Positions 1 to 64,000 of a DNA stretch of 64,000 bases are shown here, one piece after another. The stretch covers positions 558,001-622,000 of the forward strand of contig JAPZRU010000002.1 in the NCBI GenBank assembly GCA_027531255.1. The letters are read 5' to 3'. A program made the translations under genes and the position numbers. This DNA is from Steroidobacteraceae bacterium (GTDB lineage: Bacteria > Pseudomonadota > Gammaproteobacteria > Steroidobacterales > Steroidobacteraceae). Position 1 is the stretch's first letter. Every line of letters begins with the position of its first letter. The notes under the pieces were generated by a model. The model ran no database searches. It worked only from the letters and a program-made list of their open reading frames with translations, and was not told where the DNA came from.

Positions 1-2
1 GG

Positions 3-140
3 TGCGTCACGCATTACAACGAGGCCGGTCACGTCGCCGGCCGATTCCTCGAGGTCACGTTCACGCCCGCGCTGCTCGCCTCGCCTCCCGAGGACGTGCG
101 GACGGGCCTCGAGCGGCTGGCCGCGGAGCTGGCCCCCTGA
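3..140 (+). CDS. C-terminal end of an unidentified protein (5' partial)
   Basis: Only the last 45 codons lie in the window, in a frame that enters at base 3 and stops with TGA at 138-140. The tail reads as ordinary high-GC coding sequence (for example GRFLEVTFTPALL and a terminal helix ending AAELAP). The next gene, the hydrogenase small subunit, starts 17 bases later on the same strand, so this may be the upstream gene of the same operon. The last helix resembles the end of class I/II aminotransferase-fold proteins, but the fragment is too short to assign, and hydrogenase accessory genes remain possible. Confidence 0.5.
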   Translation, partial: CVTHYNEAGHVAGRFLEVTFTPALLASPPEDVRTGLERLAAELAP

Positions 141-157
141 GCGGCAAGGAGAAGATC

Positions 158-1234
158 ATGCTGGTCGATCCGAGAGCGACGGTCGCGGACATGCTGCGGG
201 CTCGCGGCATCTCCCGCCGCGGCTTCATGAAGTTCTGCGCGACCACCGCGTCGCTGATGGCGCTCGCGCCGTCGATGACCCCGAAGGTCGCGGAGGCGCT
301 CCAGAAGGCGCGGCGCACCTCCGTGATCTGGCTGCCGTTCCAGGAATGCACGGGCTGCAAGGAGTCGCTCACGCGCGCCGGCGGCCCGACGCTCGAGAAC
401 CTGATCTTCGACGCGATCTCGCTCGACTACTCGGAGACGCTGATGGCCGCCGCCGGCCACCAGGCCGAGGAGGCGATGAAGAACGCGATCCGCGAGAACT
501 GGGGCAACTACCTGCTGCTGGTCGACGGCTCGCTGCCCGTCGATGTCCCCGAGTACTCGGTGATCGGCGGCGTCTCGAACCTCGAGATGCTGAAGGAAGT
601 CGCGGCGGGCGCGAAGGCGGTGGTCGCGATCGGCACCTGCTCCGCGTTCGGCGGCCTGCCGGCGGCGCGGCCGAACCCGACCGGTGCGCGGCCGATCTCG
701 GACGTGGTCAAGGACAAGCCGCTGATCAACGTCCCCGGCTGCCCGCCGATGCCGATCGCGATCACGAGCGTGCTGGTGCACTACCTGACGTTCGGCACGC
801 TGCCCGAGCTCGACCACCTGAACCGCCCGAAGTCGTTCTTCGGCCAGACCATCCACGACCGCTGCTACCGCCGGCCGTTCTACGAGCGCGGCCAGTTCGC
901 CGAGAGCTTCGACGACGAGGGCGCGAAGGCGGGCTGGTGCCTGTTCAAGGTCGGCTGCAAGGGCCCGACGACCTACAACGGTTGCGCCACCTACAAGTGG
1001 AACCTCGGCGCGAGCTGGCCGGTGGAATCCGGGCACGGCTGCCTCGGCTGCTCCGAGCCGAACTTCTGGGATTGGCAGGGCTTCTACAACCCGCTGTCCA
1101 CGACGCAGTGGGGCGGCTACGCCCAGATCGGCGCCGCGGCTGCCGCTGGAGCCGCCGCCGGCGCGGTGGCGGCGCTTGCCGCGCGCCGCAAGCAGCGGCC
1201 GGTCGGCCAGGACGTCCAGGAGGAAGGCAAATGA
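158..1234 (+). CDS. hynS: [NiFe] hydrogenase small subunit, Isp-type (group 1e-like)
   Basis: This 358-residue electron-transfer subunit carries the Fe-S clusters between the NiFe site and the membrane partner. The twin-arginine motif SRRGFMK at residues 19-25 marks export of the folded heterodimer through Tat. Proximal cluster ligands are visible as CTGC (C64, C67), GTCSAFGG and GCPP; distal and medial ligands lie in HDRCYRR, LFKVGCKGPTTYNGC and GCLGCSEPNFWD. The extra cysteines of O2-tolerant group 1d enzymes are absent (CTGC not CTCC; GG not GC after GTC). An Ala/Gly-rich C-terminal segment followed by RRK looks like a membrane anchor. The ATG at 158 follows a purine-rich ribosome-binding site (AAGGAGA), and the stop overlaps the isp1 start by four bases. 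The gene order hynS-isp1-isp2-hynL matches the Thiocapsa-type Isp hydrogenase. Confidence 0.95.
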   Translation: MLVDPRATVADMLRARGISRRGFMKFCATTASLMALAPSMTPKVAEALQKARRTSVIWLPFQECTGCKESLTRAGGPTLENLIFDAISLDYSETLMAAAGHQAEEAMKNAIRENWGNYLLLVDGSLPVDVPEYSVIGGVSNLEMLKEVAAGAKAVVAIGTCSAFGGLPAARPNPTGARPISDVVKDKPLINVPGCPPMPIAITSVLVHYLTFGTLPELDHLNRPKSFFGQTIHDRCYRRPFYERGQFAESFDDEGAKAGWCLFKVGCKGPTTYNGCATYKWNLGASWPVESGHGCLGCSEPNFWDWQGFYNPLSTTQWGGYAQIGAAAAAGAAAGAVAALAARRKQRPVGQDVQEEGK

Positions 1235-1887
1235 ACCTGCTCGAATTCGCGCGCGGCCCCGCGTTCAACTTCGCCCTGATCGTGTTCGTGTTCGGCGTGG
1301 TCTGGCGCCTCGCCGGGCTGTTTCTGCAGTGGCGGCGGCGTGACCTGTCGAAGCCGCGCCAGCACAACCTGATCGTCGCGGGCACCCGCGCGATGCTGAT
1401 GCGCTCGCTGCCCCCGCACGAGCTCGAGAAGCACATCGTCTTCCAGCACATGTCGGGCTACGCCTGGCACATCGCCTGGTTCATCAGTCTGCTGTTCTTC
1501 GCCCCGCACCTGCCGTTCTTCAAGCAGTTCCTCGGCTTCGCGTGGCCCGCCCTGCCGAACTGGATCTCGCTCGGCGCCGGCGCGGTCGCGCTGGCGCTGC
1601 TCCTGACCCTCGTGATCCGCCGCGCCACCAACCCGGTGCTGAAGCAGATCTCGACCTGGGACGACTACATCAGCGTGGTCCTGACGATCCTGCCGCTGGC
1701 CACGGGCTTCCTCGCCTACGGCCGGCTGCTGCCGATCCGCTACGAGACGCTGCTGGCGCTCCACCTGCTGAGCATCTGCGCGCTCCTGGTCTGGTACCCG
1801 TTCGGGAAGCTGATGCACCTGTTCCTGACGTTCCCGTCCCGTTTCCAGGCCGGCGCGCTGCTCGGCCGCAAGGGAGTCGAAGCATGA
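1231..1887 (+). CDS. isp1: Isp1, cytochrome b-like membrane subunit of the hydrogenase
   Basis: A 218-residue integral membrane protein with about five hydrophobic segments (near residues 10-30, 75-95, 105-130, 145-165 and 172-192). It resembles the NarI/DsrM-type cytochrome b family. Histidines in HIVFQHMSGYAWHIAW and LALHLLSIC are candidate heme b ligands. By analogy with Isp1 of Thiocapsa, it should pass electrons between the small subunit and the quinone pool or Isp2. ATGA overlaps with both neighbours (hynS upstream, isp2 downstream) show tight translational coupling. The family is inferred from topology, histidines and position between hynS and isp2. Confidence 0.88.
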   Translation: MNLLEFARGPAFNFALIVFVFGVVWRLAGLFLQWRRRDLSKPRQHNLIVAGTRAMLMRSLPPHELEKHIVFQHMSGYAWHIAWFISLLFFAPHLPFFKQFLGFAWPALPNWISLGAGAVALALLLTLVIRRATNPVLKQISTWDDYISVVLTILPLATGFLAYGRLLPIRYETLLALHLLSICALLVWYPFGKLMHLFLTFPSRFQAGALLGRKGVEA

Positions 1888-3209
1888 GCGCGAACATCTA
1901 CGAAGGCGGCACGGCCGGCCTGCCGCAGTTCCGCGGCGGCGCGTCGAAGACCGCCGAGCGCCCCGTGAGCAGGAGGACCGATGCCGAGCGACTCGCGCGC
2001 GCGAAGGACGTGATCCTGCGCGAGGTCGACGGCGCCCACGCCACCTACCTCGAGACCTGCATCCGCTGCGGCATGTGCGCCGAGGCCTGCCACTTCTACC
2101 GCGCCACCGGCGAGGCGAAGTGGACGCCGATCTACAAGGTGCAGCCGCTGAAGCGCCTGTACCAGCGCGAGCTCGGCCCGATGCGCTGGCTGCACAGGCT
2201 GGTTACGAAGGACGTGACGCTGAAGGACCTCGAGGACTGGCAGGAGCTGGTCTACGACGGTTGCACCGAGTGCGGCCGCTGCGACCTCATGTGCCCGATG
2301 GGCATCCAGATCAGCCCGATGATCGGCATCATGCGCCGCGCGCTGGCCGAGGCGGATCTCCTGCCGAAGGAGCTCGCCGCGGTCGCCGAGGAGCAGAAGC
2401 GCGACGGCACCGTGTTCGGCGTCGGTCGCGCGGACATCCTGGCGCTCGTGCAGCAGCTCGCGGCGAAGGGCATCGCGGTGCCGGTGGACAAGGAACGCGC
2501 CACGGTGGTGCTGCTGACGAGCGCCGTGGACCTCAAGGGCTTCCAGGGCTCGCTCGAGGCAAGCGCGAGGATCCTGAACCGCATGGGCGTCGACTGGACG
2601 CTGCTGTCGCACTCGATCGAGCTGCTCGGCACCGGCGAGTCGCTGCGCGAGCTGAACGTGCGCCGCCTCGTCGACGAGGTGACGCGCCGCGACGCCGCGG
2701 TGCTGATCCTGCCGGAGTGCGGCCACGCCTATCCGGCGCTGCGCTTCGACAGCGCGCACATGCTCGGCGAGCCGGTGCCGTTCGAGGTCTACTCGGCCGC
2801 CGAATACTTCGGCAAGGCCGTGCAGGAGGGGCGCCTGAAGCTCAGGAAGGGCGCCGGCGAAAAGGTCACGTACCACGACCCGTGCAAGGTCGGGCGCCAC
2901 GGCGGCGTGTTCGACGAGCCGCGCGCCGCGATCAAGGCGCTCGGCCTCGAACTCAAGGAGATGGAGTCGCACGCCAGGACCAACTACTGCTGCGGCGGCG
3001 GCGGCGGCCAGTTCCTGATCGAGCGCGCGAAGCCGCTGCGGCAACGCGCCTTCGAAATCAAGATGCGCGAGGTGGACGACACCGGCGCGCAGGCGGTCCT
3101 GACCGGCTGCAACAGCTGCCGCATCAACTACCTCAACGGCGGCGCGAACGCCAACTGGAAGACGCCGGTCCGCAGCCTCGTCGAGGTGATGGCGGCGAAC
3201 CTGGAATAA
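1884..3209 (+). CDS. isp2: Isp2, HdrD/DsrK-like iron-sulfur subunit
   Basis: A 441-residue cytoplasmic-type Fe-S protein. Two [4Fe-4S] ferredoxin motifs occur near the N-terminus: CIRCGMCAEACHFY (about residue 56) and CTECGRCDLMCPMG (about residue 127). The C-terminal half has cysteine-rich CCG-type domains as in heterodisulfide reductase HdrD: a reduced first copy (LPECGHAYP) and a full second copy with HDPCKVGRHGG, NYCCGGGGG and TGCNSC. In Isp hydrogenases this subunit is thought to link H2 oxidation/evolution to thiol/disulfide or sulfur metabolism. The start overlaps the isp1 stop by four bases, and hynL follows after 34 bases. The split of small and large subunits by isp1-isp2 is characteristic of this hydrogenase type. 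Confidence 0.92.
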   Translation: MSANIYEGGTAGLPQFRGGASKTAERPVSRRTDAERLARAKDVILREVDGAHATYLETCIRCGMCAEACHFYRATGEAKWTPIYKVQPLKRLYQRELGPMRWLHRLVTKDVTLKDLEDWQELVYDGCTECGRCDLMCPMGIQISPMIGIMRRALAEADLLPKELAAVAEEQKRDGTVFGVGRADILALVQQLAAKGIAVPVDKERATVVLLTSAVDLKGFQGSLEASARILNRMGVDWTLLSHSIELLGTGESLRELNVRRLVDEVTRRDAAVLILPECGHAYPALRFDSAHMLGEPVPFEVYSAAEYFGKAVQEGRLKLRKGAGEKVTYHDPCKVGRHGGVFDEPRAAIKALGLELKEMESHARTNYCCGGGGGQFLIERAKPLRQRAFEIKMREVDDTGAQAVLTGCNSCRINYLNGGANANWKTPVRSLVEVMAANLE

Positions 3210-3243
3210 GGGCGGCGGGTCACCCGGCCGCGGAGAACGCACA

Positions 3244-4986
3244 ATGAGCAACGACACGGGCAGGCTCGTCGTCGACCCGGTAACCCGGATCGAGGGTCAC
3301 CTGCGCATCGAGGCGCAGCTGAACGGCGACGTCATCGAGCAGGCATATTCGTCCGGCACGATGGTGCGCGGACTCGAGATCATCCTGCGCGGGCGCGACC
3401 CGCGCGACGCGTGGGCCTTCGCGCAGCGCATCTGCGGCGTGTGCACGCTGGTGCACGGCATGGCGTCGGTGCGCAGCGTCGAGGACGCGCTGCGCGCGCC
3501 GATCCCGCCGAACGCACAGGCGATCCGCAACCTGATGATCGCCGCGCAGTACGTGCACGACCACGTGATGCACTTCTATCACCTGCACGCGCTCGACTGG
3601 GTCGACGTCGTTTCGGCGCTGAACGCCGACCCGAAGGCGACCAGCGAGCTGGCGCAGTCGATCAGCCCGTACGCGAAGTCGTCCCCGGGCCACTTCGCGG
3701 ACGTGCAGCGGCGCGTGAAGGCGCTGGTCGAGTCCGGGCAGCTCGGCATCTTCGCGAACGCGTACTGGGGCCACCCGGGCTACAAGCTGCCGCCGGAAGC
3801 CAACCTGATGGCGGTCTCGCATTACCTCGACGCGCTGCAGTGGCAGCGCGAGGTCGTGCAGCTGCACGCGATCTTCGGCGGCCGCAACCCGCACCCGAAC
3901 TTCGTGGTGGGCGGCGTGCCGAGCCCGATCGACCTGAACAGCGACTCCGCGCTGAACGCGAAGCGCCTCGGCCAGGTCGCCGAGGTCATCGCCTCGATGC
4001 GCCGGTTCGTCGACGAGGTCTACGTGCCGGATACGCTCGCGATCGCCGGCTTCTACAAGGACTGGGGTGCGCAGGGCGAGGGCCTCGGCAACTTCGCCGT
4101 GTTCGGCGACTTCCCGCAGGGCCAGATGTGGGAACCCGAGAAGTTCCTGATCCCGCGCGGCGTGATCCTGAACCGCAACCTGAACGATATCCAGGACTTC
4201 GACCCGGCCGACGCCTCGCAGGTGCAGGAGTTCGTCAAGCACTCCTGGTACGAGTACTCGGGCGGCAAGGACGCAGGCCTGCATCCGTGGGACGGCGAGA
4301 CCACGCTCAGGTACAACGGCCCGAAGCCGCCGTACCAGCAGCTGCCGGTCGAGCAGGAGTACTCCTGGCTGAAGTCGCCGCGCTGGCGCGGCCAGGCGAT
4401 CGAGGTCGGGCCGCTGGCGCGCTGCCTGATGCTCTACGCGAAGGGCCACGAGCAGACGAAGGAGCTCGTGAACATGACCCTGTCGAAGCTGGAGGTGCCG
4501 ATCGAGGCGCTGTTCTCGACGCTCGGCCGCACCGCCGCTCGCACGCTCGAGACCAAGATCATCGCCGACATGATGCAGGGCATCTTCGACGGGCTGATCG
4601 CGAACGTGAAGGCCGGCGACACGAAGACCTTCAACGCGGACAAGTGGGAGCCGCGCAGCTGGCCGGCGTCGGCCAGGGGCGTTGGCGTGATGGAAGCGCC
4701 GCGCGGCGGCCTGCTGCACTACATCGTGATCGACGGCGGCAGGATCGCGAACTACCAGGCGGTCGTGCCGAGCACCTGGAACGCCGGGCCGCGCGATCCG
4801 AAGGGGCAGCCGGGCGCGTACGAGGCGGCGCTGAAGGGCCACCGGCTCGAAGTGCCGAAGCAACCGCTCGAGATCCTGCGGACCATCCACAGCTTCGACC
4901 CGTGCCTCGCGTGCGCGGTGCACGTCACGGATCCGGAGCAGGGCGAGCTGGTGAAGGTGCACGTCAGCGGCGGCGAGTCGTACTGA
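3244..4986 (+). CDS. hynL: [NiFe] hydrogenase large subunit
   Basis: This 580-residue catalytic subunit holds the NiFe(CN)2CO site. The L1 motif RICGVC (C64, C67) and the C-terminal L2 motif DPCLACAVH (C554, C557, H560) supply the four cysteine ligands. After H560 the gene encodes 20 more residues ending GGESY. This is the pro-peptide normally removed by a HyaD/HupD-type endopeptidase after nickel insertion, so a maturation protease must exist elsewhere. The start follows a GGAGAA element ten bases upstream. It has no signal peptide and should travel through Tat with the small subunit. No hyp or protease gene follows; the next gene is unrelated and on the other strand. Confidence 0.96.
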   Translation: MSNDTGRLVVDPVTRIEGHLRIEAQLNGDVIEQAYSSGTMVRGLEIILRGRDPRDAWAFAQRICGVCTLVHGMASVRSVEDALRAPIPPNAQAIRNLMIAAQYVHDHVMHFYHLHALDWVDVVSALNADPKATSELAQSISPYAKSSPGHFADVQRRVKALVESGQLGIFANAYWGHPGYKLPPEANLMAVSHYLDALQWQREVVQLHAIFGGRNPHPNFVVGGVPSPIDLNSDSALNAKRLGQVAEVIASMRRFVDEVYVPDTLAIAGFYKDWGAQGEGLGNFAVFGDFPQGQMWEPEKFLIPRGVILNRNLNDIQDFDPADASQVQEFVKHSWYEYSGGKDAGLHPWDGETTLRYNGPKPPYQQLPVEQEYSWLKSPRWRGQAIEVGPLARCLMLYAKGHEQTKELVNMTLSKLEVPIEALFSTLGRTAARTLETKIIADMMQGIFDGLIANVKAGDTKTFNADKWEPRSWPASARGVGVMEAPRGGLLHYIVIDGGRIANYQAVVPSTWNAGPRDPKGQPGAYEAALKGHRLEVPKQPLEILRTIHSFDPCLACAVHVTDPEQGELVKVHVSGGESY

Positions 4987-5075
4987 GGCGCAGCCGGCGG
5001 CGCGACCGGTGTCGCTGGTGCTCGCACGGCACGGGCTCGCCGACTGGAAGGTCTCCGCGATCCGGCTGTGAGCGC

Positions 5076-5870
5076 TCAGCGCCTCCGGCACACCAGCGTA
5101 CAGCCCGCGAAGTTCGTCAGCACCCAGCCGAGCAGCGCCTCCGGCAAGGCGCGCGCGAGCGCGAGTCGCTGCACGCGCGGATGCCGGTGGCTCTCGAAGC
5201 GCGCATCGAAGCCCGCGGCGCCGAAGATCCGCAGCACCGCGCCCGGCGCCCGGTAGTGCGTGGCGCGGCAGCTGTACGCGTAGTACGCGGTGGTGCGCTC
5301 CGCGGCGGTCGCACTCGCCAGTTCCGGCCAGCGCGCGTGGATCCCGAGGCGCACGCACGCGCCGATCGCGGCCCTGCGCGTGCCGTTCTTCGGCAGCCAG
5401 TGCACCAGCGGCATCCGCAGGTGACCTTCCACCGGCCGCCGGTGCGCGGGATAGACGTGGATGGCGACGCCGCCGGGCTTCAGCACGCGATGCATCTCGC
5501 GGGCCGCCGAATCCAGGTCCGCGACGTGCTCGAGCACCTGGTACGACATCAGGAAGTCGAACCACGCGTCCGGGTGGCTCGTGCGGTTGTCCTCGCCGAG
5601 CGGTCGCACGTAGTGCGAGAGCTCGAGCCCCTCGGCCGCGAACAGCGGCCGGCCGCGTTCGATCGTTGGCACGTGCGGTTCGACGCCGTGCGCGTCGAAG
5701 CCCTGGCGGCGCAGGTGCAGCACGTCCGAGCCGCGGCCGCAGCCCCAGTCGAGCACGCGCACGGCAGCGCCGTCCGTCGCGCGCGGGAGGCGGCGCCGCA
5801 ACTCGGGGTGGAGCTGCACGCTGCGATGCTCCTCGCGCGTCAGCACGGCCGAGTGGCGGATACGAGCCAT
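5076..5870 (-). CDS. Class I SAM-dependent methyltransferase
   Basis: A 264-residue protein with the Rossmann methyltransferase core: motif I VLDWGCGRGSD at about residue 40, a following acidic/basic pattern HGVEPH, motif IV around FDFLMSYQVLEHV and the post-motif LKPGG. These match the Methyltransf_11/23 group acting on small molecules or lipids; the substrate cannot be told. The ATG at 5870 is chosen because the conserved N-terminus begins shortly after it; an in-frame start at 5897 would add nine residues. The gene lies tail-to-tail with the hydrogenase operon and beside pseudogene remnants, so it is probably not functionally linked to either. Confidence 0.8.
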   Translation of the reverse strand: MARIRHSAVLTREEHRSVQLHPELRRRLPRATDGAAVRVLDWGCGRGSDVLHLRRQGFDAHGVEPHVPTIERGRPLFAAEGLELSHYVRPLGEDNRTSHPDAWFDFLMSYQVLEHVADLDSAAREMHRVLKPGGVAIHVYPAHRRPVEGHLRMPLVHWLPKNGTRRAAIGACVRLGIHARWPELASATAAERTTAYYAYSCRATHYRAPGAVLRIFGAAGFDARFESHRHPRVQRLALARALPEALLGWVLTNFAGCTLVCRRR

Positions 5871-6089
5871 GCGGGGTCCCTCCCTGGAACGCGGCACGTC
5901 GGCAGCGACGCCGCAGCGGTTCGACGAGAGTGCGGGGCGCAGCCGCCGCGCTCAAGCTGGCGCGGCACAACGGCACGGCGCGCATCGTCGCGCCGCGCGG
6001 TTGCCGCACCGGACGCCGCCCGGGAGCAGCGCGCCGCGAGGTGCAGGGCAGCCGCGGGGGCAGTCTTCGCCGCAGCGCCACGGGCTCGC

Positions 6090-6420
6090 GTCCAGCACGG
6101 GACGCGTCGCCGAAGTCGAGCAGCTTCACGACGCCGTCGCGCGTGACGAACACGTGGCCGCCCTTCAGGTCGCCGTGGACCACGAGGTTCTGGCCCACGT
6201 AGTGGACGGCCGCGCAGAGCGTACGGAACAGCTCGAGCCGCGCCTCGAGGCCGAGGCCGCGCGCATCGCACCACTCGTCGATCGGCTCGCCATCGACGTA
6301 CTCCATCACGAGGTACGGCAGGTGCTCGTCGGTGGCGCCGCCGTCGAGGAGGTGCGCATCGCGCTCCAGCGCTTCGGCGAACACGCCCTTGAGGCAATAC
6401 CAGGTCCTCGGCAGCAGGGC
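6090..6420 (-). pseudogene. Fragment of a eukaryotic-like Ser/Thr protein kinase
   Basis: Read on the minus strand, the stretch contains the middle of a Hanks-type kinase: LPYLVMEYVDGEPIDEWCD (hinge region), then VVHGDLKGGHVFV (catalytic loop) and KLLDFG (magnesium-binding DFG). The N-lobe with the glycine loop and lysine is missing, and homology stops just after DASRAG. The catalytic-loop arginine (HRD to HGD) and asparagine (DLKPSN to DLKGGH) are replaced, so even the retained part is degenerate. The style (DGEPIDEWCDARGLGLEARLELF) resembles kinases that carry C-terminal TPRs in GC-rich bacteria. The frame stays open much further only because of high GC. Confidence 0.7.
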
Positions 6421-6453
6421 CGGCCGGCGGCGGGGATCGGTGCGGGTGCGTTC

Positions 6454-6534
6454 GCGGCGGGCCTACGCACGCCGACGCTGATCGTGTGGGGCGCGCTCGA
6501 CCTCAGCACCCCGCCGGGGCGGGCGCAGAGCGGA
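6454..6534 (+). pseudogene. Short fragment of an alpha/beta-hydrolase
   Basis: The plus-strand frame encodes LRTPTLIVWGALDLSTPPGRA, which matches the strand-turn around the catalytic acid of alpha/beta-hydrolases (commonly PTLIVWGxxDxxTPPxxA). Nothing upstream (GAGAFAAG) or downstream extends the domain, and neither the nucleophile elbow nor the histidine is present. It is a stranded piece between a kinase remnant and kynA, on the opposite strand to both. The match is short but distinctive. Confidence 0.5.
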
Positions 6535-6558
6535 GCTAGAACCCGCTGGCCGCCCGCC

Positions 6559-7422
6559 TCAGAGCCGCGTCCGCACCGACCACAGCTCCGGGAAGAAGCT
6601 CAGCTCCAGTGCCCGCCACAGGTAGTTCACGCCGCTCGTGCCGCCCGTGCCGCGCTTCTGGCCGATGATGCGCTCGACGGTCTTGAGGTGCATGAAGCGC
6701 CACTGCTGGAACTGGTGCTCGAGATCGACGAGCTTCTCGGCGAGGTCGTACAGCACCCAGTGGCGCGCGGTGTCGCGGTACACGGCCAGCCACGCCGTTT
6801 CGACGCCCTCGCTCGGCTGGTACGGCTGCGACCAGTCGCGCTCGCGCGCGCTCGCCGGCACGTCGAGGCCGTGCCGGTGCAGCAGCTGCAGCACGCGGTC
6901 GTAGAGGCTCGGTTCGCGCAGCGCCGCGTACAGGCGCTGCTCGCGCTCCGGATGCGAGCGGTGCGGACGGATCAGGTGCTCCGCCTTGTTGCCGAGTCGG
7001 AACTCGAGCAGGCGGTACTGGTGCGACTGGAACCCGGAGCTCTGGCCGAGCGACGGGCGGAAGCGCAGGTAGTCGGCCGGCGTGAGCGTCGACAGGATCG
7101 ACCACGACTGCGTCAGGTTCGCCTGGATGCGCGAGACGCGGGCCAGCATCTTGAGCGCCGGCCCCACTTCGTCGGCGTCGATCGAGCGCATCGCGGCCTC
7201 GATCTCGTGCAGCGCGAGCTTGATCCAGAGTTCGCTCGCCTGGTGGATCACGATGAACAGCATCTCGTCGTGCTCGCCCGAGCGCGGCCGCTGCGCAGCC
7301 AGCAGTTCGTCGAGCGCGAGGTATCCGCCATAGCTGAGGTCGGGATCCCAGTGCGTGCCCTCGAGCCCGGGGCGGTCCGCGGCCGCGGTCGGCGAGGTGT
7401 CGTCACTGCCCGTTTCGTTCAT
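6559..7422 (-). CDS. kynA: Tryptophan 2,3-dioxygenase
   Basis: A 287-residue heme enzyme that opens the indole ring of L-tryptophan to N-formylkynurenine, the first step of the kynurenine pathway. Family signatures include LSYGGYLALDELL, the distal-histidine segment EMLFIVIHQASELWIKL, the substrate-binding FQSHQYRLLEFRLGNK and the proximal-heme-ligand helix QWRFMHLKTVERIIGQKRGTG followed by GTSGVNYL. The length fits bacterial TDO. The ATG at 7422 is preceded by AGGAGGG eleven bases upstream. No kynB or kynU gene is adjacent, so the rest of the pathway must be elsewhere. Confidence 0.96.
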   Translation of the reverse strand: MNETGSDDTSPTAAADRPGLEGTHWDPDLSYGGYLALDELLAAQRPRSGEHDEMLFIVIHQASELWIKLALHEIEAAMRSIDADEVGPALKMLARVSRIQANLTQSWSILSTLTPADYLRFRPSLGQSSGFQSHQYRLLEFRLGNKAEHLIRPHRSHPEREQRLYAALREPSLYDRVLQLLHRHGLDVPASARERDWSQPYQPSEGVETAWLAVYRDTARHWVLYDLAEKLVDLEHQFQQWRFMHLKTVERIIGQKRGTGGTSGVNYLWRALELSFFPELWSVRTRL

Positions 7423-7781
7423 CGCGTCCGGCCCTCCTGGGTCGCAGGAGTCTAGGGGGCGGGCGGCGCCGAGGCCATCGCCGCGTCGGGATCCGGCTCG
7501 GTCCCGTCGGATCGCGGGCACTTCTGCACCCTGCCGCGCTGGTGCGCCGTCATCCCGCGCATCGCGGCGCCCGCCGCGGTGCCCGATCGTTGAAGCGACG
7601 GTTACCGCCGTCCAGCCATTGGTTCGTCGAGCGGTCGCCGGCGCGCGGATAGCGTGTCTCGAGGGGCCCGGCGCTGCGGCCGCGGACCTACGGGCTCTCG
7701 CTGCGCATGACGTTCCGAGATCGGTCGCCCTCGGCGCGGCCACGCGCGCGGTTGCCCGATCGCTCGTGCTCGACCGCCGGC
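7423..7781. other. Intergenic stretch without a recognisable gene
   Basis: This 359-base gap lies between the kynA start and the 3' end of the copper ATPase gene. It should hold the kynA promoter and 5' leader, but no convincing -35/-10 pair was found. One plus-strand frame reads HFCTLPRWCAVIPRIAAP before a TGA near 7592; it has no start or family match and is not called. Confidence 0.5.
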
Positions 7782-10097
7782 TCAGCGCACCGCCCGTGAC
7801 AGGCGCAGCGCGTTCAGCACCACCGACACCGAACTGAGCGACATCGCCGCGGCGGCGAACGCCGGCGTCAGCGTCCAGCCGGTCACGGGATACAGCAGGC
7901 CGGCCGCGAGCGGCACGCCGAGCGCGTTGTAGACGAACGCGAAGAACAGGTTCTGGCGGATGTTCCTGACGGTGTCGGCGGACAGGCGACGCGCCCGCAG
8001 GATCGCGCCGAGGTCACCCTTCACCAGCGTCACGTGCGCGCTCTGCATCGCGACGTCGGTGCCGGTTCCCATCGCGATGCCGACGGTCGCGGCCGCCAGC
8101 GCGGGCGCGTCGTTGAGGCCGTCGCCGGCCATCGCGACGCGTCGCCCTTCCGCCTGCAGGCGCTGGATCGTGGATGCCTTCTGCTCCGGCCGGACGTCCG
8201 CGATCACCTCGTCGATCGCGAGTTCGCGGCCGATCCGGCGGGCCGTCGCTTCGTGGTCGCCGGTCAGCATCACGAGGCGCAGCCCCGCCTGCTTCAGTGC
8301 GGCGATCGCGGCCGGCGTCGACGGCTTCACGCGGTCGGCGACCGCCAGCAGTCCGGCGTAGCGGCCATCCACCACCACGTGGAACACGCTCGCACCGCCG
8401 CCGCGGAGTGCCGCGGCCTGCGCCTCGACCTCGGCCGGCACGCCGACGCGGGCGCTCGCGAGCAGCGCCTCGTTCCCGATCGCCACGGCGCGCCCATCGA
8501 CGCGCCCCCGCACGCCCTGGCCCGTGATGCTCCCGAAGCCTTCCACCCTCGACAGCGCAAGCCCGCGCTCGGCCGCCGCCGTCACGATCGCGCGGGCGAT
8601 CGGATGCTCGCTCGACTGCTCGAGACTGGCCGCGAGCGCCAGCACCTCGTCCTCGACCGCGGCGACGGCCGTGATCGACGCGAGCCGGGGACGCCCTTCC
8701 GTGAGCGTGCCGGTCTTGTCGAGGACCAGCGTGTCGACGTCCCGCAGCGCTTCGATCGCCGCCGCGTCCCTGAACAGCACGCCGAGCTGCGCACCGCGCC
8801 CCGTCGACACCATGATCGACAGCGGTGTCGCGAGCCCGAGCGCGCACGGACACGCGATGATCAGCACGGAGACGGCCGCGATCAGCGCGTGCGCCAGCGC
8901 GGGGCTCGGCCCCAGCGCGGCCCACGCGACGAACGCCGCGACGGCGACGACGATCACCGCCGGCACGAACCAGGCCGCCACCCGGTCGGCGAGCCGCTGC
9001 GCCGGCGCGCGCGAGCGCTGGGCCCGCGACACGAGGTCGACGATCTGTGCGAGCAGCGTATCGCCGCCGACCTTCTCGGCACGGATCACGAGCGTCCCGG
9101 TCTGGTTGATCGTCGCGCCCGCCACGCGATCGCCCGCCTTCCTGTCGACGGGCAGCGACTCGCCCGTCAGCATCGATTCGTCGAGCGTGGAGGCGCCGTC
9201 GAGCACGACGCCGTCGGTGGGCACGCGCGCTCCGGGTCGCACGCGCAGGCGGTCGCCGACGTGCACGTGGGCGAGCGGGATCTCCGCTTCGCGACCGTCC
9301 GCGTCGATGCGCACCGCCGTCGGCGGCGCGAGCGAGAGCAGCGCCCGGATCGCGGCGCCGGTGTTCCGGCGGGTCCGCTGTTCGAGCCACTCCCCGAGCA
9401 GCACGAGCGTGACGATCACCGCCGCCGCTTCGAAGTACAGGCCGACGCGGCCGGCCTCGTCGCGGAACCCAGCCGGAAAGGCGTGCGGCACCAGCACGGC
9501 CAGCACGCTGTACCCCCAGGCGACTCCGGTGCCGAGCGCGATCAGCGTATACATGTTCGGCCGCCACGGCCGCAGCGAGCGCCAGCCGCGCGCGAAGAAG
9601 CGCGCGGCGCCCCACGGCACGACGATCGACGCGAGCGCGAGCTCCACCCACGGCGCGACGCCGAGCCACGCGTCCGGCAGGTGCCAGTCCGCGAGGTGCG
9701 GACCCATCGTGGTCACCAGCAGCGGCAGCGTCAGCGCGGCGCTGATCCAGAACCGGATGCGCACCTCGCGCGTCGTGTCCTCGACTTCCGCACTCGGCAT
9801 CACGGGCTCGAGCGCCATGCCACAGATCGGGCAATCGCCGGGCACGTCGCGGACGATCTCGGGATGCATCGGGCAGGTCCACTGGCCCGGCTGCGCGTTC
9901 GTGGTCGCCGGTGGCGCGGCGTGCTTCGACTGCCCGTGGCCGTGGTGCGCGTGTCGCCCGTGGCCGCCGTCCGCGCTACCAGCCGCGTGACACGCGTGCG
10001 CCTCCGGTGGCGGTGACGGTGACGGTGACGGTGACGGTGACGGCGGATCGTGCGGCGTGGCCGCACGATCCGGCGTGCGTGCGTGCTCAGTCTTCAC
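7782..10097 (-). CDS. copA: Copper-translocating P1B-type ATPase
   Basis: A 771-residue heavy-metal export ATPase of the inner membrane. The N-terminus is a low-complexity PSPSPSP and His-rich stretch ([14 protein letters not shown]), followed by a heavy-metal-binding domain with CPMHPEI and CPICGM (as in CopB/SilP-like pumps). The core has the actuator TGES loop ([10 protein letters not shown]), the membrane motif CPC ([13 protein letters not shown]), the phosphorylation site [11 protein letters not shown] (SEHPIARAI) and [16 protein letters not shown] plus N-terminal metal-binding motifs indicate Cu(I) or Ag(I). The GTG start at 10097 overlaps the upstream MerR gene by 11 bases, and both are probably expressed from the MerR-type promoter near 10535. 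No separate CopZ-like chaperone gene is visible. Confidence 0.93.
10012..10041. repeat. Five tandem copies of a GGTGAC hexamer inside copA
   Basis: Five perfect head-to-tail copies of GGTGAC, with a near-copy GGTGGC just before. On the coding strand they give the Pro-Ser run near residues 19-30 of the ATPase. The unit is a multiple of three, so slippage would change tail length but not frame. Confidence 0.9.
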
Positions 10098-10500
10098 GGG
10101 TGCTGCTCGTCAGGGCGTCGAGGATCGGGCACTGGCCCGGGTCGCCATGCCCCGGACAGTGAGCCACGAGGCGCTCGAGGCCGGCGCGCAGACGCTCGAG
10201 CTCGGCCAGCCGCGCTGCCACGTCGGCGAGGTGGCGTGCGGCGATCTCCCGGATCGAGGCCACGTCCGTGTCGCCCCGATCGCTCAGACGCAGCAGTTCA
10301 CGGATCTCGTCTAGCGAGAAGCCGAGCTCCTTCGCGCGCCGGATGAAGCGCAGGCGCTCGACCGCGGTCGGCGGATACGTGCGATAGCCCGACGCCGTGC
10401 GGCGAGGCGGCGGCAGCAGCTGGGCGCGCTCGTAGTAGCGCACCGTGTCGACCGAGACCTCGGCCTGCGCCGCGAGAACTCCGATGTGGATCGACTTCAT
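10087..10500 (-). CDS. MerR-family metal-responsive regulator (CueR-like)
   Basis: A 137-residue regulator with the MerR winged helix-turn-helix ([27 protein letters not shown], then GYRTY), a dimerisation helix, and a C-terminal metal-binding loop [13 protein letters not shown]. The two cysteines are spaced CX8C, one residue longer than CX7C in CueR; a hydrophobic/neutral context rather than CC-His favours monovalent copper over zinc. The stop overlaps the ATPase start by 11 bases, so regulator and pump are translated from one message. A dyad placed in a long -35/-10 spacer just upstream implies autoregulation through DNA distortion. Confidence 0.88.
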
Positions 10501-10518
10501 GGCCAGCCTCCGTGAACG

Positions 10519-10550
10519 AGAGGCTAGACCCTGGAGTCGAGTCCAGGGTC
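10519..10550 (-). promoter_or_regulatory. MerR-type promoter/operator for the merR-copA operon
   Basis: On the minus strand, TTGACC (10550-10545) and TAGCCT (10524-10519) are separated by 20 bp, the over-long spacer typical of MerR-activated promoters. The spacer holds a dyad with 9-bp arms GACCCTGGA-N6-TCCAGGGTC (10525-10548). It lies 19 bp upstream of the regulator start codon. Confidence 0.85.
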
Positions 10551-10699
10551 AAGTCACGGCATCGGCTCCGCAACCGCCGCCGCCTTCGCGAGGTCGTCGA
10601 CGACGAGGATCGACCGGTTGGCGTGACCGGCACGTTCAGCGATCGCGCGACGAAGCAGCGTAGGGCCGTGAAGCCCCCGGGGCCGCAGCGGCGCGGCGT

Positions 10700-11011
10700 C
10701 TAGGCCGCCGCCGATTCGGCGCCCGGCTCGTCAGAGGGCGCGCCCGCAGTCTGCGCGGTGGACTCGGTGCTCTCCGCCGGCGCAGCGGGATCCGCAGGAG
10801 GTTCGCTGATCGACTGGACGATCACGTAGCCGTAGAAGCGCGCGAGCCCACGCGCGGAGTCGAGCGTGTGGCAGTCCCGCCCGCCGATGGGGGTGCCCTG
10901 CTCGTCGACGATCCGCCACGTCCGGATGGGTTGCTCTCCTCGCGGAGTGCTCACGGTCGACCAGACGCGCACGGCCTTGGCCGGCTTCAGGGGACTGGGG
11001 GGCGTGAGCAT
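10700..11011 (-). CDS. Small hypothetical protein
   Basis: A 103-residue protein of unknown function. The first two thirds look folded (KAVRVWSTVSTPRGEQPIRTWRIVDEQGTPIGG, then ARGLARFYGYVIVQSI), while the last 35 residues are Ala/Glu/Ser/Pro-rich and probably disordered. No signal peptide, membrane helix or known motif is visible. The ATG at 11011 has GGAGG eight bases upstream; a longer in-frame start at 11083 lacks support. It follows the SDR gene at 11102 on the same strand with a gap of about 90 bases and may be co-transcribed. Confidence 0.6.
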   Translation of the reverse strand: MLTPPSPLKPAKAVRVWSTVSTPRGEQPIRTWRIVDEQGTPIGGRDCHTLDSARGLARFYGYVIVQSISEPPADPAAPAESTESTAQTAGAPSDEPGAESAAA

Positions 11012-11101
11012 CTCGGGCCTCCGGTCTGCGCACGTGGGAGTTTCCACTCCCGGCACGCGAACCGGCTGTGACGCGCATCTCACCTCCCGGGCGCGCGGCC
11101 C

Positions 11102-11893
11102 TCAGGCCGCGGTATAGCCGCCATCCACCGGGAACACGGCGCCCGTGATCCACGCCGCCTCGGCCGAGGCTAGGAACGCGACCATGCTGGCCACGTCTTC
11201 CGGCGTGCCGAAACGCTGCATCGGGATGCGCGCCGCATTGGCCCGCAGTGCGTCGTCGAGCGACTGGCGCGCTCCCGTTGCGATGCCGCCACGCTCCTCG
11301 TAGGTGCGCACGACGAGAGGCGTCACGACAGTTCCGGGACAGACCGCATTGAAGCGTATCCCGGTGGCCGCGTATTCCACCGCCGCCTGGCGCGTCAGCC
11401 CGATCACTCCGGCCTTCGCAGCCGCATAGGGCGCGATGCCACTGAACCCGACCAGGCCCGCGATCGACGCCTGGTTGATGACCGAGCCGCCGCCGCGGGC
11501 CCGCATTGCCGGGACCACCGCCCGGTTGCAGAGCCAGACTCCCGTCAGGTTCACGGCGAGCACCCGGTCCCAGGTCTCGCGCGAGGTCGTCTCGACCGAA
11601 CCCACGCCCGCTATTCCCGCGTTGGCGACGAGCACGTCGACCCCGCCGAAGGCCTGGGCCGTCGTTTCGACCATGCGCCGCACGTCCTGCTCGCGGGTGA
11701 CGTCGACGGCGACGGCGATCGCCCGGCTTCCCTCGGCTGCCAGCTCCCCGGCGAGGCGGGCAGCGGCCTGCTCGTCGACGTCCGCACAGACCACCCGCGC
11801 CCCTTCGCGCGCGAAGCGGCGGGCGGTGGCGAGGCCGAGCCCCGACGCGGCGCCCGTGACGATCGCCACCTTGCCTTCGAGTTTCGCGGACAT
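11102..11893 (-). CDS. SDR-family NAD(P)-dependent oxidoreductase
   Basis: A 263-residue classical short-chain dehydrogenase/reductase. It has the cofactor motif TGAASGLGLATA near residue 14, an Asp at the end of strand 2 (CADVDE) favouring NAD(H), the NAG motif LVANAGIAG, and the catalytic Ser/Tyr/Lys (NQASIAG...YAAAKAG). The C-terminal signature is FPVDGGYTAA. It probably oxidises a secondary alcohol or reduces a ketone. The gene is transcribed away from the marR operon across a 189-bp gap; shared regulation with the CoA ligase/MFS operon is likely. The ATG at 11893 is chosen because the Rossmann core begins seven residues later. Confidence 0.9.
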   Translation of the reverse strand: MSAKLEGKVAIVTGAASGLGLATARRFAREGARVVCADVDEQAAARLAGELAAEGSRAIAVAVDVTREQDVRRMVETTAQAFGGVDVLVANAGIAGVGSVETTSRETWDRVLAVNLTGVWLCNRAVVPAMRARGGGSVINQASIAGLVGFSGIAPYAAAKAGVIGLTRQAAVEYAATGIRFNAVCPGTVVTPLVVRTYEERGGIATGARQSLDDALRANAARIPMQRFGTPEDVASMVAFLASAEAAWITGAVFPVDGGYTAA

Positions 11894-12082
11894 CACGGAC
11901 CTCGCCGTCGCTGCGACCGGCCTGCCGGCGCGCGAGCCGCGGCCGCGCCGGCACGCCTGCAAATGCTTAAATGTTCATCTAGTATGTATGGAAGCACGGT
12001 CGCGCGCCGCACTTCAACCTGCAATGACACCGGCACATCGGAAGACGCGTGACGAGGCGCCGGCCGCACCGGGTGAGCAGCC
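11894..12082. promoter_or_regulatory. Divergent regulatory region between the SDR gene and marR
   Basis: This 189-bp gap separates two divergent genes. It contains one AT-rich island at 11959-11992, in sharp contrast to about 70% GC around it, which is where promoters and a MarR site would be expected. No perfect palindrome stands out, and -35/-10 boxes are ambiguous (a TAGTAT lies near 11984). Confidence 0.45.
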
Positions 12083-12655
12083 GTGAAGCGCGGCTCTCGC
12101 CGACGGCCCGACGGCGGACGCAGCCCGGCGGCGGCGGCCGCAACGGACGCGACCACTGCAGCGAAGGCCCGGCAGCCGGATCTCGCGCCCGATCTCGTCG
12201 CCGGCTATGCGATCGCGAGGCTCGCGCGGGCCGTGGCGCGCAACGCGACCCGCCGCGTGGCCGACCTGCTCGGGCTGACGCTCGCCGAATGGCGTGTCCT
12301 GCTGGTTCTCGACGAGAGCAGCGCGGACCAGCTCGACGAAGTCGCCCGGCGCGCGCTGCTCGAGCCCAGCCACGCCTCGGTCGCGACCGCCGGCCTGCAG
12401 CGCCGGCGTCTCATCGCCCGCTCGGAGCACCCGGGCGACCGCAGGCGCGCGCGCCTCAGGCGCACGCCGGCCGGCACGCGCGCCGTCGAGCGCTTCCTCG
12501 CCGAGACGGCCGACGAGCGCCGGACCCTCTGGAGCGTTCTCTCGGACGCGGACCGGCGCACGCTCGTGGAGTTGCTCGACAGGCTCGTCGAGTCGGCCGC
12601 GGCACTGGGCTACGAGGACGCCGCCGTCCGCACGCGCAGGCGCCGTCGTGGCTGA
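12083..12655 (+). CDS. MarR-family transcriptional regulator
   Basis: A 190-residue regulator with a basic, Ala-rich N-terminal tail of about 35 residues before the winged helix domain. The core shows the MarR pattern: LGLTLAEWRVLLVL, LDEVARRALLEPSHASVATAGLQRRRLIAR, the wing EHPGDRRRARLRRTPAGTRAVE, then a dimerisation helix. The start is a GTG; upstream in-frame starts would only lengthen the disordered tail. The following dehydratase gene begins eight bases before this stop, so the regulator heads an operon. It probably represses both this operon and the divergent SDR gene in response to a CoA thioester or aromatic acid, as for many catabolic MarR proteins; the ligand is inference. Confidence 0.85.
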   Translation: MKRGSRRRPDGGRSPAAAAATDATTAAKARQPDLAPDLVAGYAIARLARAVARNATRRVADLLGLTLAEWRVLLVLDESSADQLDEVARRALLEPSHASVATAGLQRRRLIARSEHPGDRRRARLRRTPAGTRAVERFLAETADERRTLWSVLSDADRRTLVELLDRLVESAAALGYEDAAVRTRRRRRG

Positions 12656-13121
12656 GGGGGACGCGAAGCCCACCGGCGGCCTGCCCGACGCGGCGGCGCT
12701 CGCGCGGCGGCTGTGCGGACGCGCACTGCCGGGTTCCGACTTCGTGCTCCCGGACAGCGACGTCCCCACCGTGGCGGCGCTCGCGCGCAGCGGATCCACC
12801 GAGCCGCATCCCGTGTTCGCCGTGGTCGAATCGCTGCGAAACCTGGGCTTCTCGATCGCGGACCTGTGCGCGTTGTGCGAGTTCGATCTCGCGGACGGGC
12901 CGCTGCTCGGCGAGCTCGACGTCGAGTTCGAGCAGCCGCTGCGCGCGGGCGCCCGCTACCTCAGCTCCGGCACGATCGAATCCTACGAAAGGATCCCGAG
13001 CCGCCGACTCGGCGTCGTCGATCGCCTGGCCTTTCGCGTGACGCTGGCCACGCCGGACGGGGCGCCCGTGGCCCACGTGCGATACCGGTGGCTGCTGCCC
13101 CGCGGCCGGAGTACGCCGTGA
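12648..13121 (+). CDS. MaoC/FAS1-like hot-dog dehydratase, first subunit
   Basis: A 157-residue protein matching the N-terminal-half type of two-part hot-dog enoyl-CoA hydratases. Typical features are HPVFAVVESLRNLGF, the strand LLGELDVEFEQPLRAGARYLSSGTIESYERI, and the end VAHVRYRWLLPRG. It lacks the catalytic Asp/His motif seen in the next gene, as expected for a heterodimer of a non-catalytic and a catalytic hot-dog subunit. The GTG start overlaps marR, and the stop overlaps the next start (GTGA). It likely hydrates an enoyl-CoA produced after the CoA ligase of this operon. Confidence 0.72.
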   Translation: MAEGDAKPTGGLPDAAALARRLCGRALPGSDFVLPDSDVPTVAALARSGSTEPHPVFAVVESLRNLGFSIADLCALCEFDLADGPLLGELDVEFEQPLRAGARYLSSGTIESYERIPSRRLGVVDRLAFRVTLATPDGAPVAHVRYRWLLPRGRSTP

Positions 13122-13522
13122 CCGCACCTACCGCGCTGCCGGCCTGGACCGGGATGGCCACGAACGCCGACTCGCTCGCGTGGGCGCAGGTGCTGCGCGA
13201 CGACAACCCGCTGCACGCCGATCCCGCCGTGGCCGGGCAGAGCGGGCTGGGCGAGGGTCTCGTCAACCCGGGGCCCGCGGGCATCGCGTACCTGATGACG
13301 ATGCTGCTGCAGGCTTTCCCGGGAGCTTCGATCCGGCGCATGCAGTGCCGATTCCTCGCCCCCGTGATCACGCCGGCGGAGCTCGTCGCGAGCGGCACCG
13401 TCGAGAGCCGCGAGCGCGTCGCGGGGGCGGAGATCCTGCACGTCGTGCTGGAACTGCGCGCCCGCGGCACGCCCGCGATCGCCGCGCGCGCGGTCGTATC
13501 GATCCCGGAGGCATCGCCATGA
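13118..13522 (+). CDS. MaoC-like hot-dog dehydratase, catalytic subunit
   Basis: A 134-residue MaoC domain protein. The hydratase-2 motif appears as VLRDDNPLHADPAVA (catalytic Asp/Asn and His), followed by GLGEGLVNPGPAGIAYLMTMLL and the strand IRRMQCRFLAPVITPAELV. Together with the preceding overlapping gene it probably forms a two-subunit (R)-type enoyl-CoA hydratase acting on a bulky acyl chain. Start and stop both overlap neighbours by four bases, so expression is stoichiometric with the operon. Confidence 0.82.
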   Translation: MTAPTALPAWTGMATNADSLAWAQVLRDDNPLHADPAVAGQSGLGEGLVNPGPAGIAYLMTMLLQAFPGASIRRMQCRFLAPVITPAELVASGTVESRERVAGAEILHVVLELRARGTPAIAARAVVSIPEASP

Positions 13523-15054
13523 ACGCCGGCACCGGACGCGTCGACGAGCAGGTCGCCGGCGGACACGCCGTCGACCAGCCCACCGTGTACGAGCTGTTCC
13601 GGCGCCAGGCGACCGCGACGCCGGACGCACTGGCGCTGCGCACCGCCTCGCGGGACCTGCACTACGGTGCGCTGCTCGATCGCGTCGAACTCGCGGTGCG
13701 GCAGCTGCGCGAGCGCTCGGTCGGCCGCGGCGACCGCATCGCGGTACTCGCCGAGAACAGGCCCGAGTACACGATCCTGCAGCTCGCCGCCGCGAAGCTC
13801 GGCGCGGTCGTCGCCTGCATGAACTGGCGGCTCGCGGCGGCGGAACTGCAGGCCTGCCTCGACGCGGTCGAACCGAGGCTGCTGGCCGTCTCGGCGCGCT
13901 ACGCGGCCGCGGCGGCTTCGCTGTCGCTCGACGGCTGCGCCCGTGTCGACGTCGAGTCGCTCTGCCCGGAGCACGGCTCACCCGACCTCGAGCCCGCGAC
14001 CGCCGCACCGGACGACGGCCTGCTGATCATCTTCACGAGCGGCACGACCGGCACGCCCCGCGCTGCCGTCATCAGCCAGCGCGCCGAGATCGCGCGGATG
14101 GGCGTCCTGCGACGCGACCTGCACATCGAGCCCGACGACGCCTTCGTCGCGTGGTCGCCGATGTTCCACATGGGCGGCAGCGAGCACACGCTCGCGAGCC
14201 TGATGTTCGGCGCACCGGTCGTCGTCTGCGACGGCCTGGAGGTCGAGCGGATCGCGGAGGCGATCGGCTCGCTCAGGATCGGCTGGCTGCTGCTGGTGCC
14301 CGCCACGCTCGAGCCGCTGCTGGACGAACTGCGCCGCCGGCGCGCCAGCGTCGTCGGCGTGAAGGTCGTCGGCTGCATGGCGGACCTCGTGCCGGCCGCG
14401 AGCATCGAGGCGATCACGACGGAGCTGCGCGCGCCGTTCCTGAACAGCTTCGGCTCGACGGAGACCGGTCTGCCCCCGCTCTCCGGCCACCTGCTGGCGG
14501 TGGGCGAGTCGCTCGCCGATCTCGCGAAGCAGCCGAACTCCGGCTGCGAACTGCGCCTCGTGGATGGCTCCGGCCGCGACGTGGCCGACGGCGAGGTCGG
14601 CGAGGCGTGGGTGCGCGGCCCGACGCTGTTCTCGGGCTACTGGACCCGCCGCGCGCTTGACCGTGCGAGCTTCCGCGACGGCTGGTACGCGATGGGCGAC
14701 CTGTTCAGGCGCACGCCCGGTAACCGCTACCAGTTCGTCGGCCGCTCGAAGTACCTGATCAAGTCGGGCGGCGAGAACATCTATCCCGCCGAGATCGAGC
14801 GCGTGCTGCTCGACGACGAGCGGATCGAGGATGCGGTCGTCGTGCGGCGCGCCGACCCGGTGTGGGGCGAGGTGCCGGTGGCGTTCGTGGTGCGACGCAC
14901 GCAGGAACTGCAGGAGGAGCACGTCATGGACCTGTGCCTGCGGCGGCTGGCTCGCTACAAGCGGCCGAAGGAAGTCAGGTTCCTCGCGGCCGCGGACCTG
15001 CCGCGGAATGCCACGGGCAAGATCGTCCGCGAGCTGCTGGAGAAGATCGCGTGA
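13519..15054 (+). CDS. Acyl-CoA synthetase (class I adenylate-forming)
   Basis: A 511-residue ATP-dependent acid:CoA ligase. The signatures are the P-loop LIIFTSGTTGTPRAAV (about residue 171), the motif NSFGSTETGLPP, the hinge region YAMGDLFRRTPGNRYQFVGRSK with YLIKSGGENIYPAEIE, and the C-terminal catalytic lysine in PRNATGKIVRELL. It should activate a carboxylic acid for the hot-dog hydratases encoded upstream. The substrate cannot be predicted beyond a medium-chain or aryl acid. The start codon overlaps the previous stop (ATGA) and the stop overlaps the MFS start. Confidence 0.92.
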   Translation: MNAGTGRVDEQVAGGHAVDQPTVYELFRRQATATPDALALRTASRDLHYGALLDRVELAVRQLRERSVGRGDRIAVLAENRPEYTILQLAAAKLGAVVACMNWRLAAAELQACLDAVEPRLLAVSARYAAAAASLSLDGCARVDVESLCPEHGSPDLEPATAAPDDGLLIIFTSGTTGTPRAAVISQRAEIARMGVLRRDLHIEPDDAFVAWSPMFHMGGSEHTLASLMFGAPVVVCDGLEVERIAEAIGSLRIGWLLLVPATLEPLLDELRRRRASVVGVKVVGCMADLVPAASIEAITTELRAPFLNSFGSTETGLPPLSGHLLAVGESLADLAKQPNSGCELRLVDGSGRDVADGEVGEAWVRGPTLFSGYWTRRALDRASFRDGWYAMGDLFRRTPGNRYQFVGRSKYLIKSGGENIYPAEIERVLLDDERIEDAVVVRRADPVWGEVPVAFVVRRTQELQEEHVMDLCLRRLARYKRPKEVRFLAAADLPRNATGKIVRELLEKIA

Positions 15055-16373
15055 CGAATCCAGCAGCGCCCGCCTGGCCGAGTCGCGCCGCCGGCTGGTA
15101 CGCCACGCTCCTCCTGACGCTCTCGTACACTTTCTCGTTCGTCGACCGCCAGGTCCTGAACCTGCTGGTCGACCCGATCAAGGCCGACTTCCAGCTTTCC
15201 GACACGCAGATCAGCCTGCTGCAGGGTCTCGCGTTCGTCGTGCCGTACGTGCTGTTCAGCGTGCCGATCGGACGCTGGGTGGACCGGTTCAACCGGGTGC
15301 GGATCCTGATCGGTGGCGTGCTGTTCTGGAGTGCGGCCTGCGTCGCCTGCGGCCTCGCGCGCACGCCGATGGCACTCGCGTTCGCACGGATGGGCGTTGG
15401 CGTCGGCGAGGCGGCGGTCACGCCCGTGGCGTGGTCGGTGCTGGCCGACTACTTTCCACCGAAGGAACGCGCGCTGCCCGTCAGCGTGTTCCTGATGGGT
15501 CCCTACCTGGGCGCCGGCCTCGCACTGCTGGCCGGCGCCGAGGTGATCGAGTGGGCGCGAACGGTCGACCAGGTCTCGCTGCCGCTCGTCGGCGAACTCG
15601 CGCCGTGGCAGTTCACGTTCATCGCCGTGGGCCTGCCCGGCATCGTGATCGCGGCGCTGCTCGCCACGATGGCCGAACCGCCGCGCCAGGAGCGACTCGC
15701 GCTCGAGCGCGCCGCGTCGGTGCCGTGGCCCGAGGTCCGCGCCTTCCTCTGGCAGCGCCGGCGCATCTACGGCGCGTTCCTGCTCGGCGTGCCGTTTCTC
15801 GTCGTCGTCCTCTACGCGCTGCAGGCCTGGGTGCCGACCTGGCTGGTGCGCGTCCACGGCCTCGATCTGGGCGCCGCGGGCCGTACGTACGGCACCATCG
15901 CGCTGGTCGCGGGATCGCTCGGCGTGCTGAGCGGTCCGCATGCCGCACGCTGGCTGGCGCGGCGCGGCTACGCGGACGAACCGCTCCGCGTGGCCGTGAT
16001 CGCCCTGGCGCTGCTGGTGCCCTGCATCGCCGGGATGGCGTGGACGAGCGAGACCCGTACCGCGCTGGTGCTGCTGTCGATCGCCAGCTACCTGATCACG
16101 CTGCCGATGGCCCTGTTCACGGCGGCGCTGCAGCGCGTGACGCCGAACGAGATGCGCGGCCTCGTCGCGGGCCTCTTCGTCGTCGGCGTCAGCGTGATCG
16201 GGCTGACCTTCGGCCCGACGAGCGTGGCGCTGCTGACGGACGCGGTGTTCGGCGACCCGAAGGCGGTGGGCCACTCGATGGCGGTCGTCGCGCTGGTCTG
16301 TGGTCCCGTCGCGATCGCCCTTTTCACGACCGGGATGCCCGAGTACCGGCGCCTCGCGCCGGAGGCGCACTAG
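15051..16373 (+). CDS. MFS transporter
   Basis: A 440-residue major facilitator with about 12 membrane helices. The loop 2-3 signature is GRWVDRFNRVRILIGG, and an early helix carries SYTFSFVDRQVLNLLVDPIKADFQLSDTQ in shortened recognisable form (FVDRQ...LSDTQISLLQG), as in the spinster-like/organic-acid MFS group. It is the last gene of the marR operon and probably imports the acid used by the adjacent CoA ligase, or exports an intermediate. A GTG start overlaps the ligase stop. A strong hairpin follows eight bases after the stop. Confidence 0.9.
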   Translation: MTNPAAPAWPSRAAGWYATLLLTLSYTFSFVDRQVLNLLVDPIKADFQLSDTQISLLQGLAFVVPYVLFSVPIGRWVDRFNRVRILIGGVLFWSAACVACGLARTPMALAFARMGVGVGEAAVTPVAWSVLADYFPPKERALPVSVFLMGPYLGAGLALLAGAEVIEWARTVDQVSLPLVGELAPWQFTFIAVGLPGIVIAALLATMAEPPRQERLALERAASVPWPEVRAFLWQRRRIYGAFLLGVPFLVVVLYALQAWVPTWLVRVHGLDLGAAGRTYGTIALVAGSLGVLSGPHAARWLARRGYADEPLRVAVIALALLVPCIAGMAWTSETRTALVLLSIASYLITLPMALFTAALQRVTPNEMRGLVAGLFVVGVSVIGLTFGPTSVALLTDAVFGDPKAVGHSMAVVALVCGPVAIALFTTGMPEYRRLAPEAH

Positions 16374-16380
16374 GGAAGCT

Positions 16381-16412
16381 GCGGCCCGCGCAGCACGCGC
16401 TGCGCGGGCCGC
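16381..16412. terminator. Bidirectional terminator between MFS and TonB receptor genes
   Basis: A perfect inverted repeat with 14-bp arms (GCGGCCCGCGCAGC) and a 4-nt loop ACGC fills the 45-bp gap between two convergent stop codons. There is no clear T-run on either side. Confidence 0.8.
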
Positions 16413-16418
16413 GTCGGC

Positions 16419-18755
16419 TCACTCGAGCCCGTAGCTCACGCGCAGGCCCCAGGTGCGCGGGGCGCCGCCCCAGGTCTGCGTCGTCAGCGTGTTCACCAGC
16501 GCGAAGTCGAAGTAGTCCTCGTCCGCGAGGTTCTTGCCGAACAGCATCACGCGCAGGCGCCCGTCCGCGTTCCTGTACGTGACGCTCGCGTCGACCAGGC
16601 CGTAGCCGTCCTGCTCGATGATCGGGCTGTTCAGCGCGTCGTTGAAGTAGCTGTCGCGGAAGTCGTAGGACGCCCGGAACGCCAGGCTGCCCCCACCCGA
16701 CAGCGGCAGCGTGTACGTGCCGGCCAGCATGTAGTTGAAGTCGGGCACGCGCTCGAACTTCAGCCGCTTCGCCGCCGCCGGATCGGTAGCCGGGTCGTAG
16801 CCGCCGCCGTTGGCGTCGAACCCGGTGAACTCGTCGTAGCGCGCGTCGATGTAGCCGAAGTTGGCGTCGAACTTGAGCCGGTCCGTGGCCACGTACGCCA
16901 GCTCGACCTCCACGCCGTCGATCGTCGACGCCGCGGCGTTGATCAGCCGCTGCACGCGGCCGGTGTCGCAGCCCGGGGTGCCGATCTGGCAGTCCTCGAG
17001 CGCGAGACGCTGCATGTCGTCGTACTTCATCGAGAACACCGCGGCGTTCAGCAGCAGCCGGCGGTCGAGCACGAGCGACTTGATGCCGAGCTCGTAGCTG
17101 TCCACGGTTTCGGGCGCGGCGGAGCTGTTCAGGAACGAGTCCACCGTCTGGGCGCGCGCGTCGAGCGCGCCGCTGCGGAACCCGCGCGTGTAGCTCACGT
17201 ACGTGCTGACGTCGTCGTTCCAGTAGTAGGTGAGCGCCGCCTTCGGCGTCACGTCGCTGTCCTTGAGCCCGGTGCGGAGGTTCGCGTTGTTCTGCCCCGG
17301 GGTGCTGGTGCACGAGCTGAAGTTGAGCGCGCACGTGCCGAGGATGCTGAAGCTGGCGTCCTTGGACTCCTCCGTCCAGCGCGCGCCGACCGTCAGCTTC
17401 GCCTTGTCGGTGACGAAGTAGTCCGCCTCGCCGAACACGCTCAGGGCGTCGTGCTGGACGTTGGCGACCTGCGCACGGTCGAGCAGGCCGGTGACGCGAC
17501 GCTCGCCGACGAAGAACTCCTGGTCGAAGTAGCTGACGCCCACGACGTACGACAGGCGCTCGATCGGCTTGTCGGCGTAGCGCAGTTCGTAGTTGACCTG
17601 GTCCTGCGTTTCCTTGTTGTCCGGGAAGTGGAACAGCGCGAACGGCGAGCCGTCGAAGTCGGTGCTCGAGTCGTACTTCAGGTCGCGCCAGCCGGCGACG
17701 GCCGTCCAGACGCCGGAGCCCATCTCGAGGTTGCCCTCGAGCGTCACGCTGTCCACCTCGAGATCCGCGTAGCCCCTGAGGTCGTGGTTGATCTCGTAGG
17801 GATCGGAGGGCGGGGTGTAGCCGCGGATCGTCGGGTTGAAGGCGCCCGGCGCCGCGATGTTCCGGCTGTTGGCGGTGCCCGACTTGTTGCGCAGCCGCTC
17901 GCCGATCAGCGTGATGCTGAGCGAGTCGTTCGGCGTGTAGTGGAGCATCGGCCGGACCACGAGCACGTCGATGTCGGGCTTAGTGCCGGAATCGCCGGTG
18001 CCGATCGGGTCGTACGCCACGTTCTTGAACTGCGTGTTGCCCGGCGAGGCGTTGAACGCGTTGAGCACGGCCAGGTTGATCGAGCCGCCGTTCCGGTCTT
18101 CCCAGTAGCCGTCGCGCTGCTCGTTGGTGACCGCGATCTTGGCGGCGAGCTTGCCCGGGATCAGCGCGCCCTCGATGCTGAGCGAGGTGTCGAGGCGGTT
18201 GTAGTCGCCGATCGTCAGGTCGCCGCGCACGCGGAACTGGCCGTCGGGCCGACGGGTGCGCAGGACCACCGCGCCGCCGGTGACGTTGCGCCCGAGCAGC
18301 GTGCCCTGCGGGCCGCGGTACACCTCGATCGACTCGCGGTCGAAGGTGTTGAGGTTGGCGCCGACCGGATAGCCGAGGTACACGCCGTCGACGATCACGC
18401 CGACCGCCGGATCGAGCGAGCGCGTGGTGCCGCTGACGCCGATGCCGCGGATGAAGAAGTTGGGCGTGCCGGTGAAGGTGGCCGACGGGTGCAGGATCGC
18501 GTTCGGCGCGAGGCGCCCGACGTCGGACAGGTCCATGGCCTGGATTGCCATCAGGGTGTCCGGGTTCACGGCGGTGACGGCGGCCGGCACCTCCTGCACC
18601 GACAGCGCGTCCGTACGCTTCGTCGAGGTCACCACGACCTCCTGGAGTTCGGCCGCCACCGCGGAACCGGCTGCCGCGAGCGCGAGCACCGCGCCGACGG
18701 CCATGGCGACCCGTGTTCCGCGGGCGTGCGACGCCCTTACGTGTTCACGCTGCAT
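16419..18755 (-). CDS. TonB-dependent outer-membrane receptor
   Basis: A 778-residue receptor. A signal peptide with basic start and hydrophobic core ends near AAAGSAVAAE; the TonB box follows as LQEVVVTSTKR. The plug domain has NFFIRGIG and the conserved IEVYRGPQGTLLGRNVTGGAV. The rest is a 22-strand-type barrel ending in LRVSYGLE. This subfamily (iron complex/cobalamin-like plug with VVVTSTKR) is expanded in bacteria that take up large organic molecules. It sits convergent to the CoA ligase/MFS operon and may import the same substrate. The ATG at 18755 is chosen because a GAGGGGG ribosome-binding site precedes it; an upstream in-frame start at 18821 would overlap the promoter. Confidence 0.93.
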   Translation of the reverse strand: MQREHVRASHARGTRVAMAVGAVLALAAAGSAVAAELQEVVVTSTKRTDALSVQEVPAAVTAVNPDTLMAIQAMDLSDVGRLAPNAILHPSATFTGTPNFFIRGIGVSGTTRSLDPAVGVIVDGVYLGYPVGANLNTFDRESIEVYRGPQGTLLGRNVTGGAVVLRTRRPDGQFRVRGDLTIGDYNRLDTSLSIEGALIPGKLAAKIAVTNEQRDGYWEDRNGGSINLAVLNAFNASPGNTQFKNVAYDPIGTGDSGTKPDIDVLVVRPMLHYTPNDSLSITLIGERLRNKSGTANSRNIAAPGAFNPTIRGYTPPSDPYEINHDLRGYADLEVDSVTLEGNLEMGSGVWTAVAGWRDLKYDSSTDFDGSPFALFHFPDNKETQDQVNYELRYADKPIERLSYVVGVSYFDQEFFVGERRVTGLLDRAQVANVQHDALSVFGEADYFVTDKAKLTVGARWTEESKDASFSILGTCALNFSSCTSTPGQNNANLRTGLKDSDVTPKAALTYYWNDDVSTYVSYTRGFRSGALDARAQTVDSFLNSSAAPETVDSYELGIKSLVLDRRLLLNAAVFSMKYDDMQRLALEDCQIGTPGCDTGRVQRLINAAASTIDGVEVELAYVATDRLKFDANFGYIDARYDEFTGFDANGGGYDPATDPAAAKRLKFERVPDFNYMLAGTYTLPLSGGGSLAFRASYDFRDSYFNDALNSPIIEQDGYGLVDASVTYRNADGRLRVMLFGKNLADEDYFDFALVNTLTTQTWGGAPRTWGLRVSYGLE

Positions 18756-18817
18756 TGCTGACCCCCTCGAAGAACTTGTGTTGCGTTTCGGCCACGAACG
18801 CGGCTGTTTGCAGACCG

Positions 18818-18846
18818 ACACTAGCCCTCGCCCGGGGCGATTTCAA
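18818..18846 (-). promoter_or_regulatory. Promoter of the TonB receptor gene with spacer palindrome
   Basis: On the minus strand TTGAAA (18846-18841) and TAGTGT (18823-18818) are 17 bp apart, a good sigma-70 arrangement. The spacer contains the inverted repeat TCGCCC-G-GGGCGA (18828-18840), a plausible repressor site. Confidence 0.65.
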
Positions 18847-18912
18847 GAAGTAATTAAAAGTCGAAGTATTTGCGGGCCGGGCGGTTCGGACGGCCGAGGT
18901 GGTCGCAGCGGG

Positions 18913-19681
18913 CTACTTCAGCCGGTGGCTGTCCGCCTCCGCCGCGAGATAGCCGAAGGCGTCCCAGGCGCCGGTGGCGAGGACGCGCCGGCGGACGTCG
19001 GCGGCGCGCTCCGCCTGCCCCTCGACCAGATACCAGTTCGCCACGCCGTAGCCCTGCGTCACCAACTGCATGCGGTCGTCGCCCTCGCCCAGCAGCGCTT
19101 CGGGCGACAACTCGCCGCGATAGAGCCTGACGCGCGGCAGGTATGCGTGGTCCTCGATCACCTCGACGTCTCGTGGAATCGCCGCGACGACCGCAGCGGC
19201 CGCCGCGGCGTCGCCGCGCCGACGCAGCGTCATGTACAGCCAGTCGCGCGCGGCGACCTGCAGGTCCGCGTTGTCGGCATAGTCGAGGCATTCGCGCCAC
19301 AGGCGCTCGGCTTGCGTCCACTCGCCCTGCAGGTAGTGGACGAGCGCATGGTGGTAGAGGACGTTGTACTGCGTGTTCGAGAGCGGGATGCCGCGCGCGT
19401 TGGGAATGCCGTCCGGCTCGATCTCGACGACGCCTTTCGGCATCAGCGCGTAGGCGCGCTCGAAGTCGGCACGCGCGGCGGCGAGATCGGCCTGGAGGCG
19501 CCGTTCCGCCGCGTCGCTGCGGACAGCCGGATGGAGCGGACGGCCGTCGAGGCTATACGCAGCCGGTTGCGGCCCCGACGCGCTCGCGACGACTTTCGGA
19601 CCGAACGGGAGCCTCGGCCGCCGTGCACGGCGGGCCTACCGGGCCCGACAGCAGCAGGCAAAGCGAGAGGATCGCGCGCAC
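18913..19681 (-). pseudogene. Broken TPR-type periplasmic protein
   Basis: The minus strand keeps an open C-terminal part of 177 codons from an internal ATG at 19443: EIEPDGIPNARGIP, NVLYHHALVHYLQGEWTQAERLWRECL, WLYMTLRRRGD and YRGELSPEALLG. The frame extends upstream through AYSLDGRPLHPAVRSDAAERR and RADFERAYALMPKG, but reaches a stop before any signal peptide. A signal-peptide-like stretch (RAILSLCLLLSG...AAEAP, GTG at 19681) lies in a different frame just upstream. In the intact proteins I recall, about 60 residues of TPR separate the GRPL segment from the ADLERA-like helix, so there is also an apparent in-frame deletion. I infer a frameshift plus deletion; the C-terminal ORF alone could still be annotated as a small gene. 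Confidence 0.6.
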
Positions 19682-19743
19682 GATCGCGGTGGAATCTCGC
19701 GGACGGAGCGTTCCGGGCCGGGGCCAGACCCTGAGCCGACCTG

Positions 19744-20037
19744 CTACTCGAAAACGGGGGGATGTCGAGTTCGCCGGGCGGCGGACATCGTGGCGCCGGC
19801 AGCCGGTGTCGCACACCGGGTGCCGGCGTGGCGAGAGCGGTTCACGACCATCCGGTCGTGCAGTTCCTCGATCGCCCGCGAGCCGGTCTTGACGAACAGG
19901 AAGGGCAGCAGACCGTGCAGCAGGCAGGCGAGCCCGCCCATGACCATTCGCAGCCCGAAGCCGGTCGCATTCGCGAGGTGCTGGCCGTAGGTTTCGCCGA
20001 CGCTTGCCGGATGTTCGGAGAAGAGTTTCTTGAGCAC
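19744..20037 (-). CDS. DUF6356-like small membrane-associated protein
   Basis: A 97-residue protein starting with GTG: MLKKLFSEHPASVGETYGQH, then a hydrophobic helix MVMGGLACLLHGLLPFLFV and the motif TGSRAIEELHDRMVVNR. This matches a small family of about 70-80 residues known as DUF6356; function unknown. The last 28 residues (SRHAGTRCATPAAGATMSAA...) are unusual and may be a readthrough extension after loss of the native stop. It is divergent from the Lrp-type regulator, sharing a 179-bp region with a palindromic operator. Confidence 0.65.
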   Translation of the reverse strand: MLKKLFSEHPASVGETYGQHLANATGFGLRMVMGGLACLLHGLLPFLFVKTGSRAIEELHDRMVVNRSRHAGTRCATPAAGATMSAARRTRHPPVFE

Positions 20038-20124
20038 TGCGGCGATCCCGGCGGTAGGTTGCGGTCAGTTTCGCGAACCACGCCGGCCAAAACCTGCCCA
20101 TTTCTGCTGCTTGGCAGCGCCAAT

Positions 20125-20143
20125 GTGAGAAAATCATTCTCAC
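20125..20143. promoter_or_regulatory. Palindromic operator upstream of the Lrp-type regulator
   Basis: A perfect dyad GTGAGAA-N5-TTCTCAC lies in the divergent region, 73 bp before the regulator start and 88 bp before the DUF6356-like start. Its AT-rich centre and arm length suit an Lrp/AsnC dimer site, suggesting autoregulation. Confidence 0.7.
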
Positions 20144-20216
20144 TTCCGACTGGCGACCGCCCGATGCTGGGCCTACGCTGTCGTGCGCCGGGCCCTTTCT
20201 CGAACCCGCCTCCAGC

Positions 20217-20690
20217 ATGCCGCGAACTACCCTGGACCCCGTCGACCGCAAGATCCTGCAGTTGCTGCAGCGGGACGCCGCGCTGTCGATCGAGGAGATC
20301 GCCGAGGCGGTCTCGATCAGCACCACCCCCTGCTGGCGGCGCATCCGCCGGCTCGAGAGCATCGGCGTGATCCGCGCCCGGGTCGCGCTGGTGGAGCCCA
20401 GGAAGATCAATCTCGGGCTGACGGCGTTCGTCGCCGTGCGCACGAACCACCACAACGAGGCCTGGCTCGAGAAGTTCGTCGGGGGCGTGCGCGGGATGCC
20501 CGAGGTCGTCGAACTGCACCGGCTCAGCGGCGACATCGATTACCTGCTCAAGGTGGTCTGCCCGGACATGCAGCGGTTCGACGAAATCTACAAGCGACTG
20601 ATCAAGGTCGCCGAACTCTCGGACGTCAGCTCCACGTTCTCGATGGAAGTCCTGAAGAGCACGACCGAGCTGCCGCTGGACTACGTTTGA
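20217..20690 (+). CDS. Lrp/AsnC-family transcriptional regulator
   Basis: A 157-residue regulator. The N-terminal helix-turn-helix reads LDPVDRKILQLLQRDAALSIEEIAEAVSIS followed by TTPCWRRIRRLESIGVI, close to Lrp/BkdR-type proteins. The C-terminal RAM effector domain includes the GDIDYLLKVVCPD motif and STFSMEVLKSTTELPL. Such proteins usually sense an amino acid. The dyad at 20125-20143 lies in its promoter region. The GNAT gene follows 50 bases downstream on the same strand and could be co-transcribed. Confidence 0.93.
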   Translation: MPRTTLDPVDRKILQLLQRDAALSIEEIAEAVSISTTPCWRRIRRLESIGVIRARVALVEPRKINLGLTAFVAVRTNHHNEAWLEKFVGGVRGMPEVVELHRLSGDIDYLLKVVCPDMQRFDEIYKRLIKVAELSDVSSTFSMEVLKSTTELPLDYV

Positions 20691-20740
20691 GCCGAACCGC
20701 GTCGGGCCGCGAGCACGGCAGACGCCCGGGGAGGTCGAGG

Positions 20741-21268
20741 ATGGGCGATTGGGCGATCCGGCGGGCGGAAGCTGACGACGCCGACCGACTGGCCCTGGTG
20801 GGAGCCGCGACGTTCCTCGAGACCTTCGCCGGCGTACTCGAGGGCTCGGCCATCGTGCAGCACTGCGCCCGCCGCCACTCCGTGGAAGCGTACGCAGCCT
20901 TCCTCGCGGACGCAGGCACCCGCGCGTGGCTCGCCGAGGCGTCGATCGGCCGGGCGCCCGTCGGCTACGCACTGCTGGCCAGGCCCGACCTGCCGGGCGC
21001 CGCTCCCGGGCAGGGCGACGTCGAACTCCAGCGCATCTACCTGCTGTCGCGGTACCACGGCCAGGGCCTCGGCGCCGCGCTGATGGCGTGCGCCGTGGAC
21101 GCGGCGCGCGAACTGCGGGCACGCCGGCTGATGCTGGGCGTGTTCTCGGGCAACGAGCGTGCGATCGGTTTCTATCGGCGACAGGGCTTCACGGACGTAG
21201 GTGTCCGTCGCTTCCGGGTCGGGGATCGCGAGTACGACGACGTCGTGCTGGCCCGCGACGTCGCTTAG
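20741..21268 (+). CDS. GNAT-family N-acetyltransferase
   Basis: A 175-residue acetyltransferase. The acetyl-CoA-binding motif A is VELQRIYLLSRYHGQGLGAALM, where the pyrophosphate loop R-x-x-G-x-G/A reads RYHGQGLGAA; motif B contains NERAIGFYRRQGF. The early segment FLETFAGVLE is typical of the RimI-like GNATs annotated as acting on small molecules. The substrate is unknown. The start is preceded by GAGGTCGAGG. The stop is tail-to-tail with the degraded EamA gene. Confidence 0.88.
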   Translation: MGDWAIRRAEADDADRLALVGAATFLETFAGVLEGSAIVQHCARRHSVEAYAAFLADAGTRAWLAEASIGRAPVGYALLARPDLPGAAPGQGDVELQRIYLLSRYHGQGLGAALMACAVDAARELRARRLMLGVFSGNERAIGFYRRQGFTDVGVRRFRVGDREYDDVVLARDVA

Positions 21269-21269
21269 C

Positions 21270-21650
21270 ACTCGTCGTCGCGGCAGCCGCGCGGATCGAT
21301 GCGCGGCCGGGGTACGTGCCTGCAGCAGCAGGGATCCACCCAGCACGACGAGTAGGCCTGCGGCGACCTGCGACGTGCTGGGCACCGTCGTGAACATCAG
21401 CCAGTCGAAGAGAAAGGCCCAAAGGAGCGCGGTGTACTCCAGGGGCGCTACCCGACCGGGCGAGCCGCGCGCGAACGCGGCGGTCAACAGCCACTGGCCG
21501 AGTGCTCCTGCGGCACCTACGCCTACGAGCCAGCCCAGGTGTTCGCTCTGGATCGGAACCCACCCACGGGCGCTCGATGCGCCCGTGCCGACGACCACGA
21601 TGCCGAGAAACCAAACCGAGGTGGTGCCTGCGGATTCCTGCAGGCCCGCC
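21270..21650 (-). pseudogene. C-terminal remnant of an EamA/DMT-type transporter
   Basis: The minus-strand frame encodes GWLVGVGAAGALGQWLLTAAFARG, VAPLEYTALLWAFLFDWLMF and QVAAGLLVVLGGSLLLQAR, the last helices of a drug/metabolite (EamA) transporter. The N-terminal half and first EamA repeat are missing; the frame runs upstream without a stop directly into an IS3 transposase tail. No stop codon ends it near the normal C-terminus, so it reads on antisense through the GNAT gene. It is clearly truncated and non-functional. Confidence 0.75.
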
Positions 21651-21654
21651 ACCC

Positions 21655-21870
21655 GGGTGAGTGCTGAACCGCTCGGGTTTCCGGACCGTTTCGACGGCTG
21701 GTTTCCGGCTCTTCCTTCCTCTTCCGATAACTCGGAAGTCCTACAGACACCGGCGAACTCCGCCGGCGTCATCTCCTCGAGAGCCAGGTGAGGTCGACTC
21801 TGGTCGTAGTCGACCCGCCAGGCCTCGCTCTTCTCGATCACCTCGGCGTCGCGGCGCGGCGCTGGACCCC
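21655..21870 (-). mobile_element. IS3-family remnant: transposase C-terminus and right end
   Basis: The frame contains AEVIEKSEAWRVDYDQSRPH and LALEEMTPAEFAG, the end of the integrase core (the final conserved region of IS3 OrfB). It is followed by a short spacer like an IS3 right end. The transposase stop is missing and the frame continues into the EamA fragment. Only about 70 codons remain; the rest of the element, including the DDE residues, is gone. The upstream edge abuts the stop of the EthD gene. Confidence 0.75.
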
Positions 21871-21876
21871 GCGACT

Positions 21877-22737
21877 TCAGGACCAGCCGAACGAGCGAGG
21901 CTGGACGACCGTCGACTGGAACGAGTACTCGTCGTGAACGACGTGGGCCTTCGATTCCACGGCCCGCACCTCACCTCCCGCCGCCAACGCCTGCTCGACC
22001 CGCCCGTAGACCTCCGCGAAGGCCGGCTCACCGAAGAACGCTCGCGCCTGGGCACGGCCCTCGAACCAGAACTCGGCCACCGCATCGACCGGCGGCGGCG
22101 GAAGCTCCTCGGGATACGGGTCGCACAGCCGGTGGCTGATAACGAACTGCCGCAGATGCCTGCGCAGCGAACTCTCCGCGACCAGCACCGACCCGATCGA
22201 TGCGAGGCGCTCGTGGAATTCTGGCGGCGTCAGTTCCGGACGCCGGCGATACAGCGCGTGCACCTTCACGAGATCGGTTTCCTCCAGATCCGTCTCGGCG
22301 CGGAAGAGCCGCTGCTCCCGTGCGAGGATCACCTCGACACCGCCCGCCGCGTCGATGAAGCGCGGCTCGTCGGGCTGGATCAACTCGGCGTAGAGAGGAT
22401 GGGACAGCCAGCTGAAGACCTCGCGCAGGCTCGCGATCCAGACCTCGGCCGCACCCTCGAACGCCGCGACTTGCCGATAGTGGGGCGGGAGCCCCGATAG
22501 CGCCTCGGGAAACGCGTGGGTCGTCACGTACTTGCGCATGAACTGCGCGAAGCCCGTGGCGTTCATCACGTGCGGCGAGTGATGGCGCTGCCAGTACAGG
22601 TGGAATGCCCGCCGCGACATCGCGGGGAGCCGGACCGGGAACTCGATGAACTTGACGATGCCCTCGTGGCACGCCCACGGCCGCGGGTCGACGATCTCCG
22701 GATCGACCCACGGTCCTGGGCTGGGTGCTTGGCTCAT
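21877..22737 (-). CDS. EthD-domain protein, duplicated
   Basis: A 286-residue protein with two ferredoxin-like EthD units. The first has VKFIEFPVRLPAMSRRAFHLYW and HHSPHVMNATGFAQFMRKYV; the second has LVKVHALYRRRPELTPPEFHERL. EthD proteins accompany degradation of ethers, quinones and steroids, probably as dimeric small-molecule binding or processing enzymes. It is the last gene of the nine-gene minus-strand operon, 36 bases after the acyl-CoA dehydrogenase. The downstream side is cut by an IS3 remnant, though this protein appears complete. Confidence 0.75.
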   Translation of the reverse strand: MSQAPSPGPWVDPEIVDPRPWACHEGIVKFIEFPVRLPAMSRRAFHLYWQRHHSPHVMNATGFAQFMRKYVTTHAFPEALSGLPPHYRQVAAFEGAAEVWIASLREVFSWLSHPLYAELIQPDEPRFIDAAGGVEVILAREQRLFRAETDLEETDLVKVHALYRRRPELTPPEFHERLASIGSVLVAESSLRRHLRQFVISHRLCDPYPEELPPPPVDAVAEFWFEGRAQARAFFGEPAFAEVYGRVEQALAAGGEVRAVESKAHVVHDEYSFQSTVVQPRSFGWS

Positions 22738-22773
22738 CGCGGCCTCCGTAACGCCATCCGAGACGACTCGCCG

Positions 22774-24600
22774 TCAATGGGCGAACCATTCCTCGCGCGT
22801 GTCCAGGCACGTGCGGTTCAGTTGCGCAGCGACCCGGAACCATGCCTCGACCTTCGGGAGCTCGTAGTCGAAGAAGTATCGGGCCATGCGCGCCTTTCCG
22901 TGCGCGAACGGGTCGTCCTGCGCGTGGCGCACCGTGGCGATGGCGATGTCCAGCAGCAGCCACGCGATCACCACGTGCCCGAAGCCCTGCAGATACGGCG
23001 TCGCGTTCGCCGTGGCCAGCTCGGCATCCTGCGTGCTCCAGGCGGCCTCGGTACTTGACCGCAGAAGGGCCAGCGCGCGCCCGAGCTGCGTCGAGAGCTC
23101 GGCGAACGCGGGGTTGACGCCTGCCGCACTCCGGGTCCGCTCGATGCGGTGCTGCAATAGATCGAGGGCCGCGCCGCCGTCCATTCGCACCTTGCGGCCC
23201 AGCAGGTCCAGCGCCTGAATGCCGTGGGTGCCCTCGTGGATCATGTTGAGGCGGTTGTCGCGCCAGAGCAGCTCCACCGGATAGTCGCGAGTGTAGCCGT
23301 ACCCGCCCAGCACCTGGATCGCGAGGCTGTTCGCCTCCACGCACCACTCGCTGGCCCAGCTCTTCGCGATCGGGGTGAGGAGTTCGAGCAGGGACTTGGC
23401 CTCGCGAACGTCGGCCTCGGATCCCACGCGAGACTGGTCCACGAGGCGCGCGCAGTACAGCGCGAGCGCGAGCCCTCCCTCGCAGTAGGCCTTCTGCGCG
23501 AGCAGCATCCGCCGGACGTCCGCGTGCTCGATGATCGGCACCGGGGGACTCCCCGGGTCCTTGCCGCTGATCCGCCGACCTTGCCTGCGCGTCCGCGCGT
23601 ACTCGAGGCTCGCCTCGAAACCGGCGTAGCCGATGGCCGCCGCGTTCAGACCGATGACGATGCGCGCCTCGTTCATCATGTGGAACATGCAGCGCAGCCC
23701 CTCGCCGGCAGCACCGACGCGGTAGCCGATCGCACCGGGACCGCCGCGCACGGACCGCCGGCCTTCACCGAAGTTCAGCAGTGTGTTCGGTACGCCGCGG
23801 TGGCCGAGCTTGTGATTGAGGCCTGCGACCGACACGTCGTTGCGCTCGCCGGTGAGCCGCCCCTCGGGGTCGACCAGCAGCTTGGGGACGATGAAGAGCG
23901 AGATCCCGCGGACGCCGGGGACGAGCCGGCCGTCCGGGCCCGGGATCTTCGCCAGCACGAGGTGCACGATGTTCTCGGACAGCTCGTGGTCGCCGTTGCT
24001 GATCCACATCTTGTTGCCATGGAGACGGTACCGCGGGCCCAGCGGATCGCTCTCGTGCCCGTTGCCGTCGGGAATCGCCCGGGTGGTGATGTCGGACAGA
24101 CCGGAACCCGCCTGGGGCTCCGACAGGCACATCGTGCCGAACCAGCGCCCGGCGAACTGGCTGCGCGCGAAGACCTCGCGCTGCGTCGCCGTGCCGTGTG
24201 CGAGCAGGAGGTTCGCGTTCGCGACCGTCAGCATGTTCCCGCCGTGGAGACCGATGCTGGCCTTCGCGAACATCGCGTTCGCGGCCATCTCGACCGCGCA
24301 CGGCAGCTGCATGCCGCCCAGCTCGTAGTCCTGGGCGGCTGCGAGCAGGCCGGTCTCCACGAAGGCGTCGGCCGCTTCCTTAGCGCAGCGCGGCTGCACC
24401 ACGCGGTCGCCGTCGAGGCGCGGCTCCTCCACGTCGACCGTGCGGTTGAAGGGCTCGAAGCGCTCCGTCGCGACCCGCTCGCAGGCATCCAGCACCGAGT
24501 CGAACGTCTCGCGGGAGTGCTCGGCGTATCGAGGCGCGGCCGCCAGCGATTCGACGTCGAGCCAGTCGTAGAGCATGAAGTCCAGCGTCTTGCGCAGCAT
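22774..24600 (-). CDS. Acyl-CoA dehydrogenase, long form
   Basis: A 608-residue flavoprotein of the ACAD family with the extended C-terminal domain (AcdA/FadE-like, about 600 residues). Flavin and substrate motifs include MCLSEPQAGSGLSDITTRA, the KMWISNGDHE strand, NEARIVIGLNAAAIG and the final VLGGYGYTRDYPVELLWRDNR. The glutamate in MIHEGTHGIQALDLLGRKV is the expected catalytic base. It should oxidise an acyl-CoA at C2-C3. It lies between the CoA ligase and the EthD gene in the operon; no electron-transfer flavoprotein genes are nearby. The start at 24600 begins the family's usual MLRKTLDFMLYDWL-type N-terminus. Confidence 0.92.
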   Translation of the reverse strand: MLRKTLDFMLYDWLDVESLAAAPRYAEHSRETFDSVLDACERVATERFEPFNRTVDVEEPRLDGDRVVQPRCAKEAADAFVETGLLAAAQDYELGGMQLPCAVEMAANAMFAKASIGLHGGNMLTVANANLLLAHGTATQREVFARSQFAGRWFGTMCLSEPQAGSGLSDITTRAIPDGNGHESDPLGPRYRLHGNKMWISNGDHELSENIVHLVLAKIPGPDGRLVPGVRGISLFIVPKLLVDPEGRLTGERNDVSVAGLNHKLGHRGVPNTLLNFGEGRRSVRGGPGAIGYRVGAAGEGLRCMFHMMNEARIVIGLNAAAIGYAGFEASLEYARTRRQGRRISGKDPGSPPVPIIEHADVRRMLLAQKAYCEGGLALALYCARLVDQSRVGSEADVREAKSLLELLTPIAKSWASEWCVEANSLAIQVLGGYGYTRDYPVELLWRDNRLNMIHEGTHGIQALDLLGRKVRMDGGAALDLLQHRIERTRSAAGVNPAFAELSTQLGRALALLRSSTEAAWSTQDAELATANATPYLQGFGHVVIAWLLLDIAIATVRHAQDDPFAHGKARMARYFFDYELPKVEAWFRVAAQLNRTCLDTREEWFAH

Positions 24601-24623
24601 GTGCGGTTGGTCCCTGGTGCGAA

Positions 24624-26267
24624 TCAGTTGAAGCGGCGGCGCAGGCTGCGCTTGTCGAGCTTGCCCACGCTGGTGCGGTCGAGCGCGTCCGTCAGCGTCA
24701 CGCGCTCGGGAACCGCGTACTTCGGAATCCGCCCGGCGGCCGCGGCCTCCGCGACGTGGCGCCGGACGTCGTCGGCCGTGAGGGACCCGCGCGCCTCGGC
24801 GCGCGGGACGACGATCGCATGCGGCCGCTCGCCCCAGCGTGCGTCGGTTACGCCGATGACGGCGACTTCGGCGACGTCCGGATGCATCGAGATCAAGGTC
24901 TCGAGCTCGAGCGACGACAGCCACTCGCCACCGGTCTTGATGACGTCCTTGATCCGGTCCGTCACCTGGAGGAAACCGCCGGGACCGATGCGGCCGACGT
25001 CCTGCGTATGGAGCCGGCCGCCGCGCCACAGGTCATCCGAAGCTTCCGGATTTCCGACGTAGCAGGGGGTCGTCCACGGCGCGCGAACCGTCACCTCGCC
25101 GACCGCGACGTCGTCGGCAGGCAGCACGTTCCGCTCGACGTCGAGCAGCTGCAGGTCGACGAGGGGGATGGGCAGGCCCGTCCTGCGACGACACTCGATC
25201 TCCGCGTCGAGCGGCATCGACCCCGGCGCGGCGTTCAGTCTGGTCACCGTCATCACCGGACCGGTCTCCGACATGCCGTAGCCCGCGAACACGTCGATCC
25301 CCGCTTCCAGCGCCTCGCGGGCAAGCCCCGCGGGGAGCGCCGAGCCGCCGATGCAGATCTTCCAGCCGGCCAGGCTCTCGTTCCGCTCGCGGGCACGCGC
25401 CAGCAGCATCTGCAGGATCGTCGGCACGCAGTGCGAGTACGTCACGCCTTCGCGACGCCGCAGCGAGATCAGCTCGTCCGGCACGTACCGACCGGGGTAG
25501 ACCTGCTTCACGCCGAGCACGGTCGCGACGAACGGGTTGCCCCACGCGTGCACGTGGAACATCGGCGTCATCGGCATGTACACGTCGCCGTGGCGGAAAG
25601 ACTGGCCGTGCGCGGGAGCGGCGAGCGCGGCCATCACCGCGAGGGTGTGCAGCACGAGCTGGCGATGGGAGAAGCAGACGCCCTTCGGGTCTCCCGTGGT
25701 GCCGGTCGTGTAGAACGTGGTGGCGACCGCGTTCTCGTCGAAGTCCGCGAACCGGTAGCCATCCGGCGCCGCGGCCAGACACTGCTCGTACTCCCCGTCC
25801 AGCCAGCCGGGCCCGCTCGCGTCCTCGTCGTCGTCCAGCAGCACGACGTGCCGCACCCCCGGCAGCCGGTCGCGTATCGCCTCGTAGAGCGGCAGGAAAT
25901 CGCGGTGCAGCAGCACGATCTCCGCCCGGGCGTGGGACATCGTGTACGCCACCTGGTCGGGCGACAGGCGGACGTTGACGGTCTGCAGCACGGCGCCGAG
26001 CATCGGTACGGCGAAGAAGCACTCGAGGTAGCGGTGACTGTCCCAGTCGAGCACGGCCACCGTGGCGCCCGGCTCGGCACCGAACCGCGTCAGCAGTCCC
26101 GCGAGCCTCTCGATGCGGTTCGCGAACTCCAGGTAGCTGTGCCGCCGCCGGTCGCCGTAGACGATCACCTGCTCGCGCGCGGTCGCGAGCGGCGCGTGCA
26201 GCAGGTGACGTACCAGCAGCGGGTATCGATAGGCCTCCGCGGCGGGCTCGGCCATGCGGACGGGCAT
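24624..26267 (-). CDS. Acyl-CoA synthetase / long-chain fatty acid-CoA ligase type
   Basis: A 547-residue adenylate-forming ligase. The P-loop is FYTTGTTGDPKGV (about residue 187), followed by TPMFHVHAWGNPF, the GYGMSETGPV motif, the hinge VTDRIKDVIKTGGEWLSSLELE and the A8 lysine in DRTSVGKLDKRSL. The hinge form KTGGEWLSS is typical of the medium/long-chain and cinnamate-type ligases. The ATG follows AGGAGAAG eight bases upstream; the thiolase gene ends 11 bases before it. It should activate the acid made by the aldehyde dehydrogenase of the same operon. Confidence 0.92.
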   Translation of the reverse strand: MPVRMAEPAAEAYRYPLLVRHLLHAPLATAREQVIVYGDRRRHSYLEFANRIERLAGLLTRFGAEPGATVAVLDWDSHRYLECFFAVPMLGAVLQTVNVRLSPDQVAYTMSHARAEIVLLHRDFLPLYEAIRDRLPGVRHVVLLDDDEDASGPGWLDGEYEQCLAAAPDGYRFADFDENAVATTFYTTGTTGDPKGVCFSHRQLVLHTLAVMAALAAPAHGQSFRHGDVYMPMTPMFHVHAWGNPFVATVLGVKQVYPGRYVPDELISLRRREGVTYSHCVPTILQMLLARARERNESLAGWKICIGGSALPAGLAREALEAGIDVFAGYGMSETGPVMTVTRLNAAPGSMPLDAEIECRRRTGLPIPLVDLQLLDVERNVLPADDVAVGEVTVRAPWTTPCYVGNPEASDDLWRGGRLHTQDVGRIGPGGFLQVTDRIKDVIKTGGEWLSSLELETLISMHPDVAEVAVIGVTDARWGERPHAIVVPRAEARGSLTADDVRRHVAEAAAAGRIPKYAVPERVTLTDALDRTSVGKLDKRSLRRRFN

Positions 26268-26278
26268 CGGCGCTTCTC

Positions 26279-27463
26279 CTAGAGGACCTCGAAGAGACCC
26301 GCGGCGCCCATGCCGCCGCCGACGCACATGGTCACGACGACGTGGCGCACGCGGCGGCGTCGCCCTTCGAGCAGCGCGTGCCCGACCAGTCGTGCGCCGC
26401 TCATCCCGTAGGGATGCCCGACCGAGATCCCGCCGCCGTCGACGTTGTACAGCGCAGGATCGATGCCGAGCCGGTCGCGGCAGTACACCGCCTGGACGGC
26501 GAAGGCCTCGTTCAGCTCCCAGAGACCCACGTCCCCGACCGCGAGGTCGTGCTGCCGGAGCAGCTTCGGCACGGCGTGGAGCGGCCCGATGCCCATTTCC
26601 TCGGGCGCGCAGCCCGCCACCGCGATCCCGAGGTAGCGTCCGAGCGGCCGCAGGCCGCGGCGCTCGGCCATTCGCTCGTGCATCACGACGCTCGCCGCCG
26701 CGCCGTCCGAGAGCTGGCTCGCGTTGCCGGCCGTGATCGTCCCGCCCTCGACGACGGGCTTCAGTCGCGCGAGGCCCTCGAGGGTCGTGTCCGGCCGGTT
26801 GCCCTCGTCGCGCGCCAGCGTGACCACCTGTTCCGAGACGGCGCCGGTGTCCTTGTCCGCCACGGTCATCGCGGTCGTGAACGGAACGATCTCCTCGTCG
26901 AAGCGGCCCGCCGCCTGGGCGGCAGCCGTCCGGCGTTGCGACTCCAGAGCGTAGGCATCCTGGGCCTCCCGCGACACGGCGTACTTCCGCGCGACGAACT
27001 CCGCCGTCTGCAGCATCGGCATGTACGCGTGCGGCACCTGCGCCCGCACGGCGGGATCGGCCGCAGCGGCGACGCCTTCCATGAAGGGCACGTTCAGCGC
27101 CGAGATGTTCTCCTGCCCGCCGCCGATCGCCACCTGCATGCCGTCGACGAGGATCTGCTTGGCCGCGATCGCGATCGCCATCAGTCCCGAGGCGCACTGC
27201 CGGTCCACCGTCTGCCCCGGCACGCCTTCCGGCAACCCGGCGGCGAGCGCGGCCAGTCGCGCGACGTTCATTCCGGCGGTGCCGGCCGGCATCGCGGTGC
27301 CGAGCACGACGTCTTCGACCTGGGCCGGCTCGACTCCCGCGCGGAGGACCGCGTGCCGGATCGCGTGGGCGGCGAGCGAAGGCGAGCGCGTCGCGTTGAA
27401 CGCGCCCCTGAAGGCGCGCCCGATCGGCGTACGGGCGGTGGACACGATCACTGCAGCGGTCAT
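26279..27463 (-). CDS. Thiolase (acetyl-CoA C-acyltransferase)
   Basis: A 394-residue thiolase. The acylated cysteine is in [10 protein letters not shown], the two catalytic histidine regions in ELNEAFAVQ and [14 protein letters not shown], and the second cysteine in [13 protein letters not shown]. It cleaves a 3-ketoacyl-CoA with CoA, the last step of beta-oxidation. Length and motifs agree with degradative FadA/PcaF-like thiolases rather than SCP2 types. It sits between an SDR and a CoA ligase in the operon. Confidence 0.94.
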
Positions 27464-27488
27464 GGCTCGGGCTCCTGGGCCTACGGGT

Positions 27489-28256
27489 TCACGCGATGGT
27501 TCCGCCGCCGTCGATCACGAGCGTCTGGCCCGTGACGTAGCGCCCGGCGGGCGAGGCGAGGAAGACGGCGGCGCCGGCGATGTCGTCAGGCTCGCCGAAT
27601 CGGCGCAGCGGCGACGAGTTCTCCATCTGCGCACGCAGCACCGGGTCTTCCCAGAGCGCTCGAGCGAAGTCGGTACGCACGATGCCCGGCGCGATGGAGT
27701 TGGCGCGGATGCCGAGCGGACCGAGCTCCACGGCGAGGTTGCGCACGAGCTGCAGGTCGGCCGCCTTCGAGATGCCGTACGCGCCGATCGTGGTCTGGCC
27801 CTTCAGCCCGGCGATCGACGAGATCACGGTGATGGAGCCCTCGCCGAGCGCGCGCATGTCCGGCACCACGAGCTGCACGAGCCAGTGATTCGAGAGGATG
27901 TTGTTCTCGAGGATCTTGCGGAACGCGTCGTCGGGGATCGACGACATGGGCCCGTAGTGCGGGTTCGACGCGGCGTTGCACACGAGCGTGGACACGGGCC
28001 CGAACGCGTCGCGCGTGCGCTGGACGAGGCTGGCGAGATCGCTCCGGGAGGAGATGTTGGCGGGCACGGCCAGCGCGCGGCCGGCGCCGTGCCGCGCGTT
28101 GATTTCCCCGGCGACCTCGTGGCACGGCTCCGGCTTTCGCGAGGAGATCACCACGCGCGCGCCGTGCTCCGCGAGGCGCTCGGCGATCGCGCGGCCGATG
28201 CCGCGCGAGGAGCCCGTGACGATCGCGGTCCTGCCCTGCAGATCGAACAGAGACAT
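27489..28256 (-). CDS. SDR-family oxidoreductase (DHRS4-like)
   Basis: A 255-residue classical short-chain dehydrogenase. The cofactor loop is [15 protein letters not shown], with SSRKPE after strand 2 favouring NADP(H) through the serine/arginine pair. Further motifs are [10 protein letters not shown] (in place of NNAG), ISSIAG, YGISKAA and the end [10 protein letters not shown]. This pattern resembles DHRS4-type carbonyl reductases. It starts two bases after the stop of the ACAD11-like gene and may act on the 3-hydroxyacyl-CoA, analogous to SDR LvaD in the levulinate pathway; the exact role is inference. Confidence 0.9.
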
Positions 28257-28258
28257 GG

Positions 28259-29518
28259 CTAGTTCCCCAGGTGGCTGTCGGGTGGGATCAGGAAGCCGGC
28301 CAGCACGCTGCGTCTCTCCCGCCCGGCGCGCAGCTCCAGCCGCGCGATGCTCCGGCGATGGACCTCGTCCGGCCCGTCGGCGATCCGCAGGGCACGACCT
28401 TCGGTCCACATTTCCGCGAGCGGCGTGTCCGGACCCGTGCCCATCGCGCCGAACACCTGCATCGCGCGGTCCGCCACCTCGGTCAGCATCTCGGGCACGA
28501 CGGCCTTGATCAGCGCGACCTCCCGGCGTGCACCGTGGACGCCGGCGGTGTCGATCAGCCAGGCCGTCTTCAGGACGAGCAGGCGTGCCTGCTCGATCTG
28601 CATCCGGGAACGCGCGATGTAGTCGGCGATCACGCCGTGCTCGTGCAGGTGACGGCCGAAGGCGACTCGATCCCTGGCCCGCTCGACCATCAGTTGCAGG
28701 GCGAGCTCGGCCTGGCCGATCGCACGCATGCAATGGTGCACGCGCCCCGGCCCCAGCCGGGCCTGCGACATGCGGAAGCCCTCGCCCTCGCCGCCGAGCA
28801 GGTTTGCCGCCGGGACCCGGACGTCCTCGAAGACGAGTTCGTTGTGGCCGTGCGGCGCGCGGTGGTGCATCACCGGCACGTTGCGCACGACTCGCACACC
28901 CGGGGTGTCCATCGGTACGAGCACCATGCTCTGCTGCCGGTGCGGCTCGGCCGAGGGGTCCGTCTTGCCCATCACGATCAGCAGTGCGCAGTCGGGATGC
29001 GAGGCGTTGGTCGTGTACCACTTGCGACCGTCGATCACGTACTGGTCGCCGTCGCGGGCGATGGTCGTCCGGATGTTCGTCGCATCGGATGAGGCCACGT
29101 CGGGTTCCGTCATCGCGAATGCCGAGCGGATCGTCCCCTCGAGCAGCGGGACGAGCCAGCGTTCACGCTGTTCCGGCGTCGCGAACAGGTGCAGCAGTTC
29201 CATGTTCCCGGTGTCGGGGGCGCTGCAGTTGAAGATCTCGGAGGCCCAGGGAACGCGGCCCATGAGCTCGGCGAGCGGCGCATACTCGAGGTTCGTCAGG
29301 CGAGTACCCGGCTCGTCGTCGCGAAGCGCCGGAAGGAACAGGTTCCACAGCCCCTCGGCCCGCGCCTGCGCCTTGAGTTCACCGTAGAACGACGGCGGGT
29401 AGCTGCCCGCCTCGACCTCGCGGCGCCAGTCCGCGAGCCGGGGCACGATGCGCTCGGCCATGAAGGTTTCGACGCGTGTACGGAGCGATTCGACGCGTGG
29501 CGAGTGGGCGAAGTCCAT
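28259..29518 (-). CDS. ACAD10/11-like acyl-CoA dehydrogenase
   Basis: A 419-residue ACAD. Motifs include AFAMTEPDVASSDATNI, YVIDGRKWYTTNA, ARLGPGRVHHCMRAIGQAE, VAFGRHLHEHGVIADYIARSRMQ in shorter recognisable pieces and VFGAMGTGPDTPLAEMW. The position of the usual catalytic glutamate (YEGT) reads ADGPDEVH, the aspartate form seen in ACAD10/11 and LvaC. In those systems the enzyme works on 4-phospho-acyl-CoAs made by an APH-type kinase, and such a kinase gene lies nine bases upstream. I therefore infer conversion of a 4-hydroxyacyl-CoA via phosphate elimination rather than plain desaturation. Confidence 0.88.
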   Translation of the reverse strand: MDFAHSPRVESLRTRVETFMAERIVPRLADWRREVEAGSYPPSFYGELKAQARAEGLWNLFLPALRDDEPGTRLTNLEYAPLAELMGRVPWASEIFNCSAPDTGNMELLHLFATPEQRERWLVPLLEGTIRSAFAMTEPDVASSDATNIRTTIARDGDQYVIDGRKWYTTNASHPDCALLIVMGKTDPSAEPHRQQSMVLVPMDTPGVRVVRNVPVMHHRAPHGHNELVFEDVRVPAANLLGGEGEGFRMSQARLGPGRVHHCMRAIGQAELALQLMVERARDRVAFGRHLHEHGVIADYIARSRMQIEQARLLVLKTAWLIDTAGVHGARREVALIKAVVPEMLTEVADRAMQVFGAMGTGPDTPLAEMWTEGRALRIADGPDEVHRRSIARLELRAGRERRSVLAGFLIPPDSHLGN

Positions 29519-29526
29519 GGTCGGTC

Positions 29527-30567
29527 CTAGCGGATGAGGTCGACGGCGGTCCCGGCGATCACGTCGACGCGGCGTCCGAAGTCGGGCGCGTCGGGGCTCG
29601 ACGCGTTGCCGTCCAGGCCCCGGCGGTAGACGCCCTGGCAGATCGACGCGAGCCGGAACAGGCTGACCGCGAGGTAGAACGGCCACCCGTCGATGGGTTG
29701 CAGCCTCCTGGCCTCGCGATAGGCGGCGACGTACTCGGCCTCCGTGGGAAGGCCGAGCGCCGCGCGGTCGACACCGCCCAGCCCGCGCAGGGTCCCCGGC
29801 GGCAGTCGCCACTGGGCGCACTGGTAGGCGAGGTCCGCGTACGGGTGACCCAGCGTGCTGAGTTCCCAGTCGAGCAGCGCGGCGGCTCGTCCCTCCGGTG
29901 TGAACACGAAGTTGTCGAGGCGGAAGTCGCCGTGGGTGATCGCGACCTGGCCGTCGTCGCTCGGCAGGTGCCCCGGCAACCAGTCGATCAGCAGCTCCAT
30001 CGCGGGCCGCACGTCGGTTTCGGCAGCGCGGTACTGCTCCGTCCAACGGCGCACCTGGCGCTCGTAGTAGCCGCCCGGGCGGCCGTAGTCCGCCAGGCCG
30101 ACGTCGGCGGGCACGACTTCGTGGAGCGCGGCGAGGACGCGATTCATCTCGGCGTAGATGCGCCTGCGCAGCGTCGGCTCGAGTCCGGGCAGACGGCCGT
30201 CCCAGTGGACGCTGCCGCAGACGTGCTCCATCACGTAGAAGGGGCTGCCGAGCACGGCTTCGTCGGCACAGTAGTGCAGCACCTTCGGCACCGGGACCGC
30301 CGTGGCGGCGAGGGCGCCGAGGACGCGGTACTCGCGGTCGATCGCGTGCGCCGACGGCAGCAGGCGGCCGGGCGGCTTCCGACGGAGCACGTAGGTCCCG
30401 GTAGCCGCGTCCAGTCGAAAGGTCGGATTGGACTGGCCGCCTGCGAACTTCCCGACGGACCGCAGGCCGCCGAATCCGGGCACGCGCTCTTCCAGGTAGC
30501 GCCCGAGCGTGTCGATCGCTACGCCGACGTCGGCGGCGCCCGTGCCACCGTCGCTCGATTCCTGCAT
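29527..30567 (-). CDS. APH-like phosphotransferase (ACAD10/LvaA-type acyl-CoA kinase)
   Basis: A 346-residue aminoglycoside-phosphotransferase-fold kinase. Visible motifs: FAGGQSNPTF (nucleotide loop), YVLRRKPPG (lysine), ITHGDFRLDNFVF (catalytic Asp/Asn) and LLDWELSTLGHPYADLAY (metal-binding Asp). This form with FRLDN and DWELSTLG is characteristic of the ACAD10/11 kinase domain and of LvaA, which phosphorylates the 4-hydroxyl of 4-hydroxyvaleryl-CoA. It is co-transcribed with an ACAD11-like gene that follows directly. An antibiotic-resistance role is very unlikely given the operon. Confidence 0.88.
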   Translation of the reverse strand: MQESSDGGTGAADVGVAIDTLGRYLEERVPGFGGLRSVGKFAGGQSNPTFRLDAATGTYVLRRKPPGRLLPSAHAIDREYRVLGALAATAVPVPKVLHYCADEAVLGSPFYVMEHVCGSVHWDGRLPGLEPTLRRRIYAEMNRVLAALHEVVPADVGLADYGRPGGYYERQVRRWTEQYRAAETDVRPAMELLIDWLPGHLPSDDGQVAITHGDFRLDNFVFTPEGRAAALLDWELSTLGHPYADLAYQCAQWRLPPGTLRGLGGVDRAALGLPTEAEYVAAYREARRLQPIDGWPFYLAVSLFRLASICQGVYRRGLDGNASSPDAPDFGRRVDVIAGTAVDLIR

Positions 30568-30574
30568 GTCGGCG

Positions 30575-31999
30575 TCAGCTCGCGGGCGTGAACACGGCGT
30601 CGGCGAACGCCTGCGTCAGCTCGGCATAGGGCGGCCGGATCGCGGCGGCCAGCCCGTTGTCGTCGGCACAGTAGAAGACGGACTTGGAGTGCGAGTAGTT
30701 GAGGAAGCCCTCGGGCCCGGAGTGGCAGCCGATGCCGCTCTTGCCCACCCCACCGAAGGGCAGCGCGGGATCGGCCGCCTGGAAGCCGAACACGTTCACC
30801 CCGGTGCCGCCGCTCTGCACTTCCGCGGCGAATCGCCTGCCGAGTTCCTCGTCGCGCGTGACGAGGTACGAAGCCAGCGGGCTCGGACCGGAGTTGATGC
30901 GCGCGATCGCGTCCTCGATGGTCCGATAGGTCTTCACCGGCGTGACCGGGCCGAAGATCTCGTCCTGCATGCAGGCCAGGTCGTCGGGCGGGTCGACCAC
31001 CACGTACATGGGGATCTGGCGCGTGGCGGGATCCGGCTCGTCGCCGTTCAGGGAGATCACCTCGACGCCGCGCGCGCGAGCTTCCTCGACCAGCGACAGC
31101 ACGCGGCGGTAGTGATGTTCGTTGATCGCGCCCGTCGCGTCCGGGTGGCCGACGTACCGGGGATACAGCCTGGTCCATTCGGCAACCGCGAGGTCGATCC
31201 ACTCGCGCAGCCGACCTTCCGGCACGAGCGCGTAGTCGGGCGATGTGCAGACCTGGCCGCCCTTGAAGACGCGGAAGTAGAGGAAGCGCTCGACGAGCGC
31301 GGGCGCCAGGCCGTCGTCGGCGAACACGGTCGGATTCTTGCCGCCCAGTTCGAGCGTCACGGGCGTCAGGTTCGCGGCGGCAGCCTGCATCACGAGGCGA
31401 CCGACACGCGCGCCGCCGGTGTAGGTGAGGTGATCCCAGGGCAGCGAGGCGAACCGTGCACCGAGTTCGGCACCACCCGAGACGACCGCGAGTTCGTCCT
31501 CCGGGAAGTGAGCGGCCACGGCCTCCGCGAGCACTCGGGCCGTCGCGGGCGCGAGTTCGGAGGACTTCACGATCACGCGGTTCCCGGCCGCCAGCATGTC
31601 CGCCACCATCGCCAGCGCGCACTCGATCGGGAAGTTCCAGGGCGCGATGTTCCCGAGCACGCCCTTCGGCTGCCGGATCACCTCGGCGCGAGACGAGCCG
31701 TGGACGAGCGGGTTCAGCGGTCGGACGGCCGGCGCCATCCACTCGGCCAGCATCGACTGGACGTACCGGGAGCGGGCGATCACGGCGCCGCTCTCGAACA
31801 GATCGGTGACGAGCGGATGGTGGGTCGAGAAGTCCGCGGCGACCGCCTGCCGGATCGGCTCCCGGAACTCGATCATCGCGGCGTCCAGCCTGCGCAGGCG
31901 GTCGAGGCGCCGCGCCAACGGGGGGTTGCGGTCGGCGGCGAACGCCGCCTTCTGTCGCTCGAACAGGCGCCTGAGTTCCGCGAAGCTCGTGTCCGTCAT
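30575..31999 (-). CDS. Aldehyde dehydrogenase, coniferyl-aldehyde-type
   Basis: A 474-residue ALDH of the class 3/coniferyl aldehyde group. The NAD-binding segment is IAPWNFPIECAL with VKSSE; the general base is in TLELGGKNP and the catalytic cysteine in KGGQVCTSPDY. C-terminal motifs are DEIFGPVTPV and LPFGGVGKSGIG, and no peroxisomal or membrane tail is present. It should oxidise the aldehyde made by the upstream aminotransferase, or an alcohol-derived aldehyde, to the acid used by the CoA ligase. It follows the aminotransferase by 33 bases. Confidence 0.92.
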   Translation of the reverse strand: MTDTSFAELRRLFERQKAAFAADRNPPLARRLDRLRRLDAAMIEFREPIRQAVAADFSTHHPLVTDLFESGAVIARSRYVQSMLAEWMAPAVRPLNPLVHGSSRAEVIRQPKGVLGNIAPWNFPIECALAMVADMLAAGNRVIVKSSELAPATARVLAEAVAAHFPEDELAVVSGGAELGARFASLPWDHLTYTGGARVGRLVMQAAAANLTPVTLELGGKNPTVFADDGLAPALVERFLYFRVFKGGQVCTSPDYALVPEGRLREWIDLAVAEWTRLYPRYVGHPDATGAINEHHYRRVLSLVEEARARGVEVISLNGDEPDPATRQIPMYVVVDPPDDLACMQDEIFGPVTPVKTYRTIEDAIARINSGPSPLASYLVTRDEELGRRFAAEVQSGGTGVNVFGFQAADPALPFGGVGKSGIGCHSGPEGFLNYSHSKSVFYCADDNGLAAAIRPPYAELTQAFADAVFTPAS

Positions 32000-32032
32000 G
32001 GCTGTTCCCCGGAGTGAAGGGTGGTTCGTCGG

Positions 32033-33412
32033 TCAGCGCCCGGCCGCAGCGACCAGGCCGGCGAAGTCGTATCGGCGCAGGACTCGATCCGCAGCCGCGA
32101 CCGCGCCGTCGATGTCTTCGTCGCTGTGTGCGAACGAGAGGTAGACGTGGTTGGAGGTCGGGAGCGACAGCAGCACGCCCTCGTTGATGAGGGCGAGGTA
32201 GAGCAGCATCAGCGGCCAGGCGGGTACGTCGCCGAACGATTCGAAGCCCGGCTCGCGGTTCGTCAGGAACAGCTGGAGCATCGGACCCAGTTGGTTGACG
32301 TGGTGCGGCACGCCGGCCGCGCGGAACGCGGCGCGCAGCCCGTCGGCGAGGCGCGCGCCCCGGGCGTGGAGGCGGCCGTACTCGCCCGACGCCTGCAGTT
32401 CTTCGTACCGCGCGACCGCCGCGGCGGCGGCCGCGAGTCCGGCCGTGCCGTCGTTCGCGGTGCCGGACTGGAACACGCCGGGTACGCCGCTGGGCCGGTC
32501 CGGGTCGAGCGGCCGCATCAGCGCTTCGGAGCCGACGACGGCAGCGACCTTCTCGCCGGCTCCGAGCGCCTTCGCGTAGGTGGCGAGATCGGGAGCGACC
32601 CCGTGGAACGCCGCGGCGCCGCCGGCGGCCAGGCGGAAGCCAGTGATCACCTCGTCGAAGATCAGCACGACCCGGCGTCGCCGGGTGAGCTCGCGAACCT
32701 CGCGCAGGAACTGCGTGGTGCTTCCCCAGAGGCCGCCGGAGTGCATCGCGGGATCGAGCAGCACGGCTGCGACGTCGTCGTGCGCGGCGAGCGCCGCGTC
32801 GAGCGCCGCGGGATCGCCGTAGCGGACCAGCGCGACGTGCGAGTACGCGCTCGGCGGTATGCCGCTGCCGAACGGGCGACCGCTCGGGTCGAGACCGACC
32901 AGGAACTGATCGTCCTGCCCGTGGTAGTGGCCGAGGAACTTCACGATCCGGGGCTTGCCCGTCGCGGCGCGAGCGAGGCGAACCGCCGTCATCACCGCCT
33001 CGGTGCCGCTGTTCAGGAAGCGGACGCGCTCCGCGTGCGGCAGTACGCGCTGCAGCGCTTCGGAGGCCTCGACCGCGAGGAGCGGGTTGACGACGAGCGA
33101 CCCCATGCCCGCGCGTGCGTGGACGGCGTCGACCACGGCGGCCGGCCGGTGACCCAGCAGCAGCGGGCCGTTGCAGAGGAAGCAGTCGAGATGGGCACGG
33201 CCGTCGAGGTCGACCATCCGGCTGCCCTGGCCACCGCCGAAGAACAGCGGATACGGGTGGAAGTGCCGCAGGTTGCCGGTGGTGCCGCCGGCGAGCGTGC
33301 GCGCCGCGCGCGCGTACGCCGCGGCGGACGCGGGGGTGAGCTCGCGATAGCGCCCGACGATCTCGGCGCGAGTTCGCTCGACCTGCTCGGCTGGCAAGGG
33401 CTGCACGGCCAC
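32033..33412 (-). CDS. Class III aminotransferase (GSA-aminomutase-like)
   Basis: A 459-residue PLP enzyme. Signatures are GNLRHFHPYPLFF, FLNSGTEAVMTAVRLARA, the PLP-anchoring VLIFDEVITGFRL and the Schiff-base lysine in LATYAKALGAGEKV. It resembles glutamate-1-semialdehyde aminomutase-like proteins found in secondary pathways, but context argues for transamination of an amine or amino-acid substrate to an aldehyde or ketone. It heads the nine-gene operon. The GTG at 33412 is chosen because GGAGGGG lies seven bases upstream; an ATG further upstream would overlap the promoter. Confidence 0.85.
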   Translation of the reverse strand: MAVQPLPAEQVERTRAEIVGRYRELTPASAAAYARAARTLAGGTTGNLRHFHPYPLFFGGGQGSRMVDLDGRAHLDCFLCNGPLLLGHRPAAVVDAVHARAGMGSLVVNPLLAVEASEALQRVLPHAERVRFLNSGTEAVMTAVRLARAATGKPRIVKFLGHYHGQDDQFLVGLDPSGRPFGSGIPPSAYSHVALVRYGDPAALDAALAAHDDVAAVLLDPAMHSGGLWGSTTQFLREVRELTRRRRVVLIFDEVITGFRLAAGGAAAFHGVAPDLATYAKALGAGEKVAAVVGSEALMRPLDPDRPSGVPGVFQSGTANDGTAGLAAAAAAVARYEELQASGEYGRLHARGARLADGLRAAFRAAGVPHHVNQLGPMLQLFLTNREPGFESFGDVPAWPLMLLYLALINEGVLLSLPTSNHVYLSFAHSDEDIDGAVAAADRVLRRYDFAGLVAAAGR

Positions 33413-33454
33413 GCTATCCCCTCCACAGGTCTCCGGCGTCCGAACGCGCGCCGT

Positions 33455-33483
33455 AGAATAAGCCATTGGCCTAAAGCAGTCCA
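33455..33483 (-). promoter_or_regulatory. Promoter/operator of the nine-gene catabolic operon
   Basis: On the minus strand TGGACT (33483-33478) and TATTCT (33460-33455) are 17 bp apart. The 15-bp box TAAGCCATTGGCCTA (33459-33473, plus-strand reading) fills the spacer end and shares its last TA with the -10. It differs by one base from the palindrome repeated at four other promoters in the island. Confidence 0.75.
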
Positions 33484-33545
33484 CGGCCTTTCTGTGACCA
33501 GACGCCTCCCTCCACTCGGCGTCTCGAGGGCACCGTTCCATTTTT

Positions 33546-33564
33546 TAGGCTGTTGGCCTATAGT
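33546..33564 (+). promoter_or_regulatory. Operator and -10 box upstream of the ADC-family gene
   Basis: TAGGCTGTTGGCCTA (33546-33560) is one base from the perfect palindrome, and its last TA begins the -10 TATAGT (33559-33564). A weak -35 (TTCCAT) lies 17 bp upstream. The start codon is at 33620. Confidence 0.75.
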
Positions 33565-33619
33565 GACTCGAACGGGGTCGCGGTCGACTCCGGCTCGCAA
33601 CTCGGGAGGGGAGAGTCGC

Positions 33620-34387
33620 ATGGCTACTCGGGGAAGGTTCACGCCGGCGCGGTGGGGCGGCTTCATGCCGGCGCACAACTCGATTTCGCAGCGCGGGCCC
33701 TGGCACTATCGCGACACGGAGTGCGTGCTGCTCGAGTTCGAGACCGACCGCGACGTGGCGCTCGACCTGCTGCCGTCCGACCTCGAACTGTACGAGCCGG
33801 CGACGGCATTCATGGTCATCGAGACGAATCACTGGACCACGCTGGGTCCCTACAGCGAGGTGTACAACGGCATTCTCTGCACCTGGAACGGGCAGCTCCA
33901 CGGCTACGTGCCGGGCGTCTACGTCACCGGGGAGAACTCGCAGATCGTCGGTCGCGAAGTGTGGGGCTTCGGGAAGAAGCGCGCGGACCGCATCGAGGTG
34001 ATCCGTCGCGACAACGGCGTCGTGGAAGCCGTGATGGACGTGCAGCCCGGGGACCGGGCGATCCGCGCGACCGTGCGACCGGCGACGAACGAGCCGGCTT
34101 CGGCCGTGGGCTCGCTCCCGCTGATCTGCCTCCGCATCGTGCCGTGCGCCGAGGGCGGGTCGAAGCCCGCGCTCGCCCAGCTCGTCAGCGTCCTGTTCAC
34201 GGCGAAGCCGCTCGTCGGCTCGGACGGCATCGCCGAGGTGTACAGCGGCCCCGGGCACCTGCAGTTCGGCGCGCCTTCCGATGCGCAGCTGCCGGTCGTG
34301 AAGATGAACTCCGCCAAGTACGCACGCTTCAACGCGGTGCTTCCGTACGGCAAGGTGCTGAAGACCTATTCCGCCGACGAACTCTAG
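33620..34387 (+). CDS. Acetoacetate decarboxylase-family protein
   Basis: A 255-residue member of the ADC fold. The Schiff-base lysine region reads GREVWGFGKKRADRIEV (K119/K120), close to the usual GREVWGFPKK; proline is replaced by glycine. Other family segments are YNGILCTWNGQLHGYVPGVYV and PLICLRIVPC. Many ADC-like proteins outside solventogens are aldolase-dehydratases or decarboxylases of beta-keto acids. It is transcribed alone, divergent from the aminotransferase operon, and carries its own copy of the island operator. A GGGAGGGGAGAG stretch precedes the start. Confidence 0.82.
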   Translation: MATRGRFTPARWGGFMPAHNSISQRGPWHYRDTECVLLEFETDRDVALDLLPSDLELYEPATAFMVIETNHWTTLGPYSEVYNGILCTWNGQLHGYVPGVYVTGENSQIVGREVWGFGKKRADRIEVIRRDNGVVEAVMDVQPGDRAIRATVRPATNEPASAVGSLPLICLRIVPCAEGGSKPALAQLVSVLFTAKPLVGSDGIAEVYSGPGHLQFGAPSDAQLPVVKMNSAKYARFNAVLPYGKVLKTYSADEL

Positions 34388-34395
34388 CCGACTCG

Positions 34396-34426
34396 GCGCG
34401 CGCCGCCGCGACGAGGCGGCGCGCGC
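34396..34426. terminator. Bidirectional terminator between ADC-family and VOC genes
   Basis: A perfect hairpin with 12-bp GC-only arms (GCGCGCGCCGCC) and a 7-nt loop lies between two convergent stops. Confidence 0.75.
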
Positions 34427-34437
34427 AGGGGCGACCG

Positions 34438-35433
34438 TCAGCGGCCCCGCCGGTCCCGTCGGTGCAGCAAGCTGGTTTCCGGCGGGCCCCGCTCGCAGAG
34501 TTCGACTACCAGCCCCGCACTGAAGTCGGTCGGGAAGTAGGCGATGCGGTCTCCGTACGGGTGCAGCACGTGCGCCTTCAGTTGCGGGTCCACGGGGTTG
34601 CCGCTCGTGTCCACCATCTGCACCCCTCGCGCACGCATCCGGTCGTAGAACCCGTCGAGGTCGTCGACGTCCACGATCAACTCCGCGACGTAGCCGTCGC
34701 CTTTGCGATCGAGGTAATCCATCAGCGGTCCGGGGCCGACGGGCTGGACCAGCGCGAGCCAGACGCCTCGGGCGTCGATGAACGCCACGCGCATCCCGCC
34801 GGACCGCTCGTTGCCGCCGCTCTCGAGGACGAGCGTCTCGGGGTACCGCTCCAGGCCCAGCACGTCCGTGTAGAACGCCGCGGCCCGGTCCGCGTCTCTC
34901 ACGATGATCGCCAGCCTGTCGACCCGCGCCGACGCGCCTGCGGCCGGCTCGGCCCGGCCCTGCTCGTCGCCGGACACCGCGAGACGCACGTGCGTACCGC
35001 CCGAGGCCTCGCGCGGCAGCGAGACCGCCCCGTCCGGATCCCGCTCGACACGCACCTGCGGCAGACGCGCGAGCGCCCGCTCGATCTCCTCGGGGCTCCG
35101 CGCATGGAAGACCAGCGTCGAATAGGTACCCGCGCGGCAATGCGGTCGGTCCGACGTCTCGTGCCGAGGCGCCTCGCGGAGTTCGAGACGGAAGTCGCCC
35201 GCGCGGACCACGGCGTCGCCGCGGCCCGATCCCGTGGGCTGCGAGCCCCAGCCGAACGTCGTGGCGAAGAAGTCCGTGGCGTGCGCCACGTCGGCGACGC
35301 ACGCGGCCACGTAGCCGAAGCGCACCGGCGGTTCGGCGGCGCCCGCGACGGGCGGGAAACTCGCGAGCAGCGCGAGCGCCGCCATCGCGCCGCGCACCGC
35401 GCCGCCCACGAACGCCCCGCTGCGCCCGCCCAC
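34438..35433 (-). CDS. Secreted VOC-superfamily protein with two domains
   Basis: A 331-residue protein starting with a signal peptide (AVRGAMAALALLASFPPVAGAA). Two vicinal-oxygen-chelate units follow: RFGYVAACVADVAHATDFFATTFGW and VDRLAIIVRDADRAAAFYTDVLGLERY in shortened form, with a conserved metal-type glutamate region near YVAELIVDVDDLDGFYDRMRA. These are glyoxalase/extradiol-dioxygenase-like folds; the substrate is not evident. The GTG at 35433 lies four bases after the TonB receptor stop, so the two form an operon, and periplasmic location fits with receptor-coupled uptake. Confidence 0.78.
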   Translation of the reverse strand: MGGRSGAFVGGAVRGAMAALALLASFPPVAGAAEPPVRFGYVAACVADVAHATDFFATTFGWGSQPTGSGRGDAVVRAGDFRLELREAPRHETSDRPHCRAGTYSTLVFHARSPEEIERALARLPQVRVERDPDGAVSLPREASGGTHVRLAVSGDEQGRAEPAAGASARVDRLAIIVRDADRAAAFYTDVLGLERYPETLVLESGGNERSGGMRVAFIDARGVWLALVQPVGPGPLMDYLDRKGDGYVAELIVDVDDLDGFYDRMRARGVQMVDTSGNPVDPQLKAHVLHPYGDRIAYFPTDFSAGLVVELCERGPPETSLLHRRDRRGR

Positions 35434-35437
35434 GCGC

Positions 35438-37576
35438 CTACCAGCGATAGCCGAAGCTGGCACCGAACCAGCGCCCCACGCCCGGGATGTCCTCCAGCGC
35501 GCCGAAGTCGAGGCTGGTGTCGAAGGAGTAGAAGCGATACTCCTCGTCGGCGAGGTTGCGGACGAACAGCGCGGCGCTCCAGCGATCGTCGGCGGAGGAG
35601 AACCCGATGCGCGCGTTCAGTACTGCGTAGGCCGGCTCTTCGAGGACCGGCGTCGGCACGAGGTTGAAGTTCTGCTTGTCGCGCCAGCTGCCGTCGAGCT
35701 GGGCGGAGAGTTCGCCGCCGAACGCGCTCCAGCCGTAGCGCACGAGACCGTTCACGGTCCACTTCGGCGCGAACGGCGCGCGCTCGGTGCCGTCGGACAC
35801 CGCGAGCGGGACGTCCCGCACTTCGTTCGACAGGTACGACATGCCGAGACTCACGTCCAGCCCGGCGACGGGCGAGGCCTGGAACTCGATCTCGCCGCCG
35901 GTCATCTCGGCGTTGACGTTCACTACACGGGTGGCGAGCCCGTCGAAGGAGAACGCCTGGTAGTCGTCGTAGTCGTAGCGGAAGACCGACACGTTGAGGG
36001 TCGCGGCGGCGCCGAGCGAGGTCTTCACGCCACCCTCGTACGCGGTCAGCACCTCGCCGTCGAACCGCAGCAGTTCCGGCTCCTGGGGGAACAGCGGGAA
36101 ATTCAGGCCGCCGGACTTGATGCCGCGATTCACGCCCACGTACCAGAGCCGGCCGTCGACCGGGCGGTAGTTGAACTGCACGCGCGCCGACACCCCGTCG
36201 TCGGAGAAGTCCCTCTCGAAGCTCACCGGGCCGGGCGCGACGAATTCGAACAGGTTGGTGGAGCGGTATGCGAAGTCCTTGCTGTCGCTGCTGTAGCGTG
36301 CACCGAGCTCGACGCTGGCACGGTCGGAGAACGCGATCTCCGCCTGGCCGAACACCGCGTAGGAGGTGGTCACCTGGTCCGCGCTCGCGATCTCGCGACC
36401 GGTTCCGAAGTAGACTTCGCCGAACTGCTCCGTGCCGTAGACGCCGTCGATGCGCAGGAAGTACACGCCGACGAGGCCCGTCAGCCGCTCCGTCTGCCAC
36501 GACGCGCGTAGTTCCTGCGAGAACTGGTCGACGTCGGCGGTGCGGACGTAGTGGTAGACGCTGAACGGCGTCACGTCCGCGTCCTCGGCGTAGTCGTTCT
36601 TCAGGTTCTGGTAGTTGCTCACCGACGTCAGCGTCACCCTGCCCAGCGACCAGTCGAGCGTCGCGGTCACGTCCGCGAACTCGTTGCGGTTCCAGCCTGG
36701 GAAGTCGAGCGAAGCGGTGAAGGGATCGCCGTCCGCGTCGCGATAGCCCCAGAAGTCGGTCGCGGTCGGACTCGTGACGTACTCGCCGTCCTGGGCAAGC
36801 ACGTGTGCGTAGCCGCCGCGATTGCTGTCCTCCTCGACGTACTGGAGCTTGAGCCAGCCATCCAGCGACTCGCCCTGGAACAGCGCCTGCGCCCGGATCG
36901 CCCAGTCGTCGGACTTCATCGCGTTGCGGCCGCGGTCGTTCTCGATCAGGCCGTCGTCCCGGTTCAGCGCACCGGAGAACCGGAATGCGACGGAATCCGA
37001 CAGCGGCCCGCCGGCCGCGCCTTCGAGCCGGACCCGGCCGTCCTCGCCCAGTTCCACGCCGACCTTGCCCTCCGCCGACTGCGAGGGTCGGGCGGTGACG
37101 TAGCGCACGACGCCGCCCGTCGCGTTGCGGCCGAAGAGCGTGCCCTGCGGACCGCGCAGCACCTCGACGCGCTCCACGTCGAACAGGCTCAGGTCTATGC
37201 CGGAGTTCAGCGCGAGGTAGCTCTCGTCCAGATAGACGGCGATGGGCGACTCGAGGTTGGCCGCGAACGCGTTCTGCGTGACGCCGCGGATGTTGAACGC
37301 GTTCACGGTGCCGCCGCCCGCGCCGGAAACCTGCACGCCGGGAACCTGGGCGACGATGTCGATGCCGCTGGTGATGCCGAGTTCTTGCAGGCGCTCGCCG
37401 CCGAGAGCGGCGATCGACATCGCCACGTCCTGCAGCTTCTGCTCGCGCTTCTGGGCCGAGACGACGATCTCGCCGAGTTCCTCGGCCGCCCACGCCGTCG
37501 CGTGGGGAACCAGCGATGCCGCCGCCACCCACAGACAGCTCGCGACCGGTGCGCCACCTACCCGTCTGGTACCCAT
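35438..37576 (-). CDS. TonB-dependent outer-membrane receptor
   Basis: A 712-residue receptor. After a signal peptide ending AWAAEE, the TonB box is LGEIVVSAQKREQKLQDV, the plug shows FNIRGVTQNAF, YLDESYLALNSG and VEVLRGPQGTLFGRNATGGVV, and the barrel ends in a terminal aromatic (FGASFGYRW). IVVSAQKRE-type receptors are abundant in bacteria that degrade steroids, terpenes or aromatics. It is co-transcribed with the VOC protein, and its promoter carries the island operator, so it likely imports the pathway substrate. The ATG at 37576 follows a GGGGGC stretch. Confidence 0.94.
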   Translation of the reverse strand: MGTRRVGGAPVASCLWVAAASLVPHATAWAAEELGEIVVSAQKREQKLQDVAMSIAALGGERLQELGITSGIDIVAQVPGVQVSGAGGGTVNAFNIRGVTQNAFAANLESPIAVYLDESYLALNSGIDLSLFDVERVEVLRGPQGTLFGRNATGGVVRYVTARPSQSAEGKVGVELGEDGRVRLEGAAGGPLSDSVAFRFSGALNRDDGLIENDRGRNAMKSDDWAIRAQALFQGESLDGWLKLQYVEEDSNRGGYAHVLAQDGEYVTSPTATDFWGYRDADGDPFTASLDFPGWNRNEFADVTATLDWSLGRVTLTSVSNYQNLKNDYAEDADVTPFSVYHYVRTADVDQFSQELRASWQTERLTGLVGVYFLRIDGVYGTEQFGEVYFGTGREIASADQVTTSYAVFGQAEIAFSDRASVELGARYSSDSKDFAYRSTNLFEFVAPGPVSFERDFSDDGVSARVQFNYRPVDGRLWYVGVNRGIKSGGLNFPLFPQEPELLRFDGEVLTAYEGGVKTSLGAAATLNVSVFRYDYDDYQAFSFDGLATRVVNVNAEMTGGEIEFQASPVAGLDVSLGMSYLSNEVRDVPLAVSDGTERAPFAPKWTVNGLVRYGWSAFGGELSAQLDGSWRDKQNFNLVPTPVLEEPAYAVLNARIGFSSADDRWSAALFVRNLADEEYRFYSFDTSLDFGALEDIPGVGRWFGASFGYRW

Positions 37577-37639
37577 CTCAGCCCCCGCGATCCGACGCCG
37601 TAGATCGCTCCGCGGCTGGCGCCCCGGAGTCCTCGAGTG

Positions 37640-37668
37640 AGATTAGGCCGCGGGACTATATTTGGCAA
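37640..37668 (-). promoter_or_regulatory. Promoter/operator of the TonB receptor-VOC operon
   Basis: On the minus strand TTGCCA (37668-37663) and TAATCT (37645-37640) are 17 bp apart. The box TAGGCCGCGGGACTA (37644-37658), one mismatch from the perfect palindrome, fills the spacer and overlaps the -10. The rest of the 320-bp gap, 37669-37896, shows no gene. Confidence 0.78.
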
Positions 37669-37896
37669 GAAGGCGACGGGCGGTAGATCTCGATCGCGGC
37701 GCACGGCCGCATCGGATGGTCTCGGCGTTTTGGTCCGCTGGCCCAATCTGGCCGGGGTTCGGGAGGATCGCGCCCGGACTGACCTCGCAGAGAGGCCGGC
37801 GGGGGAGGCAGGAAGGTCGCCTGGGCCGCGAGGCGCCGGCCGGCGCCGGGCCGACCGTGTCGCCCTGGGTCGCGGTCGTCGGCCGACCGGTGCGGG

Positions 37897-38478
37897 TCAG
37901 TCGGCGTCCACGAGCGCGAAGATCACGGCCTTCATCTCGGTCTGGAGTGCCTTCATGTCGGCGCTCTCGGGGTCTTCGTGGATGAACTGGACGGCGAGGC
38001 CGTCGAGCATCGCGCGGACGATCTTGGCGACGTGCCGCCGCCGCTGGGGCGACAGCTTCGGCGCGATCTGCTTCAGCTCCTTGGCGAGGACGGCCTCGTA
38101 GAGGTCGTTCTCCTTCTTGAGGATCGCCGACACTTCCTCGTTGTGGTCGGCCATCGAGATGATCATCCGCCACAGTGCGGTCTCGGGCGTGCGCAGCACC
38201 GCCAGTCCCGAGTCGATGATCGCGGCGAGGCGCCCGCGCCTGGTCGAGGTGGCGGCTATCGATTCCTGCATGCTGTTCGTGTACTTCTCGACTTCCTGGT
38301 CGAAGATCGCCACGAGCAGGTCGTGGCGCGTGCGGAAGTAGTACTGGAGATTGCCGTGCGTGATGCCGATCTTCTCGGCGATGTCGCGGAGTACGAACGC
38401 CTCCGGACCGCTCTCCATCAGGATCTTCTTCGCGGCCTCCAGGATCTGCTGGCGCCGCGCGTCTCCCTTCCGTCCCAT
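37897..38478 (-). CDS. TetR-family transcriptional regulator
   Basis: A 193-residue TetR protein. The N-terminal DNA-binding domain is GDARRQQILEAAKKILMESG, then FVLRDIAEKIGITHGNLQYYFRTR; the ligand domain is all-helical with no recognisable signature beyond WRMIISMADHNEEVSAIL. It is the only TetR gene in the catabolic island, so it is the leading candidate for the protein that binds the TAGGCC-N3-GGCCTA sites at five promoters. It lies downstream of the cupin gene on the same strand; if co-transcribed from the promoter at 39202, it would regulate itself. The ligand is probably a CoA thioester or the free substrate. Confidence 0.9.
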   Translation of the reverse strand: MGRKGDARRQQILEAAKKILMESGPEAFVLRDIAEKIGITHGNLQYYFRTRHDLLVAIFDQEVEKYTNSMQESIAATSTRRGRLAAIIDSGLAVLRTPETALWRMIISMADHNEEVSAILKKENDLYEAVLAKELKQIAPKLSPQRRRHVAKIVRAMLDGLAVQFIHEDPESADMKALQTEMKAVIFALVDAD

Positions 38479-38628
38479 CGAGTCCTCTGGACTGCCTGCG
38501 GCCTTCGCCGCTGCGGCGCCATGATCCCCGATATCCGCCGCGGCGTCACGCGGTCGGCGCGGGTCGCACCCGTTCGCGGGGCGGCCGCCGGCGCGATCGC
38601 GCGAGCCGCGTCCGGCCGGGCGATTCCG

Positions 38629-39066
38629 CTATCGCCATTTCACGGGACGATCGCCGACGAGGCACGTGAGATCGGAGAAGTCCGGGCTGAACTTCAGGTC
38701 GACGGTCATGCCCTCGCGGAGGTAGGCCACGTCGCCGGTGCGCAGCGTGAACGTCTCCCCGCCGTGCACGTGCATCTCGACGCTGCCCGAGGTGACCACG
38801 AGGAACTCGTCGAAGGGATACGTGAAGCTCGCGGTGCCCGACTCCCGGAACGCGGCTGCGACGCGACACCCGTCCGGGGAGCGGTAGATGACGGCCTCGT
38901 GGCCGCCGAACTGCGCGAGCGGCTCCCACCGGAAGTTGTCCGGGCGCCCTCGGGGAACCGTGAGATCGGCAGGCGAGCGGCGGCGCGGCCGGGTGCACCG
39001 AGCGGGCGCCGTGCCCACAGCCACGTGGCCGCCGAGGAGAGAATTGCGATCCCGACCGTCCACCAC
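38629..39066 (-). CDS. Cupin-domain protein
   Basis: The C-terminal 110 residues form a cupin: EPLAQFGGHEAVIYR, FTYPFDEFLVVTSGSVEMHV, GETFTLRTGDVAYLREGMTVDL and LTCLVGDRPVKW. Metal-type histidines are sparse, as in the Cupin_3 group that binds ligands rather than catalyses. The start is uncertain: the open frame reaches 39198, but that would begin inside the promoter. GTG at 39066 or a later GTG is more likely. In another frame a GTG at 39077 encodes NWWWTVGIAILSSAATWLW, a membrane-anchor-like stretch, so a frameshifted N-terminus is possible. TetR follows after 150 bases. Confidence 0.65.
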   Translation of the reverse strand: MVDGRDRNSLLGGHVAVGTAPARCTRPRRRSPADLTVPRGRPDNFRWEPLAQFGGHEAVIYRSPDGCRVAAAFRESGTASFTYPFDEFLVVTSGSVEMHVHGGETFTLRTGDVAYLREGMTVDLKFSPDFSDLTCLVGDRPVKWR

Positions 39067-39190
39067 CAGTTCTGCACGTGTCGTCCACCTCGTCGAATGG
39101 GCGGGATGCGCGGCACCCGCGGGCGATGCCGCGCGCAGGGGCGATGCGGCGCGCAGGGTCGCTGCCGGGCGCGCCGCCGACCGGCGGCAC

Positions 39191-39227
39191 TGGACCAACA
39201 GTAGGCCATTGGCCTACATTGGGTCAA
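39191..39227. promoter_or_regulatory. Divergent promoters around a perfect TAGGCC palindrome
   Basis: The operator TAGGCCATTGGCCTA (39202-39216) is perfect outside its 3-bp centre. Rightward: TGGACC (39191-39196), 18 bp, TACATT (39215-39220). Leftward: TTGACC (39227-39222), 18 bp, TACTGT (39203-39198). One repressor dimer would block both the MDR gene and the cupin-tetR direction. Confidence 0.78.
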
Positions 39228-39271
39228 CGATCGACGCGCGCGGGACGTCTTGCCGCTCGCGAGGAGTATGC

Positions 39272-40297
39272 ATGCGCACCCGGCGAGTACACCTGAAGCA
39301 GCGCCCGCGCGGCCTGGCCCGGCCCGGGGATTTCGAGGTCGTCGAAGTCGAGTTGCCGCCGCTCCAGGCCGGCCAGGTGCTCGTGCAGAACCTGTGGATG
39401 TCGATCGATCCGTACATGCGACGCAGCATGGAAGCGGAAGCGACGGACCTGGAGCCTTGGCCGCTCGGCGCCGCACTCGACGGCCCGAGCGTCGGCCGGG
39501 TGCTGGAGTCGCGCCACCCCGCGTTTCGAGCGGGAGACGTGGTCGAGAGCATGTCCGGCTGGCAGGAGCACTTCGTCTCCGACGGCCAACCGTTCGTGCC
39601 CTACCTGTCGCCTTCCCACTCGCTGGCGGTGCGCGCGTCCGCCGGAGCGGAGCCCAGGGACTACGTCGGGCTGCTGGGCATTGCTGCGCTCACCGCGTAC
39701 GGAGGCATGGCTTGCCTGGCGCGCGTCTCCGCGGGCGACACCGTCGTGGTATCGAGCGCGGCCGGCACGGTCGGCTCCATCGCCTGCCAGATCGCGAAGC
39801 TCCGCGGCGCCAGAGTCGTCGGGTCCGCCGGCTCGCCCGACAAGGTGCGATGGCTGCGCAGCGTGGTCGGGATCGATCACGCGTTCGACTATCGCGAGGT
39901 CGTACTGCGCGACGAGCTTCGGGCCGCATGCCCGGGCGGGATCGACGTCGTGCTCGAGAACGCGACGCCGGAGCACCTGTCCGCGTGCCTGCCGCGGATG
40001 AAGGAGCTCGGGCAGGTGCTGATCGCCGGGTTCGTCGGCACGTACAGCGACCGCGGCTCGATGCGCATCGAGAACTTCGAGTACGTGCTTGATCGCTTCC
40101 TGACGATTCGCAGCTACCGGATCATGGATTTCCTGGACCGGTACGACGAGTTCGTCCGCGACATGCTGGCGTGGCGCGCCGAGGGCCGGATGACGCTGCA
40201 GGAGACGATCTACGAGGGACTGGAGCAGGCCCCTGCCGCGCTCTGCGCCCTGTTCACCGGAGGGCGGATCGGCAAGACGCTCGTGCGACTCGCCTAG
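39272..40297 (+). CDS. NADP-dependent MDR oxidoreductase (zinc-independent)
   Basis: A 341-residue medium-chain reductase of the leukotriene B4 dehydrogenase/CurA group. The N-terminus RRVHLKQRPRGLARPGDFEV, then LWMSIDPYMRRSM, is diagnostic. The Rossmann motif is SSAAGTVGSIACQIAKL; a GSAGS/K pattern after strand 2 fits NADPH. Zinc-binding residues are absent. These enzymes reduce the C=C bond of alpha,beta-unsaturated ketones or aldehydes. GAGGAG lies five bases before the ATG at 39272; an upstream ATG at 39268 is in another frame. It is a single-gene unit under the shared operator. Confidence 0.92.
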   Translation: MRTRRVHLKQRPRGLARPGDFEVVEVELPPLQAGQVLVQNLWMSIDPYMRRSMEAEATDLEPWPLGAALDGPSVGRVLESRHPAFRAGDVVESMSGWQEHFVSDGQPFVPYLSPSHSLAVRASAGAEPRDYVGLLGIAALTAYGGMACLARVSAGDTVVVSSAAGTVGSIACQIAKLRGARVVGSAGSPDKVRWLRSVVGIDHAFDYREVVLRDELRAACPGGIDVVLENATPEHLSACLPRMKELGQVLIAGFVGTYSDRGSMRIENFEYVLDRFLTIRSYRIMDFLDRYDEFVRDMLAWRAEGRMTLQETIYEGLEQAPAALCALFTGGRIGKTLVRLA

Positions 40298-40330
40298 GCT
40301 TGCTCGCGGTGGCCGGTCGCGCAGCGGGGC

Positions 40331-41098
40331 TCAGTAGCACCGCGCGGTGAGCCCGGCGTCGATGATGACGTCGGTGCCCGTGATGCAGCGGGCGTGGTCG
40401 GACGCCAGGAACACCGCCAGACGCCCGATGTCCTCGGGCTCGATGAGGCGCCCCAGCGGGTAGCGCGCTTCCATCGCGCTGCGTGCGGCCACCGGGTCGG
40501 GATCGCGGGCGAGGTAGTCCTCGAGCATGCGCGTGGTCACGTCCCCCGGGCAGATCGTGACGCAGCGGATGCCCTCCGGTCCGTGCCGGGTCGCGAGCGA
40601 GCGGCAGAGCGCGGTCAGGCCGCCCTTCGTGGCGCTGTAGACGGGAACGGTCGGCTCGCCGACGAACGCCGCGACCGAAGCCGTCAGCAGGATCACTCCG
40701 CCTCGCTGCCGCTGCATCACGGGCAGCACCGCGCGGCAGCCGTGGATCGCGCCCTCGAGATTGACCGCGAGCGCGTCGCCGATCTGCCGTGCGGACGTCT
40801 CCAGGAGGTCCGCGAACGAGACGATCGCCGCGTTGGCGTGGAAGACGTCGACGCGACCGTAGCGCTCCACGGCCTGCGCGACCAGCCGCACGTTGTCGTC
40901 GGGGTCCGCGACGTTCGCGGTCACGCCAAGCGCCTCGATGCCGCGCGCGCGCAGCTGGCTGCAGGCAGCGTCGAGGCCGTCGGTCGTCACGTCGGCCAGG
41001 ACGACGCGCGCACCGGCCTCGCCCATCGCGCTCGCGACGGCGAGGCCGATTCCGCGCGCGGCTCCCGTGACGATCGCCACCCGGTTTCCCAGAATCAT
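40331..41098 (-). CDS. SDR-family NAD-dependent oxidoreductase
   Basis: A 255-residue short-chain dehydrogenase: TGAARGIGLAVASAM, the acidic LADVTTD favouring NAD, HANAAIVSF in place of NNAG, LTASVAAF (catalytic serine), YSATKGGL and a C-terminal DVIIDAGLTARCY. It probably oxidises a hydroxy intermediate. The start codon ATG at 41098 lies only eight bases from the end of its -10 box (TAGACT, 41111-41106), so the transcript is predicted to be leaderless or nearly so, and no ribosome-binding site is possible. It shares the operator with the divergent FadB-like gene. Confidence 0.9.
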   Translation of the reverse strand: MILGNRVAIVTGAARGIGLAVASAMGEAGARVVLADVTTDGLDAACSQLRARGIEALGVTANVADPDDNVRLVAQAVERYGRVDVFHANAAIVSFADLLETSARQIGDALAVNLEGAIHGCRAVLPVMQRQRGGVILLTASVAAFVGEPTVPVYSATKGGLTALCRSLATRHGPEGIRCVTICPGDVTTRMLEDYLARDPDPVAARSAMEARYPLGRLIEPEDIGRLAVFLASDHARCITGTDVIIDAGLTARCY

Positions 41099-41100
41099 GC

Positions 41101-41134
41101 TTGTCAGTCTAGGCCGTCGGCCTATAATGGTCAA
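41101..41134. promoter_or_regulatory. Overlapping divergent promoters on a perfect TAGGCC palindrome
   Basis: The operator TAGGCCGTCGGCCTA is at 41110-41124. Rightward: TTGTCA (41101-41106), 16 bp, TATAAT (41123-41128), near consensus. Leftward: TTGACC (41134-41129), 17 bp, TAGACT (41111-41106). The two promoters interlock over 34 bp with the operator in both spacers. Confidence 0.85.
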
Positions 41135-41168
41135 CGGCCCCGCGCGGCCGACCGCCAGGACCGACCCG

Positions 41169-43262
41169 ATGCCACCGATCGATCGCTCGACGAGCGCCGA
41201 CGTCGCCGTGCTTCGCATGGCTCGCCCACCCGTCAACGGCCTGGATCGCGCGCTGCGCTCCGAGCTGCTCGGTGCCCTTCACGCCGCGCAGCAGGACGCC
41301 AGCGTGCGCGGCATCGTCCTGACCGGCGGCGACCGCGTGTTCTCCGCGGGCGCGGACATCAGCGAGTTCGCGGGCGGCGCGTCCGGCGCCGCGTTCGCGG
41401 AACCCTGGCTCGGTGCCGTGTGCACCGCGCTCGCGAGCTCGCCGAAGCCCGTCGTCGCGGCGATCGAAGGCGCTTGCCTGGGTGGTGGCCTCGAACTGGC
41501 GCTCGCGTGCCACGGCCGCATCGCCGGTCGCACCGCCAGGCTCGCGTTGCCGGAGATCAAGCTGGGCCTGCTGCCCGGGGCGGGCGGCACCCAGCGTCTG
41601 CCGCGTCTGATCGGAGTCGAGGCGGCGGTGTCGATGATCCTGTCCGGCGACGCGATCGATTCCGTCCGGGCGGACGCCCTCGGGCTCGCGACCGCGGTCG
41701 CCGGCAGCGTCCTCGAGCACGCGACCGCGCTCGCCAGGCGACTCGCGGCTCACTCCGGATCGAGAGCGGACGACGGCGCCGTCGCGACGGCGCGGACGCG
41801 AGAGCTCGGCGCAGCGGCGCTCGGCGACGCCGCGGCGCGGCTCCGCCGACCGTCGAGGGCGCAGGCCGCGATCATCGAGGCCGTGCGGGCGTCCTTCGAG
41901 CGGCCGCTTGAGGATGGGCTCGCCTGCGAGCGCAGGCTGTTCGAGGAGTTGCTCGGCACTGCCGAGGCGCGTGCGCTCCAGTACGCGTTCTTCGGCGATC
42001 GGGCAGCCGGGCGTGTCGATGCTCTGCCTCGCGACGTGGCGGTACGTCGGGTCAGCGAGGTCGCCGTCGTCGGCGCCGGGACCATGGGAGCCGGAATCGC
42101 GATGTGCGTCGCGAATGCCGGCCTCGCCGCGGTGCTGATCGACTCTGCACCCGAGGCACTCGACCGCGGCCTCCAGCGGATCGAGCAGACCTACCGGACT
42201 GCCGTGCAGAAGGGAAAGCTGTCCAGCGGGGAGGCCGAGGCACGGCGCGCGGCCATTCGCGCGTCGGGGTCGCTCGAGGCGGTGTGCACGGCCGACCTCG
42301 TCGTCGAGGCCGTACCGGAAGCGCTGGACCTGAAGCGCAGCGTGTTCGCGGAGGTCGACCGGCACGCGAAGCCCGGCGCGATCCTCGCGTCCAACACGTC
42401 GACGCTCGACGTCGGCGCGATCGGCGCGGCGACGAGCCGTCCGGGGGACGTGGTGGGCCTGCATTTCTTCAGCCCGGCGCACGTGATGCGGCTGCTGGAG
42501 GTGGTGCGGACGGAGCGGAGCTCGGACGCGGCGGTGGCGACCGCCATGGCCTTCGCGCGAGCGATCGGCAAGGTGGGTGTGCTCGCGAGGGTCTGCGACG
42601 GCTTCATCGGCAACCGCATGTTCGAGGAGTACTGCCGACAGGCATTCTTCCTGCTGGACGAGGGCGCCCTGCCCGCGCAGGTGGACCACGCCCTGGAAAG
42701 CTGGGGCATGGCCATGGGGCCGTTCGCGGTGCTCGATCTCGCCGGCGGCGACATCGCGTGGGCGATCCGCCAGCGCCGCGCGCGCGAGCAGCCGGACCAG
42801 CCCTACTCCCGGCTGCCGGATCTCCTGTGCGAGCTCGGTCGCTTCGGGCAGAAGACCGGGGCCGGGTTCTATCGCTACGACGGCGGGACGCGCGGTCGGG
42901 CCGTCGATCCCGAGGTCGACGCGCTCGTGGTGGAGCACTCCCGGCGCATCGGCGTGGAGCGACGAACCATCTCGGACGACGAGATCGTCTCGCGATGCGT
43001 GCTGGCGCTGGTCAACGAAGGCGCGCGGCTGCTGGACGAGCGCATCGCGCAGCGCGCGTCGGACATCGACGTGGTCTATCGCAACGGTTACGGATTCCCC
43101 GCGACTCGAGGTGGTCCGATGTACGCGGCGGACGAGATGGGTCTCGCGAACGTCGTGGCGAAGATCGCCCGGTACTCGCAAGGATACCGAGGCGCGTCGT
43201 GGCGCCTCTCGACTCTGCTGGAATCGGCTGCGCGACTCGGTCAGCGCCTTTCGGCGCTCTGA
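41169..43262 (+). CDS. FadB-like fused enoyl-CoA hydratase/3-hydroxyacyl-CoA dehydrogenase
   Basis: A 697-residue bifunctional beta-oxidation enzyme. The N-terminal crotonase domain has [30 protein letters not shown] (oxyanion hole) and [23 protein letters not shown] in recognisable pieces. The dehydrogenase domain begins with [15 protein letters not shown] (about residue 300) and has [21 protein letters not shown] and DGFIGNRM. The C-terminal domain holds [18 protein letters not shown]. It hydrates enoyl-CoA and oxidises the (S)-3-hydroxyacyl-CoA for the thiolase of the island. An ATG at 41127 overlaps the -10, so 41169 with AGGA nine bases upstream is chosen. Confidence 0.95.
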
Positions 43263-43864
43263 CGGCCTGACCGCGAGCGCCGCCGGCTCGCAGCACGGGC
43301 GGCGCTTCCGCCGGGCCGCTTGCCGCGCCGTCGCCGACCGCCTCCACCAGCTGCGCTGTCCGCATCATGCCGAGACGCAGGCGGCAGCCACGCAGGCTGC
43401 GGGACGCGTGCCGGCACGCGCCTGGGGAGCCCCCAAGGGCGCCGGAGCGGCGAGGAGCCCGACCGCGCGCAGGAACGCACGTCCGGTGCGCAGATGTGCG
43501 CCGGAATTAGAGTCGTTACCTCGCGCGACAAGTTCCCGCTGGAATCGGGACCTTCTGGGTAACGCCTCCGTCGATAGTCCCTACCTGGAGGCGAGTACCA
43601 GCGTCAGTGCGGCTCGGTGTGCCAGGTGCTCGTCGAATCAGAGTCTTTACCTGGGCCGCAGCCCCGCGCGGCGACCGACCAGTTCGAGCTTGTCGCTCGC
43701 TCTTGATTCCCTTTTTTGTTGGCTCCGTCACCAGTTCGTGTTGGCGAGTGGTAATCGAGAGAAGAACTTTCCGCTCGTCCGGCTCCCGGCGCGCGGGACG
43801 CATCATGCCGGGTCTCTACCTCGCGGATTGCCCGCAGATATCCGGGCTTGACCGGCGTGCTCGC
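43263..43864. other. 602-bp stretch without a recognisable gene
   Basis: The stretch separates the catabolic island from hipA. It has lower GC in its right half and no convincing ORF. Two imperfect copies of AGAGTCGTTACCT-like sequence occur (about 43508 and 43638), 130 bp apart. A hairpin that may end the FadB-like transcript lies at 43277-43305. No tRNA or attachment site is obvious. Confidence 0.5.
43277..43305 (+). terminator. Possible terminator after the FadB-like gene
   Basis: Arms GCGCCGCC and GGCGGCGC enclose a 13-nt loop, 14 bases after the stop, followed by TT only. Weak without a T-run. Confidence 0.35.
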
Positions 43865-45136
43865 TTACGCGAGTGCGAACGCACCCGCCATGGCGCGCTG
43901 ACCGCTCGGCGACAGGCCGACGCGCGTCGCGAGCTCGGGCCACCGGCGCACCGTCTGGCGGATGGAGTCGACGATCGAGCGTGCCTCGGCCGCTTCAATC
44001 CGGAAGAGCGGCGCGACGTCGAGTGCAAGCGCCAAGTCTTTCACGTTGTCGCGCTCGGTCACGTTGAGCGTCAGGTGGTCGCCGTAGGGGGTGGGGTTCA
44101 CATCGAACGCCGGGGCCAGCCGCCAGCCAGCGCGTGGCTCGAACAGGAACCCGTGGTTGCGCAGGTGATCATCCGTGTTGGAGACGCACATGTTGAACAC
44201 GATCCGTCGCCACAGCTGCACAAGATCCGCTTCCGTGCGGGCACCGTGCCGGATGAGCACCTCGGCGATCTCGAGATAGCTCGCGCCAGTCGCCGCGTCG
44301 GCGCCGTCAGTGCGCCCGGTCATCGTCAGCGCGGAGGCGAAGTGGATGCGGCGCCCGGCGGGCGTGCGATCGAAGCGGCGCACGAGGAAGGTGTGGTACC
44401 CCGCACCGAAACGCTCGATGCGCGCCGGCGGCACGTCGATGCCGCAGGCCTGCGCGAGCGTTGCCACGACGATCTCCCACGCCGCGACGTCGTACGTGTC
44501 GCGCACGCTCGGGAACTTCGCGATCCAGAGCGCCCCGGCGGGGTCGACGACGCTCGCCTTCGGGCGCGCGCCGCCAAGCGAGGCCCCCGGCGCGATCAGG
44601 AGCCGCAGCCAGTCGTCGATCCGTGCGTCGTCACCGTCCGCCTCGATCGCGCGGCTCGCGGCCTCGAGTTCGCGCAGCCGCACGAACGGCGGCGTCGCCT
44701 CACGCGCCGCAGCGTCGACGAACGGGCCCTCGTCGTTCGGCCGAAAGCGCAGGGCCCCGAGGCGGTGCGCGTCGTGAACGCCGAGCAGGTAGTCGGACTC
44801 GAGCAACCGGACCGTGCGCGCCACCGTGCCCGCGCGCTGCTGGCGCTCAAGCCGCCGGTCCATCAGCAGACGGCCCCAACGATCGGGGGACGAGTCGAGG
44901 AACAGGCCGAAGTTCGGCATCCCGACCGCGGGGTATTGCCGCCCCGCGTAGGGGCCGAGGTGCGGATCGAGCGGCCACTCGCGGACCTGCGGATGCGCGA
45001 GCACGGCGTCCTCGAACGCGAACTGGAAGATCTCGCGCGCGCCGCCCGCGTGGGCCTCAAGCACCCCGAGCTTCAGCGGCGCATCCAGGCCGTCCCAGTC
45101 GGCGTAGACCGCGATCGACTTCCCCGGGGTCGCCAC
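43865..45136 (-). CDS. hipA: HipA-family toxin kinase
   Basis: A 423-residue HipA Ser/Thr kinase-type toxin. The N-terminal subdomain contains LLESDYLLGVHDAHRLGALRF and the activation/P-loop GASLGGARPKASVVD. The catalytic core has FLVRRFDR, the catalytic NMCVSNTDDHLRNHGFL and the metal-binding APAFDVNPTP. HipA proteins phosphorylate aminoacyl-tRNA synthetases and slow growth; the target here is unknown. It starts with GTG three bases after the hipB stop, the usual order antitoxin then toxin, and appears full length. Confidence 0.92.
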   Translation of the reverse strand: MATPGKSIAVYADWDGLDAPLKLGVLEAHAGGAREIFQFAFEDAVLAHPQVREWPLDPHLGPYAGRQYPAVGMPNFGLFLDSSPDRWGRLLMDRRLERQQRAGTVARTVRLLESDYLLGVHDAHRLGALRFRPNDEGPFVDAAAREATPPFVRLRELEAASRAIEADGDDARIDDWLRLLIAPGASLGGARPKASVVDPAGALWIAKFPSVRDTYDVAAWEIVVATLAQACGIDVPPARIERFGAGYHTFLVRRFDRTPAGRRIHFASALTMTGRTDGADAATGASYLEIAEVLIRHGARTEADLVQLWRRIVFNMCVSNTDDHLRNHGFLFEPRAGWRLAPAFDVNPTPYGDHLTLNVTERDNVKDLALALDVAPLFRIEAAEARSIVDSIRQTVRRWPELATRVGLSPSGQRAMAGAFALA

Positions 45137-45139
45137 AGG

Positions 45140-45595
45140 TCACGTCCCCGGCGGCTTGCGCAGCACGTCGAGCAGAGCGTCGGTGCTGAGGCTGCCCGGA
45201 TCCGCGGAGGCCGGGCCCTCGTCGGCGCCGGCGCCCGAAGCTGCCGGCAGCGGCGGCTCGAGAGGTGAACCGGGCGGGTTCGACGGTGCGCGCCGGCGCG
45301 CCCGGGCAGGGAGGCCGACGGTATCCTGGAGCATCCGGCCGAGCGCATCGTCCGCAGCGAGTCCGTCGAGGCCTGCGTCGAGCTGCAGCACCTGCAGCAC
45401 CGCGGCGTACGCACCCATCGTCGCGCCGGGTGCGCCGCGTTCGACGGCGGCCAAGGTCTTTCTCGCCATGCCCGCCCTCTCGGCCACGTGCTCGGCCGAC
45501 AGGCCACGGCGCAGGCGAGCGAGCCTGAGCCGGTGGCCCAGCTCAGCGAGGCGGCGCTGGGTCGCAGGAAGCAGCGGTGACACGTTTCGTGGCAT
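45140..45595 (-). CDS. hipB: HipB-type antitoxin with XRE helix-turn-helix
   Basis: A 151-residue antitoxin. The DNA-binding domain is LGHRLRLARLRRGLSAEHVAERAGMARKTLAAVERG, an XRE/Cro fold. The C-terminal 50 residues are Pro/Ala/Ser-rich and end in LSTDALLDVLRKPPG, probably the HipA-contacting or protease-sensitive tail. The ATG at 45595 is preferred over upstream codons because the open frame upstream crosses the operator at 45605-45639. HipB should neutralise HipA and repress the operon. Confidence 0.88.
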   Translation of the reverse strand: MPRNVSPLLPATQRRLAELGHRLRLARLRRGLSAEHVAERAGMARKTLAAVERGAPGATMGAYAAVLQVLQLDAGLDGLAADDALGRMLQDTVGLPARARRRAPSNPPGSPLEPPLPAASGAGADEGPASADPGSLSTDALLDVLRKPPGT

Positions 45596-45604
45596 AGTGT
45601 CTCC

Positions 45605-45639
45605 TATTATACCCAATATCCACGATAATGGGTAGAATA
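45605..45639. promoter_or_regulatory. hipBA operator
   Basis: Two inverted arms, TATTATACCCA (45605-45615) and TGGGTAGAATA (45629-45639), match at 10 of 11 positions around a 13-bp centre. They lie 10 bp upstream of hipB in a locally AT-rich patch and probably cover its promoter. Confidence 0.75.
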
Positions 45640-45806
45640 GGTCCCGCTTTACGGGAACGGGACGCATAGAGGCGACCTCGAAGCCCGGAGCGCGAAGGTC
45701 AAGTGGACGACGCATAGCGCGGCCATGCCAGGTACGCCCGACGGCCACTGTGCCCGGAAGGCGGCCCGCCGTGACGAGGCCAACGACATCGGGTAGACGT
45801 GCAGCC

Positions 45807-45880
45807 TCACGTTCCGCCGACACACGTCGGATCACCAACGCGAAGTGGTGACAGAGCCTTTTTGTTGGTGCCGGCGAGAC
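45807..45880 (-). pseudogene. Detached 3' end of the HNH nuclease gene
   Basis: If the IS5-like element and one CTAG copy are removed, the HNH frame from 47094 continues here as GLAGTNKKALSPLRVGD and stops at TGA 45807-45809. These 24 or so codons are therefore the displaced end of that gene. Confidence 0.6.
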
Positions 45881-45884
45881 CTAG
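45881..45884. repeat. CTAG target-site duplication, left copy
   Basis: Direct 4-bp duplication flanking the IS5-like element; the partner is at 47090-47093. Confidence 0.85.
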
Positions 45885-47089
45885 CAGGCTGTTGAAGAAC
45901 GCCACGATGCGGCGGTCATGATCTCGTCGTCGTCCGATTTCAGGTTGCGGGGTCGCGTCTCCGGGGCGATCTGGGCGGGTTTTCGCCCCGCATCCATCAT
46001 CGTCCCACGATCGCGGCGAACGATCGGTGCTCGCTTGCTACGTTCCGATCAACTCACCTGGCGGCAGCAGCCGCGTCATCCGCATCAGGGTGTACACGTC
46101 CAAGGTCAGCGTCGTGGCGTACTCGACTCCCGCCTTGCCGTAGACCTTCATCTTCCGCAGCGGCCGTCCGTCCTTCGCCCAGCCGAAGCACTCCTCGATC
46201 CGTTTGTGGATCCGCCGGCTCTCGCGGTAGCCCGCATGTCGGTACGTGCGCGCGTCGATCGCCGAGCGCCGGTTGCGCTCGTTCAACGCCACGTGCTGCG
46301 TGATCCCGCGCTCGCGACAGTCGGTCACGAAGTCCTGCGTATCGTAGCCCTTGGCCCCGGCCAGCGTGCGTCACGCCCGCGATGGTTGCCGGTCGATCAT
46401 CTTCAGCGCCGCCTGACGCTCGGCGTAGCAGTTCGCCTCCGTCGCCTCGACGTCCACGATCAGCCCATGTCGATAGGCCAGCAGCGCGTGACCCATGTGG
46501 CTCAGCTTCCCTGCCTGCCGATCGCCCTTCGTAAACAGCTTCGCTTGCGGGTCCTGCGGCGATACGTGCGTCTCGTTGCTGCGCTTCTCGCCGTGCCAGT
46601 TCACCGTCGCGTTGCGGCCCGGGCCCGGCGGATCGTCACTGCCGTCGCGACGCCGCATGCTCTTCACCGCCGCCGCGATCAGCCGATCCCGGTTCTTCGT
46701 GAACGTCGAGTGATCCCAGATCGGCTCGTCCGCCGAAAACCCCACGAACCAGTGGAACAGCAGGTTGTAGTCCAGCTGCTCGCACAGCAGCCGCTCGGAG
46801 CGGATCGAGTACAGCACCTGCAACGCAGACGCACGCACCAGGCGCTCCGGCGGGATCGACGGACGGCCCTCCCTCGCGTAGACCCGCTCGACGTCGCGGC
46901 TCATCGACTTCAGCGCCTCGTCCAGCAGCACCTTGATCCCGCGCAGGGGATGCGACGCCGGCACTCGCGACTCCAGCGAGATGTAGCTGAACATCCCGTC
47001 CTGCTGAACATCCGCTCCGCCCATCGCGGCAGCTCCGTTCGGTGCACTCACCGAACCGTGCACGATGCGCAGGCTTTTTCAACAGCCTG
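45885..47089 (-). mobile_element. IS5-like insertion sequence, 1205 bp
   Basis: The element is bounded by inverted repeats: CAGGCTGTTGAAGAA at 45885 and the complement of CAGGCTGTTGAAAAAGCC ending at 47089. Both ends are flanked by CTAG, the duplication favoured by IS5-group elements. It carries one transposase gene, on the minus strand, interrupted by a stop codon. It landed in the 3' part of an HNH gene. Intact ends and duplication indicate a recent insertion that has not rearranged the flanks. Confidence 0.9.
46038..47063 (-). pseudogene. IS5-family transposase with premature stop
   Basis: The N-terminal part (231 codons) has FSYISLESRVPASHPLRGI, the DUF772-like region and FHWFVGFSADEPIWDHSTFTKNRDRL, then GHALLAYRHGLIVDVEATEA. 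A TGA at 46371-46373 interrupts after DRQPSRA. The same frame resumes as RTLAGAKGYDTQDFVTDCRERG and runs to RIEECFGWAKDGRPLRKMKV and the stop at 46038, containing the last catalytic glutamate region. The reading frame is otherwise intact, so a single base change or sequencing error would explain it. Confidence 0.85.
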
Positions 47090-47567
47090 CTAGCGCCGAT
47101 CGCGCCGCACGGTACCCCTCGATGTCGGGGAACTTTGCCATATGGCCGTGCGCCGGCTGCCGTGCGTGGCACTCCACGCAAAGCACCTTCAGATTCTCGC
47201 GCCGATTGTCGTACCGACGTGCGGACACATGATGTGCGTGCAGATAGCGACGAAGCGAGGGGTGGGATAGGTCAGACCCACACTGCTCGCAGCAATAGTG
47301 GACCTCTGCCTTCAGGCGCGCCGATACCTTCTCGAAATCTTCCGTGTAGTCATTCAGAGGCGCCCCAGCCTCCGTCTCGAACCCGTCATCGTTCAGTAGC
47401 GCGATCGGAAACTTGGCGAAGAACGCTTTCGGCGAGAACCATGCAACCCGCCGGCGACGCTCCTCTCGTGTCTGCTGCGCGCTGAAGCCATCCCAGCTCA
47501 ACGCAGCCAAGCAGTTCTGATATACCGAGAGTTCGCGATCTTCCGATCGGTGAGGCGCGCCGCGCAT
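47079..47567 (-). pseudogene. HNH endonuclease gene truncated by the IS
   Basis: The frame encodes a zinc-type HNH domain: VHYCCEQCGSDLSHPSLRRYLHAHHV, then NRRENLKVLCVECHARQPAHGHM. Two CXXC knuckles and the HH pair are intact, so nuclease activity may survive. The C-terminus now ends with six codons inside the IS. An upstream ATG beyond 47567 would lie in an IS3 remnant, so the native start may also be lost or is the ATG at 47567 (162 codons). GC is lower than in the surroundings. HNH proteins like this often act in phage restriction or as homing-type nucleases. Confidence 0.7.
47090..47093. repeat. CTAG target-site duplication, right copy
   Basis: Partner of the CTAG at 45881-45884; see the IS5-like element. 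Confidence 0.85.
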
Positions 47568-47591
47568 CAGAAAGTTGACGTTGAATCGACC

Positions 47592-47747
47592 TGACCTGCC
47601 GGTCGATTTTCGGTCCATCTGAAACCTGAGAGGCTGGCCCCCGCGGAAGCGAGGAGCCATGAAGAAGTCGAGGTTCACCGAGGAGCAGATGGTCCGGATC
47701 GTGCGGGAGTCGGACGCCGGCGGGGTGCCGGCCACGGCGAAGAAGCG
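47592..47747 (+). mobile_element. IS3-family remnant: left end and start of orfA
   Basis: An end-like TGACCTGCC (47592) is followed by a T-rich TTTTCGG as in IS3 left ends, then an ATG at 47659 encoding MKKSRFTEEQMVRIVRESDA and GGVPATAKK, the start of an IS3 OrfA. Homology stops after about 30 codons, before the helix-turn-helix is complete. It separates the HNH gene from the TIGR04255 cassette. Confidence 0.75.
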
Positions 47748-47801
47748 CAGCAGCAGACTCGCGGCGGTGCGATGCACGATGATGCGGAACTCCACGACCG
47801 G

Positions 47802-48221
47802 TCAGTCCGGACGAGGCACGTACGAGAATGCAGGCGCGATCTGCTGGGCCGTCGCCTTCCAGAACGACTTGAGCTGGTCGTCCGGCACGCCAGGCACCTC
47901 GTGCCAGCCGACGACGTCCGCGTGTTCGGCGTACGGCACCCCGTTGCAGTCGAGACCGAGTCCGGCATCGGCGACGGCACCGCCGGGACCGACGCCGCGT
48001 CCGACCGCCGGCTTTGGCACATGGGGATCGAGATGTTTCGCACAGATCGCCCAGACCGCATCGGGCGACAGCTGCCCGGACCGACACACGGAGACCTCCA
48101 GCCGTCCGGTGGCGGCGTGGCGACGGGGCATCAGGCGAACGGGCTTCAGGTGATGCTGCGCGGCCCGCGTCTCGACGTCGCGGGACGTCAAAGCGAACCG
48201 GCTGAGCCGCTCGTCACGCAC
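47802..48221 (-). CDS. Hypothetical protein, third gene of the TIGR04255 cassette
   Basis: A 139-residue protein of unknown function. Segments such as HHLKPVRLMPRRHAATGRLEVSVCR, DAVWAICAKHL and YAEHADVVGWHEVP look conserved and globular; no signal peptide or membrane helix is visible. The GTG start overlaps the previous gene by eight bases, so it belongs to a tight three-gene unit with the TIGR04255-like protein. I recall similar small proteins beside TIGR04255 genes in other genomes, but no biochemical function. It ends 55 bases from an IS3 remnant. Confidence 0.65.
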   Translation of the reverse strand: MRDERLSRFALTSRDVETRAAQHHLKPVRLMPRRHAATGRLEVSVCRSGQLSPDAVWAICAKHLDPHVPKPAVGRGVGPGGAVADAGLGLDCNGVPYAEHADVVGWHEVPGVPDDQLKSFWKATAQQIAPAFSYVPRPD

Positions 48222-48756
48222 GCCGGCCGGTGATCCCCGGGTACAACGACGACAGGTGCCGGACGATGTCTTCGATCGCGTCGAGGCGTCGCTCCCGGAC
48301 CACGACGTCGAGCCGAACGGTGCCGTGACGGCTGCCGAGCGGACCGAGCTGCGCGGCGAATGCGAGGCGCCCGGTGGGACCCACGCTGACGTTCAGCATG
48401 CGTGTCGAGTCCACGTACCAGCTGACGTCGACGTCGCCGTCCGGCTCCGGCGTGATCTCGGGTGCCGGCAGTGCGCGCGGCACTAGCGCATAGAGAAGGT
48501 CGAGGAAGCGCAGCGTCAAGTCGAGGGTAGCTTCCGCGACCGGCGTCGCGCCTTCCCCGTCCCAGTTCGCGCGCCCGCATTCCGCACGGATGCCGGCGAG
48601 CGCTCCCGTCACGGCCGGGGCCCAGTCGAGGCTCGCCGTTCCGAGCGCGCTCCGCACCCACTGGGGCGAGCCGCCGGCTGCCGCCGTTCGCGGATACACG
48701 GACCCGGAGGACGGCATCGTCAGGGACGCAGGATCGATCGCGACGGCGGTCGTCAC
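48214..48756 (-). CDS. Hypothetical protein, second gene of the TIGR04255 cassette
   Basis: A 180-residue protein of unknown function. A distinctive central part reads CGRANWDGEGATPVAEATLDLTLRFLDLL, then PEITPEPDGDVDVSWYVDSTRMLNVSVG, a pattern I associate with partners of TIGR04255 proteins. The first 45 residues are Ser/Ala-rich. The GTG start overlaps the TIGR04255 stop by four bases and the stop overlaps the next gene, which implies a fixed stoichiometry. No catalytic motif is evident. Confidence 0.68.
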   Translation of the reverse strand: MTTAVAIDPASLTMPSSGSVYPRTAAAGGSPQWVRSALGTASLDWAPAVTGALAGIRAECGRANWDGEGATPVAEATLDLTLRFLDLLYALVPRALPAPEITPEPDGDVDVSWYVDSTRMLNVSVGPTGRLAFAAQLGPLGSRHGTVRLDVVVRERRLDAIEDIVRHLSSLYPGITGRRA

Positions 48757-49541
48757 TGGTAGAGCTCCACGGCACGGTCCGTGAGCGTACTGAAAAAGCA
48801 GCGATTCTTCAGCAGGCGGAGCCCGGCGAGCATCTGCCAGAGCCGCGGGTCGGCAGGCTCCAGCTGCGTCGGCTGGAAGGCGTCCACGTCGAGGATGACC
48901 GGCACGCGCGGACCGGCGAACGGGGGGTCGAGCGCCAGTCCGATCGACACCCTGGCGCCGGATTCGCGATCCACGAGAAGGAAGCGCTGGGAGAACGCGG
49001 CGACCGTCTGGGGCATCTCCGGAGGGAGATCGGCGAAGCGCAGCAGGTAGTCCTGGAACGACGAGCCATTCTCCATCGGCAGCTGCAGATCGTTGATGTA
49101 GCGCGTAGCCACCCTGCGCACCAGCGTCGGCTTCATGGCCTTCAGGTACAGGTCCCAGAGCGGCATGGCTTCAGCCTGCAGCATCTCCCAGTTCTCGTAC
49201 GGCGGCAGACGGCTCAGCGAGAACCCGTTCAACCGGAACTGGGCAACGTACCGCCCGTCCCCTGAATCGAACCGCAGGCCGATCGCACGCGCCGCGGCCG
49301 ACGAGCTTGCCGTCTGGCCATCGGGCCCGAGCGCCAGCGAGAACACGCCCTCGGTGACGAGCCCCTTGCGCGCATAGCCGCGAGGCGGCGACGCGAACGC
49401 GGCCTCGAGGCTGTCGACCGTCGCGCCCTCCGGGATCTCCACCTGGAAATCGATCACCGCTTCGCGGATCGGTGGGCGCGCGAGGGGGCGGGGCTCAGCC
49501 ATGACGAAGAGTCTCGCGGGTGTCGCATCGCCGAGTTGCAT
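48753..49541 (-). CDS. TIGR04255-family protein
   Basis: A 262-residue member of the sporadically distributed TIGR04255 family. Family features are PPIREAVIDFQVEIPEGATVDSLE in pieces, VAQFRLNGFSLSRLPPYENWE, LWDLYLKAMKPTLVRRVATRYIND and a C-terminal VPVILDVDAFQP. The function is unknown; patchy distribution and frequent location near restriction systems suggest a role in defence or mobile-element biology. The ATG at 49541 may be leaderless (a TACACT lies ten bases upstream); MAEPRP at 49502 is an alternative start. It follows mod by 62 bases on the same strand. Confidence 0.8.
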   Translation of the reverse strand: MQLGDATPARLFVMAEPRPLARPPIREAVIDFQVEIPEGATVDSLEAAFASPPRGYARKGLVTEGVFSLALGPDGQTASSSAAARAIGLRFDSGDGRYVAQFRLNGFSLSRLPPYENWEMLQAEAMPLWDLYLKAMKPTLVRRVATRYINDLQLPMENGSSFQDYLLRFADLPPEMPQTVAAFSQRFLLVDRESGARVSIGLALDPPFAGPRVPVILDVDAFQPTQLEPADPRLWQMLAGLRLLKNRCFFSTLTDRAVELYQ

Positions 49542-49603
49542 CTACGCAGTGTAGCGGCGCAATGCGGCGGCGCGGCGGGCATAGCCCACGCGAATCCGCC
49601 GCG

Positions 49604-52426
49604 TCAGACACGAAACACCTTCATCACCTCGTCGCCCAGGTGGTTGATCACCTTCACCGCGATGCGCCCGGACTTCGGCTTCTCGAAGGGCCGGGACGTG
49701 TCGCGGTTCAGCGTGGCCCACGCTTCCGCGTCGATCTCCGCCTTCAGGGTGGTCTTCAGCGCGCCGTAGGGATCGTTCTGGCCCAGGAAGTAGGCATGGC
49801 GGACGAAGAAGCTCTCGCCGTTGTAGTCGGTGTCGACGAACCAGCAGGCGATGCCGTCGGGGCCGTCCGACCGCACTTCGCCGCTCGAGGGGTCGAACAC
49901 GTCCACGCCCTTCACCTTCACACGGACGCGGCCGTCCGCTTCGTGCAGCACGTCGATGTCCGGCTCGCCGAAGATCACGAACAGGTTGCCCTTGCCCGTC
50001 GCCTTCAGGTCCGCGGCCATGTGCAGGTCCGCGTTCATCCGCGCCTTCAGCACGCGGATGCGGCCGAGCTTGTCGAACTCGGTGGCGTGCGCCTCGTAGT
50101 TGAACGCGCACGCGATCACGACGTCGAAGCCGGCATCGCCGGCCTCCCTCGCGGCTTCGACGAGATCCGGTCGGGAGACCGTGCCGAACTCGGGACCGAT
50201 GAAGATGCCGGCGCGGCGCTCGGCGTCGCCTTCGAGGTAGCGTCCCTCGGCGCAGATGTACGTGCCGGGCCAGCCGGTGAACGAGGTGAAGCTGATCCGG
50301 TCCTGCTTGTGCGCCTGCTGCACGCCGGCGGTCCTCAGGTTCTCGAGGATCATCTGGTCGAAGGTGCGGGACGGGGTATAGGTGCCGTCGCGATCGGCGA
50401 CCTTGAGCGGGTCGATCAGGTCGTCGTTCTCGTCGACCGCGAGCGTGCGGTGCGGGCTCAGCGATTCGACGGTGAAGGGGCCGGCGACGCGGACTTTCTT
50501 CTTGTCTTCGTAGGGCTTGTCGTACAGATATTCGAACTCTGCTTTGGCGGCTATTGACCTGTCGATTTCCTGCTGGCGTGCCGTGCGGGCCTGCCACCAA
50601 TCGGCATGGAGCTTTCTGGCCTTCTCTGGCCATTCTGGGTCAGGCTCGCGATCAATCTCCCACTCGGCTAAGGACGTCTGGAGCGCAACACATAGCTCCT
50701 CCCGAATCGGCTCAAGCTTCGCCTGCCATCGCTCCCAGATAACTTCGATCTCGGCGTTTGCACTTATCGACTTCAGCGTGATGTGAGGCACACGCTCATA
50801 CACAAAGCCATGGCGCACGTTACTGTGCACGGGCCGCCCACTCGGGACGGATTGCGCAAACTCAGCTTCTTTCAGTTGTCCCTCGCGGGAATCAGCCAGC
50901 AAGTAGAATAAGTATCGCGCGCCCATGATGCGCGCGCGGGCTAACGCAAGAGCGACACGAGACGTGTCAATCGTGATCCAGCGGCGGCCCCACTGCTCAG
51001 ACACGAACGCAGTTGTCCCGGAACCGCAGGTCGGGTCCAGCACCAGGTCACCGGGATCCGTAGTCATCATGATGCAGCGTTGCACGATTTTCTGAGAAGT
51101 CTGCACGACATAGACTTTATCTTCCGTGAAGTTCCCGGTCCCCATGTCGGTCCAGACGTTTCCGATTTCTGATGCACGGAAATCGCTAAGGAAGCGAACG
51201 TAGGTAAGTGAGTTCTCTGCTGAGGCAACTCGCTTAGCCATCAGCAATCGGGCCATCCCGCGCTGATTTGTCTTCCATCGAACCTTTTCCGAGGGCCGGA
51301 TGGTACGTCCGTCGATCTGAACCGGGAACCACGATGACGCTCCCTCTCCTTTGTCGCGACCGATGCTCTGGCTCGTGATGTTGTCTAGGCGGAAAACCGC
51401 CGAGTCACCATTCAGGCGAACATATTCACTCAGTTCACGGTCGCTCAGTCGCTTTATCCTGGCGGATGCATCGAATACACACCGATAGACGCCGGCAGCA
51501 TCGTCTTCAAGAGACTTGCCTCGAAGCGGTCGCTTGAACTTCAGTGCTTCGCGAGACTTTGCGAACCACACCACGTAGTCAGCCACCCCGGGGAGAAAAG
51601 CAGCAGTCTGCCCCGCCGTCTTCGTGATGCAGATTTGCGAGACGAAGTTCTCCTCGCCGAAAACCTCTTCTAGCAGCGCCCGCAATCGGTGCACATTCTC
51701 GTCACCAATCTGAACAAAGATAGACCCAGAGGGAGCGAGCAGGTCCCGCGCGGCGGTCAGGCGATCCCGCAAGTAAGTTAGGTAGCTGTTTACTCCATCT
51801 CGCCAGGTGTCACGAAATGCCTTGACTTGCTCCGGCTCTCGCGTGATGTGGTCCGCTTTTCCGTCCCTGACGTCACGGCTCGTCGTCGACCACTGAAAGT
51901 TGCTGTTGAACTTGATCCCATACGGCGGATCGAAGTAGATGCACTGCACCTTCCCACGCAGCCCTTCCCGCTCCGCCAGGCTCGCCATCACCTGGAGCGA
52001 GTCGCCCAGAATCATCCGGTTCGTCCAATTCTGGTCGTGCTGGTAGAACTCGGTCTTGTCGACCCCCTTCGGAATGCCGTTGAAGTCCGCGAACAGGTCC
52101 GCCGTGGTCTGCCCGGCGTCGTGCTCCGCCTGCTTCGACGTGCGCAGCAGGTCGTCGATCAGCGACTTCGGATGGATCTTCTCCTGGATGTACAGCGGCG
52201 GCGCGGAGACGACGAGGTCGCTCCAGTCCTGTTCGTCCTTGCCGCGCCAGACGAGCTGCGGGTCTAGGTCGGTGTTCCGCGGATAGCGGACCGGCGTGGG
52301 GCGGCTCTGCGCCTTCTCGAGGACGGATTGGTGCTCCGCGGTCGGGATGTTCCGCCGCTTCGCGTCGGTGTGGACGATCGCCTCGACGGCCTTCGCGACG
52401 GGTGCGCCCTTCGGCTTACGCGGCAT
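49604..52426 (-). CDS. mod: Type III-like site-specific DNA (adenine-N6) methyltransferase
   Basis: A 940-residue modification subunit. Motif IV DPPY (CIYFDPPYGIKFN, about residue 166) precedes motif I (DPTCGSGTTAFVSEQWGRRWI, read in shorter part DPTCGSGTTA, about residue 462), the beta-class order of N6-adenine methylases. It is longer than classical Mod proteins; the C-terminal 300 residues (GTYICAEGRYLEGD, FDVVIACAFNYEAHA) form an additional domain found with this Res type. It overlaps res by 11 bases. From about residue 182 to 635 the DNA is clearly AT-richer than at both ends, which covers the target-recognition region. Confidence 0.92.
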   Translation of the reverse strand: MPRKPKGAPVAKAVEAIVHTDAKRRNIPTAEHQSVLEKAQSRPTPVRYPRNTDLDPQLVWRGKDEQDWSDLVVSAPPLYIQEKIHPKSLIDDLLRTSKQAEHDAGQTTADLFADFNGIPKGVDKTEFYQHDQNWTNRMILGDSLQVMASLAEREGLRGKVQCIYFDPPYGIKFNSNFQWSTTSRDVRDGKADHITREPEQVKAFRDTWRDGVNSYLTYLRDRLTAARDLLAPSGSIFVQIGDENVHRLRALLEEVFGEENFVSQICITKTAGQTAAFLPGVADYVVWFAKSREALKFKRPLRGKSLEDDAAGVYRCVFDASARIKRLSDRELSEYVRLNGDSAVFRLDNITSQSIGRDKGEGASSWFPVQIDGRTIRPSEKVRWKTNQRGMARLLMAKRVASAENSLTYVRFLSDFRASEIGNVWTDMGTGNFTEDKVYVVQTSQKIVQRCIMMTTDPGDLVLDPTCGSGTTAFVSEQWGRRWITIDTSRVALALARARIMGARYLFYLLADSREGQLKEAEFAQSVPSGRPVHSNVRHGFVYERVPHITLKSISANAEIEVIWERWQAKLEPIREELCVALQTSLAEWEIDREPDPEWPEKARKLHADWWQARTARQQEIDRSIAAKAEFEYLYDKPYEDKKKVRVAGPFTVESLSPHRTLAVDENDDLIDPLKVADRDGTYTPSRTFDQMILENLRTAGVQQAHKQDRISFTSFTGWPGTYICAEGRYLEGDAERRAGIFIGPEFGTVSRPDLVEAAREAGDAGFDVVIACAFNYEAHATEFDKLGRIRVLKARMNADLHMAADLKATGKGNLFVIFGEPDIDVLHEADGRVRVKVKGVDVFDPSSGEVRSDGPDGIACWFVDTDYNGESFFVRHAYFLGQNDPYGALKTTLKAEIDAEAWATLNRDTSRPFEKPKSGRIAVKVINHLGDEVMKVFRV

Positions 52427-55400
52427 GCGGAGTCGCTCCCGGCGCGGCGGCGTGGACCACCGCCTCTTCGATCATCGATTCGAAGCGTTCCGCGAGCTTC
52501 GCCTCGAAGTCCGCCTCCATCTCGTAGACGTCCGTGAACTCGCAGAACGTCCAGCGCCCGAAGGTCTTCAGGTTGTTCACACCGGGGATCCAGTACGTTT
52601 CCATCGTCGCCTTCTTTTCCTTGGCGTCTTCGCGCCGGTAGCCCTTCACCTCGACGACCAGTTTCAGCGGATCCTGCGCGCCCCGGCCGTCGTCGATCAG
52701 GACGACGAAATCCGGCCGGTAGCGCCGCGTCTCGGATCCGTATCGGTAGGGCACTTCGAGCCCCAGGCTGTGGTTCTTCGTGTACGCGATCACCTTCGGG
52801 TGGGACTCCGCGATGCGGCAGAACTCGGCTTCCCAGTCGCTGTCCAGCACCACCCAGTTCACGTGGTTCTTCACGGGCGGCCCGGACGTCTCCCAGCGCA
52901 GCGCACGGGAAGTCGCGAAGCGGACGTTCGCGGTCGAGCCGGTAGGGTTGTACGGGTCGAGCAGCGCCTTGATCGGGCGGGAGCCTTCCAGAGCGCGAGT
53001 GATGCCCGCGGTGATGCGGTTGCAGGCAATGTCCGCGAGTTCCTGGTACATCAGCAGCGCGGGATACGTGCCGCCCTTGCATTCGAGGCAGGTGTCCAGC
53101 CACTCGCGCGTGATGCGCTTGAGCTGGCCGAACAGGTGCAGCCTGGGCTCCTCACCCGGATCGCGCCACTTCGTGTACAGCAGCCGCTGCGTGAGATGGA
53201 ACAGCAGCGTGGACGGCCGCACCCGGTCGAGGTGCTCGAGGCTGAGATCGACGACCTCGCCGATGATCCCGGAGTTGCGCGTGATCGACGGCCCCACGAG
53301 GTCCGGCGTGAGGGTCAGCACCGAGTCGTCGGTGAACGTCGCGGACAGCCGCTCTTCGGGCAGCTCGACCCGGTAACCCTCCACTCGCGGAAACCGGATC
53401 TCGAGCGCGTCGCGGTCCGGCCGCACGGCCTTCACCTGCACCGTCTCGCGCGGGGGCTGCGGCGGGGCGATCGCCGGCTTCGCCGTGAAGTCGAAGGGCA
53501 CGCCGAAGATGTCGGCGTACTCCGCGTCGAAAAGGCCTTTCTCGTTGAGGTCGTAGGACTGCCGCCGCAGCGCGCGGCCGATCACCTGCTCGCACAGCAG
53601 CTGCGTGCCGAAGGCCCGCAGCCCGAGGATGTGCGTGACGTTGTTGGCGTCCCAGCCCTCGGTAAGCATCGAGACGGACACCACGCACCGCACCTGCGCG
53701 CCGAGCTGCCCGTGCTTGCCGACGGTGTTCATGACCTCGCGCAGCAACTCCTGGTCGGTGATCGCGTCGCCGGCCCGCGGGTCGCCCGTACGCTCGACGA
53801 GATCGCGACGGAAGCGCTCGATCTCGTCCGCGGCCATCGCGCGGAAGTTCTCGTCCAGCGCGTCGCCCGCCTCGAGCTGCTCGGAGTCGATCAGCAGCGT
53901 GTTGGGGCGCGGCAGCGGGTTGCCGGTGGTTTCGTCGAAGTTGCGGAACAGCGGTAGTCGGCCGTTCTCGAAGTGCGTGGAACCGTCCTCTCGGAGCTGG
54001 TGAAAGCCGGACACGTAGTCGTAGACCAGCTTCGAGATCGCCGTGTTCTGGCAGACGACGATGAAGCATGGCGGCACCGAGAGTCCCTTCTGCTTCCACA
54101 GCTCGAAGGTCTGTTCGTAGTGACCGTACAGCGCCTGGAGCGCCGTCTGCAGACGGGTCGGCAGCTTCAGGGGATCGAGGCTCGCCGCCTTCCCGCGCCC
54201 CTTGCGCGGCATCTCGGGACCGATCTTCTCCCAGAGGTTCCGGTAAACGGGCATCTCGTCGCCCGGGATGTTCTCCGCCACCGGGACGCGGGGCAGCTTG
54301 ACGATGCCGCACTCGATCGCGTCCATCAGCGAGAAGTCGGACATGGTCCAGGGGAACAGCGTGCCTTCCGCATAGCCCGAACCGCGCAGAAAGAAGGGCG
54401 TGGCGGACAGATCGAACACGCGCGACACGCCGAGCTTGCGATTCACCGCCTCGAGCCCCGAGATCCAGAGCCGCGCCGCGTCGTTCATCTTCTCGGCTTC
54501 GCTGCGATCGTCCCCCTTCAGGTCCTCGTCGTCGTCCTCGGGCGGCTTTTCGCGATAGCAGTGGTGCGCCTCGTCGTTGATGACCAGCACGTTCTTCATG
54601 CCCATGAGCTCGGGCATCACGCGCTGGATCATCTGCCCTTCCGTCTCCGTCGTCTGCAGTTCGTCTCCGGTTCGTCCCTGCAACAGCGCGCGCCCGCCGG
54701 CGGACACCTCCATGCGCTCGCGCAGCTTGAACGCGTGGTAGTTCGTGATGACGATCTTGGCCCGGCGGATGTCGTCGAGCAGGTCGTTGGGCACGAGCTC
54801 GCGCGTCGAGTAGTAGTTGTCCGGGTCGTTGGGCTGGAGCACGCGCAGCCGGTCGCGAATCGTCAGACCGGGTGCGACGATCAGGAAGCCGCGCGTGAAG
54901 TGCCTGCTCCCGGGGCGGCGCGCCGCATTGATCGTCTGCCAGGCGATCAGCATGGCCATCACGGTGGTCTTGCCGGCGCCCGTCGCGAGCTTCAGGGCGA
55001 GCCTCTGCAGGTCCGGATTCGCATCGCGATTGGCGGATCCGAGGTGGTCCAGCAGCACCTTGCCCGCCCGTACGTGCGGCGCGACCTCGGTGAGCCAGAT
55101 CGCCGTCTCGGCGGCCTCGACCTGGCAGAAGAATGGCCGCACACCGGCGAACTCGTGGTGCCGCCAGTGGTGGAGCAGCCGGGCGGTCTCGAGCGTTACC
55201 TGCCACTGGCTCGGCGGCAGTTCCCGCCAGGCGTCGACCTGCTGGCGCACCTGATTGACGATCGAGGTGACGTCGTACTGCTGCTTCTCGGAAGAAAGCC
55301 CCTGGCCCTCGTCGAAGACCATCGCGGCCTGCTTCGCGTTCTTCTTCTTGGGCTTCGGGATCGGAGTGACAAAGGAAGCCTTCCGCCGCTCCTCGGCGAT

Positions 55401-55499
55401 CCGCTGCGTGGGCTGCCCTTGCTCGTCGAGTTCCCAGTGCCTGCTCGGGCGCTCGTACGGCGAGTTGAGGATCGGATGGTCGAAGAACGGGCTCGACAT
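52416..55499 (-). CDS. res: Type III-like restriction endonuclease (BPTD_3080-type)
   Basis: A 1027-residue SF2 helicase-nuclease. Walker A is KLATGAGKTTVMAM (about residue 171), the DEAH box NDEAHHCYR (about 310), motif III SATPFF, and motifs V/VI SMLTEGWDANNVTHILGLRAFG with EQVIGRALRR. A PD-(D/E)XK nuclease ends the protein: RRYRPDFVVLIDDG followed by LKLVVEVKGYR. It should cleave DNA after ATP-driven translocation when sites are unmethylated. Gene order res-mod on one strand, with an 11-bp overlap, differs from the classical mod-res order. Full length, with no sign of decay. Confidence 0.93.
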   Translation of the reverse strand: MSSPFFDHPILNSPYERPSRHWELDEQGQPTQRIAEERRKASFVTPIPKPKKKNAKQAAMVFDEGQGLSSEKQQYDVTSIVNQVRQQVDAWRELPPSQWQVTLETARLLHHWRHHEFAGVRPFFCQVEAAETAIWLTEVAPHVRAGKVLLDHLGSANRDANPDLQRLALKLATGAGKTTVMAMLIAWQTINAARRPGSRHFTRGFLIVAPGLTIRDRLRVLQPNDPDNYYSTRELVPNDLLDDIRRAKIVITNYHAFKLRERMEVSAGGRALLQGRTGDELQTTETEGQMIQRVMPELMGMKNVLVINDEAHHCYREKPPEDDDEDLKGDDRSEAEKMNDAARLWISGLEAVNRKLGVSRVFDLSATPFFLRGSGYAEGTLFPWTMSDFSLMDAIECGIVKLPRVPVAENIPGDEMPVYRNLWEKIGPEMPRKGRGKAASLDPLKLPTRLQTALQALYGHYEQTFELWKQKGLSVPPCFIVVCQNTAISKLVYDYVSGFHQLREDGSTHFENGRLPLFRNFDETTGNPLPRPNTLLIDSEQLEAGDALDENFRAMAADEIERFRRDLVERTGDPRAGDAITDQELLREVMNTVGKHGQLGAQVRCVVSVSMLTEGWDANNVTHILGLRAFGTQLLCEQVIGRALRRQSYDLNEKGLFDAEYADIFGVPFDFTAKPAIAPPQPPRETVQVKAVRPDRDALEIRFPRVEGYRVELPEERLSATFTDDSVLTLTPDLVGPSITRNSGIIGEVVDLSLEHLDRVRPSTLLFHLTQRLLYTKWRDPGEEPRLHLFGQLKRITREWLDTCLECKGGTYPALLMYQELADIACNRITAGITRALEGSRPIKALLDPYNPTGSTANVRFATSRALRWETSGPPVKNHVNWVVLDSDWEAEFCRIAESHPKVIAYTKNHSLGLEVPYRYGSETRRYRPDFVVLIDDGRGAQDPLKLVVEVKGYRREDAKEKKATMETYWIPGVNNLKTFGRWTFCEFTDVYEMEADFEAKLAERFESMIEEAVVHAAAPGATPHAA

Positions 55500-55747
55500 G
55501 CGCTCCCTGCCCCTGGGTGCGACGCGAATTCAGTCGCTTTCCTCGGCACGGATTCTACGTAGTCAGGAGCAACTAGTGCACCGGTCCCATGCGGTCGGGC
55601 ACGAGCCTACGGCCGGCCTACCAAAGCCTCCCCATGGAGACGAATACCCCGCGCTGGTGACCAAACAGGTAACCCAACTGTCGCCGGGGGAACGCTCTGA
55701 CGGTAAGCGCCCGACTGCCTCCCATACCTGCCGAGGCAGATGCGTCC
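55500..55747. other. Gap between res and the glmS 3' end
   Basis: These 248 bp are immediately downstream of glmS (transcribed leftward) and contain the res promoter region. No ORF is recognised. A stem CTGCCTC/GAGGCAG near 55727 may end the glmS transcript. Whether remnants of an attTn7-type junction are present cannot be decided by eye. Confidence 0.5.
55715..55739 (-). terminator. Possible glmS terminator
   Basis: A 7-bp stem CTGCCTC...GAGGCAG with an 11-nt loop, nine bases after the glmS stop; no T-run follows. Confidence 0.4.
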
Positions 55748-57583
55748 CTACTCCACCGTCACGCTCTTCGCGAGGTTCCGCGGCTGATCCACGTCCGTCC
55801 CCTTCAGCGTGGCGACGTGGTACGCGAGCAGCTGCAGCGGAATCGTGTAGATCGCCGGCGCCTGGAAGTAGCTCACGTGCTTCGGCATCGTGATCACGTT
55901 CACGCCGTCGGAAGGCTCGATCCCACTCTCCGGATCCGCGAACACGTAGAGTTCGCCGCCGCGCGCGCGCACTTCCTGCAGGTTGCTCTTCAGCTTCTCG
56001 AGCAGGTCGTTGTTCGGCGCGACCACCACCACCGGCATGTCGGCGTCCACGAGCGCGAGCGGCCCGTGCTTCAGCTCGCCCGCCGCGTACGCCTCGGCGT
56101 GGATGTACGAGATCTCCTTGAGCTTTAGCGCGCCTTCCATCGCGACCGGCGCCAGCGCGCCGCGGCCCAGGAACAGCGCGTGGTTCTTGGTGACGAACTT
56201 CTTCGCGAGCTCCTGGATCACCGGGTCGAGCGAAAGGGTCTCCTCGATCAGGCGCGGGATCTCGGTGAGGCGCTTGACCAGGTTGCCCTCGCGCTCCGCG
56301 TCCATGCCGTGGTGCTTGCCGAGCGCGACGACGAGCATGCCGAGCGCGGCGAGCTGCGTCGTGAACGCCTTGGTGGACGCGACGCCGATCTCGGGGCCCG
56401 CACGAGTCAGCATCACCAGCTCGCTCTCGCGCACCAGCGAGGACTCGGGCACGTTGCAGATGGCGAGCGACGACAGGTAGCCCCGCTGCTTGGCGAGGCG
56501 CAGCGCCGCGAGCGTGTCGGCGGTCTCGCCGGACTGCGAGATCGTCACGAACAGCGTGTTCTTCGGCACCACGGGGTCGCGGTAGCGGAACTCGCTCGCG
56601 ATGTCGACCCAGCACGGCAGGCGACAGATCTGCTCGATGAAGTAGCGCGCGACGGAGCCGGCGTGCCAGCTGGTGCCGCACGCGACGATCTGCACGGCTC
56701 CCGTCTTCTTCAGCACTTCCTCGGCGGCGGGGCCGAAGGCGGCGGCGAGCAGGCGATGGCCGGCGACGCGCTCCTCGAGCGTATGCGCGACGGCGCGCGG
56801 CTGCTCGTGGATCTCCTTCAGCATGTAGTGGGCATAGTCGCCCTTGTCCACGGCGTCCGCAGACAGCTCGCTCTGCTTCACGGGCCGCTCGACGCGCGCA
56901 CCCGCGGCGTCGACGATCTCGACCTTCTCGCGGTGGATCGCGGCGACGTCGCCTTCCTCGAGGAACACGAAGTCGCGGGTGACCGGCAGCAGCGCCGAGA
57001 CGTCGCTCGCGACGAAGTTCTCGCCCTGGCCGAGGCCGACGACGACCGGGCAGCCGGCGCGCGCGAGCACGAGGGTGTCGGGGTCCTTCTCGCTCATCAC
57101 GGCGAGCGCGTACGCGCCGTGCAGTTCCTTCACGGTGGCCTGCACCGCGTCGAACAGCTTCGGGGTCTTCTCGAGGTGGTGGTGGATGCGGTGGGCGATC
57201 ACCTCGGTGTCGGTCTGCGAGGTGAACTCGTAGCCGCGCGCCTTCAGGTCCGCGCGCAGTTCGTCGTGGTTCTCGATGATGCCGTTGTGGACGATCGCGA
57301 TGCCGTCACGGCTGATGTGCGGGTGCGCGTTGCGCTCGCTGGGCACGCCGTGGGTCGCCCAGCGCGTGTGGGCGATGCCGAGGCTGCCGTGCACGGGAGC
57401 CTCGTCCAGCGCCTCCTGGAGGCGTGCGACCTTGCCGACCGTGCGCAGGCGGTGGAGCTTGCCGGTGCCGTTCAGGAGCGCGACGCCGGCCGAGTCGTAG
57501 CCGCGGTACTCGAGCCGCTTCAGGCCGTCGATCAGGATCGGGACCACGTCCCGGGCCGCCACCGCGCCGACGATTCCGCACAT
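55748..57583 (-). CDS. glmS: Glutamine-fructose-6-phosphate aminotransferase (isomerizing)
   Basis: A 611-residue GlmS making glucosamine-6-phosphate, the entry to UDP-GlcNAc for peptidoglycan and LPS. The glutaminase nucleophile is Cys2 (MCGIVGAV), with [19 protein letters not shown] and NAHPH. Two SIS sugar-isomerase domains follow ([35 protein letters not shown]), and the C-terminus is [11 protein letters not shown], the conserved tail next to attTn7. A -10-like CATAAT lies near 57629. It follows glmU on the same strand after 284 bp. The chromosome downstream of its stop carries the restriction/toxin island. Confidence 0.97.
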
Positions 57584-57867
57584 GGACGCTGCTCCGGGCC
57601 TCTGGGGACCCTCCGAAAGCGTGTGATTATGACGTATCGGCTGCGGCCGAACTGCGACGCGGGCAGCGATTCGGGCATCAACCGCGCAGTGGCGGGATTG
57701 CCCGCGGGGAGCGTTCGACGGGCTCCGGCCGGGCCTCGGAGCCGGTCGGGGCGCGCAACCCGGCCTGCGGCTCGGTTGCCCGCGGCCGGCAGGGGACTCG
57801 CCGCGGTGCTGGTGGCGGCGCCCAGGCTAACGCGGCCTTCGGCTCATGCGTAGGCGAAGACCCCGGA

Positions 57868-59298
57868 TCAGGTCGATCCCGGCTCGCGCCCGGAGTCGAG
57901 CCGCGCCCGCCGCTCGCGGGATTCCCGCTCCTCGGGGGTCGCCTTGGCGGGACGCTGCCACCCCGCGACGGAATGCTGCTTCGCGCGCTCCAGCGTCAGC
58001 TCGCCGCGGGGCGCGGGCTTGGTGATCGTCGAGCCGGCGCCGATCGTCGCGTCGCGACCGACCGTCACCGGGGCGACCAGCATCGAGCCGGAGCCGATGA
58101 ACGCCCCGTCCTCGATCACCGTCTGCCACTTGTTCACGCCGTCGTAGTTGCAGGTGATCGTGCCGGCACCGACGTTGACGCCGGCGCCGATCGTCGCATC
58201 GCCGAGGTACGTGAGGTGATTCGCCTTGCTGCCCTCGCCGAGCACGGTCTTCTTGAGCTCGACGAAGTTGCCGACGTGCGCGCCGCGCGCGAGCCGCGCG
58301 CCCGGACGCAGCCGCGCGAACGGGCCGACCGAGCAGCCCTCGCCGACGACCGCGCCGTCGAACCAGCTGTGCGCCTCGACCACGGTGTCGGCGCCGATCT
58401 CCGAGTCGCGGATCACGCAGCCGGGTCCGATTCGCACGCGGTCCCCGAGCTTCACGCGGCCCTCCAGCACGACGTTGACGTCGATCTCCACGTCGCGGCC
58501 GGCCTCGACGGTACCGCGCACGTCGAGACGCGCGGGATCGAGCACGGTGACCCCGGCCAGCATCAGCTCGCGCACGCGCAGCCGGCGATGGTCCGCCTCC
58601 AGTTCCGCCAGCTGCACCTTGTCATTGACGCCGAGCACCTCGGCCACCGTCGGCGCGACCACAGCCTCGACACGGAAGCCGTCCTTCACCGCGGCACTGA
58701 CGACGTCCGTCAGGTAGTACTCGCCCTGCGCGTTGTCGTTGCGCAGCCCGGTGAGCCAGCGCCTGAGCGCGGCGGCCGGCGCGGCCAGCAGCCCCGTATT
58801 CGCCTCGCGCACGGCGAGTTCCTTCCGCGTCGCGTCCTTCTGCTCGACGATGCGGTAGACGTTCCCGGCAGTGTCGCGCAGCACGCGGCCGTAGCCGGTC
58901 GGGTCGTCGAGCATCACGGACAGCAGCGCGAGCGAACGCTCGCCCGCCTTCTCGACGAGGCTCTTCAGGGTCTCCGCGCGGATCAGCGGCACGTCGCCGT
59001 AGAGCACCAGCACGAGGTGGTCGTCGGGCACGCCCGGCATCGCCTGCATCACCGCGTGGCCGGTGCCCTTCTGCTCGGCCTGCAGCGCCCACGTCAGCGG
59101 CTCGCCCTCGAACGCGGCGCGCACGCGCTCGCCGCCGTGCCCGTACACGACGTGGACGTCGCTCGCGCCGAGCGCGCGCGCGCACTCGACCACGTGGCGC
59201 AGCAGCGGCTTGCCGGCCAGCGGCTGGAGCACCTTCGGGAGGTCGCTCTTCATCCGCTTGCCCTGGCCCGCCGCGAGAATGACGATGCTGAGCTTCAT
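57868..59298 (-). CDS. glmU: Bifunctional GlmU: GlcN-1-P acetyltransferase / GlcNAc-1-P uridyltransferase
   Basis: A 476-residue enzyme giving UDP-GlcNAc from glucosamine-1-phosphate. The N-terminal nucleotidyltransferase has LAAGQGKRMKSDLPKVL, QKGTGHAV, LYGDVPLI, GYGRV and NTGLLA. The C-terminal left-handed beta-helix contains IGPGCVIRDSEIGADTVV-type hexapeptide repeats, the acetyltransferase segment HVGNFVELKKTVLG and NHLTYLGDATIG, then NYDGVNKW. It lies in the gammaproteobacterial order atpC-glmU-glmS, interrupted only by an S9 peptidase on the other strand. The ATG at 59298 gives the usual MKLSIVILAAG start. Confidence 0.97.
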   Translation of the reverse strand: MKLSIVILAAGQGKRMKSDLPKVLQPLAGKPLLRHVVECARALGASDVHVVYGHGGERVRAAFEGEPLTWALQAEQKGTGHAVMQAMPGVPDDHLVLVLYGDVPLIRAETLKSLVEKAGERSLALLSVMLDDPTGYGRVLRDTAGNVYRIVEQKDATRKELAVREANTGLLAAPAAALRRWLTGLRNDNAQGEYYLTDVVSAAVKDGFRVEAVVAPTVAEVLGVNDKVQLAELEADHRRLRVRELMLAGVTVLDPARLDVRGTVEAGRDVEIDVNVVLEGRVKLGDRVRIGPGCVIRDSEIGADTVVEAHSWFDGAVVGEGCSVGPFARLRPGARLARGAHVGNFVELKKTVLGEGSKANHLTYLGDATIGAGVNVGAGTITCNYDGVNKWQTVIEDGAFIGSGSMLVAPVTVGRDATIGAGSTITKPAPRGELTLERAKQHSVAGWQRPAKATPEERESRERRARLDSGREPGST

Positions 59299-59418
59299 CC
59301 CGGTCCCCGGAGTTCTTCGGTGCGCGCATTCTCGCACGCGCGCGAGGCTTCACTTAACATCGAACGCCCGCGGCGGCGCCGGCCGGCCGCGCCTTCACGC
59401 CTGCCCCGAGGACACCGC

Positions 59419-61617
59419 ATGCCGCTGCGTTCCCGCTTCTTCGTCTCGCTCGCCGCCGCACTCGGGCTCGCCCTGCCCGCCGCGGCTGCCGCCGCCGCGG
59501 CCGGTGTCGACGCCAGCGCCGGAGCGCCTGCGGCCGCATCGGCGCCCGCGACGGCCGCGCGCGCGCTGTCTCACGAGGGCATCTGGCTGATGCCTCGCGT
59601 CGGCCCGCCGGCGCTCAGCCCGGACGGCCGCTGGGCCGTGATCTCGGTGACCGAGCCGGCCTACGCGCGTCGCGAGCAGAAGGCGGACCTCTGGCTCGTG
59701 GCCGTGGATGGCAGCCAGCCGTCGCGGCGGCTCACGGCGACCGCGGCGCCGGAGACTTCTCTTACCTGGAGCGACGACGGGCGTCGCATCGCGTTCGTCA
59801 CGAAGCGCGAGCGCGACACCGAGAACCAGGTCTACGTACTCGACGTGATGGGCGGTGGCGAAGCGCAGCGCGTGACGGATGCGCCGCCCGGCGCGCGCCA
59901 GCCGAAGTTCTCGCCGGACGGCACGCGCATCGCCTATGTCGCGGACGCGTGGCCCGGCGCGAAGGACGAAGCCGACAACCGCCGGCTCGACCGCGAGCGC
60001 GACGCGCGCAGGTACGAGGCCCGCGTCTACGAGGGCTTCCCCGTGCGTCACTGGGACCGGTGGCTCGACGAGCGGCAGGCGCGCGTGTACGTGCAGTCGC
60101 TCGACGGCGGCGCGCCCGTCGACGTGCTGGCCGGCAGCGCGCTGCTGCGCGAGCCGGGATACTCCGGACGGATGGATGACGACGGCACGCGGCTCGACCC
60201 GGCGTGGACGCCGGACGGCAGCGGCATCGTGTTCGTCGCGAGCGTGGACCGCCACCGGGCGGCGTACGCGTTCACGAGCACGCAGCTCTGGCTCGCGCCG
60301 GCCGGCGGCGGCGCGGAGCCGCGTCGACTCACCGCGGGCGAGGACTCGTGGCACGACCCGCGCTTCGCGGCCGATGGGCGCACGCTGTACGCGAAGCGCA
60401 CCGCGCGTACGGACCGCGTGTACAACGCCGAGCAGCTCGCGGCGCTCGCGTGGAGCGGCACGCCACCGGACGGCGGCGCGCGCGCGGGCGCCGCGACCGG
60501 CGAGTGGCGCGTGCTCACCGACGCGGTGGATCGCGAGGTCGGGAGCTGGGGCGTCGCGGCGGACGGCACGGTCTACTTCACCGCGGAAGACGCCGGCCAC
60601 GAGAAGCTCTACGTCGTGCCGCGCGGGCGCCCCGCCCGTCTCGCGCATCCGCTCGAGTCGGGCGCGTACACGAGCCTCCAGGTCGCGACGCGCTCGCGCG
60701 CGCCGGTGCTGGTCGCGCGCTGGGAGAGCGCGGTGAACCCGGCGGAACTGGTGCGCATCGACCCCGTGCGCGGCCGGTCGGCGCTGACGAGCTTCGCGGC
60801 GCAGCGTGCCGCGGCGCTGTCGTGGCAGCCGGTCGAGCACTTCTGGTTCACGGCGCCGAACGGCCGGCGCGTGCACAACATGCTGGTGAAGCCGCCGGGC
60901 TTCGACCCGGCGAAGAAGTACCCGCTGTTCGTGCTGATCCACGGCGGGCCGCACATCATGTGGCGCGACCAGTTCTTCCTGCGCTGGAACTACCACCTGA
61001 TCGCCCAGGGCCAGGGCGGGCACGACGGCTACGTGGTGCTGCTGACGAACTACTCGGGCTCGACCGGCTTCGGCGAAGCGTTCGCGCGGCACATCCAGGG
61101 CGATCCGCTCGCCGGCCCGGCGGACGAGATCAACGCGGCGGCCGACGAGGCGATCCGCCGCTATTCGTTCGTCGACGGCGCGCGCCAGTGCGCGGGCGGC
61201 GCGAGCTACGGCGGGCACCTCGCGAACTGGCTGCAGGGCACGACCACGCGCTACCGGTGCCTCGTCAGCCACGCGGGGCTCGTGGACCTGCGCTCGCAGT
61301 GGGCGACGAGCGACAGCATCTACCACCGCGAGGTCAACGTCGGCGGCCCGCCGTGGTCGGACGCGCCTCTGTGGCGCACGCAGAGCCCGCTGACGTACGC
61401 GGAGAAGTTCGGCACGCCGACGCTCGTCACGATCGGCGAGCAGGACTACCGCGTGCCGCTCAACAACCAGCTCGAGTACTGGACCGTGCTGCAGCGCCTC
61501 CGGGTCCCGAGCAGGCTCGTCGTGTTCCCTACCGAGAACCACTGGATCCTGGACGGCGAGAACAGCCGGTACTTCTACGGCGAGCTGGACGCCTGGCTCG
61601 CCAAGCACCTCCACTGA
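59419..61617 (+). CDS. S9-family prolyl oligopeptidase-like peptidase, exported
   Basis: A 732-residue serine peptidase. A signal peptide (RSRFFVSLAAALGLALPAAA) and an Ala-rich linker precede the WD40-like/propeller region, where SPDGRWAV, WSDDGRRIAF and FSPDGTRIAYV mark repeats. The C-terminal alpha/beta-hydrolase has the nucleophile GGASYGGHLANW, aspartate in IGEQDYRVP and histidine in TENHWIL. It probably degrades dipeptides or acylated peptides in the periplasm. It lies on the plus strand between atpC and glmU, both minus, an unusual interruption of a conserved gene string. A terminator hairpin follows. Confidence 0.93.
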   Translation: MPLRSRFFVSLAAALGLALPAAAAAAAAGVDASAGAPAAASAPATAARALSHEGIWLMPRVGPPALSPDGRWAVISVTEPAYARREQKADLWLVAVDGSQPSRRLTATAAPETSLTWSDDGRRIAFVTKRERDTENQVYVLDVMGGGEAQRVTDAPPGARQPKFSPDGTRIAYVADAWPGAKDEADNRRLDRERDARRYEARVYEGFPVRHWDRWLDERQARVYVQSLDGGAPVDVLAGSALLREPGYSGRMDDDGTRLDPAWTPDGSGIVFVASVDRHRAAYAFTSTQLWLAPAGGGAEPRRLTAGEDSWHDPRFAADGRTLYAKRTARTDRVYNAEQLAALAWSGTPPDGGARAGAATGEWRVLTDAVDREVGSWGVAADGTVYFTAEDAGHEKLYVVPRGRPARLAHPLESGAYTSLQVATRSRAPVLVARWESAVNPAELVRIDPVRGRSALTSFAAQRAAALSWQPVEHFWFTAPNGRRVHNMLVKPPGFDPAKKYPLFVLIHGGPHIMWRDQFFLRWNYHLIAQGQGGHDGYVVLLTNYSGSTGFGEAFARHIQGDPLAGPADEINAAADEAIRRYSFVDGARQCAGGASYGGHLANWLQGTTTRYRCLVSHAGLVDLRSQWATSDSIYHREVNVGGPPWSDAPLWRTQSPLTYAEKFGTPTLVTIGEQDYRVPLNNQLEYWTVLQRLRVPSRLVVFPTENHWILDGENSRYFYGELDAWLAKHLH

Positions 61618-61707
61618 AACAAGGCGCGAGTCCGCTTTTTCCGCCGCGTGGTCGCCGACCACCTGGCGGAAAGGCCTGCGGCCGGGACTGCCCCCCCCCC
61701 GAACGAC

Positions 61708-61732
61708 GAAGGCCGCGCACTGCGCGGCCTTC
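61708..61732. terminator. Bidirectional terminator between the S9 peptidase and atpC
   Basis: Perfect hairpin with 11-bp arms (GAAGGCCGCGC) and a 3-nt loop between convergent genes; a run of ten C bases lies just before it at 61691-61700. Confidence 0.8.
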
Positions 61733-61772
61733 GGGTCGAGACGGGCGTGCGCGCCCGGAGGGGCGCCGCCGC

Positions 61773-62198
61773 TCAGGCGGTCGGCGTCTTCCGCAGGCGC
61801 TGCAGCGCCTTGAACTGCGCCGCGGCCCGCGCGAGTTCGGCCTGCGCTTCCGCAAGCTCGATCTGGTCCTTCGCGTTCTTCAGCGCCTCTTCCGCGCGCT
61901 GCTTCGCCGCCTGCGCCGCGGCCTCGTCGATGTCCTTCGCGCGCATCGCCGTGTCCGCGAGCACGGTGACGCGCTGCGGCTGGATCTCGAGCGCGCCGCC
62001 GCCGACGTAGAAGCCGAGCTCGTCGCCGCCTTCCGCCGGCTGCACGCGCACCTCGCCGGCCTTCAGCGTGGTCAGCAGCGGCGCGTGGCGCGGCGCGATG
62101 CCGATCTCGCCCTGCACGGCGGGCACGAAGACCATCGCGGCCTTGCCGCTGTAGATCTGCCCTTCGGCGCTGACGATGTCGACGTGGATCGTGGCCAT
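61773..62198 (-). CDS. atpC: ATP synthase F1 epsilon subunit
   Basis: A 141-residue subunit of the F1 central stalk that regulates ATP hydrolysis. The N-terminal beta-sandwich has [34 protein letters not shown] and [18 protein letters not shown]; the C-terminal helical hairpin is Ala/Glu-rich ([16 protein letters not shown]). It is the last gene of the atp operon, 40 bases after atpD, and is followed by a hairpin terminator. Confidence 0.97.
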
Positions 62199-62238
62199 GG
62201 TGCTGTCCGCGTTGGAGTGACGGGGCGAAGTCGCCGGC

Positions 62239-64000
<1,762 letters not shown>

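Follow-up and report, generated by a model that had tools for sequence, protein, structure and literature searches.

A candidate palindromic operator for a predicted TetR repressor in a catabolic gene island of a Steroidobacteraceae bacterium

The window analyzed here is a 64-kb stretch (64,000 nucleotides, 69.9% G+C) of a Steroidobacteraceae genome. It contains an island of 17 genes: a nine-gene operon and the genes we call ADC, TonB, VOC, cupin, tetR, MDR, SDR and FadB. The operon lies on the minus strand and starts with a class-III aminotransferase (AT3; 32033–33412, start approximate; Aminotran_3, 145.8 bits). It continues with an aldehyde dehydrogenase (30575–31999; Aldedh, 263.2 bits), an APH-family kinase-like protein (29527–30567; APH, 177.5 bits), an acyl-CoA dehydrogenase (28259–29518; Acyl-CoA_dh domains, longer frame), an SDR oxidoreductase (27489–28259; profile match, longer frame), a thiolase (26279–27463; Thiolase_N, 215 bits) and an acyl-CoA ligase (24624–26222, start approximate; AMP-binding, 226.6 bits), which scores 574.3 bits against model NF004837, over the cut-off of 476. 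Genes 8 and 9 encode an acyl-CoA dehydrogenase with a C-terminal extension (22774–24600; Acyl-CoA_dh_C, 80.7 bits, longer frame) and an EthD-domain protein (21877–22737; EthD, 82.3 bits over two stretches). The nearest PDB sequences to AT3 are glutamate-1-semialdehyde aminomutases; aminopentol aminotransferase, an enzyme with a link to fumonisin, was a weaker match, and we did not adopt that identity.

The remaining genes lie on both strands. They encode an acetoacetate-decarboxylase-family (ADC) protein (33620–34387, plus; PF06314, 98.3 bits), a VOC protein of the glyoxalase/dioxygenase superfamily (34438–35463, minus; Glyoxalase, 71.2 bits), a TonB-dependent outer-membrane receptor (35438–37576, minus; plug and β-barrel domains), the predicted repressor TetR of 193 residues (37897–38478, minus; TetR_N and TetR_C_6), a cupin (38629–39024, minus, start approximate; Cupin_3, 41.1 bits), an NADPH-dependent double-bond reductase of the CurA/prostaglandin-reductase kind (MDR; 39272–40297, plus; ADH_N_2, longer frame, and PDB double-bond reductases), a further SDR oxidoreductase (40331–41098, minus; adh_short_C2, 201.2 bits, longer frame) and a FadB/FadJ-like enoyl-CoA hydratase/3-hydroxyacyl-CoA dehydrogenase (41169–43262, plus; 3HCDH_N and ECH_1, longer frame). 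MDR scores 266.9 bits against the CurA model NF058644, under its cut-off of 440, and the FadB/FadJ-like protein 439.5 bits against the FadJ model, under a cut-off of 869. The initial annotation had proposed a regulon of about 18 genes; our count is 17. Since a gap of ∼150 bases separates cupin and tetR, their co-transcription is presumed only. A HipA-family gene (43865–45136) adjoins the island.

The palindrome TAGGCC-N3-GGCCTA matches the window exactly five times at up to two mismatches, and a motif scan reproduced the positions first reported. Site 1 (33459–33473, minus; one mismatch) is part of the nine-gene operon's promoter, precedes the AT3 start by 46 bases and shares a divergent intergenic region with site 2 (33546–33560, plus; one mismatch), which is 59 bases upstream of the ADC-family gene and is followed by the –10 sequence TATAGT. 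Site 3 (37644–37658, minus; one mismatch) lies 67 bases upstream of the TonB receptor–VOC genes, in the promoter TTGCCA-17-TAATCT. The other two sites are perfect and carry no strand assignment: site 4 (39202–39216) is common to the divergent MDR and cupin-tetR promoters, and site 5 (41110–41124) to the divergent FadB-like (TTGTCA-16-TATAAT, plus) and SDR (TTGACC-17-TAGACT, minus) promoters. Seven transcription directions are thus covered, as had been claimed: AT3 operon, TonB-VOC, cupin-tetR and SDR on the minus strand, and ADC, MDR and FadB on the plus strand. Distances from a site to the start of the gene or genes presumably served range from 11 to 177 bases. All five sites are intergenic, yet intergenic sequence makes up only 9.6% of positions 32033–43262 in our gene models. 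None of 100 shuffles of the window reached five matches at up to two mismatches (mean 1.14, largest 4), and permuted half-site/gap controls gave a mean of 0.23 sites in the island (maximum 4), compared to five for the palindrome itself.

The sites occupy a fixed place within the promoters. In all seven directions, the last TA of the palindrome opens a –10-like hexamer (TATTCT, TATAGT, TAATCT, TACATT, TACTGT, TATAAT or TAGACT). For a broader alignment we took in 33 of the 38 sites found at up to two mismatches in related tetR loci (see below), excluding five located within coding frames or gene hits (L024 3161, 6201 and 6975; L031 7547; L032 2280). The 64 oriented promoters so aligned show flanking TTGNNA at positions –10 to –5 and TANNNT at 13–18, with T at position 18 in 77%, such that the palindrome occupies a 17-base promoter spacer. 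This bears out the earlier proposal that the operator sits between the –35 and –10 boxes, with its outer TA starting the latter. A plain sigma-70 consensus scan of 33000–41500 listed only the two promoters at 41110, indicating that the –35 boxes of the other island promoters are weak.

To assess conservation, we compared 15 loci of other genomes, each encoding a TetR with 45–72% identity to that of the window. At up to one mismatch, the palindrome occurs 19 times, in 13 of these 15 loci, some of which are closely related (L022/L023 and L025/L026/L028/L029) and so not independent. Across the same loci, 539 permuted half-site/gap controls averaged 0.94 sites, with a maximum of 9 (in six loci); when the true half-site was kept and the gap varied, every other length between 0 and 8 gave 0 or 1 site. 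At up to two mismatches the count rises to 38 and all 15 loci are covered (L026 and L029 have two-mismatch sites only), and here the palindrome is less special: controls averaged 12.9 sites in 7.3 loci and reached 53 sites or 15 loci. Ten distant TetR loci showed no palindrome at up to one mismatch, and two of the ten had a two-mismatch site. A point in favor of the TetR assignment is that the distant Burkholderiaceae TetRs with the same recognition helix have GGCCTATAAT 113–125 bases before the matched stretch, in 9/9 loci examined.

In the related loci, the sites adjoin homologs of the island tetR, ADC, AT3-ALDH, VOC and TonB genes; ADC homologs are present in 12 of the 15 loci and cupin homologs in 8. 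They also adjoin an MFS transporter gene, which the window island lacks, and much of the content of the nine-gene operon is absent from the relatives. Even short contigs (L029, 6.7 kb; L030, 4.1 kb; L033, 4.8 kb) have sites beside tetR.

Genome-wide, raw counts of the palindrome are not high, so the evidence is one of position, not number. The 4.2-Mb genome contains 8 sites at up to one mismatch, versus 18 for a reversed control, and 101 at up to two mismatches, versus 299. Random scatter, which the initial annotation had named as telling against its proposal, is nonetheless not what the scan shows: five of the eight sites fall within 7.7 kb, in the window island. Combining the operator with the promoter boxes, at up to two mismatches, gave eight matches representing seven distinct sites, compared to one for the reversed control, and all seven lie in two tetR-bearing islands, one in the window and the other on contig C2. 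A one-mismatch match at C9:15662 was left out of the regulon, being inside a predicted ORF and not among the composite matches. Rather than operators, could the palindromes be G+C-rich repeats that arose by chance, or a repeat dispersed through the genome? The G+C content of the window and the 101 genome sites (against 299 in the control) might invite this reading. However, the sites are clustered, intergenic and at fixed promoter spacing, they are conserved with the 3-base gap only, and their form is unchanged in less G+C-rich relatives (L027, L031, L034 and L035; G+C 0.44–0.49). We consider such an origin extremely improbable and reject it on the grounds of gap-specific conservation, promoter geometry and composite-match clustering.

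The C2 island has an operator doublet (20827 and 20857) between a TonB receptor gene and a methyltransferase-aminotransferase gene row. A TetR paralog encoded ∼6.5 kb from the doublet is 42% identical to the window TetR and keeps the THGNLQ stretch of its recognition helix. C2 also encodes a class-III aminotransferase, TonB receptors and an acyl-CoA dehydrogenase 55–56% identical to operon gene 4. Given the doublet and the paralog, the regulon is not complete within the window, and the claim of an apparently complete regulon fails: there are 17 genes here and a second locus with the same operator. It is conceivable, at a probability we would put somewhat short of even, that two regulons overlap, with both paralogs binding the same operator and the islands cross-regulating each other, perhaps in response to different inducers. 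The identical operator at both islands, the retained helix and the shared gene content point in this direction. On the other hand, the surroundings of the C2 tetR contain no site at up to three mismatches, with just a lone TAGGCC half-site between an SDR gene and tetR (L016:12590), and it may be that just one of the paralogs uses the C2 sites. Such an overlap would be compatible with the reading we prefer, in which the window TetR reads the operator.

Operator matches in other genomes were also considered. The genomes of the 15 relatives contain 35 composite matches, versus 46 for the reversed control. One of these genomes has a match that lies on a separate contig from its tetR locus (G621:C52). 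Downstream comes a VOC-VOC frame (identity to the island VOC, 53% and 36%), with an MDR gene (37% identical) alongside, and this is likely one unlinked member of the regulon. In a sample of the class, extra composite matches were found in eight genomes, with neighbor families examined for two of them (L063 and L064); the TetR family was sought in five and present in one, off the site's contig, suggesting that these extra matches reflect other users or chance. Perfect composite sites, with the same 15-mer, lie immediately ahead of type II toxin-antitoxin operons in two genomes of the class other than that of the window, neither of which has a match to the TetR family model at E 1e-10. Hence, the 15-mer is not exclusive to TetRs of the window type, a warning against assigning regulons by motif alone.

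These sites raise the question of whether the main reader of the operator might be a different protein, either the C2 paralog or an HTH antitoxin, with the local TetR acting elsewhere. The toxin-antitoxin operons encode HTH antitoxins, the window island has a HipA-family neighbor, and the genome holds a paralog with the same THGNLQ stretch. Yet all 15 site-bearing loci were retrieved by their TetR, with sites beside tetR even on short contigs, whereas the motif of an unrelated protein need not adjoin tetR; and the distant TetR loci lack the site at up to one mismatch. Moreover, G015 and G051, both with site-bearing tetR loci, each have a single TetR match at E 1e-25, so a close paralog is not needed there. 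We regard a different main reader as improbable. Conservation across 15 loci, promoter geometry and genome clustering, all obtained by computation, support one shared operator with the window TetR as its predicted reader.

The TetR protein itself matches Pfam TetR_N (36.4 bits, cut-off 24), which covers the helix-turn-helix, and the BetI-type C-terminal domain TetR_C_6 (36.4 bits, above the Pfam cut-off). Its AlphaFold model (pLDDT 90.8) has nine helices, with residues 41–47 as the recognition helix, and an all-helical TetR fold, the best PDB matches in Foldseek being TetR-family regulators. THGNLQ is invariant across 21 aligned TetRs, which in part reflects selection, as the helix belonged to the search pattern. 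The best NCBIfam match is BetI, the choline-binding TetR repressor, but the score against its equivalog model TIGR03384 is 65.6 bits, well under the cut-off of 201.3. Scores also fall short for Bacillus FadR (45.2 of 200), PsrA (28.2 of 300), KstR (40.3 of 280), FasR (41.6 of 330) and, though MDR is CurA-like, CurR (NF058643; 24.0 of 300). Among the nearest solved folds are the fatty-acid and sterol regulators Bacillus FadR, KstR and FasR (TM-score by query 0.58–0.74, 15–20% identity).

The kind of system is already familiar, that of a TetR repressor controlling uptake and catabolism genes, and the island adds a further member. MbdR of Azoarcus sp. CIB is described as a TetR repressor of 3-methylbenzoate catabolism with 3-methylbenzoyl-CoA as inducer, its palindromic operators, ATAC-N10-GTAT, covering –10 and/or –35 regions (PMC4424350). 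The likeness lies in a TetR repressor of a catabolic cluster acting at several promoters, its own included, while operator, inducer and pathway all differ; the window operator is TAGGCC-N3-GGCCTA, not an MbdR-type ATAC-N10-GTAT. The MbdR chain 4uds aligns with residues 6–187 of the 193 in the window TetR, with weak similarity (35.1 bits). FadP, LiuQ and PsrA head proteobacterial TetR regulons for degradation of fatty acids or branched-chain amino acids that were built by the same comparative method (PMC5343134). PheR, discussed as an IclR-family regulator in PMC13273656, was set aside.

We conclude that TAGGCC-RNY-GGCCTA is very probably the operator of the TetR at 37897–38478, an autoregulated repressor of the uptake and catabolism genes of the island. 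Binding, repression, autoregulation, inducer and substrate we infer as follows. A TetR dimer would sit in the ∼17-base spacer of seven promoters, reach over the initial bases of each –10 box and block RNA polymerase, with one perfect site serving each of the two divergent pairs. Because tetR itself lies behind an operator site, it probably represses its own synthesis. The substrate or its CoA thioester, bound in the C-terminal pocket, would release the repressor and turn on the whole set. Uptake would proceed through the TonB receptor; the set would also supply the aminotransferase, aldehyde dehydrogenase and CoA ligase, and β-oxidation by the two acyl-CoA dehydrogenases, the hydratase/dehydrogenase and the thiolase, with further steps by the ADC, VOC, cupin, EthD, SDR and double-bond reductase proteins. 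The substrate is perhaps amino-bearing and lipid-like. The same operator would also be in use at the C2 island with the paralogous TetR.

More broadly, we see about an even prospect of a TetR clade, so far unnamed, that is marked by the THGNLQ helix and has TTGNNA-N4-TAGGCC-RNY-GGCCTANNNT as its operator. Its members would control catabolic islands that occur patchily across Gamma- and Alphaproteobacteria and serve the breakdown of a perhaps amine-bearing, lipid-like natural product, with two paralogous repressors using one operator code in the source genome. Among the matches listed, judged by titles and abstract openings, no paper ties TAGGCC-N3-GGCCTA to a TetR, and searches by gene content and regulon listed no published description of the gene cluster. 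Sequence by itself is enough to read off the repressor, its likely operator, the promoter geometry and the target list, with an operator over the promoters of tetR and its neighbors, and the composite motif offers a handle on the catabolic pathway through the one unlinked likely regulon member found elsewhere. Record names of the relatives suggest lakes, groundwater and perhaps sponges.

The initial annotation described a 15-bp palindrome, TAGGCC-N3-GGCCTA, at five promoters of a catabolic island. All five palindromes are present, with those starting at 39202 and 41110 perfect and those at 33459, 33546 and 37644 carrying one mismatch each, and the window contains five matches when up to two mismatches are allowed. 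Dinucleotide shuffles of the window give a mean of 1.14 matches, with none of 100 reaching five. By our own gene models, intergenic sequence makes up 9.6% of the region 32033-43262, and all five sites lie within it. We also scanned the genome (4,203,516 bases, 40 contigs) and found eight sites at ≤1 mismatch: the five in the window, a doublet on a second contig (C2:20827 and C2:20857), and C9:15662 on a third, which falls within a predicted ORF. The reversed pattern gives 18 matches versus 8 for the true palindrome, and hence the genome-wide count is unremarkable. What stands out is the clustering, as five of the eight sites fall inside 7.7 kb (a simple scan estimate gives about 3e-9).

The predicted repressor encoded in the island (tetR, 37897-38478, minus strand; 193 aa) is rare: of 217 genomes searched within its family, 3 have a match at E 1e-25, namely the source genome and two others whose copy is 72% identical. 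A profile search of genome contigs, using an alignment of four TetRs as query, yielded 25 loci, 15 of them close (45–72% identity) and 10 distant (24–31%). Contigs carrying the close loci are titled as Gamma- or Alphaproteobacteria, a proteobacterium, Sphingomonadaceae or Hyphomonadaceae, apart from two odd ones: metagenome-assembled contigs titled 'Klebsiella pneumoniae' (L024) and 'Flavobacteriales' (L034) that nonetheless bear this locus, records that look mislabelled or misbinned.

The palindrome is conserved with this TetR. It occurs at ≤1 mismatch in 13 of the 15 close loci and at ≤2 mismatches in all 15, compared to 0 and 2 of the 10 distant loci. For controls, we used 539 patterns consisting of permuted half-sites with gaps of 2–4. 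At ≤1 mismatch, the close loci contain 19 true sites, whereas the controls average 0.94 and never exceed 9 sites or 6 loci, and the true half-site with other gaps (range 0 to 8) gives 0 or 1 site. The contrast is weaker at ≤2 mismatches (38 sites in 15 loci; control means 12.9 and 7.3 loci, maxima 53 and 15). The relatives' sites precede homologs of the window's genes. Among the 15 close loci we found ADC-like genes (acetoacetate-decarboxylase family) in 12, TonB receptors in 11, class-III aminotransferase, VOC and cupin genes in 8 each, aldehyde dehydrogenase in 6, the CurA-like double-bond reductase MDR in 5, EthD in 3 and, at only 28–36% identity, CoA ligases in 8; these counts are lower bounds because several contigs are short. 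Some relatives instead have luciferase-like or Rieske oxygenases and MFS transporters.

To place the operator relative to the promoter, we aligned 40 sites in 64 orientations: five from the window, two from C2 and 33 of 38 relatives' sites (≤2 mismatches), omitting five inside coding frames. Divergent sites were entered in both directions and rows are not independent. The flanks show TTGNNA at –10 to –5 (T 55%, T 66%, G 50%, last A 48%) and T at position 18, the sixth base of TANNNT, in 77%. These conserved columns indicate that the operator occupies the 17-base spacer and that the –10 box takes its first two bases from it. The three central bases of the palindrome show a preference for R-N-Y.

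A composite of operator and promoter boxes (≤2 mismatches) gives eight matches in the source genome, representing seven distinct sites (the five in the window and the C2 doublet), versus one for the reversed control. In 15 relatives' genomes it gives 35 matches, both orientations counted, in 14 of the 15, and 27 of them lie on the contig that carries tetR. Since 46 matches arise with the reversed control, position, not number, is again what counts. One match away from the tetR contig, on G621:C52 of a relative's genome, has VOC-VOC matches (36% and 53% identity to the VOC of the window) ∼330 bases downstream and an MDR (37% identity) on its other side. Picked out through the motif alone, this locus is a likely regulon member.

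In a class-wide sample, 10 of 369 genomes have a composite match at ≤1 mismatch, including the source genome and a relative with a close TetR (G015). Two others, from other families of the class, carry a perfect composite with a core identical to site 39202 (L063, ∼1511; L064, ∼1505), where the same sequence, TAGGCCATTGGCCTA, immediately precedes type II toxin-antitoxin operons. These operons match BrnT and RelE toxin models and HTH antitoxins, with MqsA above cut-off in L063 only. Judged from sequence, they are an independent user of the palindrome, and hence the 15-mer alone does not identify this TetR.

Nine mutually close distant loci (L037-L045; Cupriavidus, Ralstonia, Burkholderia and kin) encode TetRs 28–31% identical to that of the window, and the four distant TetRs aligned have the same recognition helix. 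The 15-mer is absent from these nine at ≤1 mismatch. Upstream of tetR, 113–125 bases before the matched stretch, GGCCTATAAT is found in 9/9 and TAGGCCTATAAT in 7/9 (the tenth distant locus, L046, is outside this count), consistent with conservation of a GGCCTA half-site overlapping the –10 box.

Gene calls in the window are from Pfam and NCBIfam, with starts partly approximate. The minus strand carries the nine-gene operon (class-III aminotransferase, aldehyde dehydrogenase, APH-family, acyl-CoA dehydrogenase, SDR, thiolase, acyl-CoA ligase, second acyl-CoA dehydrogenase and EthD protein, in that order), the TonB receptor and VOC genes, cupin and tetR, and a separate SDR gene; the ADC-family, CurA-like MDR and FadB/FadJ-like genes are on the plus strand. 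The initial annotation picked up a real feature and interpreted it soundly, except that we count 17 genes rather than about 18 and that completeness of the regulon within the window is not supported. Contig C2 carries the operator doublet (20827-20871; 30 bases centre to centre) ∼6.5 kb from a TetR paralog (C2:13744-14310) that is 42% identical and retains THGNLQ of the recognition helix. No palindrome site at ≤3 mismatches lies beside this paralog. The doublet is flanked on one side by a TonB receptor, then a small ORF and a dimethylformamidase-like gene, and on the other by a methyltransferase, a small ORF and a class-III aminotransferase. Farther along are an MFS gene, an acyl-CoA dehydrogenase 55–56% identical to the fourth gene of the window operon, and a FAD-binding protein. 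The second island thereby includes TonB receptors in addition to these genes, and an ECF sigma/FecR pair lies near it.

TetR proteins generally bind DNA as dimers, block transcription sterically and are released by a ligand. MbdR offers a documented parallel (PMC4424350). The window TetR is modelled with confidence as nine helices (pLDDT 90.8), and the folds nearest to it include FasR, FadR and KstR-type regulators; against NCBIfam, the protein is below cut-off for all 18 models listed. The system is of an ordinary kind, a TetR catabolic regulon. The open-licence literature searched yielded no account of the operator, the clade or the cluster. The substrate may be taken up by the TonB receptor and then undergo deamination, oxidation, CoA activation and β-oxidation, with the substrate or its CoA thioester probably serving as inducer. 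TetR would be autoregulated via the cupin-tetR promoter; a gap of ∼150 bases ahead of tetR leaves room for another promoter. At the island's edges, a HipA-family kinase gene (43865-45136) adjoins the FadB end, and an ORF (20681-21841) beyond the downstream end of the nine-gene operon, which joins a weak rve_3 integrase-core match (below cut-off) to an EamA-like match, is possibly an IS remnant.
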